A stretch of DNA of 64,000 bases from Allacma fusca (lineage: Eukaryota > Arthropoda > Collembola > Symphypleona > Sminthuridae): NCBI GenBank assembly GCA_947179485.1, contig OX359250.1:45791450-45855449 (forward strand), written 5' to 3'. The position numbers and the translations under genes were made by a program. Of the stretch, positions 1-64,000 are shown one piece after another (position 1 is the first letter of the stretch; each line of letters begins with the position of its first letter). The notes under the pieces were generated by a model. The model was not told the DNA's origin, did no database searches, and saw only the letters and a program-made list of their open reading frames with translations.

Positions 1-180
1 TTTCAGTCCGGTCCGGAATCATGTCTAATTGAGAAATCCCTCTTGGTTTTGACCTCAAGGATGCATTTCAAAATTTAAGAGTCCTAGCATTATTATACAG
101 TAATGAATAAAATGTAATTGGATTTGTGAAAGAAGTATATGACAACAAAAGTAAGATTGCAAATAGAAATAGGAGAGGGA

Positions 181-218
181 TAGAGAGAGAGAGAGAAAAA
201 AAAAGAGAGAGAGAGGGA
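181..218. repeat. Interrupted (GA)n microsatellite
   Basis: Two GA runs are separated by nine adenines. A CT-rich frame read through the minus strand gives a spurious Ser/Leu-rich ORF. Confidence 0.95.
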
Positions 219-742
219 GGTTTTTGAAAAGAGAATTTTGTCCCTGTTATTTTTAGCATTCAAGCAATTGAGTTTATCTCTGAATAAAGGCAATTATTAC
301 TTGTTGTGTCCGTCTATGACTGTGTGTGTGTGTAATGAGCGAGGGCTGTTAATAAAAAATAAAGTTGGGGTTTGTTCGGCTTCAAGTGACGGACTGGAAA
401 GATTTTGTTGAGGATCTTCAAGTTATGGGCTTAATTACTATTTACCTGGGAGTAAAGGACCATCTGATGCATTCCTGTAATAATTATAGCTTTCAATGAA
501 AAATTATTCCTGAACAAAACTGTGGATTTCGCAATGTCACCGACAAAATATCTAACACGGGACTCCCCCATTCAAACTAAATCCCAGAGGATGCTTATTT
601 TCTATTTGAGCAACACCACGGTGTATTGTAGAGGAAGATGGAAAGCCAGTCCTATTGACGTTCTCAAGATGAAGGTCGTGATGTTGTGTGTATATTTTGT
701 TTGGACATTTTATCACTCATCAAGTGGCCCATGAGATGGTGA

Positions 743-775
743 TGAGAGAGGGAGAGAGAGAGAGAGAGAGAGAGG
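743..775. repeat. (GA)n microsatellite
   Basis: Nearly perfect GA dinucleotide run with one GG interruption near its start. Confidence 0.95.
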
Positions 776-2862
776 GTTGAAGGAGGACTTTAGCCCATTA
801 GACATCATGGACTTGAAATAAACCTCGGGAATTAATGAAGGGGAAAAAATTGAATAGGGGAAGATAGAATTGATTATGAGCTAATGGATGGTTGGGATTG
901 ATTGGAAAGCCTGTGAAAGTTTCAATTGGTAATAGATTGAAGGGAGCTCCATTGAGTATTTGTTTGCTCAGAGTTGAGGAGGAGGTGGAATTTAATTATC
1001 TAAACTCTACATGATTTGAAGCTCAACAAGTTTTTTTTTCTCTCTATGGTTTCACACTCCATAGGGTCCCATGTTGTATGTAAGGATAATTATAAAATGT
1101 AATGAATCTCGACGGCCCTTTGATTTAATGCTGGGCGCATCCAGGTATGATGAACCCGCTCCGTCCGGTTTCTCCTTTACCATTGGATCCTTCCAAAAAG
1201 GGTAACTAATTATTCCCAATTGACCAGTATCATATAAGACCCCTTTACAGGGCACTAGCCTTTACAGTGCACTATCCTTGACAAGAGCACTTTTACATGG
1301 CCGAAATCCGGAAGGAACTCAATAGCTTCGATAGCCCTCCGAACATTTAAAAATTAAGAATTATTCGTACGGAATTTAATATGAGAAGTGTTGACTGAGG
1401 CAGTTTAAAGTTCTAATTCCCTGAGACAAGGCACATCTCATGCATAATTACAGGAAGGAGACAGAGTTTACTAGACCAGTCCCGTTTTCCCTATAACAAG
1501 GTCTAAGCCTTATTGTGTAAACAACTTTTAACATTTTAATGCTCCCTCCACATTTCCCTTCCCCTCCTTTATATTTTGATCTCCGGGGTTTTTCAAATGG
1601 AAATTTGTAGTATTTGAAATTCAAATGAGAGGAATAATGTTGGATGAGACAGAGGAGCAGTGGCGGAGATCTACTGTGAGAACTGGTCTGACGTTATTTC
1701 AAACCACATTTTTCCTCCTTTCACTCTCCATCACCCTTTGTCATCTCTCTCTCCAAGGTTCTCTCTGGTTCTTGCTCCGAGGAAATCCTGAACAACAGGA
1801 AATACATGAGACAAGAGAGAGACATAAGAATTTATAACCAAGGATAAATTACAAGCAGTTTTCCTCCCAAGCCGTCATGTTTTCCATGAAGCCGCCAATC
1901 TTTTCGCCAATACCACACACGGCTGACTGCCTCTGATTTAATCCCAGTGGAAATGATCTACAGCCTCTGATCATTCCAGTCTCTTCATTCAGTCCACCTT
2001 TCAGTTCCTGGTGAGTGAAGCTGCTGGCTTACTACTACAGTGTGAACTTGAAGGTTCGCTCCAAGGGATTGACAGGACAGCGTGAATTTTCGGAGCAGGT
2101 ATTTGTCTGGACTTTGACACTGATTTCCTCAACCCCTATAGCTTTACAGGAGGAACTCGTCCACTGGGTATAGCTATAGGGCGTACAAATTAATATGATT
2201 ATGATAATCAAGTAAGTACTACTTGGTGTCCGCGTAGTTCCTCAACGTTTAAAAACTATTAGCCAGATTCCCCTCTCCCCCATGGCTATTTACACACTCC
2301 TTGGTGGCTACTGGAGGAGTTATTGCCACAAGAGTCCGAACTTGTTTCAGTATTAAAATCCTCTATTTAATCCCCTGCTCCAAGCTCTCCCCCCTCACCT
2401 CAACTGGCCGCAAGGCCAGAGCTCAAATTGAATTTTTGCTTTATGAGGGTAAATTGCAGGAAGAATATTGGACTGTGTGGAGTCTCCACACTCTGAACTC
2501 AGCAGGTGTGAGAAAAATCCTAGAATTAATAAACTCTGAACTTACAATTAGTTATGAAACTTGCTTTCAATCCCTGAGTCTCTAATAGGTTTCAAGCCTT
2601 ATATTTAGCTAGTTGTATATACTCCCATCATGTAATTATTGCTCATACACTTTTACGTCCGAAGCATATCTATCTATATCTATATCTAATTACCTATAGG
2701 GACTCATAACATGACAAATTATAAGGGAGTCAATGAATGACGGACAGAACCAGTCAATTTAGTTTCGGTTCTTGAGAATTGACTTGAGTAAATTTAATGG
2801 AACAATGAGCAGACAAGTTCAATAGGGATAAGATGACTAGTTTTTGTTACAATTCTAATACT

Positions 2863-2863
<1 letters not shown>

Positions 2864-2894
<31 letters not shown>
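2864..2894. repeat. (TC)n microsatellite
   Basis: Uninterrupted TC run of about 15 units. Confidence 0.95.
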
Positions 2895-2897
<3 letters not shown>

Positions 2898-5800
2898 ATA
2901 TCTCCCCTGCTACACATTACAAGCCCAATGGAGTTTCTCAATCCATGGTAATAACCATTACACTCCTCACACTATCCAAGTGATGGACCGTCGTTGGAAG
3001 TCAATAGTCTCCGAGTACAATGGAGCTCTCTTGGGCAGAGTTGCTTGTAGTTTTGCACAAATGAGGTGTAGTTCTAATACATTGTGGAGTTTGAGAGAGG
3101 TTATGAGGTTTAATTTTTACGGAAATAATAATATTATTATTTATCTTGGGTTTTGAACTCGGAAGACATACACTCAATATCTCCCGGACCACACGTGAAA
3201 CATCTGGGCGGAGTGATGAACTTATGTTGTAAGTGTGTGTGTCTGTGTGTAAGTATCTCCACATAAGTTGTTTCCTTTCCACCGTTTTGTTCAACGACTG
3301 CTCAATAATAAAGGAGCGAAGTGCTGTTGTATAGCCCCAGGAGGAATTGAGCATTGTCATTGTCAGCTGTGAAATGAAGCTGTGTGGAGTAAATGAGTTT
3401 TTCATGCCGCCAGTAATATTTTTTGTCATAATTGTTCCTCCATGGGAAGGAAAAAAATGTTCCTAAAATCTAATTGTCACTTCCCGGTTCTGTCAAAAAA
3501 AAATTTTTTTATAATAATTATTATTAGTTCTAGCAAGTGAGAGTTGAATCAATTACTTGACAAATGACTCACAGGCTAGCGAAACTTCCTTGAGGGACGG
3601 GCTGATCACACAGTCCAAAATAACATTTCAATCAATCCTCCCAAATAATCCTGTCTCTCAGCAGTCCCGTCAAAAATTGACATGTACATGAGTGTGCGTG
3701 GATGGATTTTTACAGGACACCGCTCACATTTGATGTTTTGTTGTGTCTGGGGCTGGGGCACTGTCCATCATTAAATTCCTGGCAGATTGTTTGCTTGTGC
3801 ACTCGCACTCACGTCCCAGCACAGAAATCCCCTTGGAGTTGTGAGTCATTGAAATTGGGAATTGTGAGCATGTGTCGGACAAGTCCAGAGGGATTTCAGC
3901 CGCTGTCCATCATCGTTCAAATTTAAAAATTTCAGGAAAAAATCCATCAGGGTATATAGAATCCCAAAGGAACAGGTCAGAGTCAACTGACTCACACAAC
4001 TCCAATTATTATGCCCAGTCTTGATCCAAACTACTAAGTTTTAACCTGACAATTTCTTGAGTACTTATCTGTAACATGTAGATACATATGTACATATGCA
4101 TTGCAAAATAGTTCGTTCCGCTCATGTCATGCCTTCACATTTTAATCCAGACGGGCCTCAGCGATTACCTTCTCTTAATCAATCCCTCGGGGTTCCTGTA
4201 TTTATTTGTGTACTCTGCGGGGTAAGGCACGAAAACTTTGTTTGCAACAGCTTACATGCTGACACTTCTTTTTAATCAATAATTTCCCAAGACCCAGGCT
4301 GTTACAGAGGCTCAAAATTAATAGGAAATTAATAATTCCTTCGGAAACATTACTGAAAATAATGTTGGTTAGGGGCTTCAAAATGGGCATGATTATGTCC
4401 ACTTACAATCTCTCCGCTCCGTTCAGTCTCATACTGTAATGATATTATTATTATTATTTTACGTCGTGTTGGATCCATCAAGGCTGAGCTCCCCTGTCCA
4501 CATGATTGCCTGGAAGTAAATCAAGGAGTGGCCTCATCATCAGTCTCCGACATAGGAGTATCCATAGTTGACCATGGAGGTCAAAATCTCTGAGATAATT
4601 TCCATTTAGAGATGTGGACAATATACTAAAACTTTTCCTTCTCAAGATACTGATCGGAATAAAATCAATAATAATTATTGATGTGTATATGTAATTCCAT
4701 TAATTGTCGAAGGTCCCTCTGGTGGTGTGGGGAAACGAGCAAGGAGAGATTATCAGTTGAGGTCAGGATAGGCCTTTGAATTGTGCGGACAAATGTTATG
4801 GGGGAAAAGGGAAATGTTCGAGAAAAATTAGTGGGGAGCATTAAAAAAAATTAGTAGTTTCAAGAGTTTGAGTAAACTCTGTGTGGATATAATTAGTTTG
4901 ATTGGGATCTGGGCTCCAAAGAGAAATCAAAAGGGGAATAAAAAGGACAGTAATAATGATTGCCTGGGCTTTGTGTCATTAAATGTTTGTTAGATTTTAT
5001 TTGAGAGAAATCTGAAGCCTTACTACAGAGCATTTCCCAATATGAATGAATGAAGTTGATACAAGATAAAAAAAAATTTATTGGAGATTTGAGGATTTTT
5101 ATTCCCTTGAAGACATCAGACTGTTTATCAGCATTAGGAGATAGGGCTTAATAAGGAGGTTTGTTAGGGCACGTCCTAGGGAAGGTGTACAGTCCATTGA
5201 GCTCATACCCGCAGTATCCCTGTAATCTCTCCAATCTCACCAAACTCTGAGCAAACACATTTCTTTTTCAACAAACCATTACTACTCCACCAATATGTGT
5301 AAATCAAAAAGAGTGACGGATTGGATTTTGAGCTGTAAACCTGTAATTATTTTTGACGAATTTCAAGTTTCCTATATATCCACATAGTCATGTAAACATG
5401 ATATGGGCCTTTGCCCTGAGTGCTTATTTATTTAGTGAGAGAAAATATGCCATCATGGTGTAGAAAATCACTGGGGATTTTTTTTACAGTCCTCCTCAAT
5501 CAACTCCCGAGCTGTATCCATCCACAACACTGGCACATTTATTTACCATTGAAGCCCCACTAGTATATAGTCCCATTCAAATAATGAGTCTGGCCCTCCC
5601 TACTTTTGCACAATTTCCAACGCCTTCACATTTGTTTTTTTTTTACCACCAAAGCTCCTCTCATTGTCTCTGCAAAATACTCCCAATTAGTTCTCTTTGA
5701 CTTCATTTGTCTCTGATTGGCTCATAATTGAATGGTATAGCTCAAGCAAGTAATTGTATCTTGGGATATAGATATATAATAATTACTTGTCATATTTAGA

Positions 5801-8800
5801 TATTTATACCAAGGGAACGTAAATTCACTTGATTGACGACACCCAAGTCAGTCGCTAATTTAATTTCTGGGAAAGGACTGGGGCGGATTGAGACACTTCC
5901 TCAGAACTGGTGCTCTTCTAACAATTTCCTCTTTAATTCCTCATGACCCGTGAATTGTTCCCTGGAACTCTTCTCATTTTGTAGCAAATCAGTTTACAAA
6001 CTTCCCAGATTGCACGCAACATAATTACATACATGAAGGTACAAGGTATCTTGAATCCCAGCAATGAAAATAGTTTTTTTTAAACTCCCAAAAAATGGCT
6101 GTGTAAAAAAAAACCTTAAAAATTGAGAAATTATGCAGCTACTGAAAATTGCAAAGCTTGTTCCTCCATAATAATTATTGCAGTTGATTTGAAACACTAA
6201 GGTTTTTTTAAAAATTACAATGTGATTAAGTGGAAAGTGCATGTTTTAGCCTATCACATTCTTAGTGCGGCTCCATTGGAACCCAGGAGCTGATTGTGAG
6301 GAGATCCCCGAGAGTAGTTTTGTAGAGTTTTTCTAGGGAAAAAGATATATTGGTGACGTTTGGGGTGGATATTTTATGAGCCGAAAGTCATTCCCTAGAA
6401 GATTTGTAAGTTCAGTCTTGAGTTATGGATGTGAGAAGACGTGTATACACACTTGAGACTTCAATGTCATTATTATGACTTATTATGATCTGTCCAGTTT
6501 TTCATATATGTGTACAATTCCCCTTCCTCCATCCTCCTTGATGGAACCAATTTGGTCGTTCACATTAGACTTGAGAGGTAAACGATTTGCTTCCTCAACA
6601 ACCGCCATTATGATTAAAACGTTCTCTTTTTCCTGCAGAGCTTTGTATAGGAAAAACAATTTAGCCCTACGCCCCTGCCCTGTAATAAGAGAGAAGCCGC
6701 ACTGGGGCTGATTTTGATTTGAGCTCACGCTTCAACTTTTTATTGCCCGTCTTTAAAACTCTCAAGCTCAGAGAGAGAGAGATGCTTCCGAATCCTCAAT
6801 GATTGCATAGATATACTGCAATAATATTGTACTCTGTACGGATGGATGTAAATATATTGTCTTCCATATGTCCAGCCCCCCAATCCACATTATATGGAAA
6901 TATGCTCAGTCAAAAAAGGGTTCACTTGTGCCAAGATTTTCTCAAGAGGATTTGAATTGCGTCAAGAGCCCATGAGTTGTTGGATATATGGTTAGTCCCA
7001 TGAGATTGTTTCATTGCTTAATTATTGTAAAGCCTTAAAAGTTTTATCGTATACAAGTTACAAAGCCACCGACAGTCGAATAACTCCACTTTAATGGGGA
7101 TTTCAATTACCATATAATGCTGGGTCTCATATGGAGTAAATAGGATTCCAGGGGTCCGGGGAAGTTTCAATGAAGTTCGTTCCTCCTGAATGAAATATTT
7201 GTATCTACACATGTAGATACATAATTACATATGTTTGCTTTGGCTGTTTATGCGTGAATACAGTATGCCGGGCTTTGATTTAAGCTCATCGAGCTTTTAT
7301 TACATTAGTGGAGAGCTTTTAAGTTTTTATGGAGCTTTGGAAGGCGGAGACTCCCAGCTCAGGAATACAATTTGATTTGTTCGGGGAGGAAACTCGTTTG
7401 ATACTCTAAATCATTACACTGGCCATTAATTCCATTGGTTTTGAGTAAATGCACCCTCAATTTAATTACTGGAGATGACAGGAGAAGGTGTGAGTGGATT
7501 GATGGGAAATATTTTGATAGGATGAATGAGAAAAAAAATCTAACCATGGAGCGTGCAATATCTGTCAGAGGGATGGTGTTTATTTTGTACATTCTCGCAG
7601 ATTTGAGAGCCCTTTAACGGAACTCACTTCAAGTTTTTTCTCATCAATCCTGTAAACGGAGGAGTGAGGACTTGAAGGATGCCCAGAGTGCGTAAATTAT
7701 TATGACAAATTGAACTTCGGTTTGACTCCTTCAAAGCTCCTTCGGGGAGACACTGCTACAATAATATTTGTAATCCTCTGAGGCTGACACAATCCTCGGC
7801 ACGTTAGATGTGCGGAGATAAAATGTGACACATGTCCTCACGTAATTGGAGGTGAGATCAATCTTCATAGTCGAACAAAGCATCTCAACCACCATTTAGC
7901 TCCGGTTATATATTTTTGAAGGAAATATGTGGAAGTTCTGGGATTAGTATTTGTATTACAGTACTAGTACAATCATGTAGACACATGTATGTAATTACAT
8001 AAGTGGTTATGCTAAAACTGTACCTATACATATACATTTACAAGGTCTTGGAGTATTTCCCTGCGAAACCCAACACAATGGATTTCACTCATTCCTCGTA
8101 AAAAAAAGTCTCAAGTCCTATGTTTAGAGCATATTTACAGAAATATGTTGGGATGTGAGCTGTTGGGTTGAAAATGAATGTTTCTCATTTATAATGAGGT
8201 GGTTTGTTCCTTCCCATTAAGATAAATCAGGAAGTTTTTTTTTCAGGTTCCGCTTTGCTAACCACTACTTGTAAGATTCTGAGCTTGGGAGATAAATCAC
8301 AGATTGTGGGCAGTTTGTTCCTGCGTTAGTTTCTTATGTAATAGTGCCGGCTGAGAGGATGTGAGGAGGTAGGAAGTCCTCTCGCTCTACAGAACGTGTT
8401 GTGGTCACCAGGTTTTCACAATTCACAATCTTTAGTAATGGAAATGGTTTCTAATTATTTTCCAGTGGCGGACAGTTCTGTGGAAGTGCAGGTGTAGTGA
8501 GTGTTTTGGGGTTTAAATGTGTGACTCTCGCTCGTTAGTATTATTACTTTTAATAGATCACCATAATCTTCCGTTTTTTTTTCATGTGTGGAAGGATATG
8601 GAGGGAGGAAATCGAGTGGTTAATAATTTGATTTTTATAAAAAGGAACGCTAATATCAGAGGAGTCTTGTTTTATTTGGTTGGAATTGTGTGCATACATA
8701 CGTGTCGCTGGGGAACTTCCAGGAGCCTTAACAATTTTGTAGAGGCGTGTGTGGTAATTACTCTTGGATGTTTGTACACATTTGTATGGGCATGAGGGAA

Positions 8801-11800
8801 GGTACAACTTGAGGTATGAATTGTTCCAAGTTACTAGGTATTTGGCATGTCTCGTCTCTCTCGGCATATATCTATATACATACATACGTGCAAGCCAGTA
8901 CAGAGGGAATTATTTGTTGAAGGAATGTGAGTTGTTTGAGCGTCGGATATGAAGTGAGTTGGTAGTCTGGGCTGTCTTTGCATGGGGAATTATTTTTTTG
9001 AAATGCTCTGAATGACTCGAAGTTACTGTGACAAGTTAAGGAGGGGTGCACCCCGTTGGATCTTGGAGGATGTTCACACCAGCAGTCACCAAAGTTAGTC
9101 ATTCAAGTTCAGCTCTTGATTACTGTAATAATAAAGGGGTACAGGAATGTGTCACATTGTGTCATTTCGGCTCTTGTCTATTCCCAAAAGCCTTGAACCT
9201 CCTTCCATACGGAAATCTCTATCCCTGTCTTGCAAATTACTAAACTAGTCCTATTTTAGAAGGATTCTTTTTTTTTTGCAGGAAATTAATTAAAAGTACA
9301 GTTATGATAAACCGCTCAATTTTTATTTTTAATTCTTGGACCGCCCAATGAATTGTTCCTCAGTGAAATATCATTTCAACCCAGGCTTCCCAAACTGTCT
9401 CACATCTGCCACTCGGGTTTCAAGATCAATTGTGTAATCCGAACCCAGCTTGTACTCAGTAGCGTGGGAATAATATTGTCTTCTCTTGCTCATAACGTAC
9501 AGCCCCTTGTATAGTCTTAAGCCTCAAATTATATCCCTATTATTTAGATCAGGGCTCCAGGTGGTAGTAAGCATAATTTTTTACAGAAGAATAATTATAT
9601 CATTCAGTGTATCAGGTCTGAGTGCGATTGAATAATACCATAAAATAATTACATAATCGTCCTCGTTCCACTGACAATTTCCTGGAGAAGACGAATAATC
9701 CTAATTCAAAATTGTGTGAAAGGATGTGAAACAAATTGTGCGTGTAATAACTGGTGCAGTTAGGGAGCATCATAGTAATCTTTTTTTTAGCCTTATGTCA
9801 TCAACTTATTTAACTTTTGAATTTATTTATTCATCACACCTTGATGCTTCACAACATCTCTTCTTATTTGGAATCATTTTGAAATTCTCAGTTACGGTTT
9901 TACAATCCAGTCCCCCAAAAAGTGGTTTACCAATGAGTTGACTGGCAGATCTGCATCTGCAGATTACGGAGCTCCTTCATTCCTTCGTCCTCATCCCGTG
10001 GTTAGTTTTTACTGATTCTATGGACTGTGTGGTGTTGGCTCTATTATTGTGTCTGCTCCTTCCCTTCAAGTACGGACAATGGATTTGTGTAGGTATGCAC
10101 TCGTGTCAGTCCGATTCAAGTTTTACAAATTGATGCTACGAAAAAAGTGGAAGCTACAAACATAATTACATACAAGGAATTAAATCATACGAAAAATCCC
10201 GACTATGCCATGAAGGAGTAGCTCTATATGTAATTACTTACGTAAGAGGAGCTGCAGGTTGGCTCTGAGAATTTACCTCACACATATGTACATAATTACA
10301 TTAAGTACATAGCTCGTATTAAATTAAACATAAGCGTGGAGTAAATTTTAGTGCAGAGATAATAATTTTGGAAGATTTATTTGCACAAGGAAATAAATAC
10401 ATACGTGGGGAGTCTACTGTGCGTAGATCCAAAACCCTCTGTATCCACAAAAGAATTTCCCCTTGTCACTATTTCAATTCCCATTGTACATCAGGGTCTG
10501 AATATAGATAAGTTAAATGTATAGCCATTTAAATTTTGAATTAGAAAAAAAGTTTTTGACTATATAGAAACTATAATATACATAAAATAAAATAATTATT
10601 TAACTTAAATACCTGGTTACGACATATCTGCATATGAAAATGATTTAAGTGTCTGGTTGTGTGGTGTGCGGGGCCTTGAGATTGATGTCGAGTTAAGAGA
10701 ATTACTATTGCTCAAAACCGTTCCGGATCTGCAACTTATCAAGTGCTTTGTTGAGCACTGAACTTTGTTTTTTCTTGGCTAGTTTAATGTCTTACAAGGG
10801 TTTTTATTTTGTGAGGAAAATAAGTATATCTTGAGACCACTCATGTATCATCGTACAGAAAACGGTTTGAGAATGCTCAAACGGCAATTTGGATTCCATT
10901 GAAATACCTTGAATGGTCATTGGTACAGTGACTTGGTGCTTCAATGACTCCTTGTCCTTCCATTCTATTCGTGATTACATTTTGAAAATGGAAGCTATTA
11001 CCCTTGTTCTAAATGTAGTGTTAACGGTTCACTGGGTCTGGTGTCTTTTTTTTTGGGGGGGGGGGGAGGGGAGGGTTCCATCTTCTGTCCGCGGACCATT
11101 AGTTTCATCTCGAGTTCTCTCTGTTCTATATATATACATAAGATTCTGCCTTGAAGCATATGTAACATTGTACCTACTTTTCCTCAAGTTTTTACATGAG
11201 CGTGTATCTCCAATAACTCTTCCTTTGTATGTATGTCTTCCCTGATTTGTGTGTGTCAGGGGAAATACATTGGAAAAAAAACGAACTGGACGGCCATTGT
11301 GAATAATCCATCGACCGAGGGTGTTTTTTTCTTATCCCAAGCCATTTGACCATTTATGTTTTTAATACTTGTCAGATGTATGTAAGTAATTATGTGTGTG
11401 GAGGAGACAGAATATTATTTGCCTGCAACAGACTGGGACAATGTAAATCCCCGTCAAGACTCTTACTAGGATTTGAGAGGAGGGAATTAAAAATGTATTG
11501 TTATGAAATTGAGCAAGTCATTGATGATGGTGGAAGGGAACAATGGGACTAGGCGTTCTTCTTTGTTGATTTTGATCGATACTTTGCGCAATTATTCAGC
11601 ACAAATAATTACTCACACTCACAGACTCACAGTCAGGGGAGATAGTCAGTGTAACAAGGCTTGGAGAATGATGCTCTTGTCTATACTACAGCTCTGAGAC
11701 TTGCTGTCAATGCAAAAATAGGAGCTCTCCACACGGGACTCGGTCATATGCTTAATTAAATGAAACTAGGTAATTTCAAAGGCTGTAGGTATAGTTACTG

Positions 11801-14603
11801 ACTTAGCCGCGTAAATTCTATTTGATTCCTGTAAAATGCTGAACACATAATAATGATTAGAGATAGTCACAGTCATAAATTATTACAGTGTGCTCTTGCC
11901 ACATATGAGACCCTTATGAGAGGGGTTTCTCTATAGAGGCATATCTCTGTACATTTCACATGTCAGTATAATATGATCGTAGTCAATTATAATTTTGTAT
12001 TTCCCTTTACCACAATTTTTTTCCCCTTGTAAAAACTTACTTGCCAGGTTTGCAGTACAAGTCAGATTTTGCTCCTTTTATGAGTGCTCTACCAGAGACA
12101 CATAGATATTACAGTAGACTTTCATAATTTTAAATTAGTTTCATTCAATGACTCTCAAGATAATAATTTGAAGGAGATATTGAGCAATCTGAGGAAAGAT
12201 TAAAAATCAGTACGGAATCCAGGGAAATTTGAAATTAGTGCTGCTCTCACCACTAGAATTTTTCCTGGTTTTTTCGTGGAGTCAGTCTAAAAGACTGCAA
12301 AAAGTCGGACGGTAATTGACGAGAATAATGAAGCATTGGACTGTATTTGTTTTGAGGGCGAAAGCTATCAGCAAGTCGTCCTTCATGACCAGGGAAGCAA
12401 AGCATGTGAATAATTACGTTGAGCTACTGTACTAATTGCGCTCATGCTTCAAGCCACTGAGTCTCTCTGTTTCTGTATGTACTTTGTAGACTTGAGTTAT
12501 GTCTACTTAAATGAGTCCTATAGAGCCCTGTAATTGTTGATTACTAGTATCTATTAATATCATATAATTTATGTGTTATTTCTGTACAATTATTATTAGC
12601 AAGAGGTGTGGGAGAATTAAATCCTGACAACTTGCTCAAATGAAAGATTCGAACGGGCCAGAGCAGGGCTGTGAATCCACGCAGATTGTTATTAGTTACG
12701 ATGCTCATCACTCAAATAGAATCATTTCCACGACTTTGTCTTTCAGACAAGCGAGAGAATGTTTATTAAATTATTTTTTTTTTGGCTATGATCTCACTCA
12801 GTGTGGCTTTGGAAACCCGTGATGAGTGGTGGGTCGGGGAAGATTTACTGTAAAAGGAGCCGCAATGAAAGATACGCATCCTCTATTGTTATATGTGAGG
12901 ATAGGAATGGGCAGAATAGCTCTGATTTGCCTTTTCCCCCCACCACAATGAAATAATATACTAATCATTTAGGTTCTGGCAGTAGGAACTACACCGATGG
13001 GGAATGTGGGACAGAAACTGTGCCTTGCTAAAAATCCCTCATTCAATGATACCTGCTCAGGGTTTGATAATAGTCATAATACAATGTAATGACAATGATT
13101 GGGAAGCCACAAGCCAAATCCAACGTGGAGAGAATGTCGGAAGGTAGTTATTTCTCCCCTGACAATAGAAGTTTACAATTTCAGGGGAAATGACGGAGTT
13201 GTCAAAGAAACGAAACGAAAGTGAATAAATTATGTGGGAATATCCGTTAGAGCATGGATTTTTCGACACTTCCCTTGAGATCCCTTCAAATCACTGGTTC
13301 TCCTTTTTCTCTTTAGTTTACCAACTCAAAATCGTCAGATACAAGTGAACAATCCTATGTGCACTTTTTAATCAAAACTATTCTCAGTACATGTACAACG
13401 GAGTATGTATGTACATGATTGGCCGCAGTGGACGAAGACGATATCTTGACATGGTCACCGACTAAACTACGGGTGTCAGGTTGGTAATTGGACACAAAAT
13501 AAATCCCTACCAGTCCCTGTCACCTGTCATCCCCTACTTGTACAAGTATATTTTGAACCAAAATAAAGAATTTAGATTTTTTGAAACATTTGTTTTTAAG
13601 AAGGGGGTAACAATACGTTATTTCCTACCATGCCCACAATACTCCACGACATTGGGTTCTGGGGATAGGTTTTTGAGAAATTTTGAAATTCCCTACAACT
13701 GAACTACATTGTCCTATTTCTCAGATAGCATGTATCCCTTGGTGCTTATCTATTTGAAGTAAATCTTGGTGAGGTGAGAGGTAGAACCTCCTACAAAGGA
13801 ATTTCTCCTCAGAGAATATACTTACCTTCCTACTTCGACTCATTGAATACAAATTAGGATTGAGAGAGAAGTGATCAAGGAGTTTTAAAAGACGATTAGT
13901 TCTTTGTGTGAGGTTAGAAAGGACCTGAGCGGGATGAATTGTATTTGAAAGATTTTGTCGGTTTTCCTTATTTACTTGTTATAATTTATTGCAAGTCCTC
14001 AGAATCAGACGAGCTCGTACATGATAATCATTGGGAATTACTGTAGATACTCCAAGAAGGGATTTTCGAGTGAGTAGCCAGGGAGTTAATGGCTCTTGTA
14101 TACAGTAGAGTATGTACTTTGGATTTGACGAGGATATTATACATATATGCCTCTATATGTTTTTCTTATTAAGAAAGTCATTCCTGAGTGTTTTGCGGTG
14201 GAGGTTGGAAAAGTGTATGAATTAGCGGTATCTATCTATAACTTAATTTACTCGCACGTTCTGATCCTTATAGAGATGCTGCTTTCGAGAAGTTCTCCCC
14301 TCCATATCACTATCTATACATACCTCACATGGATTAAAATTTTGTGGGTAAAGTGCAGAGTAATGTCATGCCTTATTTTCAGGTGGAATTTTTATACAAG
14401 AGCAAAGGTACACCTGAATCTTTGATCCTGCTATTGTTATTTATCAGTAATGGGAATGGAAACCTCATATTTTCTGATTTAACCAAGAAGGAGAGAAAAA
14501 ATGTAGCATGTACTTCTCAAGATTTACATTCGAGAGCGTTGAGGTAGAAAAGATCTCAAATTATTTTTTTTTCGCCCAACTTTTATGCATGGTTCATGTA
14601 TCC

Positions 14604-14606
<3 letters not shown>

Positions 14607-14642
<36 letters not shown>
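14607..14642. repeat. (GA)n microsatellite
   Basis: Uninterrupted GA run of about 17 units. In frame it yields a meaningless Glu-Arg repeat ORF. Confidence 0.95.
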
Positions 14643-14644
<2 letters not shown>

Positions 14645-14944
14645 CGTTGAACAACGTCGACATGGAGTGTACAACACAACTACTACTGCTCCTTCTCATA
14701 TATAGATACAGATACCGTACAGTGTAGTATGACCAGATCCTATCTCTCCCCTGTACATAAATAACAAGTGTGTAGGAAATATAATATTACATGCATATTG
14801 TGTCGGTGGAAAATTGTGTAAATCTGCCATTACTCCACAAAACTCGTTAAGTACACAGTGCTAATTGTTGGAAACCAAAACGAAGATTGGTGTGGATTTT
14901 GACTCGCGGCACCAAACAGAGATCTCTTGTTCTTCGTTATATGC

Positions 14945-14968
14945 AGAGTCTGAGTCTGAGTCTGAGTC
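14945..14968. repeat. (GAGTCT)4 short tandem repeat
   Basis: Four hexanucleotide units. On the minus strand they read as Asp-Ser repeats, which I treat as non-coding. Confidence 0.9.
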
Positions 14969-15642
14969 GTAAATCGTGGTAACAACGACAACAACAATAG
15001 GAGTGAGAGTAGTCTCTCCGTATAACACTACCAGTGGAGCTCCTCCAAAAGCCATTTCTTCCCTCAACTTCAAATCTCACATATATATAAATAATTATAT
15101 ATAGGTCTTCCATTAATCCTAAGAAATAGTGGCAAATGAACACTAAAAAGCAACACTTGAACCAACACTTCACTCAAAAAGTTGCTTTGATGGTTGTGGA
15201 AATCTTATAAATATATCTGGGGTCGTGTGTATAGATACAGATACACACATCTCCTCATACCCCCAGTCAAGTGTGGTAGTCAGTGTTATAGACTAGGGTG
15301 CGAATTTTGTTACTTGGAGTTTGTACAGCGGTAGCTCATCTGTAGTGTAAACATTCCTTGTTGAGCACCACATTGCAGGAGCTGCTCTGTGGCATAAAAC
15401 AGGACAGTGTGTAAAGTTTTGGGTGAAGTTGGTGCTAGACACGTAGCTAATTGTCATCGTCATCCTGACGATAACGATATTTGTAATGGTACATAATCTA
15501 AAACCATGCCGAATAGAAAGTTGGAGCTGACCTCCCGTCAGGATTCAGTTCAAAAACTAATGTTGTGCCTTAATCCTTGTCTTCATACCTTTACCTCAAA
15601 TTTCAAGTATTTTATTTTCTCTTTATCTTTCAAACTTCACAG

Positions 15643-16604
15643 ATGAATTTTTCATGGATCCCAACCGGCCGACCAAGTCACTGACAATTTCTACCGGCCC
15701 ACCGAGTCCCTCAAGTTTCCCACCAAGTCAGTCCCAGTCTGTGCCTACAATAATTCTCTCAGTAAATTCTAGGAGTCAGAGCAGAATGAATTCCCCAGAG
15801 AGAAGGAATCCTCATCATAGGGATAATTTACGGGATAAACCTGGGTGGATTGTCTCAGACTCAGCGGGATTTAATTCCAACAAATTCCATCAAAATTATT
15901 ATTTCAGTCCGGACGCTGAGTATTTAAAAGTGTCTCCGCTGTGTCCCATTCCCACATCCACTCATCCATGGGAAGACTTCCGGGGCGCTGAACCTTGTGA
16001 ACATGACTCTTCCAGTTCCGGGAGAAAGAATCCAATGTGGAGCCCTATTATGGATCAAGTGTTGTACAGTTATTGTGACAGTGCCAATTTTACAAATCCA
16101 ACTTCAACTTCAGCAGCCAATTATGGAGTAACCGGCAAGTCTTCATGTCAAGTTCAAAAGACAACTCGGACCTGGGGTTCCTGGAAAGAGCGGTTGAAGT
16201 TCTTTCCCAATTGTAAAACAATATTTGGGAGTAGCATTGAGTTGACAGTAGTTCCTCCAAAAAGTGTGTCTTCAAAAGCCATATTAGTAAAAAATAAAGC
16301 ATGTCATTTTTTGTTCCATGCACTTTTCCTTGTGATACTCCTGTCCCATGGGGGATTGTTGGTTGGGGCGAATAGTCCACCACAATTTGTGCTGAGTGAA
16401 GGTCAGAGCGAGATTGTGTTGAGATTGAAAGAGGGTCCGGAAACACCTCTGGGCTCCCTCATCTACAGACTCAAAGGCTATGACCCGGATGATGACCCCC
16501 TCTCCTTTGGACTCCGTGGGCAGATAGCAAATGAGCTCCTCCGGATTGAGAACCTTGGGAGCAATGAAGCCAATGTTTACCTCAAGAAGGAATTAGATCG
16601 GGAG
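15643..16604 (+). CDS. Cad87A: Cadherin exon 1: N-terminal extension, signal-like segment, start of EC1
   Basis: The exon follows a polypyrimidine tract ending in AG at 15642 and ends at a GTGAGA donor. The frame is already open at 15643 in phase 2, so coding could begin in an upstream exon; the first in-frame ATG is at 15654. About 212 Ser/Pro/Arg-rich residues precede a strongly hydrophobic stretch (roughly residues 218-237), followed at once by an EC1 opening of the CDH23 type ending in LDRE. An ATG in another frame at 15643 opens only 13 codons. The position of the hydrophobic stretch is unusual for a cleaved signal peptide: either the start is mis-assigned or this is a long N-terminal extension. 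Confidence 0.8.
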
Positions 16605-19600
16605 GTGAGATCGTTTGTACAAAATTTACACCTTTCAGATCTACAGATATTCCGCTGATTTTTTTTTTTAAAGTCAGAGTCTCACAAACGGACTTTTCAC
16701 AGAAATTAAAGGCAGGTTACGTCGCTCCCAGAAATTATCCACAGTTTATTTGTGTTCTCTATGGAGTTGGGAGCTCGTGGACATAGGACTAAGGATTTGC
16801 AATTATTAAGGAATCAGCTCGGTCCTCCCCAATTTCCCAGAATTTTCCGATAGAGCCTCTATTTTGAAGGACATTGGTCCCTTTAATGACAATACGGAAT
16901 ATATTCCCACAAGAAAATCCCTTGTGTAGTCGTCCCAGTCTTACTCATGTGTAGAAGGCATAGTAATTAATTTCCCGTAAAATCCATTCAATTCAACTGA
17001 AGGAATAACCAAGTGGGAAATTGATTAATTCCCTCACGAAAAAGGCGTAAAAGTTCCTATTTTATGGGACTCGACTACAGTCTTGCCCATACACCAGTGT
17101 GAAATGAGTAAACACGACGAGAGTCAGCCACCTTGCATAATGTACCACTCATAGTTTCATTCATTGGTCATAGTAGTAAATTTCAAGGGATGCATATATA
17201 CAAGTATTTACTACACTGGTGTAATAAGCCAGGAATAATAAATAGGAATCATAATAATAAATAGCATGGAGGAAAAAACACATGAGGGAGCATAATTGAG
17301 CCCTGTCACCACATGCGTCTCTTTTATGGGGTGATGAAAAATATAAACATGTGTGAGTATGTATCCGTACGTATGTATTGTTATAGCGGACTGGGACTGT
17401 ACAAGTTAATTCCTACCGAAGCCGGTCCCATTACTTGTTGGTTTTAAGGTAAATAATATGATGTGGGGAAGGAATACATTTGAGTGTGTAATTATCCGGA
17501 AGCAACCACAAGGAATCATATTTTGGGAGGAAACGGTGAAAAATTATTACCCAAAGACCCGTTAACTCATGAAACCATCAAATACAGATATTAATACCTG
17601 AAATTCAATCCCAGCTTTGTTAAATAGCTATAGTAGAGGTTGACAATGCATGGAGGGAAAACCTTAAACCACGAAATAACTTCATAATTCTTCCCATACA
17701 TGTACGAGCTACCATAATACTGTATTTGTAGTGGGACAGACCGTGGTAGTAGTGTTTCGGTCTGTGGGACTCCACCAAACTGTTTCCATATGTAAAGTCA
17801 AAGGGGGTAGGCTTGAGTACAGGACGTACATACAGAGGCAGATAGATTTCCAAGACCAGATTTTGACGACGGAGTGACTGTACCAAGTGGACTCCTTTCA
17901 GAGTTTCAGAGACGATTTCAAATCTTATTTTGGCACTCGGAATGAAATTGAAAATCCTACTTGATGGGATTCACGAGGGAAAACCACACTTTTTCTATGA
18001 GAAGATGTAAGCCATAGTTCATTAGATGACAACAATAAAAGATTTTCACGACAAATCTCTTACCTTCTCGGCCGTAGGAAAATTTACGTGGCAAATTACG
18101 GGGTACTTACGAGTACGACATGATTCACAGTCCTGTGTGTGTGTGTGTGTGTTTGTGTGGAGCACTGCCAGTCTTTACACAGTTATAACGCATCCCTACT
18201 TTGGGATGTACCTCTGCTCTTTATTTTGATATATTATATATAACAATTATATACCTACCTGTAATTATGTGTAGTGTTGATAGGCACTCAAACAGTGCAT
18301 ATATGCATCCTGACGAGATGTACCCGACCGCCTAAGAGTGCAGTAAAGTATCTATAAGGTGAGTATAATACAACGGAGGGAATAAAAAAAGGACTCCGTT
18401 GCAAATTGTAGTATTCGTGCAGACTGAGTCCACAGACATCACATATGGGTATATAGATATCTATGTACTTCCCTATGTAGTTCACGAGTCTATTTGAACG
18501 AGTGAGCAGATCTTCAGAAACAGTTTTCCCTCTAGTTTACTTTGATTTCCGACGGTCCTGTGTGAACTTTTCGAGACATTACTACTTCTGTAAAGAAGTT
18601 AAAAAAAAGTTAGTCTTTTACTTTACAGAATAATGATGATGACAATGCTATTTACAATTGTGCTCGTACAACATATCTCTCTCTCTCTTTCTCTGCTCAG
18701 ATTGGAACCGTGAGGGGGAAATGTAGTATTATTGCACGTATGAATGTAATGTGTTCCTATACAGATTGTAAGCATTGTAGGGGGATACTTTACAAGGATA
18801 CTTTATGAATTTTCGGCTTCCTTTTTTTAGCACTGGCTGAGAGTCGCGACGCATCTTTTTTATTACACTTGGCAGTATCCACAGCATTTAAGTATTAGAC
18901 ATGTGAACTTGCACCAGAATTCCTCCTCAAAGTCAGGTAGAGCTGAAATGGTGAGGGGTATTTTCATCTCGGGGAAACTTCATTCAGAAAATTATGGCAG
19001 GGAGGAAAAAAAATTAGGTTAAAATGCATGGTTCTTTATGCACTGTTTTGGATTACCCCCAGCAGTCACTTGACTACACATGTACGCTGAGGTTACAGCT
19101 CGAGGCAGAAGTTAAATATTTACCTACTTGCACTGTTCAATTACTTGCATGAAACTTGCCATGACATAAACACTCCGAGAGCTACAACTTTCAGAGTAAG
19201 TATGTATGTACCTACCTCAAGTTACTCTGTCAAATAATACACCTCACATTTCTATAACGTCAAATTATTTTTTCAGGAACAAATTGCATGACATTATTCT
19301 TTAAATACTAATTTGTTCTAGTAAATCTGAGTAAATATAATAAAATGTATGCTAACTTAATTATTCCCTCGTAATGGCTCTCAGAAGTGTCATACATACA
19401 TATATGGTCTTATTTATTTAGAGCAGACTTTCTCATTTCCCATCCCTGTATTTTAATTAGTGGATTTTGTACTTGTACTATTATAATTGGATGTGAGCAT
19501 TTATTGGGAGCATTTAAAATACAAGAGGGAAATTATCATATGAGTACATTTCATTTTTATATATAATTAGATATTTATGTATAAAATTAGGAACACGCTC

Positions 19601-19687
19601 CTTCAATTATTTACATGTAATTCATGTTTTCCAAGGATCCAGGGAAATATTTAATATTTTAGCATTTGTTTTACTATACTATGAGAT

Positions 19688-19721
<34 letters not shown>

Positions 19722-22700
19722 GTTGAAGTCAACCTCATCTCCGTGTAAATGGCGTACTTACAATTTGAACTTTATGCTCTTGTGATTCTTCAAGGTTGAG
19801 GACGAGTACATGTTGGTTGTGACTGTGACAGATGGAAATCTTGCTGACGGAAGCTACGTAACACAAAGTCTTCTTATTCTCGTTGAAGGTTAGTCAACAA
19901 AATACTGCTCTCTGTAATATTCTATGTTGTCTTGCTAAATATGTACTTCCCTCAAATGTGCACACCATAAGTAGTTTATTCTCCCCATTGTTTTCAATTT
20001 ACTATTGCCTCCTGTGTCGGGTGTAAACGTAAGGAAATTATATGATTGAATGCTAAACTTGTCTATTATGATGTTATCAGTCCCAAACTGGTAACTAGCT
20101 CGCATTATGCAAAATATGACTTTTTTGTGTGGAGGAAATCATGTCACGAAAGCAATAAGGCTATTGTGGGAAGCACGAACAGGCTCAAACTGACAATGAG
20201 TGTGGTGTATTATATTTGTCGCAGATGTAAATGACAACACTCCAATTTTTGCATCCTACCAAGCCACAATTAAAGTGCCGGAAAATTCAGATGTCCCCAA
20301 GATCCTCACAACTTTGGAAGCCACGGATAGAGATGACGGCCCTTACGGACAAGTCAGTCTTCTTTTGCATGTTTTAATCCCAACAATAATAATAATTATT
20401 ATTACGTATAGTGGAATTGTTATTTAGCTTTCTAACTTAAATATTCTCAAATTGTCCACCTCTACAGGTTGTTTACAAAATACAGACGGAAGTTGGAGAT
20501 GAATCCCTTTTTAGCATCAGTACGGTAAACGGTCAAGGAGTGCTCAAGCTCCTCCGGCCATTAGATTACGAGAAGAAGTTTTTGCACCAGCTACGGGTTC
20601 TTGCTGTGGATCGCTCTTCTGATCCGAGTAGAGTAAGTTGGCAGGCACACATCTTGCGTTTGTAGACGTTTACTGTACTGGCATTGTTTTGGGGAAAAGT
20701 CCTCACGAGCTCAAAATCTGTACATATGTATATACGACTGCATAGCAATGTACATATGTAATATGTACAGTACGTATGTATGTATACGCACGCACATAAT
20801 TATGTGTGCATACATCGCTACTAATAATATACGTGGGATATCGACTGCGGGAAACAAACTACATAATATACATTTTCGAGGGAATCAATGCCCATATAAT
20901 TAATTATAAATTCTCACGGTTTATTATGTGTAAGCTCGTATCGCGCATCAGAGGATTGGAGTCGGAAGAAGTAGGGAAGGCATGTAAAAAAAATGTTTTC
21001 TTTAATCAGATCAATACAGCCACAGCCGCTGTGGTCGTCCAAGTTGTTGATGTTGAGGATCGACCCCCTGAATGGGTCACAGTACCTCCCGTAACTCGGC
21101 TTAATGAAGATGTGCCCAAAGGAACCTTCGTTCTCCAAGGTAACGTGTTCAATGCAAAAATATGCACTTTCTAGTAAAAGCTATAGTACAGATTTTTTGA
21201 GTGAACCAGAATCGTCCGGTTTAATTTTTTTTTTACTTGAAAGCACATGGAAAGGCAGAGGAGTATCTAGTACTAGACGCGTCAGAATTCTCTATGCAGA
21301 AATTGTGCAACATAATATATTCTGCCAAATAATATGTGAACCTACACAATAATTCTTGGACGGGTTCAAAGATGACAAATAAGAATGGATTTTGAAGGGG
21401 AAAAAACTTGTTAGCTTGTGAGATTTAGACAAGGGAATTTTATTTGACAATTTAGTTCGTGCTGTGGATGGTGACCGCGGTGTTAACAACGAGATCACCT
21501 ACTCTTTACTCAATGAGAATGACTCCTTTGGCGTGGATAGTCAGTCTGGCATTGTCTTCACTAAATCAACCCTTGACCGCGAAAATGCTCATGGCGGATC
21601 TTACATTCTTCAGATTGTGGTAAGAGCCGTGTAGTAACATATGTAGGTGTATGGATGTCAGACAGAGAGTATTCCAACTCTGTGTGTACGGGTATATTGT
21701 AATTATGTCGAGGGGATCCCAAGCTTAAAGTCTCTCAAACCATGTTGACAATAACGAATTGGATTTTACGTTCACTTCATGTACATCAAAGTAATTTAAT
21801 CCCTGAGCCCATTTCGAATCCCAGAAAATCAGATTACGGACCATTGAGCCATTCCATTTGTATTGTGGCAACAACCTTAATTTTTGGGATGGGTGCGATT
21901 TGCGAAAACCCAGTGTTTTTGATACTCTCAGTTTTTTTTTGCTAATTACAACATTCGAGCCTACCGTGCTCACAGTCATTGCAAAAGAATGGTCAATTGG
22001 CTCCTAAATGCCCTGAAGTGTAATAAATGAAAACAATGCAATGCAATGGTGTCACAAGTTTAATTTCTTTATTGCTTCACTGGAATCGCTTCTTTTGTGT
22101 ATCTTTCCCTTGTTTTTATTGGGACTTGGAACCATTACCCACAAGTTCAATTTCTTTGAGCTAGTTAGCATTTCTCTCGAACTATTAAATTTGTTTAAAT
22201 ATTTTACTCGCTTAACGGGAGAGCAATGCTGATAATTTACACGTATGTTTTCAGGCGTCGGAAAAAAGCAAAATCCGTCCAGCACCTACCACCACGACTG
22301 AGTGCACCATCATTATAAATGACGTCAATGACGAGGTTCAGTACTGTTTTTTTGTAAAGAAAGATTTAGTTGGTAGTTAAATATTTTTTGATTAATTTTT
22401 GAATCCTATTTTCCATTCCAGACGCCGAAATTCAGGAGTCGTTCTTACTTGGCGGAAGTTGTTGAAAATTCCCCCGTGGACGTTCCTGTTACCTTCCTAG
22501 GAGAATCAGTTCCGGAATGCTATGATCATGATCTGGTGAGTTTGTTACTGCTGCGTAAGGGAAATAAATTGTAGGGAAAGAGTAAATCATGGCTTTCTAT
22601 AAAATGAATATTTAGGGGATGAATGGAACGTTTCGCTTGCTGTTGGATGGGGACGGAGGTGTATTTGAAGTGACCCCTTCTCAAGGAATAAACCAAGTCT

Positions 22701-25700
22701 CATTCCTCATTCGTGTGAAAAATCCATCACGCTTGGATTATGAGAGACTCAAAGGTACATTTTGTAATATGCTTATTACTTTCCTTGTTTATATACGAAA
22801 TCATTAGTGATAAATATTTCATGGGATTTCCTCCTGTGTTGGGCTTGTTAAACTGATACGAGATGCATACATAAATGAATAGCTTTCCCTCGAGTCAGTG
22901 GTTTTATTGACACTTATCGTTTACTGAAGATTTTTCTTTGTTTACAGTCATAAACTTCACTCTAATTGCGGAAGAAATCTCTGGCGAAAAAAGCTCCACT
23001 GTACCTGTATCCGTTTTAGTCCGGTAAGTGAAACCCCAAACAGCACTCCATATTTTATGCTTTATGCGAATTACTAACTGATTATGGGATAACAAGCTCT
23101 TTGGGAAACCAGCACTTGTATTAAAAAAAGAGAAGCATTTGGAAGGGAAGATATCTTTGGTTTATCCGTACCCAAAAGAAAGCAAAACAATAATTATTAT
23201 AATATTAATTGATACCATTTCGTCAACGGAATATTTCAGGGATTCAAATGATGAGTCGCCCCAGTTCGAGCAGTCGAAATATGATGTGGAATTGATGGAA
23301 AACTCTGCCCCAGGTACTACGGTGGCTACAGTCAAGGCAACAGATAAGGACTCAGGTGCTTTTGGAACGCAAGGGATTCGATACACATCATTGACGGGAT
23401 CCATAGCAAATGAGTAAGTACTTTTTTTCGGAAAATGTAGTAATAAAATTCTTAAAAATTATATTTGTGTATGCATTTTCGTCTGGGAATCTGTACAGTC
23501 TTAATTTTTTTTTATTAGGCTTAACCTTGATCCCCTCACGGGTGTCATAACGATCAAAGCAGTTGAAAAATCCATGCTGGATCGAGAAATTAGTCCTATG
23601 TATTACCTTACAGTCGAGGCCAGAGACAATCAAGGACAAGGAAACAGGTAATCTTAGCATTATCTTCAGAAGAACTTTTTGAATGCATCAGGAATCCTAC
23701 TTCGTATTTTTATATTTTGGATTATAAAATTTAAAAGATTTTTTGATTAATCTGATTTGGTTTTATTAATTACTAACAATGAGTGTTATGTTCGAGCTAC
23801 TGCTTGCGAACTTGTATCATCATGGAAAGACAACTAAACCTTAACAGGGACAGTTTGATCTCGCCATTTAAAGTCAGGAGGTTCAAAGTGATGGCTGTAT
23901 GATTTAAATGTACATGGATTAATATTTTGTTGTATTTAAAGGGCAAGTGTTCCACTCAACATTTTCATGAAAGACCAAAATGACATCGACCCTGTCTTTG
24001 TCCAGAGTAGATACGAGGCAAGAATGTTTGAAAATGAAAATGAATTTGTGTCACCCCTCCGCGTGCAAGCACGAGATAGTGATTTACAAGGTAACACCTG
24101 GCGTAATTTATTTGTTGACAGAGCACCTTACGAATATGTAGTGTAGCAAGTATTGCAGACTAATTATTATAATAAAAAATTGCGCATAAAATATTTCAAA
24201 TTAATAATGTGCAGGTACGCCGAACAGCGACATCCGTTACACTATCGTAGCTGGAAATGAAGATGGGTATTTTGAGGTGGACAAATTAACTGGGAGAATA
24301 CGAATTATAAAATCGATTGACTTTGAACATCTTCCTGCGATTCGTCAGAATCCAAAATCCAATGTGAAAAGGGTTAACTTTACGGTCCGAGCAAATGATT
24401 TAGGCTCACCCCCAAGACTATCCCTAGTTCCTGTGACAGTTTTTGTACACGATGTCAACGACAATGTAAGCGTGTCTTTAGTTCATGGAATTGATTGAAG
24501 AATGTGTGTAGTAATGTGGGATGTTATGCTGATTTCAAACAAAACTTGTTCCTCAATACTCTATAGCTTCCAATTTTCGACAAGGCAGTTTACCACAAGA
24601 TTATTAGGGAAGACACAATCAGTGGAAGTCAACTGATTCGCGTGGAAGCCACTGACAAAGATGCCTCGACCCCTTTTAACCGGGTGTTTTATCGAATTGA
24701 GCGTGGAGCCCAGGAAAAGTTTTTAGTAGACGCCGAAACTGGAATTATATCTTTAGCACCTGGAGCTTTATTGGACTACAACGAAAAGAATGCCCATGTT
24801 CTGGAAGTCATAGCCATAGATGGTGGTGGCAAGCGAAGTGTCGATGCTGCCATTGTAAATATTTCGATTACTGGTAATTACTGTTTTTTTTGTGTTTAAA
24901 TTTCAAAAATGGTTATATCATGTTTGTATGCTGCACCGTAGTGCCTATTTATAATTTCTAAATAATGTGTATGCCTACAAACAACATAATTGGACCTTCT
25001 GATTTCCTTCCAGATGTGAATAACAAACCACCGAAATTCTTATTTAATGAAATCGATGGGGATCATAGTATTGGTATCTACCACACTAAAGTTCCTGAAA
25101 ACGTCCCTAGCGGTCAGTACATCACTCAGGTTCGAGCTGTTGATCCAGGTATGTTAATTACCTACTCCTACTTTAAGTTAATTTACCTTAAGCCAAGTCT
25201 TCACCTATTAATACCTATAGGTTTATTAAGCAAATGATATTCGTAAGAAAGTAACTATAATAGCCTTGATAATATATAAATGTATAAATATGTAATTCTT
25301 TTTTTGCGTCCAACTCAAAGATTTCAAGCCATTACTTCGATACGGAATCGACTTTAACAGATCAGAAGCCAGGAATGAAAATGGCCGTCTTCTAAAAGGA
25401 ATTGATTTATCGAAAATGTTTGAACTGCAAGCTATCGATGGTGTTCTGAAAGTTACTGGTAATTTGGACCGTGAAACAATGGAAACTGTGAAGATTGGTC
25501 TTCGGGTTGAAGATTTAGGGGCAGAAAAAGGAAGGCAAATTGCCACTGCGTCACTTATTTTGAAAATCGAAGACGTGAATGACAATTCACCAGTGAGTTA
25601 TTTAAATATATTAATTTATGAAATGTATAGAAGATATGACATTCCATTGGACAATTATAGATGTGATAGTATAGCCAAATATCCTGGTTTACGTTGCTCT

Positions 25701-28700
25701 AATTCGCATCTTTTTGATTCCTTTCAGGTATTTCGTTCGAACCCATATTTGAGTTCCATTCCAGAAAATTCAAAGTTGGGAACTCCTGTTCTGATGGTCA
25801 CAGCCGATGATGCAGATGTGGAGAAAACTCTTCGTTATACACTCAGGCCAGAAAAGGATGACATTGACAGAACCCGATTTCCTCTGAAAATTGATGTGGA
25901 GACAGGAACAATTGAAGTTGCTGCTAAAATAGATAGAGAACGCCGACAATGGTTAAATTTTACAGTCATTGCTGAAGACTCTGCCAGCTCCCCGCAGAAA
26001 CGTACCGGCTCAACTCATGTTTACGTGAATGTTATTGACGAAAATGATAACAGCCCGGTAGGCTTTCAATAACCTATTATATAACCTTTTCCAAATTAAT
26101 CTTACTTTTTCGAAATTTTCCAGACATAGAATTCCTTAGTTATTAGAATAGGGTTCCAGTTTTATTCCTGATTTGATTAAAGGAGGGGTGTCGAATTACA
26201 AATAAATATTAAAAAAATAATGTCGTTTAATTGCCGATCGCTATTATTAAGTAAAAAAAGGATTATAGATATAAAACGTTTAAAGAATCCCTTCAGATGT
26301 TCAGTAATCTCTCCATTCTTAGCAGAAAATGAACGCCTGTTTCTAATGTTTATTTCCTTTTGTGAAGATCTTTATTGACGGAATTACAAACTTCACTGTA
26401 AAAGAAAATGCGGCTGTCGGCACAATCGTGGCAAAGATTGAGGCGCAGGACAAAGATTCTGGTCAGTATGGGAAAGTTACTTACTTACTGGACCGAAAGT
26501 CATCCGGAGGGAAGTTTGTGGTTGATCCCGAAACTGGCCACATCCGAGTAGCTGAACCCTTGGATCGTGAAGAAGTTTCCTCATATTCCCTAGTTGTCCA
26601 AGCTTGGGATAATTATAGATTTGGTTATGCGGCAGGGGAAAGTCGAAACGCCTTTAAACAAATCGTGGTGGACGTGGCGGATATAAACGACGAAGTTCCT
26701 GTATTTGAGCCTGTAGAGCCCAATTCATGTGCCTCCGTCACAGAATTTCACGAAGACATCATTACCACTGTAAGAGCCAAAGATAACGATGACCCGGACT
26801 CCCCTAATGGCTGGGTATCATTCAAAATCAAGAAAGGGAACGAATTAGGGCTGTTTAAACTGGAGCAAGGGAAAAATACTGCTAAAATCCTACCTGCCAG
26901 ATCCCTCAAAGGTTTCTATGGGAACTACACTCTGGTCATTGAGGCCGCAGATGGCGGACAACCACCCAAAATGGCATCCATGGATGTAAAAATTTGTGTT
27001 TCAGGTGGGTTACCGTTATTTTTGACAGTTTTGTGTTCACTGGAAATCTCATTTCATATGTACGGCAATCAGTAATCAACTATAATTTAATTCCAGATTT
27101 TAATGATAATCAACCCGTCTTCATCAACCCTGCCCAAAACTTTACAATTCGAGTAGCTGAGGTTAGGATTTTAAATTTTGCAATAACATGTAATGATATC
27201 CAAATAGAATGCTCAATAGCCCATAGAAATCATTACATAATTATTGTTACTATGCTTACTGTACAGAACGCTACAATAGGAACATCGATTATTCAAGTGA
27301 GAGCAATCGACAATGATATAGGACTGAATGGCGTGGTTCGGTATCGCCTAAGGCAAGATATTTCTGGACATTGGGAAACCTTCGAAATCAATTCCATCAC
27401 TGGCGTCATTTCGTTAGCAAAGCTGCTGGACCGCGAGCAGCAGAAATTATACCATGTAATTATAATTTAACCTTGACTACTTGTAGGGATAATTAATAAT
27501 TTAGCAATACTTAGCATGGATCCAATACAGATGCTGGTATTGCCCGGAATTGTTTCCATGTATTTAAAACAGTAAAATATGAATACTGTTTTGTTTTTAT
27601 TTACTTTAGATTCGAATCGAGGCTCACGATCTAGGGGTTCCGACTCCCTTATCCACAGACTTGGATCTTACCATTTTGGTGCGGAATGTAGACGATTTCA
27701 AACCTCAATTTGTGGTTGAGAATTTCGAGGCTAATTTTACGGGTGAGTTGTAAAATGCAGTAAATTATGAAATGTGAAACAAAATATATAGTTTTGAATC
27801 CAGGTTATCTTTTACGTGGATTTTACTCGATTTAAAATGGGTAGTTACGCCGAGAATAGACAAGCAAAAAGTAGTATGACAAAGGAGGCAATTTTAATTG
27901 GTGTTACAGAGACCAGACCCCCAGTGGGTAAGTTCTGCGGAGGAATTTTTTGGCTATGCCAAACACCCGTTAAGAAATCCGTGTAAATCGGTTTTTTTGG
28001 TTAAGCGGGAATTTCTCGGGAACCAGTTGTCCGATTTTCACAATGTTTCATGTCATGTGTAGAGAATGGAGTCCTGTAGTGCAGCATTGCAGCGTTTTGG
28101 AAAATTTGACCAAAATTAGAAAAAATTTGTATTTTTCTCCTATGATTTCGCCCTGTTGTTGCGCCTTTGAGGTACAAAATGCTGAAAAATACAATTTTTT
28201 TCTGATTTTGGTCTAATTTTTAAAAACGCTGCAATGCTGCACTAGAGCACTCCATTCTCTACGCATGACACGAAACATTGTGAAAATCGGACAACTGGTT
28301 CGCGAGAAATGTCGGTTTTACCAAAAAACACGAATTTCACCGATTTCTCAACGGTTGTTTGGTCTTGCAAAAAAATCGTCCGCGGAACTTACCCGCTGGG
28401 GGTCTGGTTTCTGTTACACCAATTAAAACTGCCTCCTTTGTTAAATAGCTTTTCACTTGTCTATTCTCCGCGTAACTACCCAATCCTTTTCGATCGCATA
28501 TGTTTTTTATGCACATACCTGTGTAGTTATGCACATGATTTTTTGATACTGGTTGAAATGATATAACGCGATCATATGAAAATTACTTAATATTCATTTT
28601 TGACAAATTATAAACGCAGAGAATATAACACCCAGTCGGGAAAAGCTGGAATTACCCGCAACTATTGACCGTGACGATGAGGACGAAGAGGAAAGGAAAT

Positions 28701-31297
28701 CCTCTCCAGTTTGCTACTTCATTGTTCCTGACAACCACAACTCCACGCAAATTTTTTCCGTAGATCCCGTGAATCATATTCTGTCAACAAAAGTGAGGCT
28801 TGATCGCGAGAAACGTGCGAACCATACCTTGATGATAGTAGCAACGGAGGATTGTCTCCGAGGTGAGATTACCAGACAGGAGAAGACATCTTCCTACTTA
28901 AAAGTTCTTGTGAATGTGGTCGATGTGAATGACAATTCTCCGAAGTTCATACGGAAAGTGTTCACTGGAGGAGTGACCACTGACACAGACTTTGGCACGT
29001 CCTTCATGTCAATCAAGGCGACAGACGCGGACTCCCCACCCAACGCTCAACTCAAGTACTACATCATCCCGCCGATCACCATGTCATTGTCCGAAGGGCT
29101 GAGTCATTTAGTGAATAACGAGAATTCCTTATTTTCCATCGATGAGAACACGGGCGCCATTTCCTTAGCATTTGATCCTCAGCCAGATATGAAAGGTCAT
29201 TTTGTGATACATGTCGGAGTTAATGACACTTACGGTTTAAGTGATAGAGCCAAAGCTTTAGTGTATCTCTTGCGAGAAGATCAGAAGGTGAAAGTAACCG
29301 TACGAATGAGTCCGAACGAGGTTCGGCAACACGTGGAGATATTCACCCGGGTTCTCTCAAATGTCACGGGAGTGGTGGTCAACGTTGATGAAAATTTCAA
29401 GTTCCATGAGAATCGGGATGGTTCCGTTGATAAAACCAAGACAGATTTTTACATTCATTTGGTTCATCCCCAAGAGAATGCTGTATTGGAAGTCAACCAA
29501 GTGCTCAAGCTTATTGATCTGAATATTGAAGATTTGGATGAGCTTTTCAAAGAATTTAATGTTTTGGACACCCAAGCATCCAGCTTGACCTTGTCTTCTC
29601 CCAAAGGACAGGAGGAGAAGAAGAATCTAATTTTAGTTTATGCATCCGGAGCAGCAATATTTTTTGCTTTGATTCTAATCGTCGTTATTTCCCTATGCTT
29701 TGCTCAGCGAGCCAAATATCAACGGCAATTGAAAGCTTTGACAGCTAATGCTTACGGTAGGTTTATTTACACATCAAATTTGTATTGTAGAAAATTACGC
29801 AAGTTTTTAAAATGGCTGCACTGTAGTGCACATATGCTTACAAAATGGTTGGACTCCTCTTTTTACCCCGCTGTCTTGGAAGACATTAAAATATTTGCGA
29901 GCCTATGTAGCCTCCAATAATTTTTTCTTCCATACGAAATTTTTTTCAATGTAAATACTTATTATTTCATTTAGGGAATTTTACCGTATAATTTAATAAA
30001 TCACATCCAGTCTGTCGGGATTATCAAATGTAGAGAAATATTAACTCAATGCACTGTGCTAGTCGAAAATTGAGACCGCATTGGCAAGAATTATGGAACA
30101 AAGTTGAAATATTATGAAAATATTTTTTGCTAGTGATAACTTTTTAAGCCATTCATTATGACCTCGAGTCAAAATGGCGGATTGTTAAATTTTAAGGGTC
30201 ACTCCCTTAAAAGTGAGATGGAGTCTAGAGAGAGATCAAATGATAGGAGCCGTCATGTAAACCTAAGTTAAAGTCATACACCTCAGAATGTTACCAGTAG
30301 AAATCCAGCGTTTAGTTTCAGTGAAACTTGCTTTATCATAATACATGTTATTAAAGTCTTGCGGAGGCTGAAATGGGGCTAATACCAATGATATATTATT
30401 TTGTTACAGGATCAAGTTCCACAATAATCCCACGAACGGGGAACGTTCCAAATACGAACGTTCATAGTAGCGAAGGATCAAATCCGATCTGGATGCAGGC
30501 GTATCAAAACAGTTGGTACAAAGAGGACTCACTCAGGTAGTAAGTGTGGCGATTTGCTTGGCTTGTGTGTGCTCTTGCTTAAAAAGATGCGGCCTTACTG
30601 ATGCTGTCCTCTGCATAAAAAACTAAGACTGTTGGAACCAGTTTTCATTTGATCAGCGTAATCTTCAGAAATTATACGCGCATTTGGTTGTTGTAGATTA
30701 TTTTGTGTGTAACTTACAATTTTAATTGTGTATACTTAAATCCATTGTATTTATGGACGTTGTAGAGTAGTTCGTGAGCACATGTATATTGTCGTTTGGG
30801 ACCTGGTTGTTATGGTCCCTTTACAATTACTACTGTACTGTATCTTGTGGGTAGCCTAAATACTGTTGTGGGTTTGTATCCCGCTGGAGTTGTATGTACT
30901 TCCCTATTTGTTAGCTTAGAATTTAGTTAACTTAGAAATACATTTTAGATTTAGACATTGGACTAATTTATGTACATACTGTAAAACGCACTGTGGGTCG
31001 CAATATTTTAAACCAGCATTCAACAACTTTTTATTTTATAATTTCATTTTTTATTTTTGCCCTGCTGTTAGTGACAATTCGGAATCGCGGGATTCGTTGG
31101 ATGAAAATGCAATTGCTACAGAGTCAGCGTCTCCACCATCATCCCACATGCGAAGCTTTGTCGGATCAGATGCTGAGATCTCCCGACGAAACGACCTCAA
31201 TCGCACGTTTCATCGGAATTTAATGTATAATAATCGCATTGACTCGAACGGAACTTGCCTCATTTTAAAAAAACATCTCGAAACGACTGAACTCTAA
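15654..31297 (+). CDS. Cad87A: CDH23/Cad87A-like large cadherin (25 coding exons, 2,100 aa predicted)
   Basis: Calcium-dependent adhesion receptor at the plasma membrane. Hand-traced coding exons: 15654-16604, 19795-19888, 20225-20352, 20468-20632, 21010-21139, 21456-21619, 22255-22335, 22422-22535, 22616-22754, 22948-23023, 23240-23413, 23519-23647, 23942-24090, 24215-24465, 24567-24873, 25014-25148, 25321-25592, 25728-26057, 26368-27004, 27097-27161, 27267-27455, 27610-27742, 28620-29756, 30410-30536, 31072-31297. All introns are GT-AG, and the summed length is divisible by three. The order is a Ser/Pro/Arg-rich N-terminus, a hydrophobic segment, 14 EC repeats (LDRE and DxNDN signatures), a membrane-adjacent domain, one TM helix and a ~115-residue tail. 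The membrane-adjacent domain, a G-x-NP-x-W tail motif and the C-terminal TEL all resemble vertebrate CDH23. The 14-repeat size fits arthropod Cad87A better than the 27 repeats of CDH23. The true start codon is uncertain. Confidence 0.92.
18134..18160. repeat. (TG)n microsatellite in cadherin intron 1
   Basis: TG run with one TT interruption. Confidence 0.9.
19688..19719. repeat. (CT)n microsatellite in cadherin intron 1
   Basis: Uninterrupted CT run ending about 75 bases before the acceptor of exon 2, upstream of its polypyrimidine tract. Confidence 0.9.
19795..27742 (+). CDS. Cad87A: Cadherin exons 2-22: EC1 to the start of EC13
   Basis: Twenty-one short exons encode the ectodomain. EC boundaries are marked by linker motifs such as DVNDN (exon 3), DVNDE (exon 7), DSNDE (exon 11), DVNDN (exons 14 and 17), DENDN (exon 18), DINDE (exon 19) and DFNDN (exon 20). 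Exon 19 is the longest of this set and covers most of EC10 and EC11 without an intron. Several linkers deviate from the DxNDN consensus: DVEDR after EC2, DVNNK after EC7 and NVDDF after EC12. EC4 lacks the usual mid-repeat A-x-D-x-D calcium motif. Introns are mostly 80-500 bases and none contains a recognisable gene. Confidence 0.9.
27838..28482. repeat. Foldback (long inverted-repeat) element in cadherin intron 22
   Basis: Two arms of roughly 280 bases are imperfect inverted copies: 27838-28115 starts TGGGTAGTTACGC, and about 28205-28482 ends GCGTAACTACCCA. They are separated by a short loop near 28120-28200. The arms share distinctive words such as the segment around CAGACCCCCAG. Inverse complementarity may extend a few bases outward. 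I find no convincing target-site duplication and no coding capacity, so it is best described as a non-autonomous foldback/MITE-type element. Confidence 0.85.
28620..29756 (+). CDS. Cad87A: Cadherin exon 23: EC13-EC14, membrane-adjacent domain, TM helix
   Basis: This 1,137-base exon carries EC13 (an acidic D/E-rich run, LDRE, then DVNDN near 28922), EC14, then a non-cadherin domain at about 29281-29620, and a single TM helix at about 29624-29708 followed by basic residues. The membrane-adjacent domain contains the block LSNVTGVVVNVDE and the pattern KTKTDFYIHLV. These align by eye to the equivalent juxtamembrane region of vertebrate CDH23 (established family knowledge). It is the best evidence for CDH23/Cad87A assignment over other long cadherins. 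The exon ends at a GTAGGT donor in phase 1. Confidence 0.92.
30410..30536 (+). CDS. Cad87A: Cadherin exon 24: cytoplasmic tail
   Basis: The acceptor is TTGTTACAG and the donor GTAGTA. The exon encodes about 42 tail residues including SEGSNPIWMQAY. The G-x-NP-hydrophobic-W pattern matches the human CDH23 tail at the same distance from the membrane. Confidence 0.85.
31072..31297 (+). CDS. Cad87A: Cadherin exon 25: C-terminus with PDZ ligand and stop
   Basis: The exon encodes a Ser/Asn/Asp/Glu-rich tail and ends in T-T-E-L followed by TAA at 31295-31297. A C-terminal T-x-L is a class I PDZ ligand. Human CDH23 ends in I-T-E-L, which binds harmonin (USH1C) PDZ domains (established knowledge). This implies a harmonin-type scaffold partner here (inference). 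Confidence 0.88.
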
Positions 31298-32270
31298 AAT
31301 ATTGCAAGTGAATAATTAATTAAGTAAAGTTGAAGACATTTTTTTTAATATAGAATTTTATCTTACCCGAAAACTCACAATCCGAAGATGAGCACCATAG
31401 GTGTTTCTTTGTAACGAAAGCAGCGTATACTATAGTATTACAAAAAGCCCTCCAAAATCACCTCATTTTTAAAAAAATGGAAGCATGAGTATGTGCATTA
31501 CATAGCATTTACCTTACCTCTGTTTGCGGTGTGGAAAGCCATTTACCCATCGAAGTTGAATGTCCCCGAAAAATAGCATTATGGGTGGAAGACACAGCAT
31601 GATTCCGTACATTCTGCTTATTAAAATAACCCAGTATTTTTTAGCTATTCCATGATAGGACGTGCGTTCGGGATATAAAAGTTTAGACATTAAGGACGTA
31701 ATAGTTAGTACTATTTAATTAAGTTTTTTTTGTAGTGACGCATTTAAATTGGTAAGAATGTTCTTGTGGATGAGAGCCAAACTATAAGCTTACAAAGTTT
31801 TAATACCTGTACGTTTGCGTTATTATGAACTTGATACTTGGTCCATGATTATGTACAAAATATATTACCAGAAATAAAGTTATTTTCTAATTTTCATACC
31901 AATTACTTATTATTATTCCTACTGCCTCTACAACGTTTGGCTCTACATAGTAGATCTACGATGTTCCTAATTACGGAGATTCAATTATATGTAGCAAGCG
32001 TAAGCACCATGAACCACGTCATCACAACGCTTCGACGTAGGTTCTGAAAATATATATTTTACTAAAATAAATTAAAACATTTTGTCCCTCCCCCCTGTTT
32101 GAACGTTCCGGATGGCCTGGCTCGGTTGAATCACATATTTCATCTCAGAGTACCACTTTGCATTTCAGTGTTATTAAGCAATAATTTTTCTAGCCTTGCA
32201 CATGGCTTTATTATCAAATGAATTCAATAGTATTTGTTACTGAGAGTAAGGAATAATAAAATATAGTTTT
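31298..32270 (+). other. Cadherin 3' UTR and downstream flank
   Basis: AT-rich sequence without coding signal. A candidate polyadenylation signal (AATAAA within GAAATAAAG) lies near 31873. I see no other gene. Confidence 0.5.
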
Positions 32271-32279
32271 GTGCATTCT

Positions 32280-32465
32280 ACCAGCGATGGGCAATTGGAT
32301 CGCCTATCCTTCAGCCTTCCCTATAAAATATTTGAAAAACAGCCCTACATACTGGGCTATATTGATGCCCATTCCCTACAGCCCAAAACTAGGCAGACAC
32401 ATCGCCTACCTTTTCCTTTCCTATTTTTCTCCGACCGCCTAGGTGACACCTTGCCTAATTTTGAA
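32280..32465. repeat. Dense GCCTA/TAGGC motif array next to a hAT-like terminus
   Basis: The region opens near CAGCGATGGGCAA, which looks like a hAT terminal inverted repeat, and then carries many GCCTA/CGCCTA words in both orientations. This resembles the subterminal repeats of hAT transposons. No opposite terminus was found, so the assignment is inference. Confidence 0.35.
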
Positions 32466-32821
32466 GTGCATTGGATTTGTGCTAAATAAGTTCTATTTAC
32501 ATAAATTGCTAAAGATCCCGTATCATGGCTTGTCGAGAAGGCTTAATATTAATAGCCCGCTTCGCTGGGCATAGTAATCTCATATAAGACGTGAACTATT
32601 AATTGTAAGACTAACAATTCATTTCAAAAAGCTGGTTGGCAATTCATCATCAAAAAATTATGGTACAACGCTCCAGCCCACTAAAGTTCTCTCCCAAACT
32701 CAATATTTGGCTATACACTGGGAATTTAACTAATCACTTAATCAACTTAATACCAACCAATAAATCTTGCTGTTGAATCACTGTATGGTGCTTCACCCCT
32801 TAGTGGATCAAATATGATTTT

Positions 32822-33370
32822 TAGGGTGGCGTCAGCCCCCTAGTAAAATAGCCGTGTCCGTACGTCCGTACGTCCGTGTGTCCCTCCGCACGATTACGCA
32901 AAAACTACTAAACCGATTTCAATGAAATTGTTTATGGGCATTACTTGTATCAAAAGTAAGGCTGAGTTCGTATTTGGTTGAAATCGGCCGGATAGTTTTT
33001 TCGAAAAAAATTCTTGAAATTTTGGACTTTATGTCAAATGACTGTTATCTCTAAAACTACTGAATCGATTTCAATGAAACTTTTTGTGAATATTGCTTAT
33101 GTAAATAGTAATGGCTACTGTATATGACGTTGAAATCGGCCGGATAGTTTTTTTCAAAAAAAAAATCTTGAAATTTTGGACTTTATGTCAAATGACTGTT
33201 ATCTCTAAAACTACTGAATCGATTTCAATGAAACGTTTTGCGAATATTGCTTATGTAAAACTTAATGGTTACTGTCTACTTGGTTGAAATCGGCCGATAG
33301 TTTTTTCGAAAACAATTCTGAAATTTCGAAAAATTTTCCTACATTGACGGCCGCGGCTGACGCCACCGCA
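32822..33370. mobile_element. Small TIR element with three ~120-bp tandem repeats
   Basis: It is bounded by inverted GGTGGCGTCAGCC (left, near 32824) and GGCTGACGCCACC (right, near 33356-33368). Inside, from about 32894 to 33330, lie about three tandem copies of a ~120-base unit. Each unit contains ACTACTRAAYCGATTTCAATGAAA and later GTTGAAATCGGCCGGATAG. It sits inside the left arm of the foldback element and is absent from the right arm, so it is a later insertion or replacement. Confidence 0.6.
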
Positions 33371-33847
33371 CTAGCGCAACATTTTTCAATCTTTGTTACT
33401 AAAGTCCAATATTCCTACAAATCAATCGTTAATTCCTAATGATATTTTTACGGGATATAAAGATCAAATGTATGGATGTAAAGGCTTGTAATTAAAAAAT
33501 AGTGAGCAAATAACTTCAGCATTACAAATTCTGAGAATTTATCTGACGTTATATATAAAAAGTGTTGCAATAAGTACTTTCAATTCCATTTGTTTTTTCC
33601 TAATAAGAATCCCACACTTATGTGTACTAAGCTCAGTCAAATTCTCCTCTCCTCAAATTCGTCAGTGCTGTAACCGAACGTAGTTTTTCTCACTACCAGA
33701 CTTAATTTAATCCAAAGATGATTTATGTCTAATGTTTATAATAATTATGATCAGCGCTTTTAAGTAATAATCTAAAATTAACCGATTAAACGAGACTTAC
33801 CTTGAAGTTTAATCGAAATTATATGAACAGACTCGTCCGAATATATT

Positions 33848-33957
33848 ACATGGTAGTACTCCCATCTACAGCTCAATGTCCACAACTTTTAAAGTTTCTC
33901 CACCCAACAATGCTACCGTACCGGCCTCTCCTCTACTTATTAACCGTCATTCCTTTA
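33848..33957. repeat. DIRS inverted terminal repeat (right end)
   Basis: Inverted copy of about 38228-38340 with a few mismatches, including the shared block CTCCCATCTACAGCTC. The outer ~70 bases (33777-33852) differ from the other end, as is usual for DIRS. Confidence 0.85.
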
Positions 33958-34017
33958 AAGTACTTACGGTTTGCTACAACGGGGAATAATTTTGAACAAA
34001 ATTACGAGGAGGGAGGG

Positions 34018-34130
34018 TGTAATATATTCGGACGAGTCTGTTCATATAATTACGATTAAACTTCAAGGTAAGTCTCGTTTAATCGGTTAATTATATTTCA
34101 CGACTCGTCCTCTATATTACATGGTAGTTG
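34018..34130. repeat. DIRS internal complementary region
   Basis: 34018-34092 is the reverse complement of 33777-33852 (right extremity). 34091-34130 is the same sense as the reverse complement of about 38319-38359 (left extremity). The two halves join at AATT, which both ends share. In DIRS elements such a region templates closure of the circular intermediate. Confidence 0.85.
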
Positions 34131-34204
34131 TTTAAAGATCGCAAACAGTAACACAAATTCTCATACTCTCATTCAAGACTTTATTCACACATATATAAAT
34201 GTTT

Positions 34205-35021
34205 TTAAAATACTAAAACAACTGACGACTCGGGTGTCCAACCCGCTGTTTTTCTGATAACTTCGACGTTAACCTTCTTTCTAGCCGCTGCTGACGTGGC
34301 TGCATGTCTTGAACTGTGGGCAGTGAAAATCGAGGTGTCAATGCCAGTCTTCTGGAGGACAGTTTTGATCCAGCGACCAATAGTTTGGACAGTAACGGCT
34401 CTATGAGGCTTGTTTAAGGATGTTAATAAACTTCCACAAGTTCCTCGGATGGAAGCTGTTCGGATTATATAATCCGACAAAACGGTAAATGTACATACCT
34501 CCAAATCCACCGTATATAGCGGAAGATGAAGGCACGGTTGAGGTCTGGACACCTTAGAGGTCTTTATACTTTGAGAAATAAAAATATCGGCTCCAAGCTG
34601 ACTCATTTTTATATCTTAAAGTCGAATTTTTGCAAATGTTTGCACTCGGTGTGCTGTTGTAAGAGCTAAAAGCCCTATCAGCTTAAAAGCGAGCATTTCT
34701 AAGTTCAAGGAACTTGCTTAGGATCCCAGGTATAATTGTATCTTGGTTTCGGTGGTCCTCGAGTTTTCCTATTCCCTTCAGAAAGCGAGAAATGCTTGGG
34801 TCATGCCCAATTTTCTCCCCGGATAAAAGTGACACTGCAGACCTCAGTGTATTTAATGTTGAGTAGGATGCACCCGAATCATATTTGTATTGCAAGAAGT
34901 TTAAAATTTCAGGAATTTTGAATTCTAATGGGTTGAGTTTCAAATTTGTACAATAATTGATCCAATCTTGTATCGCAGAAGAGTACTGGTTTAGGGTTGA
35001 GTCTGCAAGAGATGATAACAT
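34205..35021 (-). pseudogene. DIRS tyrosine recombinase (broken)
   Basis: The N-terminal core-binding part is in 34683-35021 and the catalytic part in 34205-34606; they are joined by a frame with an in-frame stop near 34616. The first catalytic Arg is seen in TTAHRVQT (about 34655) and the H-x-x-R box as TAHSSRHAATSAA (about 34290). The region expected to carry the nucleophilic Tyr ends in a stop after GWTPESS, so the active site appears incomplete. It would cut and join the circular DNA intermediate during integration. Confidence 0.82.
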
Positions 35022-35053
35022 CGTATTTACGCAACTTTCGTGTATGCCTTAGT

Positions 35054-36113
35054 TCAGAAACCCCTGCCGGAGAGCTTCCCTACCAGCAACGACAATGATT
35101 TCCGCATGGGATGGAGTATCCTAGATTCAGAAAATAACAAATTTTGAGATGGCCTCAGCTTAATTGCGGGAGACGATAATAGCTGAAAGAACAAAGTATA
35201 CCAAGGCTGTGTGGGCCAGTTGGGCACCACCACAATCCCCTCAGCCTTTTCCTCATGATCTTTTGCAACACTCGAGTTATTAAGGAAAATGGAGGAAAGG
35301 CGTAGAAGTACCGCTTCGACCAATTTATAGTGAATGCGTCTACGTAGGAGGATTTTGGGTCGGGGAACCAACTAGCAAATAGTCGACATTTTGAATTTAA
35401 ATGTGAAGCAAACAAATCTATTTTTGGTCTACCTAATTTTTTACAAATTGTAGCAAACACTATGGTTCAAAGACCATTCATAATCATCATGTTTGTTGCG
35501 TGATTCTAAGTCTGCAATTGCATTTTCCTTTGAAGGGATAAGCAAATACCCATATATTTTTGGATTCACACCACTGCCATATTTGACGTGTCAATGAATT
35601 TAACTTGCTGTGCTGGATACTTCCCATTCTATTTATGTAGGAAATAGCTGTAGTGTTGTCGACTCTTAGCAGAATTTGACAATTTTGGGATTCGCTAAAA
35701 AATGACTTTAACCCGTGAAATATCGCAAGAAGTTCTAAATAATTAATGTGGTGCTTGACATCGTTTCGCGACCAAAATCCATGGGTTCTTTGATTCACCG
35801 TACAAGCACTCCAACCAGACAGTGACGTATCTGTCCAAACTGTAAAATCAAGGGACTGTGCCTGTATAGATCTTGATGCACTTGGTAAAGCCTGAAGCCA
35901 CAAATACAAATCTCCCTTCACGTCATTATTGATACTAATGTTTTTCTCATAATCCCCTCGGGTTCTCAAAAGTGCCTTGTACTTCACAATCTCTAGCGCT
36001 TTTGTGTATAGCATACCATACTTCACAGCTTTGCAGACTGAGTTCAAATGACCTATAAGCTTTGCAAACTTCCTAATACTAAAGCTATCGCATTTCAGAA
36101 ACCAGTGAAGCAA
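35054..36113 (-). pseudogene. DIRS RNase H and downstream pol region (frameshifted)
   Basis: 35487-36113 carries the RT connection and an RNase H fold with acidic residues in FTVWTDTSLSGW, an LELLAI block and LRVDNTTAISYINRMG. The conserved continuation, with LFASHLNSKCRLFASW and DAFTINWSKRYFYAFPPF, is in a second frame at 35155-35460, and part of the end is in a third frame at 35054-35371. At least two frameshifts separate them. It belongs with the reverse transcriptase just upstream in the transcript. Confidence 0.82.
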
Positions 36114-36375
36114 CTTAATTAGTGCTTGTTTTTAACTACTGGTAGCTCCAAAGTCATGGCTTTCGAGTTTATAAGGAAGCCTAGATAGTGGCAATTGTTT
36201 GTAGGCGTTAGAACTGACTTTGCATAGTTTATTAAGAATCCTAGTGACTCAAAGAATTTGATCACTTATTGTATTTGAGAATTCCATTTTTGATAGGAAT
36301 CCGAAATCAGGATTAAATCGTCTATGTAGATAACTACGAGCAGTCCCATTTTTCTCAATGCTGCTACTACTGGCT

Positions 36376-36846
36376 TTACGATTTTTGTAGCCAAGGGGCT
36401 ACCGACAACCCAAAGGGTAAACAACAAAACTGATACATTGTATTCTGAAAAAGAAATCTTAAAAATTTTCTGGAAGTTGTATGGATTGGTATTAGAAAAT
36501 ATGCATCTTGCAAATCAATTTTGCACATAAAACTGTTTGGAGAGACAAGCCGAGTTACAACTCTTAGATCGTCCATCTTAAAATGCTTGGCCTCTAGATG
36601 CCTATTTAAATTCTTTAAATTGAGGATGAATCTTTGGGACCCATTTGGTTTTGGAACTAAGAATATTGGTGAGACATACTGGTCAGACTCAAATTTGCAC
36701 TCCTCAACAGCCCCAGCAGCTAGTAATTTGCGTATTTCTCTTTCCATTGAAATACATTCAGTCATGGAAAAACGCTTGGTTGACACAGGATAGCACTGCA
36801 TAGGTTTTGAAATAAATGGCAACTCATAGCCCTTCAACCACCTCAA
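36376..36846 (-). pseudogene. DIRS reverse transcriptase (partial)
   Basis: RT motifs are visible in order: SPIFLVPKPNGSQRFILNL, then CKIDLQDAYFLIPIH with a catalytic Asp, then QFCCLPFGLSVAPW. The frame breaks at 36376. The following stretch to about 36150, where the second catalytic motif belongs, is covered only by another frame, so the copy is disrupted. Confidence 0.85.
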
Positions 36847-36920
36847 TAAATTACTATCATTTGTTACTCGCTTCCAGCTTTCAATGTAAAACTTTAGCCT
36901 GCCTGCCTTCTTACTTACAT

Positions 36921-38132
36921 TTAGTATCTGCGTTGATGACGTGGACTCGTGCTCCTCTCCCTCTTCGTTTGAGACTCCTTGTAATAACGCCCGCCCTTGC
37001 CCTGAAATTTCTTTTGAGGGTGTCGCGGGCGCTGGAAGTTTAAAATACCCGAATTTTTGTTGACATTATTACTGGTGTTTGTCTGACCGGTGGGGCCATT
37101 GCTTGGCTTCTGCACAGATTTTTGCACTGGTCTTCGTAAGTCTTGTCCTACCTTACTTATGGCCTTTGCTGCTTCAACCTTATCCTTGAAGCCTTGGCCG
37201 TATTATAAAGTATCAGGTGGACTTTGATCCGCAATGCTCTTCATGAGAAAATTGAGGGTTGGAGTGATATGAGCCCTTCTAGCCAGTGACAATTTATGTT
37301 GCATGTCAGACAGCAGACGACCCGCGTCGTTTAGGCTTTTGACTGCCTCAACTTTCGCCTTTTTGCTATCCACATCTGTTGGGTTAATCTTCAACAAAGA
37401 GGTAATTGATTTACCTAATGCAGCAAGACTTGATGCAACCTGTTTCTGATGACCTATCATATAACCCTCATTTTTCAGCAGTTTCGCATTGTTTGCAATG
37501 CTAGCCTGGACCTCAGCGTTTAGCTGTGGAGCTGCAACCGCTGGGCAGTTATCCGGAGGAGGATTATTTTCCATTAACTTAGTAAAACTCTCCGCTTGTA
37601 GCCCAAGTTTTATAATGTCTGTCCACACAGGGATCAGAGTGTCTGGGAGATTTTCACCCGGCTTTTCTGTAGGTTGATCCTTTTCCCCAAGTATATTATT
37701 TAGATCTGGATCGATTGGGGCATGAACCTGAAACTCATCAACAGACGGGGATCTGATGGTAATAATGGGTGAATTTTGGTGAATAGTAGATGATTCAGAG
37801 TGACTAGCTGACAATGAGCGAGTAGCACTTCTTTTACCCGAGATCGTCAATCGACGAAATTTTGATCTCCCACGGGATCTATCTCGTGAGGAAGATTTTT
37901 CAAGGTTACGTTTCCGGTAGTGCCTACCTGGAATAAAGCTTCTATCCCTTGAACTTTTTCCTGACGAACGAGTCGAGCCTCGTGGGCTGCGATCATCGAA
38001 GGATGGTGACCGGCGTTTGCGAGAATGCTTTTTCAGTTTCTTTTCCAGCCTTTTGAACTTCCGGTTCAAACTTTCAAGGTCACAAGACGAGGAACTTATA
38101 CTTTGTTTCCTCCTTCCCATTTTTACCTTCAA
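36921..38132 (-). pseudogene. DIRS gag-like ORF with one in-frame stop
   Basis: The frame opens at 38132 and runs 309 codons to a TAA near 37203, then continues in the same frame to 36921. The N-terminal third is rich in Ser, Arg and Lys with SR/RS dipeptides, and the middle is alpha-helical in character. SR-rich first ORFs are typical of DIRS/PAT-type gag proteins. A single stop separates otherwise open halves. Confidence 0.7.
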
Positions 38133-38486
38133 GGGACAAAGTTCAAAAGGGAAACTATGAAAAAAAATTCAATTTTTATTTAAGAAATAAGGTGCGCGTG
38201 TGGACACGATGCACAAGATGAAAAGAATGACGGTTAATAAGTAGAGGAGAGGCCGATACGGAATCATTGTTGGGTGGAGAAACTTTAAAAGTTGTGGACA
38301 TTGAGCTGTAGATGGGAGTACTACCATGTAATATAGAGGACGAGTCGTGAAATATAATTGCTGATACAATATGCAATACAAATATTGTTGCAAGCAGTTG
38401 GTATATAGGCGAGAAGCACAGCGAGCTGAAAAAGCTCTCCTCCGCGACAACGTTTCAGCCCGCTGTGCTTCTCGGCTTGCTGTATA

Positions 38487-39345
38487 TCGCAGGTGAAGAG
38501 GCAAAATGATCCAGGGACGTAATCGATTAGAATTAAAATGATCTACATGACTTTTCCCCCAGCGGCAAAATGAACTAGGTACAAGCCTTTTTAAAAGCAA
38601 ACTGACCTGCATACAGTTTTTCATCGAAGCAAAATGATCTAAGTGCTGTCCTAAATTTCTTCTCTGAGAAAAATAGCTTCTGCAAGGAGGACACGTAGCT
38701 TATAACGGCTGTAATTATTATTAATTATTATTATTGTTAATTATTATAAGGTGTCAGTGAATAAATATTTAATTAAATTTCATTATAATTAAATAATATA
38801 ATTTAACCACATATCATTCACATTAATTTTCATAAAAACTAAAATTTTGCATTTTACTGCTTCCTAGTATTTATTCCGTTTTTTATAATACCATTTAAAC
38901 GCAGATTGTAGCTTACCTTTTTAGGAATAAAAAATATTTTTAATTCCTCGCAAATTCATATACTGACATTATAATGGGTTTACACATACAGTCAACTCTC
39001 GCTATAAGGGATACCTTTATAAGGGATTTCTCGATATAAGGGATCAGGATTTACAGTCCCGATTCCTATTTAAACAATGTATAACACTATGCTTATAAGG
39101 GATTAGTGTTTATAAGGGACAGATTTTGCCGGTCCCTTGAGCATCCCTTATAGCGAGAGTTGACTGTATTGTTTTTATTATAATTTGCATCTAGATCATT
39201 TTGCTTTCAAGAGAAACTACATCTGGAGCATTTTGCTTTTAAAATTCAATGCAAGTAGTTCATTTTGCCTTTAGTGAAACTGCATGTAGATCATTTTGAT
39301 TCTAATCGATCATGCACCTAGATCATTTTGCCTCTTCACCGACGA
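38487..39345. mobile_element. 859-bp non-autonomous TIR element with TATA target duplication
   Basis: The left end is TCGCAGGTGAAGAGGCAAAA and the right end is its imperfect reverse complement, finishing in CTTCACCGACGA. The subterminal repeats GATCATTTTG and CATGTAGATCATTTTGATTC recur inverted. TATA flanks both sides (38483-38486, 39346-39349). The empty site is visible as a single uninterrupted match in the other foldback arm. There is no coding capacity; the interior holds a second small MITE. Confidence 0.85.
38989..39166. mobile_element. 178-bp pogo/Tigger-like MITE
   Basis: Perfect or near-perfect inverted ends CAGTCAACTCTCGCTATAAG and their complement are flanked by TA on both sides (38987-38988, 39167-39168). 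A TA duplication and CAGT...CTCTCG-type termini are typical of the pogo/Tigger group (established knowledge). It is inserted inside the 859-bp element. Confidence 0.85.
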
Positions 39346-39490
39346 TATACCACCGACTTGCTTGGCTACAAAGTGAAATAATATAGTACACAGCGGCTTG
39401 CTATATAGTGAAATGAGCCGCGAAGGTTTGAATTGTAAAGCCAAAGCCTCGAAAGTTTAAATCAACGTACAGGTCGAGACCAATAATAAT

Positions 39491-40289
39491 AAGGATTTGC
39501 CAACAACCCCAAAACCAGATTCCAATAAAACGTTTAATGCGGTCCAATCGTACGTTTAGTTAGCGTATGCATTGATGCATGCAAGCTCTTACTCATTGCC
39601 TTGTGAAATTACCGATAGGTACCCTTCAACCAGGGTTGGCAAGTGGCAAGAATTGGCCTGGTCAATATTGGGTAAAATCCGGTACTAACCGGCCTGGTCC
39701 GGTTGTATAGATTGGCATAAAATGGCCATAATTAATAGTATCCAAATAAATCCACCTTCCAATAATAACCGGTTTTAACCCAAAAGTACCACCGGCTTGG
39801 CTAATATTAAAAGCCACAATGGATAAAGGAAAACACCTTTTTAACAATTTATTCAACCGTCAGTATTTAATATTTGAAAAAATTTCATCTTCGAATTTAA
39901 TGTTTGCAAGCAGTTATTCGGTAATGAAATGATTATGAGAAATAAAATAATAAAAGAATCAAGATCCATTCCAGAAATAACACTCACTGAAGTGCGGGAA
40001 ATCCTGTAGAGAACTACCGGTCTGCCACAATATTTAAATTGGGCTGCTAGGTAACTAACGAAAATCGTATTTATATACGGATTAAGTAGCGAACGTAAAA
40101 AAAGCGGAGTTTTATTTTTTTGGAGAACGCTGCGTGATCTGCAGGGTTGGAAAAAACCGGCTTTTATCAATAAAGGCCAATCCAGTGGCAAGAAATGGTA
40201 ACAACCGGTTTTTATTTTATGTGGATTTTATTAGTTGAAATATAATAAACGCCAATACTATCGGGTTAAATCATTTATTAATATTGACC
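39491..40289. other. Centre of the foldback element with CCGGT-rich, hAT-like repeats
   Basis: No gene is seen. The words CCGGTY and RACCGG are dense at 39640-39800 and again near 40150-40210. The two copies of CAGGGTTGG (39631 and 40142) are in the same orientation and resemble hAT termini. A ~85-base piece (40055-40138) reappears inverted at 41886-41965, again beside CCGG-rich sequence. Confidence 0.4.
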
Positions 40290-41274
40290 ACTTCCTGTCC
40301 TTTGATTTAAACCTTCGCGGCTTATTTCACGAATTCAAACCATCCCGGCTTAAGCCAAGCAAGTCGGTGGTATATACAACAAGCCGAGAAGCACAGCGGG
40401 CTGAAAGCTGAAACTCTGTCGCAGAGGAGACGTTTTTCAGCTCGCTCAGCTCGCCGTTCTTCTCGGCATATACCAACTGCTTGCAATAGCTCGCAATATT
40501 ACGCAATTTTAGATTATCACTTAATAGCGCTAACCATAATTATTATAAACATTAGACATAAATCATCAAATTTGGATTAAATTAAGACTGGTAGTGAGAA
40601 AAACTACGTTCGGTTACAGCACTGACGAATTTGATAAGAGGGGAATTTTAATGACTGAACTTAGTTCACATTAGTGTGGGATTCTTATTAGGAAGAATAA
40701 TTACAAGCCTTAGCATCCAGAGTTTTGATCTTTATATCCCTAAAAATATCATTAGAATGTAAGATGGATTTGTAGGAACCATGGACTTTAGTAACTATAG
40801 CAAGTTAAATGTGTTGCGCTAATATGAAATCCTTTCATTTTTTCATTTTAAATAATCAGTTCGTCCAGTGTCTGAGACTTCAGTTACAATATTGCGGTAC
40901 AACGGATCTATATACAAATTATAATAACATAAAAAATCATATTTGATCAGCACGTTGTGCTGATGCACCAAGGGGTGAAGCACCATACAGTGATGCAACA
41001 GCAAGGTTTAATAACGATGTTGGTATTAAATTGATCAAGGGATTAGTTAAATTCCACGTGTATAGCCAATATTGAGTTTGGGAGAAAACTTTAGTGGGCC
41101 GGAAGCTGTTGTCCCATAATATTTTGATGATGAATTGCCAACTACCTATATGAAACGAATTGTTCGTCTTACAGTTAATACTTCACGTCTTATATGAGAT
41201 TACTTTGCCTGGCGAAGCGGGATATCAATATTAAGCCTTCTCGACAGACCTTGATACGAGATTGTTGAGGTGTG

Positions 41275-42249
41275 TCTGACTGATAAATAGTAAAATCCCG
41301 ATGTAATTTGATTTACTATGAAAGTTATTGGTTGCACTTGTAATTAAGTAATTTACTTGCCCGAATACAAGAATTACTATTCTAAAGATTAACAAGAGTA
41401 TTTATTGAGATGTTAACAGTTCCGTGTCATAATGCATTCCATTACAAGCACTAGTCATCATTGCATCTTAACCAGATCAAATGCACTAATACTTACATAA
41501 GCTTGCTATGCTACATTTCATAGTACTTGCATTACAATTATTACTATGAAAGTAATATTCAATACTTTTGCTATTGTCAAATAACTTAGAAATGACAAAA
41601 ATAGCTAAATAAAATAATTTCACTTTCTTCAATTAAAACTAATAGCAGTAACAATTACTACTGCTACACAGTAGCAAAACTATGCCATTTCACTTCTCAA
41701 CAGAGATATATTGCCATTTACACTTTTATTATTTACACTATTTATTTACACAAGTAACTGCTCCTGTGCGAAGCACGGGGCTTTTACTAGTAATTTAATG
41801 TCCAGGCCAGTGGCTGATATTGGATTGTAACCGGCATCTTCTGGCTTGTTGTAATAATTGGTAACAATTATGTCCGATCACGCAACGTTCTCCAAAAAAT
41901 TAAAACTCCGCTTCTTTTACGTCCGCACATACTTACTCCCTATATAAATACGATTTTCGTTTTAATGGTACATTGGACATAATTTTTAGCTGTTGGAATA
42001 TAGGTAGGACTAAAATGAAAGTGTTGCCTAAAATATAGGAAGGAATTCTCGGATTTAGTGTATATGTATGGCGAATAAAGGAGCGTCCATAAATGATGTC
42101 ATCAAAATTGTGTATGTTTTAGGACCCCCTCATACTGCCATCACCTCCTGTCATCAAATAGTATAGTGTAGTGACGGACCCAACCATGATGATGACGTCA
42201 GCAAGACTGAACGCAAAAACTGACTGAATCGCCCAAAAATTATGCTTGT
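41275..42249. other. Intergenic sequence, no gene seen
   Basis: AT-rich without coding signal. It includes a Helitron-like 3' end (41763-41790) and an inverted copy of part of the foldback centre (41886-41965). Confidence 0.5.
41763..41790 (+). mobile_element. Helitron-like 3' terminus
   Basis: A short GC-rich hairpin (CCTGTGC, loop GAA, GCACGGG) is followed about 8 bases later by CTAG and then T. That is the canonical Helitron 3' end (hairpin, CTRR, insertion before T). No 5' TC end or Rep/helicase is identified. Confidence 0.4.
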
Positions 42250-42450
42250 CTTACCATCACTGGTGCCCTAGTCTAGTCCGACTTGACTAGGAAAATAGGG
42301 AATAGACTAGACTAGTGGCTAAAGCGGAGCGAAATGAATAGATTAGAATAGACTGGCGATTCGCGAGGTTCAGAAAGACTAGTCTAGACTAGACTTGTTA
42401 GGTAATGAAGGAAAGTTCATAGAATAGAATAGACTTGACTAAGAAAATAG
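42250..42450. repeat. Dense GACTAG/CTAGTC motif array
   Basis: About fifteen copies of CTAGTC, GACTAG, AGACTAGACTAG and GAATAGACT in both orientations fall within 200 bases. This looks like subterminal repeats of a degenerate DNA transposon (inference); no termini are proven. Confidence 0.4.
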
Positions 42451-42477
42451 ACCTATTCCTGCTCACAGATTTCGTTC

Positions 42478-42508
42478 AAATTATTATTATTATTATTATT
42501 ATTATTAT
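42478..42508. repeat. (ATT)n tract: 3' tail of the host LINE
   Basis: About nine ATT units. On the minus strand this is an (AAT)n tail immediately after the 3' UTR, as in several non-LTR families. Confidence 0.85.
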
Positions 42509-42646
42509 GGTCTTTATTTCAGTGTCAAAGAGATCAATACAAGTATTGGTTTTCATTCCAGACACCACAAAATCAAACAAAAACATTCACAAAACTATCA
42601 AGAGTAGGCCGAGTCAGTTTACCAATTGTAGAAGTAATATACAGTA

Positions 42647-43463
42647 TTATATAAGTGTAGTATCAGAGTTACGATTTACAAGAATAAGTTTAGTTAGATT
42701 CCTAAAAAAGTACACAAATGTACTTTTCGGAGTCTCAGATGGCAGGTCATTCCAGATTTTTACACAGGAATACATAATATTTTTTTGTGCAATACAAAGC
42801 TTAGCAAGGGGACGGTAAAGTGCAATACAGCTTGCAGAACGCAGTCTGGAAGGATTAAGCTTCGCTAGCACAAGCCCATTAATGTACATAATTGAATGAC
42901 CAAAGTGTACAAGTGAAAACGTAAACTTATTACGGATAAAAACAATGCGTTCCTGTACTGTTAGGACATTATATGTTTCATATAGTAAGGAAAGAGGGAT
43001 TCTTTTCATTTTAGGTAAACCCCGTTTTGAATACAGTGTAAGCAAGAATCTGTAAATTTTTGCCTTTAAAAGGCCTAGATTAGACTTACAAGTGTTACAC
43101 CATATAAGCAAACAATAATCAACATGCGACATAACGAAAGCATTTATAAGCATGCACTGAGCATTCACATTCAGATATCTACGCACGTGAGTAATTGTTC
43201 CCATCGTTTCAGTTACCTTTTTAAGTACATAATGGCAATGTTCCTTAAAATTTAGTTTATCGTCAATTATAATGCCTAAATATTTAAATGACCACAATCG
43301 TTCTATTTCCTCATTACCAATTTGTAGTCTTTCATCCACAACTAAAGCTTTGGTTGATTTGTTAAAAATAACATACTTTGTTTTTTGTGTACTAATAACA
43401 AGCGAGTTCAAGTGCATCCAGCCTTGAAGTTTATCCAGCCAGAGTTGCATATTTATAAAAAGG
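42647..43463 (-). pseudogene. Host LINE: C-terminal part of reverse transcriptase ORF
   Basis: The frame reads WLDKLQGWMHLNSL, then KTKYVIF, then FKYLGIIIDDKLNFKEH: the post-catalytic RT thumb pattern of non-LTR elements. It then runs open to a stop at 42647 near the AAT tail. The upstream part with the catalytic YADD is across insertion A at about 48165. Confidence 0.85.
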
Positions 43464-43475
43464 CTGTTTATACAT
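43464..43475. repeat. 12-bp target-site duplication, left copy (LINE insertion A)
   Basis: CTGTTTATACAT is repeated exactly at 48112-48123 and brackets the 4.6-kb insertion. Confidence 0.92.
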
Positions 43476-43573
43476 GTATGTATGTATGTATTTTAGGGGT
43501 TCTCTCTCACCTAGTTGGAGAGAGATACTGCTCGGGCCATCAGGTGGGCCCATTGCAGATTGCCCTGTACACT

Positions 43574-46315
43574 TTACTTTGGGCGGGTTACGAAGCGGCC
43601 AGTTGCAATTGAGTAATACAACAGGTCGCTCGCGTTCGCCTGTTTAAGGAGACTTAGGTCTAGAGTACATGCCTTAAGATATATATTTCTAATGATGCAG
43701 AAGGCAGGGCACGTCGCCAAGAAGTGAAAGGCGTCCTCATCCTCTATGCCACAATATGTGCACAGGGGGCAGGATGCCTTCCCAATTCTATGGAGATGTT
43801 TTTGAAATCTGCCATGACCGGAAATAACCTCCGTGAGCCACTTGATGTGGACTCGTGAGAATTTGGTCACCGATTTGTTCCCATATAGTTGAGTATTTAT
43901 CAGTGATCTGGGATGAGCACCAATTTTCAGGTTTTGCCATCTCTCAGTGTGCAAGGCACGCAGTTTGCTGCGCACGATATATTTCACCACTGAGGTAGCA
44001 ATTGGAAGTTTAGTTGGAATCCTTGTTTCTAAGGATTCTTTTGAGTAAGCTGCTTTCGCAAGTTTATCTGCCTCCTCGTTTCCTTCAAAACCTTGATGAC
44101 TTGGTATCCAGTGGAGCCGAACAGTGTTATCCTTTGATAAACTGCTCAGCGCCATGTTACAATCAAGTACAAGTTTTGAGGATGTATAGGAGCTGTTTAA
44201 GGCAAGTAAGGAGCTCTGACTATCACTGTAAAATGTGATAGTTTCATTGCTGTAGTTAGAGTTAATAAGAAATTTGGCTGCGCACATTATTGCGTGTATT
44301 TCACATTGAAATACAGTTGCATGTTCATCAAGAGGGTTGGATTCGCAGTAAATAGCCTTGCACGAACTCCCATCTCTCTTGATGATGTAGAAGCCACTGC
44401 CTGCTAACTGTTTGGATTTGGAGCCATCAGTATAACAGATGAGGCCGATGTTGTCTAGTGACAGGTCTTTGGTCCACTCAGACTTTTCGCCAACAACAAT
44501 TCCAATATTGTTATTTGCAAGTTGTGACGGGATGATACTATCGCTAGGTCTCAGTAGGATAGTTTCCATCGTCACCCATAGATTCCACAGTCTAACATGA
44601 CTGCGTTTAACATGTGCCATAGATTCGCCGAGCCAGTGGTTTCTGGCCCTTAATCTGTGCATTGTTCGGACAACTATTCCCTGTAGATGTAAGTCTAGCG
44701 GAATAATGCCTAAAATTGCTTCTAATGTCGCAGTTGGGGTGCTTTTGCAGGCACCTGTGATACTGAGACAAGCTTGCCTTTGCACACTGTTTATTTTTGC
44801 AAAGGTGTATTTTGCATTATAACCAGGATGCCAGACGACAACTGCGTATTCCAGAATGGGGCGCACGATTGTCGTGTACATCCAGTTTACAATTTTTGGG
44901 TTAATACCCCATTTCTTTCCGACCAAGCGTTTGATAGTGAGTAATGATGAATTAGCTTTATTCGCAATGGAGAGACAATGCACTCTCCATGTAAGGTGGC
45001 TATCTAACATCACTCCTAGGTATCTTATGCTTGGGAGGATGGCGATTTGGTTCCCACGGTAGGAAAGTGTACTTATCCTCATACGTGTGTTCCTGGTAAA
45101 AATGACTGCGCCCGTTTTTTCCGGGTTTAGATTGAGGCCCGTGCGTGTGCACCATCCATCGATGATGGCTAGGCCCTTAAGAGTTCTATCCGCACATGTG
45201 CTGAAGTCTTTTCCTGCCTGAGCAAGGACTACGTCATCCGCAAATCCTTGTGATAAGACAGATGGCATCCTGGTTTGGAGCTGTTGGAGTAGCTCATCCA
45301 TAACGAGATTCCAAATTAGAGGAGACAAAACACCACCCTGCGTGGTTCCCCTCTCAACTCTTCTCTCGCTGTGAGAGCTTCTCAATGTGGAGCAAGCTAA
45401 TCGGGACTGCAGCATGTGATTTATCCATCGACAAATTACAGGGTCAATTCCAGATCTGCTCAGTGCCGATTCCATCGCTGCAAATAACACATTATTAAAT
45501 GCTCCATCGATGTCCGCAAATATTGCTATGACAATTTCCTTATTTCCCAGGGCTTTTTCCACGTAGCATATAAGTCGATGAAGTGCTGCCTCTGTGGAGG
45601 TTCCCCGTAAATAAGCAAATTGTTTGTTACCCCTAAGGGTTGCTTGTAGTTGATGTGTTCTTATGTGACAATCAACTAGTCTTTCAAGTGTTATCAATAG
45701 AAACGAGGAAAGTGAAATGGGTCTCCAAGCAGCCGCACTTTCGTAACAGCCTTTTCCAGGTTTCGGAATGAATATCACTCTTGCTTTGCGCCATTCTAGT
45801 GGCACGTAGCCTAGTGTCAAACAACCTTTGTAGATTGTGCACAGGTGCGTACTGAGAACATCCAGACCCTTTAGTAAAACTATTGGGGAGATGTTGTCTG
45901 TACCAGCAGCTTTATAGGGACCGAAGGTACTGACTGCCCACTTTATTTTGGATGGATTAACTATTTTGTCTAGCTCCGTCACTTCCTTTAGGTTATGATC
46001 CCAAGTTATGGAGTTTAACGAGGGGCCACATGGAAAGTGGTGAGCTAGTAGTTCATCTAGAACCTGGCAATCATCCATTGTGTTCATACCATTTGGGAGT
46101 TTTATGCGGCTAGGAGTTTTCCGATTCTCCGAACTTAATACTTTTTTGAGTCTAGCCGCTACTGGTAAGCAGGTTATGCTCTCACAGTAGGTCTGCCAAG
46201 ACTTGCGTTTCTCGTTTCTTAAAACTTTTTTTATATTTATTTCGGCATCTCTTGTAGTTCTCCCAGGCTGATGGATCACGCTCATTGGGGTTGCCAGCCA
46301 GTCTGAGGAGACCAC
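43574..46315 (-). CDS. LINE A ORF2: reverse transcriptase, RNase H and Cys/His finger
   Basis: A 913-codon open frame; the nominal start is a GTG and the real frame enters from upstream through a frameshift. RT motifs in order: GTDNISPIVL, WRKARVIFIPKPGKG, RPISLSSFLLITLERL, IFADIDGAFNNV (catalytic Asp), TTQGGVLSPLIWNLVMDELL, QGFADDVVLAQ (catalytic FADD) and IRYLGVMLD. RNase H follows with CYTDGSKSKQLAGSG, a middle Glu in FQCEIHAIMCA, YSDSQSSLLAL and HWIPSHQGFEGNEEADKLA. The C-terminus has a CPLCTYCG...H...C finger. It makes cDNA by target-primed reverse transcription. An RNase H after the RT points to the I/R1/LOA group. Confidence 0.9.
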   Translation of the reverse strand: MVSSDWLATPMSVIHQPGRTTRDAEINIKKVLRNEKRKSWQTYCESITCLPVAARLKKVLSSENRKTPSRIKLPNGMNTMDDCQVLDELLAHHFPCGPSLNSITWDHNLKEVTELDKIVNPSKIKWAVSTFGPYKAAGTDNISPIVLLKGLDVLSTHLCTIYKGCLTLGYVPLEWRKARVIFIPKPGKGCYESAAAWRPISLSSFLLITLERLVDCHIRTHQLQATLRGNKQFAYLRGTSTEAALHRLICYVEKALGNKEIVIAIFADIDGAFNNVLFAAMESALSRSGIDPVICRWINHMLQSRLACSTLRSSHSERRVERGTTQGGVLSPLIWNLVMDELLQQLQTRMPSVLSQGFADDVVLAQAGKDFSTCADRTLKGLAIIDGWCTRTGLNLNPEKTGAVIFTRNTRMRISTLSYRGNQIAILPSIRYLGVMLDSHLTWRVHCLSIANKANSSLLTIKRLVGKKWGINPKIVNWMYTTIVRPILEYAVVVWHPGYNAKYTFAKINSVQRQACLSITGACKSTPTATLEAILGIIPLDLHLQGIVVRTMHRLRARNHWLGESMAHVKRSHVRLWNLWVTMETILLRPSDSIIPSQLANNNIGIVVGEKSEWTKDLSLDNIGLICYTDGSKSKQLAGSGFYIIKRDGSSCKAIYCESNPLDEHATVFQCEIHAIMCAAKFLINSNYSNETITFYSDSQSSLLALNSSYTSSKLVLDCNMALSSLSKDNTVRLHWIPSHQGFEGNEEADKLAKAAYSKESLETRIPTKLPIATSVVKYIVRSKLRALHTERWQNLKIGAHPRSLINTQLYGNKSVTKFSRVHIKWLTEVISGHGRFQKHLHRIGKASCPLCTYCGIEDEDAFHFLATCPAFCIIRNIYLKACTLDLSLLKQANASDLLYYSIATGRFVTRPK

Positions 46316-46622
46316 GAGATCTTTTACGGAGTGCAGACAGTTCGTTGGTCCACCAAGGAACAGTTTTCTGCCTCCATGAAATTGTTTTTAGTGGACATGC
46401 TTTGTCAAAGCTGTTTTGAATTGATGATGTTATCAACACAGCCTGACTCTCAAGTTTACCAACATTGGGAGGTGCCTCCATGTGTACACCATTTAGATCT
46501 TCACATAAGCAATGGACGTATTTTTCCCAGTCAGCCTTCCTTATATTACGAGCTTTTATTGGGTTTGGTTTCATGGCGGACACCAAAAAATCCAATGTAC
46601 AAGTGATCAGACATGGATTCAA
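46182..46622 (-). pseudogene. LINE A ORF2: linker between endonuclease and RT (frameshifted)
   Basis: Continues ORF2 in a third frame: a DWEKYVH block, then TVPWWTNELSALRKRSR, a pattern typical of the EN-RT linker in I/R1-type LINEs. Frame changes on either side coincide with a six-A run (46585-46590) and a seven-T run (46226-46232) on the plus strand. Confidence 0.8.
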
Positions 46623-47355
46623 TATCCAGAACGTCCCACTGTCTAATTAGACTATGTGCCCAGCTATTTGTTATTGTAACATCTAAGACCTCCTGTCTAT
46701 TAGCAACTATGAATGTGGGTTTATATCCCACATTGCAGGTCTGAAGATGGTTTCTTAGTAAGAATTCAAGTAGCTGCTGGCCTCTTGAGTTTATATTGGA
46801 GCTACCCCAAGCTGTGTGGTGAGCATTTGCATCTGCACCCATAACAAGCGGGATATTTAGCTCATTACAGTATTCAACAAGATTTATGATAGATCTGCTG
46901 GGAGTCGTTTGTGTGTCACCAGGGCAATAGGCTGATGCAAACACAATCGTTCCGCTTCTCCATTCGGTAGAAATAGCCATCAAATCTCTATCATTGAATT
47001 GAGAGAGAGGAGTAGCCATTATGTTCTTGGTTGTTACAATGCAAGCCCTGGGGGCTTCGTTTATTGTTCCAACAAATAAATTGTCTCTTTTACCAAGGCC
47101 AGAGATTTTATTTTTGACCAAATATGGTTCTTGAATGAGGAAAATAAGAGAATGAGCATGGCGCACTTTACTGTTATTGTGCAAATGCATTGCATTCTTT
47201 TGTTGCATCAATAGACTGTCGCGCCAATTCATAAGTGAAGTTGACGCATCACGACAATGATGCAAGTTAATTTGGGTCGTGTAAACATGGGGAGTATCTA
47301 TAATAGGTACTCCCATGTTACGTGACCCAGGGACAAGCCTAAAGGATACAGACAT
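46546..47355 (-). CDS. LINE A ORF2: APE-type endonuclease domain
   Basis: About 269 codons from an ATG. Apurinic-endonuclease-like features are FLIQEPYL (catalytic Glu), FASAYCPGD, VMGADANAHHTAWGSSNIN (catalytic D-x-N) and the terminal SMSDHLYI (SDH). The domain nicks target DNA before reverse transcription. The frame slips just after the SDH motif. Confidence 0.88.
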   Translation of the reverse strand: MSVSFRLVPGSRNMGVPIIDTPHVYTTQINLHHCRDASTSLMNWRDSLLMQQKNAMHLHNNSKVRHAHSLIFLIQEPYLVKNKISGLGKRDNLFVGTINEAPRACIVTTKNIMATPLSQFNDRDLMAISTEWRSGTIVFASAYCPGDTQTTPSRSIINLVEYCNELNIPLVMGADANAHHTAWGSSNINSRGQQLLEFLLRNHLQTCNVGYKPTFIVANRQEVLDVTITNSWAHSLIRQWDVLDIESMSDHLYIGFFGVRHETKPNKSS

Positions 47356-47392
47356 TTACACAGTAAGGAGGGAAGAGGATAATGCATAGCAT

Positions 47393-48110
47393 TCACACAG
47401 GATCAGGATTGGCGCGCTCAGACTTCTTCAATCTTGCCTCAAAGCGTAGTGTGCCCACGCTGTAGAAAAGCGTGAAGTCTTTTGCGCGCAGATACTCCAC
47501 TGAGGCAGGATCAATACCAATGATCCTACTGCATCCAAGCAGTGGTGCCCCAGGAAGAGATTTGGCAGACCAGAACTCACTCCATCTGTTAGTGGTAAGC
47601 CCCGGATTCTGTATCTTGAGTCTTTTCAGGAACTCAGGAAACGATTGCACAGGGCCATTTACACGAACATAGTAAGTGGCCTGGTTTTCGGGTTTCCCCG
47701 TCGGGACCTCGGATGGTTTCCAGGCCGTGAAGGTATGAGTTCCATATGGACTCACCCACTTCACATTTGGACACCTGCTCGAGATCCAATCTTGAGTGTG
47801 AGAGTTGAAGCAATCAACTCTAATTCGACCAGATGAAGTAAGTGTGGGCTCCTTCATTTGGAGAATTTGCCCCTGACTTGCTTCATCGTTGTACAGCTTG
47901 TACAACTCCAAGGTGAAGTGTTGGCACGCCTTGGCACTGATCTTTCTCCCTGCATCATCACCAGCCATGGTGATGATGGTGGAGTGTTCCAGTAGGGGCG
48001 ATTCTTCCACTTCACTGGTTGTAGTGGCTATAACCTTCGGAGGTGCATTTTCAGTGCCAGCTCCTGAAGGATTAGCAGAGGGGGGTGGGGTAGGAAGATC
48101 TTTCCGACCC
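47393..48110 (-). CDS. LINE A ORF1 (nucleic-acid-binding protein, 5'-truncated)
   Basis: Open from the element's first bases to a stop at 47393; the first in-frame Met is near 47962. The C-terminal half has KRLKIQNPGLTTNRW and a following LGCSRIIGIDPASVEYLRA pattern that resembles the DUF4780-type domain of arthropod retroelement ORF1 proteins (from memory, moderate certainty). No CCHC knuckle is seen. Confidence 0.65.
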
Positions 48111-48111
48111 T

Positions 48112-48123
48112 CTGTTTATACAT
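48112..48123. repeat. 12-bp target-site duplication, right copy (LINE insertion A)
   Basis: Exact repeat of 43464-43475. Confidence 0.92.
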
Positions 48124-48822
48124 ACATCAGCAATAAATAAGACCAGGTCATCAGCATATGAAACATAGTCAATGTTTAAACAGTTATCAATGTCGTTTAA
48201 AAAAAGTATAAATAAAAACGGTCCTAGTATAATAACTTGAGGTACGCCATTAAGGTCTGGGTATTGAGTTGATAGCTTATTGTTCACATATATCTTGAAT
48301 TTTCGGTTATGTAGATAATCAGATAGCACTCTTAACAGTATTGAATTGCACTTGAAATTTCTGTTGATTTTCTCCAGTAGAAGTAAACGGGAAACAGAGT
48401 TGAATGCCTTCTTCAAGTCAATAAACACGGCCAGCACTTTGACAGAGGGTACACACAAATACATGCATAGTTTATGTACAAAACAAAAGATAGCAGTGAA
48501 ACAAGAGCGTCCCCGACGAAATCCGTGCTGTCTCATCCAGTTTATGTTTACACTCGAAGAGTAAACGCATGTAGATAATTTCCTCAAAGACATTATTGAG
48601 AAAAGGTAAGCATTGAATGGGTCGGTATGAGTCAGGACAACCTTTGCTTCCCTTTCCTTTATATATAGGAGTGATGACTGCTGTCTTGAAGTGTGACGGT
48701 ATAGTACAATTTAATAGCATTAGGTTAAACAAGAGCACAATAGGAGTTACAAGTGGTGCCTTGCAGAAAAGCTTACGGTTGATACATTCATAAGAACTAG
48801 ACTTGCGCTGCAGCTGATTCAC
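48124..48822 (-). pseudogene. Host LINE: reverse transcriptase core
   Basis: 48472-48822 has LFNLMLLNCTIPSHFKTAVI, ITPIYKGKGS and SYRPIQCLPFLNNVFE. 48072-48593, in a second frame, has QHGFRRGRSC, LAVFIDLKKAFNSV (catalytic Asp), GVPQ..LGPFLFILFLNDI and YVSYADDLVLF (catalytic YADD). A frameshift near 48500-48560 separates the two. The ORF is then cut by LINE insertion A just after YADD. Confidence 0.87.
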
Positions 48823-48845
48823 AGCGGTCCAAATTTCCTTACCCG

Positions 48846-49763
48846 TTATAGGACCACAGTCACTATCACTTGATATAGAGTTTTTGAACGCAAGTATATC
48901 TCTATCAGTATAGTTGCATGGGACAGTAAAATAATCTGCATATAATAAACTGCAATACTCTCAATCCGGTCTCTTTGTATAATAAGCTTACGAATATCAT
49001 TATTTACCCAGGAATGAGTTTTGAACTTTACACGCTTCCTTATTATAGCAGCATGTTGGTCAAGTAGGACCTTCACAGTTGTACTGATAACATTGTAAAC
49101 GAAGTCAATGCTGTAATTTGCATTAGTAAGAAAATCCCAATTTATCTTGCATAGTTCAGAGTTGAAAGACATCCAGTCCATATCATCAACATTACGGAAC
49201 TGTATCTCTTTTACATTATTGGAAGAAGGTTTCTTAAGACTATACTTAAAAGTAATGTAGTCATGGTCAGATAGACCAGTGATACTGCTATTCCAATCAA
49301 GTACAAGATTTACAGGGATATAAAGATGATCTATAAGGGAACTAGAGTGCCTTTTACCAAAATCTCTCCTAGTCTGTACATTCACTACCTGCTATAGTTG
49401 TACATACGCAGGCATGATAGAAGCTTAATTACATCAGTTGACATACTGGACAGGTCAATATTAATATCTCCAACAAGTACACAAAGATACTTCATATTAC
49501 TAATATGCTGCAATAGTCCATCCATAAAAAGCATAAAGTTTGCTATAGAGCTTTTAGGAGGTCTGTAGATCAATATAACTACTAGTGATTGGAATTCTGT
49601 GAGGCCAATTTTACGTACTAGTAGTTCAACATCAGAGTTGAAATACTCAACATCAAGTTCGATGACTTTATACCTGAGTCGATTATGTAACTAAATTAAA
49701 AAACCACCTCCTTTCTTCTGGGACCGATTTTTAGTCACCACATTATAGCCAGGGATTTCATAC
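48846..49763 (-). pseudogene. Host LINE: endonuclease domain (middle and C-terminal part)
   Basis: Read on the minus strand from 49763: a weakly conserved start with a stop, IYRPPKSSIANF and LVGDINIDLSS (catalytic D-x-N) in 49385-49573. Then 48846-49385 contains ITGLSDHDYITF (SDH) and a HSWVNNDIRKLIIQRD linker. An in-frame break lies near 49385. Confidence 0.82.
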
Positions 49764-49774
49764 ATATTAACATT
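49760..49774. repeat. ~15-bp target-site duplication, left copy (LINE insertion B)
   Basis: ATACATATTAACATT matches 51443-51457 with one mismatch. Confidence 0.8.
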
Positions 49775-51442
49775 GTATGTATTTTTTTAGGGGTTCTCTC
49801 TCACCTAGTTGGAGAGAGATACTGCTCGGGCCATCAGGTGGGCCCATTGCAGATTGCCCTGTACACTTTACTTTGGGCGGGTTACGAAGCGGCCAGTTGC
49901 AATTGAGTAATACAACAGGTCGCTCGCGTTCGCCTGTTTAAGGAGACTTAGGTCTAGAGTACATGCCTTAAGATATATATTTCTAATGATGCAGAAGGCA
50001 GGGCACGTCGCCAAGAAGTGAAAGGCGTCCTCATCCTCTATGCCACAATATGTGCACAGGGGGCAGGATGCCTTCCCAATTCTATGGAGATGTTTTTGAA
50101 ATCTGCCATGACCGGAAATAACCTCCGTGAGCCACTTGATGTGGACTCGTGAGAATTTGGTCACCGATTTGTTCCCATATAGTTGAGTATTTATCAGTGA
50201 TCTGGGATGAGCACCAATTTTCAGGTTTTGCCATCTCTCAGTGTGCAAGGCACGCAGTTTGCTGCGCACGATATATTTCACCACTGAGGTAGCAATTGGA
50301 AGTTTAGTTGGAATCCTTGTTTCTAAGGATTCTTTTGAGTAAGCTCCTTTCGCAAGTTTATCTGCCTCCTCGTTTCCTTCAAAACCTTGATGACTTGGTA
50401 TCCAGTGGAGCCCAACAGTGTTATCCTTTGATAAACTGCTCAGCGCCATGTTACAATCAAGTACAAGTTTTGAGGATGTATAGGAGCTGTTTAAGGCAAG
50501 TAAGGAGCTCTGACTATCACTGTAAAATGTGATAGTTTCATTGCTGTAGTTAGAGTTAATAAGAAATTTGGCTGCGCACATTATTGCGTGTATTTCACAT
50601 TGAAATACAGTTGCATGTTCATCAAGAGGGTTGGATTCGCAGTAAATAGCCTTGCACGAACTCCCATCTCTCTTGATGATGTAGAAGCCACTGCCTGCTA
50701 ACTGTTTGGATTTGGAGCCATCAGTATAACAGATGAGGCCGATGTTGTCTAGTGACAGGTCTTTGGTCCACTCAGACTTTTCGCCAACAACAATTCCAAT
50801 ATTGTTATTTGCAAGTTGTGACGGGATGATACTATCGCTAGGTCTCAGTAGGATAGTTTCCATCGTCACCCATAGATTCCACAGTCTAACATGACTGCGT
50901 TTAACATGTGCCATAGATTCGCCGAGCCAGTGGTTTCTGGCCCTTAATCTGTGCATTGTTCGGACAACTATTCCCTGTAGATGTAAGTCTAGCGGAATAA
51001 TGCCTAAAATTGCTTCTAATGTCGCAGTTGGGGTGCTTTTGCAGGCACCTGTGATACTGAGACAAGCTTGCCTTTGCACACTGTTTATTTTTGCAAAGGT
51101 GTATTTTGCATTATAACCAGGATGCCAGACGACAACTGCGTATTCCAGAATGGGGCGCACGATTGTCGTGTACATCCAGTTTACAATTTTTGGGTTAATA
51201 CCCCATTTCTTTCCGACCAAGCGTTTGATAGTGAGTAATGATGAATTAGCTTTATTCGCAATGGAGAGACAATGCACTCTCCATGTAAGGTGACTATCTA
51301 ACATCACTCCTAGGTATCTTATGCTTGGGAGGATGGCGATTTGGTTCCCACGGTAGGAAAGTGTACTTATCCTCATACGTGTGTTCCTGGTAAAAATGAC
51401 TGCGCCCGTTTTTTCCGGGTTTAGATTGAGGCCCGTGCGTAT
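49775..51442 (-). mobile_element. LINE insertion B: 5'-truncated copy of the LINE A family
   Basis: The sequence matches LINE A from its 3' end up to about 45143, with only three substitutions noticed by eye in ~1.65 kb plus a shorter 3' tail. It ends abruptly at 51440 inside the RT region: classic 5' truncation of target-primed reverse transcription. It interrupts the host LINE's endonuclease. Confidence 0.9.
49868..51376 (-). pseudogene. LINE B: C-terminal RT, RNase H and finger (truncated ORF2)
   Basis: 502 open codons equal to the last 502 of LINE A ORF2, with three residue differences (E/Q, A/G and R/G type changes) in and near the RNase H domain. The catalytic RT half is missing, so it is not functional on its own. 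Confidence 0.9.
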
Positions 51443-51457
51443 ATAAATATTAACATT
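51443..51457. repeat. ~15-bp target-site duplication, right copy (LINE insertion B)
   Basis: Matches 49760-49774 with one mismatch; two extra bases separate it from the truncated LINE end. Confidence 0.8.
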
Positions 51458-51867
51458 TGTATTATTATTGAAAAATGTTTCAATTAGTTTAAATTACAGA
51501 TTATGCTTTTTAGCTCTTCTAGTTTATGGACTGTAAAGTTGTTAATGTTCAGGCAGTAAAGGTTTACAATTTTACATGAGAGAGTGTGTACCTTATATAA
51601 AGTCGGTGCAGGTAGGCAGAAACTTGCGTCAAGGTCAGTCACAGATGTGCTATCAGGATTTGGGTCAGTATTATTCAAGCAGGTTACACAGCACCACAAG
51701 TCCAAATTAATTGAACGGTAAACATTGAGACTGAGATTTACACAAGTTCGGTGAAAGTAACGTTTGCATGTGTAACAAGTCAAATGTAATGCTCTAGGTC
51801 TAATTTTAAGAGAGCAGTTTACACAAACAGGAGAAATTACACCCATAGCACAACGTGAGTTAACCAA
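51458..51867 (-). pseudogene. Host LINE: PHD-type zinc finger and start of endonuclease
   Basis: Opens at 51867. Cysteines and a histidine appear as C-V-N-C, C-Y-T-C, F-H-R-T-C and C-V-T-C over about 50 residues, the spacing of a PHD finger. The frame then runs to CLNINNFTVHKLEEL, the beta-strand that begins APE endonucleases in non-LTR elements. So the finger is fused in frame upstream of the endonuclease. The ORF is cut by LINE insertion B. Confidence 0.75.
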
Positions 51868-51900
51868 GACGAGATAGGATCAGGGTAGTTAGAAAAACAC

Positions 51901-53060
51901 TACACTGGACAAGGGGCTGGGAGTAGATTCAAAATAGAACCTGCCTGGACCTTGTCCAGGAGTGAAATGTGAAAGCATGTTAGCCTGCATAGTGTAAGCA
52001 CAAGCATTCGTTTTCATAAAATACTCCATATTCTTTTGCGATAAATATGTACCCGACATTCACGCATGGAAACAAAAGGATATCCTTGTTTTTTTGCGCT
52101 GCAGCAAGTAGCATTTCGTCGTTGAAGAGGTTAAGTAAACTTTATTTATTTTCGATTAAAAGCAAACGCTATACAAATACATTTGCATGTAGATTATAAT
52201 GCTTTTGATGAAACCGGTTGAACATAAGTTTGCTTTTTATCGAGAACGCATATAATTCATGTTACCCCTTCACAGTCGGCTTTCCGAAATATGTGAGGTC
52301 AAAGGTCCCATTCGCTACAAAAGCATAATTTTGGGATTTTGTTTATAAAACCTAATATGACCGTTAAAAACTGAATATCAACGTGGTGTGAACGGTGATT
52401 AAAAACCTAAGGTAAGATAACTTAATAATATAAATAATAAACATAATATATATATCCGGAACTAGAGGTTTGGTTACAAAAACTCCGGTTTTTAATCCAC
52501 TACTGAAATATTGCATGTGTACCAATTTTTATGTTAAAAATAATAACGTGATTTCTCAGTAGAGAGCTCAAAATCAGAGAAAAGTTAGAGTGACAAACGG
52601 TGCGGAAATAAAAATGTGATGAGTGGAATTGACATATTTACCAATACTATAATAAAAATAATAATAACCACAAAATAATCAAGAATAGAAGTTGCTTGCT
52701 CTTGAAAGCCGCGTAGGAGACTGAAAACTAAAGGCATCGATTTGTTCATATATATCCTTTTACTCATACATTGGAGGGAACGAATGTTCCAGAGAAGCTA
52801 AAAATAACATTGACCTGGATGATAATGAGTCAAGAAGTGGTCTAGTATCAGTATGCAAATACGACTACACTTCTAAGTGTAGCCAGTATTACCTTACAAG
52901 TATTTTACATAATCTTAGACATAGTTAAGCGAATAGTCAGAATAAATGTGAATAAGTGTTGGAGTGAGAGAGGCGAATGTAAACAATCCACCCGCCAAGG
53001 CACATTTTTGGATGTGACTTTAAAATTAAATAGTATTATATCAAGGGCTAAAATAGTCTC
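51901..53060. other. No gene seen (LINE 5' flank and BEL/Pao 3' flank)
   Basis: AT-rich sequence with a few small hairpins (for example CTACACTT..AAGTGTAG near 52870). The part next to 53060 should be 3' sequence of the BEL/Pao fragment, including a possible purine tract, but I cannot define an LTR. Confidence 0.4.
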
Positions 53061-53069
53061 GGAATTAAA

Positions 53070-53820
53070 CTAATTCTTGTCAATCGGCAATTCCTCTTCT
53101 GTGGGTAGTAGGCAGAGTCGATGGATCGGACGTCTGTAGATGCCTTCGGCGGTCTTCATAGTTACCGTCCGGATTAATTTCTTGGGGTCACTTGGGTTGT
53201 GGTGTAGTTGGAGGATCCTTCCCATCTTCCATTTCTGAGGTGTGTTGTCCTCGATTATTACCACCACGTCTCCTTCCTTAACGTTCTTATGAATTTTCTC
53301 CCATTTGGTCCGTTTCTGTAGGTGATGCAAGTACTCAGACAACCATCTGACCCAAAAGTGTTGCGTCATCTGTTGTATATGCTGCCAACGGTCCAGGGTG
53401 TTCACTTTAAGCTCCTTTAGGTTCGGTTCGGGTATCGCCATCAATAGAGCTTCCATTATGAAGTGTCCTAGGGTAAGTGCTGAGGTTTTCTCAAGGTCAT
53501 CAGAGGTCCTCCAAAGTGGACCAGAGGTGAGGCATGCCTCTCTCTGGACTAGAAACGTTGAATACTCCTCGAATACGAGCGGGGTGGGACCGAGGACTCT
53601 CTTCAAGTGGAATTTGCAGGATTTTACGGTCGCCTACCAAAGCCCTCCCATATGAGTTGCGGAGGGTGGGTTGAAACTCCATTAGAAGCCACGTTCTGCT
53701 AGCTTGAGAGTAAGGGTATCGTTGTGGTGTTGGGAACGGAGTTCGCATCTGTTCCAACAATGATAGGTTTCGTATAGTCAATCCCAATAAGTACTATCTC
53801 AGTACTCATTGCAGATTTTA
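53070..53820 (-). pseudogene. BEL/Pao retrotransposon fragment: integrase C-terminal region
   Basis: The main frame (53070-53606) has QREACLTSGPL, TLGHFIMEALL, DRWQHIQQMTQHFWVRW, GDVVVIIEDNTPQKWKMGR and YRRPIHRLCLLP: the DUF5641-type C-terminus of BEL/Pao integrases. Upstream, past a stop, the same frame has FNPPSATHMGGLW, the end of the integrase core. Further upstream a different frame reads EIVLIGIDY, possibly BEL protease sequence joined by deletion. It is broken and abuts Ty3/Gypsy sequence at about 53822. Confidence 0.82.
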
Positions 53821-53823
53821 TAT

Positions 53824-54860
53824 CTATAAAGCTCTTTCCTGTTCGTCAGTCCATTTGAACTTAGAGTTCTTGTGTAGCAGCCTAAACATAGGTTCAAACC
53901 TGTCAGCAAACCTATTCACGAAATCTGCGTAGAAGTTACACATTCCATGAAACTTCTGTATGTGTTTTCGTGAGGTTGGTCTCTCTAAATGAACTATCGC
54001 CTGAACCTTGCTGCTGTCCATCCTAATTCCAATATGAGAAATGATTGTCCGAAAAATAAAACCTCTTTCCTGCCAAATTAGCATTTGTCCCTATTACAAG
54101 TTAAATTATCGTTTCTTAATTTGGTCAACATTTTCCTAATGTGATCCAAATGTTCGCCAAAAGAGTAAGAGAAAATTAAAACGTCATCTTGAAAGACCTG
54201 CAAAAGCTTTCTGATAAACTCTAAAAATTTTATTCATCAGTCTTTGTGCAGTTTTGCTTGCGTTTTTCAATCCGAACGGCATGACCAACCATTCCAATAA
54301 ATCGCTGTGTGAGATAAATGCAGTATTCTTAATACTATTTTCCTCCATCTCAATTTGCCAGTAGAAACATTCCATGTTGCATTTTGCGAAATATTTGGCT
54401 AAAGTAAGTGGGCGTAATATCCATGTTATGTTCGCCATCGGGAAGCTATCTGTGACCGTGACTTTGTTGACTTCACGGTAATCGAGTGCCATCCTTTTTG
54501 TCCCATTGTTCTTATCCACTAAAACAATTCCAGCTGCAAATTCTGAGTTTGATTCTCGAACCATATTATTATTGGTATTACCAAGAACTATTGGTACTGA
54601 AGTCCTTTGCATGACATTACATTTTTGTTTGAATGCTCGACCTTGAATCTTTAACTCACAGAAAATTTCTCCTGTTGACTTCACTTTATGTGAGGCTGTC
54701 TCTACGTACTTTGAACATGACTTAACCAAATCAGTCCACTTTAGCGTTTCTACAGTTTCTTGGTTAATAAAACTTTCCGTTCCTCCAGTGTCAAGAAGAC
54801 TGTATCTTACACTCAGCTATGTAGATGAATACAATTGGTAAGAAGCCAATGTGAATAGTT
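53824..54860 (-). pseudogene. Ty3/Gypsy retrotransposon: protease and reverse transcriptase (broken)
   Basis: From 54830 downward, LLDTGGTESFINQE is an aspartic-protease active site (D-T-G). 54184-54729 continues through the protease into RT with AAGIVLVDKNNGTKRMALDY, YWQIEMEENSIKNTAF and LVMPFGLKNAS. A frame break removes the catalytic YxDD area as a continuous frame. 53824-54084 resumes with GIRMDSSKVQAI and KFHGMCNFYADFVNRFAD, then FKWTDEQERAL, the RT C-terminus and the start of RNase H. No integrase of this family follows; the sequence switches to BEL/Pao. Confidence 0.87.
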
Positions 54861-54887
54861 AGTACAGGACACAGGACCGAATTGGCT

Positions 54888-55832
54888 TCACCCTCGACCT
54901 GTATTTTCAGTTTTTTGAGTATGACCCTTTCTCGGTTCTACCCCCGATTGGGAAAAGTCCCCTCTGTCTCCTTTATTCAAGGAATATTCCTGTCCTTTGT
55001 TCATTATCTTTATTATCGGCAGCACTGCCTTTTTATCTGGGCAAAATCGGGCAACATGCCCTGCTTTGTCGCATAAAAACACTAGTCACTGCCTTTTGCA
55101 TTTGACTTGTTCCCTGTGTTTGCATTAGATTTGCCCCTGAATGTCCCTCTGGAGTTATGACCGCCTCGCCCGCTCCCATTTGATTTGACAGAGCCACTGT
55201 CATTATCATTTGCCTTGATCTTGTCAATTTCCTATTTTGAATTGGACGTGGAATCTGTCTTGGACTTGTCAATTTCTCCGTTACCTTCTGCTTTCTGGTA
55301 TACAGTAATGTTTTTCGAGCTATGCGTTGCTCTTAAGAGTCGTATTGTTTTAAAAAGGCATCTTTGAAGTCATCCCAGTCCGAGAAGCAATCCTGCTTCC
55401 ATTCAAACCAAGACTCCTGATCTCCCTTTAAAATTAATGCAACGACATCTATCCAGTGCTCCTCCACTATCCCTTTCATCTTAAAAAATCTCGCCACCTT
55501 TTTCAAGAAATTGGCTCCGGAAACTACTTGAGGATCAAATATACGATTTTTGTTTTTGAGATTTCCTCCCAGCACTATAGTCTGGGCTTTATCCTTAGCC
55601 CTGACTTTGGGGAAAGGAGCCTTGTAATGATCCAATAAATATTTTCGCTTATCTTGACCAATGCCCTTAATAGCGGAGTTTGCTTGTCATCGAACTTTGT
55701 TCCAGCGTAATCCTGTGGGTACACTCCTTCTGTGACTGCTTTTAGAGCTCTAGGATTTATTTCCATTTCCTTTACTAATTTCTCAAAATCCTCTGTACTC
55801 ATTGTGTCATTGTTTGACCCTGTGGAGCTCAT
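54888..55832 (-). pseudogene. Ty3/Gypsy gag, copy 1 (frameshifted)
   Basis: Starts with ATG at 55832 (MSSTGSNNDTMSTEDFEKL), then changes frame near 55620 to 55333-55635 (capsid-like, with KGDQESWFEWKQDCFSDW), then to 55033-55272. It ends with FLCDKAGHVARFCPDKK near 55082, a CCHC knuckle whose first Cys is lost at a stop. Gag is upstream of the protease and RT on the same strand. Confidence 0.82.
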
Positions 55833-55972
55833 TTTGCTATTTCTTTAAAACAAAACTGTTCCAGCTATCCAGCCTGAATGCAGTGTTGTTTAAATAATCT
55901 AAATATTTTTTCCAATGTCGAGTAAAAAAAGTGAATTAACTTGTTGAATTTGAGAAAAAAATCCTTGGCATA

Positions 55973-55990
55973 TCCTAGGCAGGATCGCCA
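55973..55990 (-). promoter_or_regulatory. Probable tRNA primer-binding site of the Gypsy element, copy 1
   Basis: On the minus strand TGGCGATCCTGCCTAGGA lies one base after a putative LTR ending in CACTACA. TGGCGA-type sites next to an LTR are common in Ty3/Gypsy elements. The second copy is at about 62006-62023. Confidence 0.5.
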
Positions 55991-55991
55991 C

Positions 55992-56998
55992 TGTAGTGTA
56001 TGTTACTTAATTATTTAATGCACTCTCAGTAGGGTTACGATATGCATTGAATGAATGAGCATAGTATTCTCAGCATTGACTTCTTTAGGTTAGTTTTTAT
56101 TCCTATTCAGAGGAGAGTCAATCACACACTGGTTTATACTTCGTAGTAGGAAAACTTCACTAAGTGATAAGGAAGTCTGTTTACATAATTTTACCTCAGT
56201 TCAATATATCTAATTAGAATATTTTACATTGTCACCTGATCATTTACATCTTACATTACATACCCAATGTAATTTATGCCTCTCATACATTATGACTTGT
56301 TCTCATCCTCTTCAGCACTCACCAGGGCGAGGTATATATTTTAAATTAGCACCACACTAAGGTGAAGACGAGAAAAATCCATAACGTGTCGCTTGATTGA
56401 TGACGAGGGAGAGTGCAAGTAGACTATTGTTCATCCCTCGCGCAGAGGGATACAAAAATGCCCATCTATGAACAAAACCACAAAACAAGATACTGGAACA
56501 TTTTAAGAAAATTACGAATTACTGCCACTCGGGTAAAATGTAATAAGCAAAATACTTAAATTCAGTGCCGTGCCATAATCTACGAACTAAAACGTTTTTA
56601 AGTTCTTTAAATCTTACATGAAATTTAAATAACCTCAACAGTCTGCGATCTTGTCCCTTATGCAACAACACTCCCAGTGGTCGTACTAAATCTATAAACC
56701 ATAAAACAACCATCTATCAAATACATTCAAGTGTACACTTATTTATTACCCCCTTGTGGCTCCCCTGTTAGGTACGATCATAATTACTGAAAAGGGTCGC
56801 GGGATCTTATTGTTGACTGAAACCACAAAATCGTATGATACAAGTCAACGATATAACCAAATCCATTTGTGTCTCATTTTCTCACGCTCAACCAATGTAA
56901 ATGCATCTTTTGATCAGATTAGTTTCGTAGCAAATTGCAAAATTGGATTATTTCTCTCCGTAAAAAATAATTTGTTGTAATTATAAGCAACTACTACA
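55992..56998 (-). repeat. Probable Gypsy LTR, copy 1 (~1.0 kb)
   Basis: Bounded by TGTAGT on one side and its complement ACTACA on the other, with the primer-binding site adjoining and gag next. No second LTR is found downstream, in keeping with the broken mosaic structure. The far boundary is inference. This also covers a >300-base stretch without genes. Confidence 0.45.
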
Positions 56999-57510
56999 CA
57001 GGAGCAAAAAAACACGTTACATTCGTCTCATATGTTGCTTCCAAAGTTATTGTATCCCTTTATAATAATATTCCTTCAGAAAGTTATTTTTTGCTCTCAA
57101 GGGTGCTGAAATAATTACAAATTGGTTAAGTTTACTACCCCCGTCTGTAGCAGATTTTATTTAATAGTAATCAATTTCTTATGTTACTTTGCATTTGCTA
57201 CCATCGGTAAATATATGTACGGGTCAAAGTATGTATGTTTATGAAATAAAGTCATGGTTTTGGATCATGTAGCCTCGTATTTTAAATACTTCTGCAAACC
57301 GTGTTTTATTACGCCGATCCTGAACAATATTTAATTATGACTTGTTTAATCGTCAAGAAAAAAGAACTAACAATAAAATTGTTTTTTTGTTTTCAAACTG
57401 TTTACGAGTCTTGGTATTGTACACATTGTGTTGTATTCAATTTTATGAAATGAGAATCTTCAAGCCAATTGTAATAATTCGTTTAAACAATGTGTTTATT
57501 TGCTATTTGC

Positions 57511-57562
<52 letters not shown>

Positions 57563-57716
57563 TATTCAAGGATTCTGTTCGGGCGGTGCCCATATCATCC
57601 AAAAGTAGCATGAATTTTAAAACAACCTCTGACTTTCCCAGTGTTTCTTCACTTGATTCGTTGTAAGAAAAACGAGTATTTTTATCGCGTAAGCAAATTT
57701 AAAAAGCTGAGAAAAT
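56999..57716 (+). other. 5' flank of knottin gene copy 1
   Basis: AT-rich, with an (ATT)n tract at 57510-57563. A possible acceptor (CTGACTTTCCCAG, ending 57643) would give a 5' UTR segment leading to the ATG at 57717. I cannot place a core promoter. Confidence 0.4.
57510..57563. repeat. (ATT)n microsatellite, copy 1
   Basis: About 18 ATT units; read in frame it gives a poly-Leu ORF that I reject. The matching tract in copy 2 (63303-63338) is shorter and carries one ATG. Confidence 0.95.
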
Positions 57717-58158
57717 ATGCTAAAGAGGTATTTTAAGCAAACAATCTGCATTTCAGTAATTTTCTGAAACAAATTTTAAACATTATCATTTAAAACCATA
57801 GTACATTGTAAACCTATAACATTTGTTACGTAGTATTGTTTATAAAGGTATAATGTGTTAATAAAGTGTGGATTTTCCTGTTAAAATTCTAGATTGATAT
57901 TTGTATTATTTGCGGTTACACTTATGGTTGGCAGTACCGTGGAATCACCTCCAACACCAGGGCCACCTATTGACGGTGTAATAAACAAAAACTATTCTGA
58001 ATGTATAGCCATGTATGCTTGTCTAAGTACGACAATATTATTTGAATAAAAATGTTTGATTTCAGGGACCATGCAAACCTGCAAGTGAAAATTGCTTTTC
58101 CAGCTGGGAATGCTGCAGTAGATTATGTGATATATATTCTCAACATTGCGTTGGATAA
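57717..58158 (+). CDS. Putative secreted knottin (inhibitor cystine knot) peptide, copy 1, three exons
   Basis: Exons 57717-57727, 57893-57977 and 58066-58158, with GT-AG introns of 165 and 88 bases (donors GAG|GTATTT and GGT|GTAATA; acceptors TTCTAG and TTTCAG). The phases close to 62 codons plus TAA. Residues 1-18 form a typical signal peptide: a basic start, then a Leu/Val/Phe core made by joining exons 1 and 2. A short Pro-rich linker follows. Residues 35-60 carry six cysteines at 35, 42, 48, 49, 53 and 60, that is C-x6-C-x5-CC-x3-C-x6-C, the inhibitor-cystine-knot framework of small secreted channel modulators, inhibitors and antimicrobial or toxin-like peptides. AATAAA lies at 58314-58319. 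The target is unknown; toxin-like activity is only one possibility. The longer frame at 58052-58318 is a shadow. Confidence 0.75.
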
Positions 58159-58524
58159 TGAAGTAGTTAAAGGATCACGAAACGTCATCCCGATTTTTCA
58201 ACCTCCAATTGAATTGGTGTATCAAATCATTTTTAATGTTTATGATATAACGTGTAATATCTATATATTAATTCTGCTGCAAAATGTGCAGATAAAAACA
58301 ATTGAAAACATTAAATAAATACTATATAGGAAACAAACAAACGGGTTAGTTCATCTCCAGTGCAAGTAGTTTTCACATTATTAATCGTTGCTTGGACTCT
58401 GTAATACTAGTAACTATTAATTATTTTATCCATATTGTAGTCATGTTGCTGTATTAACTTTTCTACATTGAACATAAATTTCATACTTTCATTGGAGGAA
58501 TACTCTACTGAGGAGCTATAGCAT

Positions 58525-58630
58525 ACTCGAGTAGATACTCAAATTTCGAGTGGATACTCGAGTTTCGAGTGGATGCTCGAGTTTCGAGTAGATACTCGAG
58601 TTTTGAGTAGGTAATCGAGTTTTGAGTATG
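58525..58630. repeat. ~22-bp tandem repeat of GAGTTTCGAGTRGATACTC type
   Basis: Four to five imperfect units containing ACTCGAGTTTCGAGT, then diverging into GAGTAC-rich sequence to about 58830. Similar GAGTAC words return at 59580-59780. Confidence 0.75.
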
Positions 58631-58907
58631 AGTACGGATCGAATACGGTATCAACTTAGGATTGGGACTTGTATTCATCGTTTGAATATCCGTTTTCGTA
58701 CTCGGACTTGAGTATATTTCTAACGAGTATCAGTGTGAGTACGATTACGTTTAAAGTACTTAAACCAAAATACGAGTTCGGGACATAAATTCAAAAGTAC
58801 TTGAACTGGTACTTTCATTTATACTTGACACTCGAGTAGTTTCCTCCAGTACAAAGTCCATATCCATATTTTCTTAATTACAAAAAAGGTGCGAAAAGGA
58901 ATTCAAA

Positions 58908-59499
58908 ATGACTACAAGTTGTATAAACCGTTGCACCTACAGCGGCACTGAAGAGTCAACACATGATTACCTCTGGGATAACAGAAACTTGGCATACTTA
59001 GAAGCTAACTATCACCAGTTGATGTTAACTGTGCAAAATCAGCTCGGAAGTCAGCACCTTCTGAAGCGACAAGAATCAAAAATACATATCCAATATCAAA
59101 TATTTCCTTACACCCCCGGGATTGATTCACAATATCTTCTTATTCATATTGACATTCGTCAAAACCGAATACTGGCAAGACTCACTGGGACCTAGTTCAG
59201 AATTGCTCGATACAGTTGACAAATACCCGAATATGATCAATCCCCAACTGTGCCAAGCATGCAACACACAAGACATAGACTCACTAAAACACACTACTTC
59301 GTGGTCCAATGCAGGGTATATAAACCATAACCGATTTAATGTACATGCATCATATACAGCATATTTGAACCCAGAAACAAGAGAGGAAATGTGTAATTTA
59401 ATACAAATGTTACACAGCTTTCTCAGAAAGAGAATTATTTGTAGACTAGATAGATTGCATGAATTTTCATTTCAAGTTCCAGTTAAAAATTCTTTTTAG
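58908..59499 (+). pseudogene. Unrecognised ORF pair, possibly a transposase remnant
   Basis: Two overlapping frames (58908-59195, 95 codons; 59122-59499, 125 codons) have ordinary amino-acid composition. The second includes CQACNTQDIDSLKH, reminiscent of a zinc-binding cluster. I do not recognise the family. The location between GAGTAC-rich flanks suggests a degenerate mobile-element gene, with a frameshift near 59150. Confidence 0.3.
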
Positions 59500-60066
59500 C
59501 TGAATATACTACTTGTTTTCTACGTTAATCTCTCCTTAATAAAAAATAAAGTTCACAAAACAATTTTTTTCGGCATAGTTGATACGCGAGTGCATTTCGA
59601 GTACGAGTTCAAGTACGGGTCGGCCGGTATAAACGTTTCATACTCTGTAAAACGTTCTGTAAAAAAATTAAGAAACAACTCCGTTCTGCGAGTACTGTAA
59701 ATGATTTTTTACTCGTACTTGAAGACGCCAGTCCAGGTCAAGCGGGAATTTGGCCCGACAATTCGAGTACGGTATGGATAACTACTCGACCCATGAGGAA
59801 CCATAAAACTGACCAATGTTTTGACCAAAATTTCAACATTTATTATAGCCAAGAAGGAATCAAACAAAAAAATGGGTACTGGTCCTAGTATGGGTCGGGT
59901 GCTTACTGATATTAGAAATAACAATATTTATAGTTTTGAGAAAAGTAGATACAGGAAATTGTTATTTCCTTACTACAATACAATTTGTAGAAGATTTGCA
60001 AAACTTGACGCAACCCCAAGTTTATAGCTAATTGCAATACGGGTTCGAACCGATATGGTGACCCTG

Positions 60067-60714
60067 AATTAAATGTTTAAAATGCTGACATCGAAATTTT
60101 TTAAAAACTGTAAATTTTAGCAGTTTTTGACATGTCAATTTTTGTCGACTAGAAGGAGTCACGCCTCTTCCCTAAAGAAACATTGAAGAAAATATGAAAG
60201 AATATATATTTTTTTAAATTTAAATAAAGCCCGACTGGTGTTCAGATTTTCAAAAACACAGATTTGGGGCACATTGAGACTACCCACAAATCCCAATAAC
60301 TTCTGAATGACGTACTTCATTTAGATCAGCGATACATCATTTTAAAAGTATTTATATACTCTGTAAGCGCTAAAACAATGATATGCGAAATTTTAAAATC
60401 CCAGACAAGTTTTAAAAAATTTACACAGTTTTGGCAATAATTTCATAATCTAATTTCTCCAAGAAGGAATCATCTGAGGCACAGCCTTCCCTCTAAGAAA
60501 AAACTGTTTATCTATGAACTTGCTACATAAATTTTAAAAAACAGCTTTAAATCACTTTTACCTGGTCAGAAAATACCAAATGCCGAACTTGAACGGAAGA
60601 CTTATTTCATTTTATATCAGGCGTCTCTCAAAGAAACTCATTTTCCAAGATCCGAATTTTTATTTAAAAAAAATTTAATGCAAGTATACTGAATACGCTG
60701 ATTAGGGCTCCTCA
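60067..60714. other. No gene seen
   Basis: AT-rich sequence with no domain-like frame, repeat or RNA gene that I can identify. Confidence 0.5.
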
Positions 60715-60962
60715 CGACTTCAAGTAGTAATTGCAACTTACAATTACAATTCAAGTCAACTTCAATTTATTAAAAAAATAAAATTGTAAATTGAAGTCAA
60801 CTTGAAACAAAAGTTGAAACAAAATTTTTAGTTGAACATTCAGTTTCAACTTCAATTCAACTACCAAATAAAGCTTTTAATTTGAGAAGCATAATCAATT
60901 CAACTTCAACTTGCTGAAGTACAAATAATTGAAAATTCAAGTTGATTAATTAACAATTTTTG
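60715..60962. repeat. Dense CAACTT/AAGTTG motif array
   Basis: About fifteen copies of CAACTT, AAGTTG or TCAATTCAAC in both orientations follow AGGGCTCCTCACGA, which could be a degraded hAT-like end. The array stops exactly where copy 2 of the segmental repeat starts. Confidence 0.45.
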
Positions 60963-60965
60963 AAT

Positions 60966-61865
60966 CGGTTCTACCCCCGATTGGGAAAAGTCCCCTCTGT
61001 CTCCTTTATTCAAGGAACATTCCTGTCCTTTGTTCATTATCTTTATTATCGGCAGCACTGCCTTTTTATCTGGGCAAAATCGGGCAACATGCCCTGCTTT
61101 GTCGCATAAAAACACTAGTCACTGCCTTTTGCATTTGACTTGTTCCCTGTGTTTGCATTAGATTTGCCCCTGAATGTCCCTCTGGAGTTATGACCGCCTC
61201 GCCCGCTCCCATTTGATTTGACAGAGCCACTGTCATTATCATTTGCCTTGATCTTGTCAATTTCCTATTTTGAATTGGACGTGGAATCTGTCTTGGACTT
61301 GTCAATTTCTCCGTTACCTTCTGCTTTCTGGTATACAGTAATGTTTTTCGAGCTATGCGTTGCTCTTAAGAGTCGTATTTTTTTAAAAAGGCATCTTTGA
61401 AGTCATCCCAGTCCGAGAAGCAATCCTGCTTCCATTCAAACCAAGACTCCTGATCTCCCTTTAAAATTAATGCAACGACATCTATCCAGTGCTCCTCCAC
61501 TATCCCTTTCATCTTAAAAAATCTCTCCACCTTTTTCAAGAAATTGGCTCCGGAAACTACTTGAGGATCAAATATACGATTTTCGTTTTTGAGATTTCCT
61601 CCCAGCACTATAGTCTGGGCTTTATCCTTAGCCCTGACTTTGGGGAAAGGAGCCTTGTAATGATCCAATAAATATTTTCGCTTATCTTGACCAATGCCCT
61701 TAATAGAGGAGTTTGCTTGTCATCGAACTTTGTTCCAGCGTAATCCTGTGGGTACACTCCTTCTGTGACTGCTTTTAGAGCTCTAGGCTTTATTTCCATT
61801 TCCTTTACTAATTTCTCAAAATCCTCTGTACTCATTGTGTCATTGTTTGACCCTGTGGAGCTCAT
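60966..61865 (-). pseudogene. Ty3/Gypsy gag, copy 2 (3' end cut by duplication breakpoint)
   Basis: Same frames and breaks as copy 1: ATG at 61865, then 61366-61668, then 61066-61305. A few residue changes are seen (for example N/K and K/E types). It stops at the breakpoint before the protease, so no pol follows. Confidence 0.85.
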
Positions 61866-62024
61866 TTTGCTATTTCTTTAAAACAAAACTGTTCCAGCTA
61901 TCCAGCCTGAATGCAGTGTTGTTTAAATAATCTAAATATTTTTTCCAATGTCGAGTAAAAAAAGTGAATTAACTTGTTGAATTTGAGAAAAAAATCCTTG
62001 GCATATCCTAGGCAGGATCGCCAC

Positions 62025-62793
62025 TGTAGTGTATGTTACTTAATTATTTAATGCACTCTCAGTAGGGTTACGATATGCATTGAATGAATGAGCATAGTAT
62101 TCTCAGCATTGACTTCTTTAGGTTAGTTTTTATTCCTATTCAGAGGAGAGTCAATCACACACTGGTTTATACTTCGTAGTAGGAAAACTTCACTAAGTGA
62201 TAAGGAAGTCTGTTTACATAATTTTACCTCAGTTCAATATATCTAATTAGAATATTTTACATTGTCACCTGATCATTTACATCTTACATTACATACCCAA
62301 TGTAATTTATGCCTCTCATACATTATGACTTGTTCTCATCCTCTTCAGCACTCACCAGGGCGAGGTATATATTTTAAATTAGCACCACACTAAGGTGAAG
62401 ACGAGAAAAATCCATAACGTGTCGCTTGATTGATGACGAGGGAGAGTGCAAGTAGACTATTGTTCATCCCTCGCGCAGAGGGATACAAAAATGCCCATCT
62501 ATGAACAAAACCACAAAACAAGATACTGGAACATTTTAAGAAAATTACGAATTACTGCCACTCGGGTAAAATGTAATAAGCAAAATACTTAAATTCAGTG
62601 CCGTGCCATAATCTACGAACTAAAACGTTTTTAAGTTCTTTAAATCTTACATGAAATTTAAATAACCTCAACAGTCTGCGATCTTGTCCCTTATGCAACA
62701 ACACTCCCAGTGGTCGTACTAAAAGCAAATTGCAAAATTGGATTATTTCTCTCCGTAAAAAATAATTTGTTGTAATTATAAGCAACTACTACA
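62025..62793 (-). repeat. Probable Gypsy LTR, copy 2, with 238-bp internal deletion
   Basis: Same termini as copy 1 (TGTAGT to ACTACA). The deletion joins CGTACTAAA directly to AGCAAATTGC. Confidence 0.45.
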
Positions 62794-63302
62794 CAGGAGC
62801 AAAAAAACACGTTACATTCGTCTCATATGTTGCTTCCAAAGTTATTGTATCCCTTTATAATAATATTCCTTCAGAAAGTTATTTTTTGCTCTCAAGGGTG
62901 CTGAAATAATTACAAATTGGTTAAGTTTACTACCCCCGTCTGTAGCAGATTTTATTTAATAGTAATCAATTTCTTATGTTACTTTGCATTTGCTACCATC
63001 GGTAAATATATGTACGGGTCAAAGTATGTATGTTTATGAAATAAAGTCATGGTTTTGGATCATGTAGCCTCGTATTTTAAATACTTCTGCAAACCGTGTT
63101 TTATTACGCCGATCCTGAACAATATTTAATTATGACTTGTTTAATCGTCAAGAAAAAAGAACTAACAATAAAATTGTTTTTTTGTTTTCAAACTGTTTAC
63201 GAGTCTTGGTATTGTACACATTGTGTTGTATTCAGTTTTATGAAATGAGAATCTTCAAGCCAATTGTAATAATTCGTTTAAACAATGTGTTTATTTGCTA
63301 TT

Positions 63303-63338
63303 TGCTATTATTATTATTATTATTATTATTATGATTAT
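63303..63338. repeat. (ATT)n microsatellite, copy 2
   Basis: About 11-12 ATT units interrupted by ATG; shorter than in copy 1. Confidence 0.9.
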
Positions 63339-63493
63339 TTATTCAAGGATTCTGTTCGGGCGGTGCCCATATCATCCAAAAGTAGCATGAATTTTAAAAC
63401 AACCTCTGACTTTCCCAGTGTTTCTTCACTTGATTCGTTGTAAGAAAAACGAGTATTTTTATCGCGTAAGCAAATTTAAAAAGCTGAGAAAAT

Positions 63494-63935
63494 ATGCTAA
63501 AGAGGTATTTTAAGCAAACAATCTGCATTTCAGTAATTTTCTGAAACAAATTTTAAACATTATCATTTAAAACCATAGTACATTGTAAACCTATAACATT
63601 TGTTACGTAGTATTGTTTATAAAGGTATAATGTGTTAATAAAGTGTGGATTTTCCTGTTAAAATTCTAGATTGATATTTGTATTATTTGCGGTTACACTT
63701 ATGGTTGGCAGTACCGTGGAATCACCTCCAACACCAGGGCCACCTATTGACGGTGTAATAAACAAAAACTATTCTGAATGTATAGCCATGTATGCTTGTC
63801 TAAGTACGACAATATTATTTGAATAAAAATGTTTGATTTCAGGGACCATGCAAACCTGCAAGTGAAAATTGCTTTTCCAGCTGGGAATGCTGCAGTAGAT
63901 TATGTGATATATATTCTCAACATTGCGTTGGATAA
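63494..63935 (+). CDS. Putative secreted knottin peptide, copy 2, three exons
   Basis: Exons 63494-63504, 63670-63754 and 63843-63935. All splice sites, the signal peptide and the six-cysteine framework are the same as in copy 1. I see no nucleotide difference in exons or introns, so both copies predict the same 62-residue precursor. The upstream LTR-like segment carries a 238-base deletion absent from copy 1, and the ATT tract is shorter, so regulation could differ. The 3' end of the transcript is outside the window. Confidence 0.73.
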
Positions 63936-64000
63936 TGAAGTAGTTAAAGGATCACGAAACGTCATCCCGATTTTTCAACCTCCAATTGAATTGGTGTATC

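Follow-up and report, generated by a model that had tools for sequence, protein, structure and literature searches.

Gene structure at the locus

The window analysed here is a 64,000-nucleotide stretch of the genome of the springtail Allacma fusca (C9:45791450-45855449), whose contig corresponds very closely, though without proof of identity, to chromosome X2 in the chromosome list of PMC10427803 (in part). It contains a gene of three short coding exons (57717-58158, + strand) of 11, 85 and 93 nt, joined in phase 2 and then in phase 0. Both introns have GT-AG boundaries, the frame is open throughout and the predicted product is 62 residues long. The in-phase splicing put forward in a preliminary description of this DNA was recovered at the same coordinates, and paralogues agree on the exons, the splice sites and the signal region. 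The features are as follows.

57717..57727, + strand: exon 1, coding part, 11 nt, with the ATG in frame (M-L-K and two bases of the fourth codon)
57728..57892, + strand: intron 1, 165 nt, GT...TAG
57893..57977, + strand: exon 2, signal-peptide core and the Pro-rich linker SPPTPGPPIDG
57978..58065, + strand: intron 2, 88 nt, GT...CAG
58066..58158, + strand: exon 3, the entire six-cysteine knot domain, then V-G-stop
58310..58319, + strand: overlapping polyadenylation-signal-like hexamers ATTAAA and AATAAA (consensus match only), about 150 nt past the stop

Exon 3 by itself encodes the framework C-x6-C-x5-CC-x3-C-x6-C, with a TAA stop codon two residues past the last cysteine, as had been proposed. 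Intron 2 is placed just ahead of the first cysteine. The preliminary description also held this combination to be very unlikely by chance, and the counts agree: from composition, 2.6e-5 occurrences of the exact framework are expected per window, and a loose version of it appeared in none of 60 first-order Markov shuffles of the window.

The free choice of the tiny exon 1, which provides the ATG and creates a signal peptide across the first junction, is the weakest part of the preliminary model. Within the 700 nt upstream of exon 3, ten spliced starts have a splice quality at least equal to that of the model, and the single signal-peptide-like start among them is the one originally chosen, with a basic N-terminus followed by a hydrophobic core (Kyte-Doolittle mean 3.03). 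When 400 control stretches of the window were drawn at random, partly overlapping, 72 offered some signal-like start and one was equally hydrophobic. The splice donors of the gene are weak; the yardstick for splice sites was a set of four introns, backed by homology or frame, of the cadherin gene in the same window, and a donor similar to those of the peptide gene (CAT/GTAATT) occurs in a homology-supported intron of that gene. The latter is a multi-exon cadherin-23 / PCDH15-like gene at 15654-30522 (+). A scan of the window against Rfam gave no match at gathering scores.

A second copy in a tandem duplication

A second copy of the gene, identical to the first and missed in the preliminary description, is located at 63494-63935 (+), within a tandem duplication that runs past the end of the window.

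54932..60964, no strand: tandem duplication unit, copy 1, 6,033 bp, containing gene copy 1
60965..64000, no strand: tandem duplication, copy 2, extending beyond the window end and without the 238 bp of 56691-56928
63494..63504, + strand: gene copy 2, exon 1
63670..63754, + strand: gene copy 2, exon 2
63843..63935, + strand: gene copy 2, exon 3 (the exon-3 match is seen again at 63849)

Comparison of the two units shows 6 differing positions out of 1,759 in the block 54932-56690, and two substitutions plus a single 18-bp microsatellite gap in the block 56929-58223. Copy 1 of the duplication alone contains the 238 bp of 56691-56928, which show no obvious target-site duplication. Across the whole genome, full-identity matches to the gene are limited to the two window copies. 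Judged by its sequence, the tandem duplicate is recent. The second copy may instead represent one haplotype placed twice in the assembly, which would leave the gene itself untouched, because paralogues elsewhere share its structure. Gene copies 1 and 2 being identical, the tandem pair tells nothing about selection.

LTR-element remains occupy 53070-55844 (-), including a DUF5641 domain, a reverse transcriptase and a zinc-knuckle-like gag ORF, and the tandem duplication starts within this gag-like ORF (break at 54931/60965). The non-LTR retrotransposon at 43574-48010 (-) encodes endonuclease, reverse transcriptase and RNase H domains, and a second, partial non-LTR copy at 49868-51376 (-) carries an ORF that closely repeats the C-terminal part of the first element, which points to recent activity. 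Springtails were among the few named hits of a reverse transcriptase search.

A multigene family within the genome

The hidden gene of the preliminary description does not stand alone in the genome. DNA searches of the assembly (392,743,791 bases, 91 contigs) gave 22 matches with the whole gene, 20 with exon 3 alone and 25 with exon 2 alone, and a search with exon 3 of a distant member added 8 further loci. At 17 of the 20 exon-3 matches, an exon-2 match lies on the same strand at a distance of 75-131 nt upstream, the two exons having been searched for independently. Eight exon-2 matches are unaccompanied by an exon-3 match; a six-cysteine exon behind an AG is present at five of these, the knot exon is broken at L013, and none was found at L014 and L067.

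In all, a six-cysteine knot exon is found at at least 33 loci and encodes 25 distinct peptides. Under a pattern that permitted loops of 5-8, 3-9, 0, 2-6 and 4-12 residues, the 33 knot exons comprise 29 with the spacing 6-5-0-3-6, three with 6-5-0-3-4 and one with 6-5-0-3-8; these loci were collected by similarity, which biases them toward conserved spacing and linker. An AG precedes the knot exon at 32 of the 33.

The family forms clusters on contigs C1, C8, C9 and C12, with a single locus on C5. In the C9 array (45.01-45.09 Mb) the gene is repeated about every 13-23 kb. This array consists of six nearly identical members (L009-L012, L007 and L008), the two at its far end having no ATG in the start exon. 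A second subfamily has the same cysteine spacing and no SPPTPGPP in the DNA fetched; it comprises L038-L042 and L046 (C12:43.19-43.40 Mb) together with L043 and L044 (C1:73.0 Mb). Three loci at C1:1.83-1.85 Mb (L070, L072 and L073) possess the linker and are distinguished by a last loop of 4 residues, an acidic tail after the last cysteine and a net charge of about -7 to -8.

Conservation of exons and of cysteine codons

These paralogues within the same genome provide the strongest support for the gene model. The 11-nt exon 1 with its in-frame ATG is present in 8 of the 13 members compared (the window gene, L003, L004, L005 and L009-L012) and absent from the other five (L006, L007, L008, L013 and L014), and intron 1 measures 148-282 nt in the other members for which a donor was found. 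A GT lies immediately 3' of the exon-2 match at 18 of the 19 loci examined. Intron 2 has its donor GT in 12 of 12 members and its acceptor AG in 11, and 11 of the 12 retain all six cysteines, so that homologues with conserved cysteines, whose absence would have counted against the preliminary description, do exist as paralogues. Two members that are already without the start exon show further damage, L006 having no acceptor and L013 no knot frame; on this sequence evidence the family includes decaying copies.

Mean pairwise identity is 0.76 in exon 2 and 0.77 in exon 3, against 0.62 in both introns and 0.59 in the downstream flank. For cysteine codons pN is 0 and pS 0.60 (18 synonymous differences, 15 pairs), while the corresponding pN and pS values are 0.30 and 0.41 for loop codons, 0.23 and 0.32 for the signal region and 0.04 and 0.21 for the linker; all these identity and codon figures derive from six distinct members, two of them damaged, and are pairwise sums that are not independent of one another. 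As far as sequence can tell, this divergence of codons, exons and introns has the pattern of a translated, secreted, disulfide-rich peptide family. It is thus highly improbable that the locus holds no working gene, with chance splice signals or a pseudogene in its place: some members are damaged and the donors are weak, but the cysteine codons vary only synonymously, the exons are conserved over the introns, exon 1 is itself conserved, exons 2 and 3 recur together at 17 of 20 places and both window copies are intact and identical. That the locus is a three-exon gene with a secreted product is, on predictions from its sequence, close to certain.

The constant proline-rich linker

The Pro-rich linker noted at the outset proved to be a feature of much of the family. 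The octapeptide SPPTPGPP is exact in 18 of the 20 loci found through exon 3 alone (L034 having been inspected directly), the exceptions being L033 and L036. It is likewise exact in 19 of the 19 exon-2 loci examined out of 25 matches, loci that were found by their exon-2 likeness; the other six are additional copies within the same array or tandem pair. The count of 18 of 20 is the less biased of the two. At the DNA level the linker exists in 14 distinct versions, whose 91 pairs together show 421 differences at third codon positions; the script sought the exact octapeptide, so that the absence of any difference at codon positions 1 and 2 is forced and forms no separate result. Among the 33 knot loci, 23 have SPPTPGPP upstream, and the other ten, mostly in the C12 cluster at 43.2-43.4 Mb, are without the linker in the DNA fetched.

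The residue ahead of the octapeptide is small (G or A) in most members, which fits signal cleavage at that point. It is P in L063 and E in the window gene, in which cleavage may therefore lie elsewhere. T-P-G-P is a favoured acceptor of mucin-type GalNAc transferases. It seems conceivable, if well short of probable, that the peptide is bipartite: the signal would be cut just before the octapeptide, and the mature form would combine an invariant N-terminal SPPTPGPP tail with a freely diversifying six-cysteine knot. The tail would then act as a shared handle, for example through an O-glycosylated threonine or as a poly-proline ligand of one shared partner, and the knot would provide variable target binding.

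Relationship to known cystine-knot peptides

The preliminary description assigned the product to the secreted peptides of the inhibitor-cystine-knot (ICK) type, and this part of its reading is sustained both by the paralogues and by matches to solved structures. The cysteine order C-C-CC-C-C with short loops is found at 33 loci, the precursor carries a signal peptide by the measure of its hydrophobic core, and the knot resembles solved ICK peptides. In a single-sequence search (phmmer), exon 3 scores best among solved chains against 6px7_A, named 'Venom polypeptide' (E 0.0012); a six-member profile matches this chain more weakly than the single sequence does (E 0.03). With a 14-member profile, maurocalcine (1c6w_A) ranks first among solved chains at E 0.0017, followed by 6px7_A at 0.023, and lower matches include kappa-conotoxin PVIIA, imperatoxin A and omega-atracotoxins as well as two LDL-receptor chains. 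Nine of the 12 chains reached by this profile at E<=1 bear what we take to be the names of ICK toxins. These sequence resemblances make an ICK fold very probable for the predicted peptide.

The matched letters of 6px7_A are those of U-Asilidin1-Dg12, which is called ICK in a table of PMC6266666 (in part). This peptide and U-Asilidin1-Dg10, both from the venom of the assassin fly Dolopus genitalis (PMC6266666, in part), have the same 6-5-0-3-6 loops as the springtail peptide. Dg12 is identical to the springtail peptide at 12 of 28 positions, six of them cysteines, and its similarity outside the cysteines was attained by 2 of 20,000 shuffles with the cysteines fixed, Dg12 having been picked as the best chain. 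The asilidins come from fly venom, whereas the springtail peptide has no known venom use, and with 30 residues a tree of common descent would not be reliable.

Springtails also possess Alo knottins, which share with the present family a precursor of 61-62 residues with a signal peptide, a six-cysteine knottin and several genes per species (PMC10051947, in part). However, their spacing, given there as C-X6-C-X7-9-CC-X3-C-X10-C, differs from that of the present family, of whose 33 loci 29 have 5 residues in loop 2 and 6 in the last loop. In the accessible part of that source, Alo is absent from Sminthurus viridis, the sole globular springtail included, and Allacma is not mentioned. Two further likenesses are by description only. 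The whitefly knottins knot-1 to knot-4 form a small arthropod multigene family of 59-65 residues (PMC4974540, in part), and honeybee OCLP1, a 74-residue brain peptide, is likewise short, secreted and conotoxin-like and comes from an arthropod that is not a parasite (PMC3737499, in part).

A Pfam scan of 14 members returned no model at its cut-off. PF02950 (Conotoxin) scored 10.9 bits on exon 3 of the window gene against a cut-off of 25.1, and the near misses were L031 with PF08087, Toxin_18 of the conotoxin O-superfamily (23.3 of 24.3 bits), L035 with PF11703, UPF0506 (21.9 of 23.2), and L030 with PF08099, scorpion calcine (17.6 of 25). Among about 5.8 billion proteins, the 62-residue product has no relative sharing three 5-residue words, the minimum of that search; viral contigs gave 24 pattern matches, none of which was confirmed, and an alignment-based search for loci in such contigs yielded no sufficiently conserved stretch. 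A literature search whose reach left out most subscription journals returned no description of this family. Peptides of this fold class are ancient and widely distributed; the unusual feature of the present family is its constant tail.

Possible function

The opinion that this could be a host-interacting peptide of a parasitic arthropod is not supported, the source being a springtail, and springtails are soil-living detritivores (PMC10051947, in part). Taken as a whole, the locus would be a three-exon gene that looks functional and encodes a secreted ICK-type peptide with three disulfides; it would belong to a springtail family of at least 33 loci and serve most likely in defence, a statement for which we judge the balance to be even. 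For the defensive role itself, directed at microbes or at small enemies living in soil and litter and proposed by analogy, our confidence falls slightly short of even. In the secretory pathway the signal peptide would be cleaved off; the knot would form through C1-C4, C2-C5 and C3-C6 pairing of the six cysteines, and a stable peptide would be released outside the cell. Variable loops could then bind targets that differ between copies, and duplication with loop divergence could build up a defence repertoire.

Several considerations favour defence: the family is large and clustered, with some decaying copies and with variable loops; the springtail lives among soil microbes; and other arthropod knottins have such roles. 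Thus, springtail Alo knottins are predicted to be antifungal (PMC10051947, in part), the beetle knottin MaK is an antimicrobial peptide according to the title of PMC10743862 (in part), and whitefly knot-1 limits virus load (PMC4974540, in part). The net charge of the 25 distinct knot peptides is positive in 10 and negative in 11, with a median of -0.3 and a value of -1.2 for the window gene. Such near-neutral charge speaks against simple membrane breaking by a classical cationic antimicrobial peptide; as to antimicrobial activity in general, the family's net charge points in neither direction.

After defence, the other roles follow in the order internal modulator, enzyme inhibitor and venom-type peptide. 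The peptides could be endogenous toxin-like modulators of the animal's own ion channels or receptors, as has been proposed for OCLP1, a secreted toxin-like peptide (PMC3737499, in part), and near-neutral charge suits the binding of a channel or receptor as well as it suits defence. This role seems rather unlikely: at least 33 loci and 25 distinct knots, loops that diverge, tandem arrays and copies in decay resemble a family in turnover, unlike one conserved regulator.

ICK scaffolds also include protease and amylase inhibitors, and an inhibitor of this kind acting in the gut or haemolymph would owe differing targets to its loop variation; but no inhibitor family was matched in Pfam or among the solved structures, and we consider this role unlikely.

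Conservation of signal, linker and cysteines with variable loops is a pattern of venom peptide families too, and the nearest solved relatives by sequence are venom peptides. A venom-type or host-interacting effector is nevertheless quite improbable in a springtail, which is no parasite, and no venom apparatus is known from springtails. Dg12 itself has ordinary dipteran sequences as its nearest relatives in GenBank, consistent with the recruitment of non-toxic peptides (PMC6266666, in part), so that likeness to a venom peptide is weak evidence.

Implications for springtail biology

A first coding exon of 11 nt can be seen by eye and is hard for gene finders, and the gene that it opens is nonetheless one of at least 33 family loci. 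If the bipartite reading is true, globular springtails would have a lineage-specific repertoire of tagged knottins. The constant linker ahead of variable knots offers a handle for retrieving the family from other genomes. How springtails survive in microbe-rich soil is described as unclear in PMC10051947 (in part), where Alo knottins number only two to four in each of four springtail species. With so extensive a family of ICK-type peptides in a globular springtail, the question of survival in soil becomes testable.
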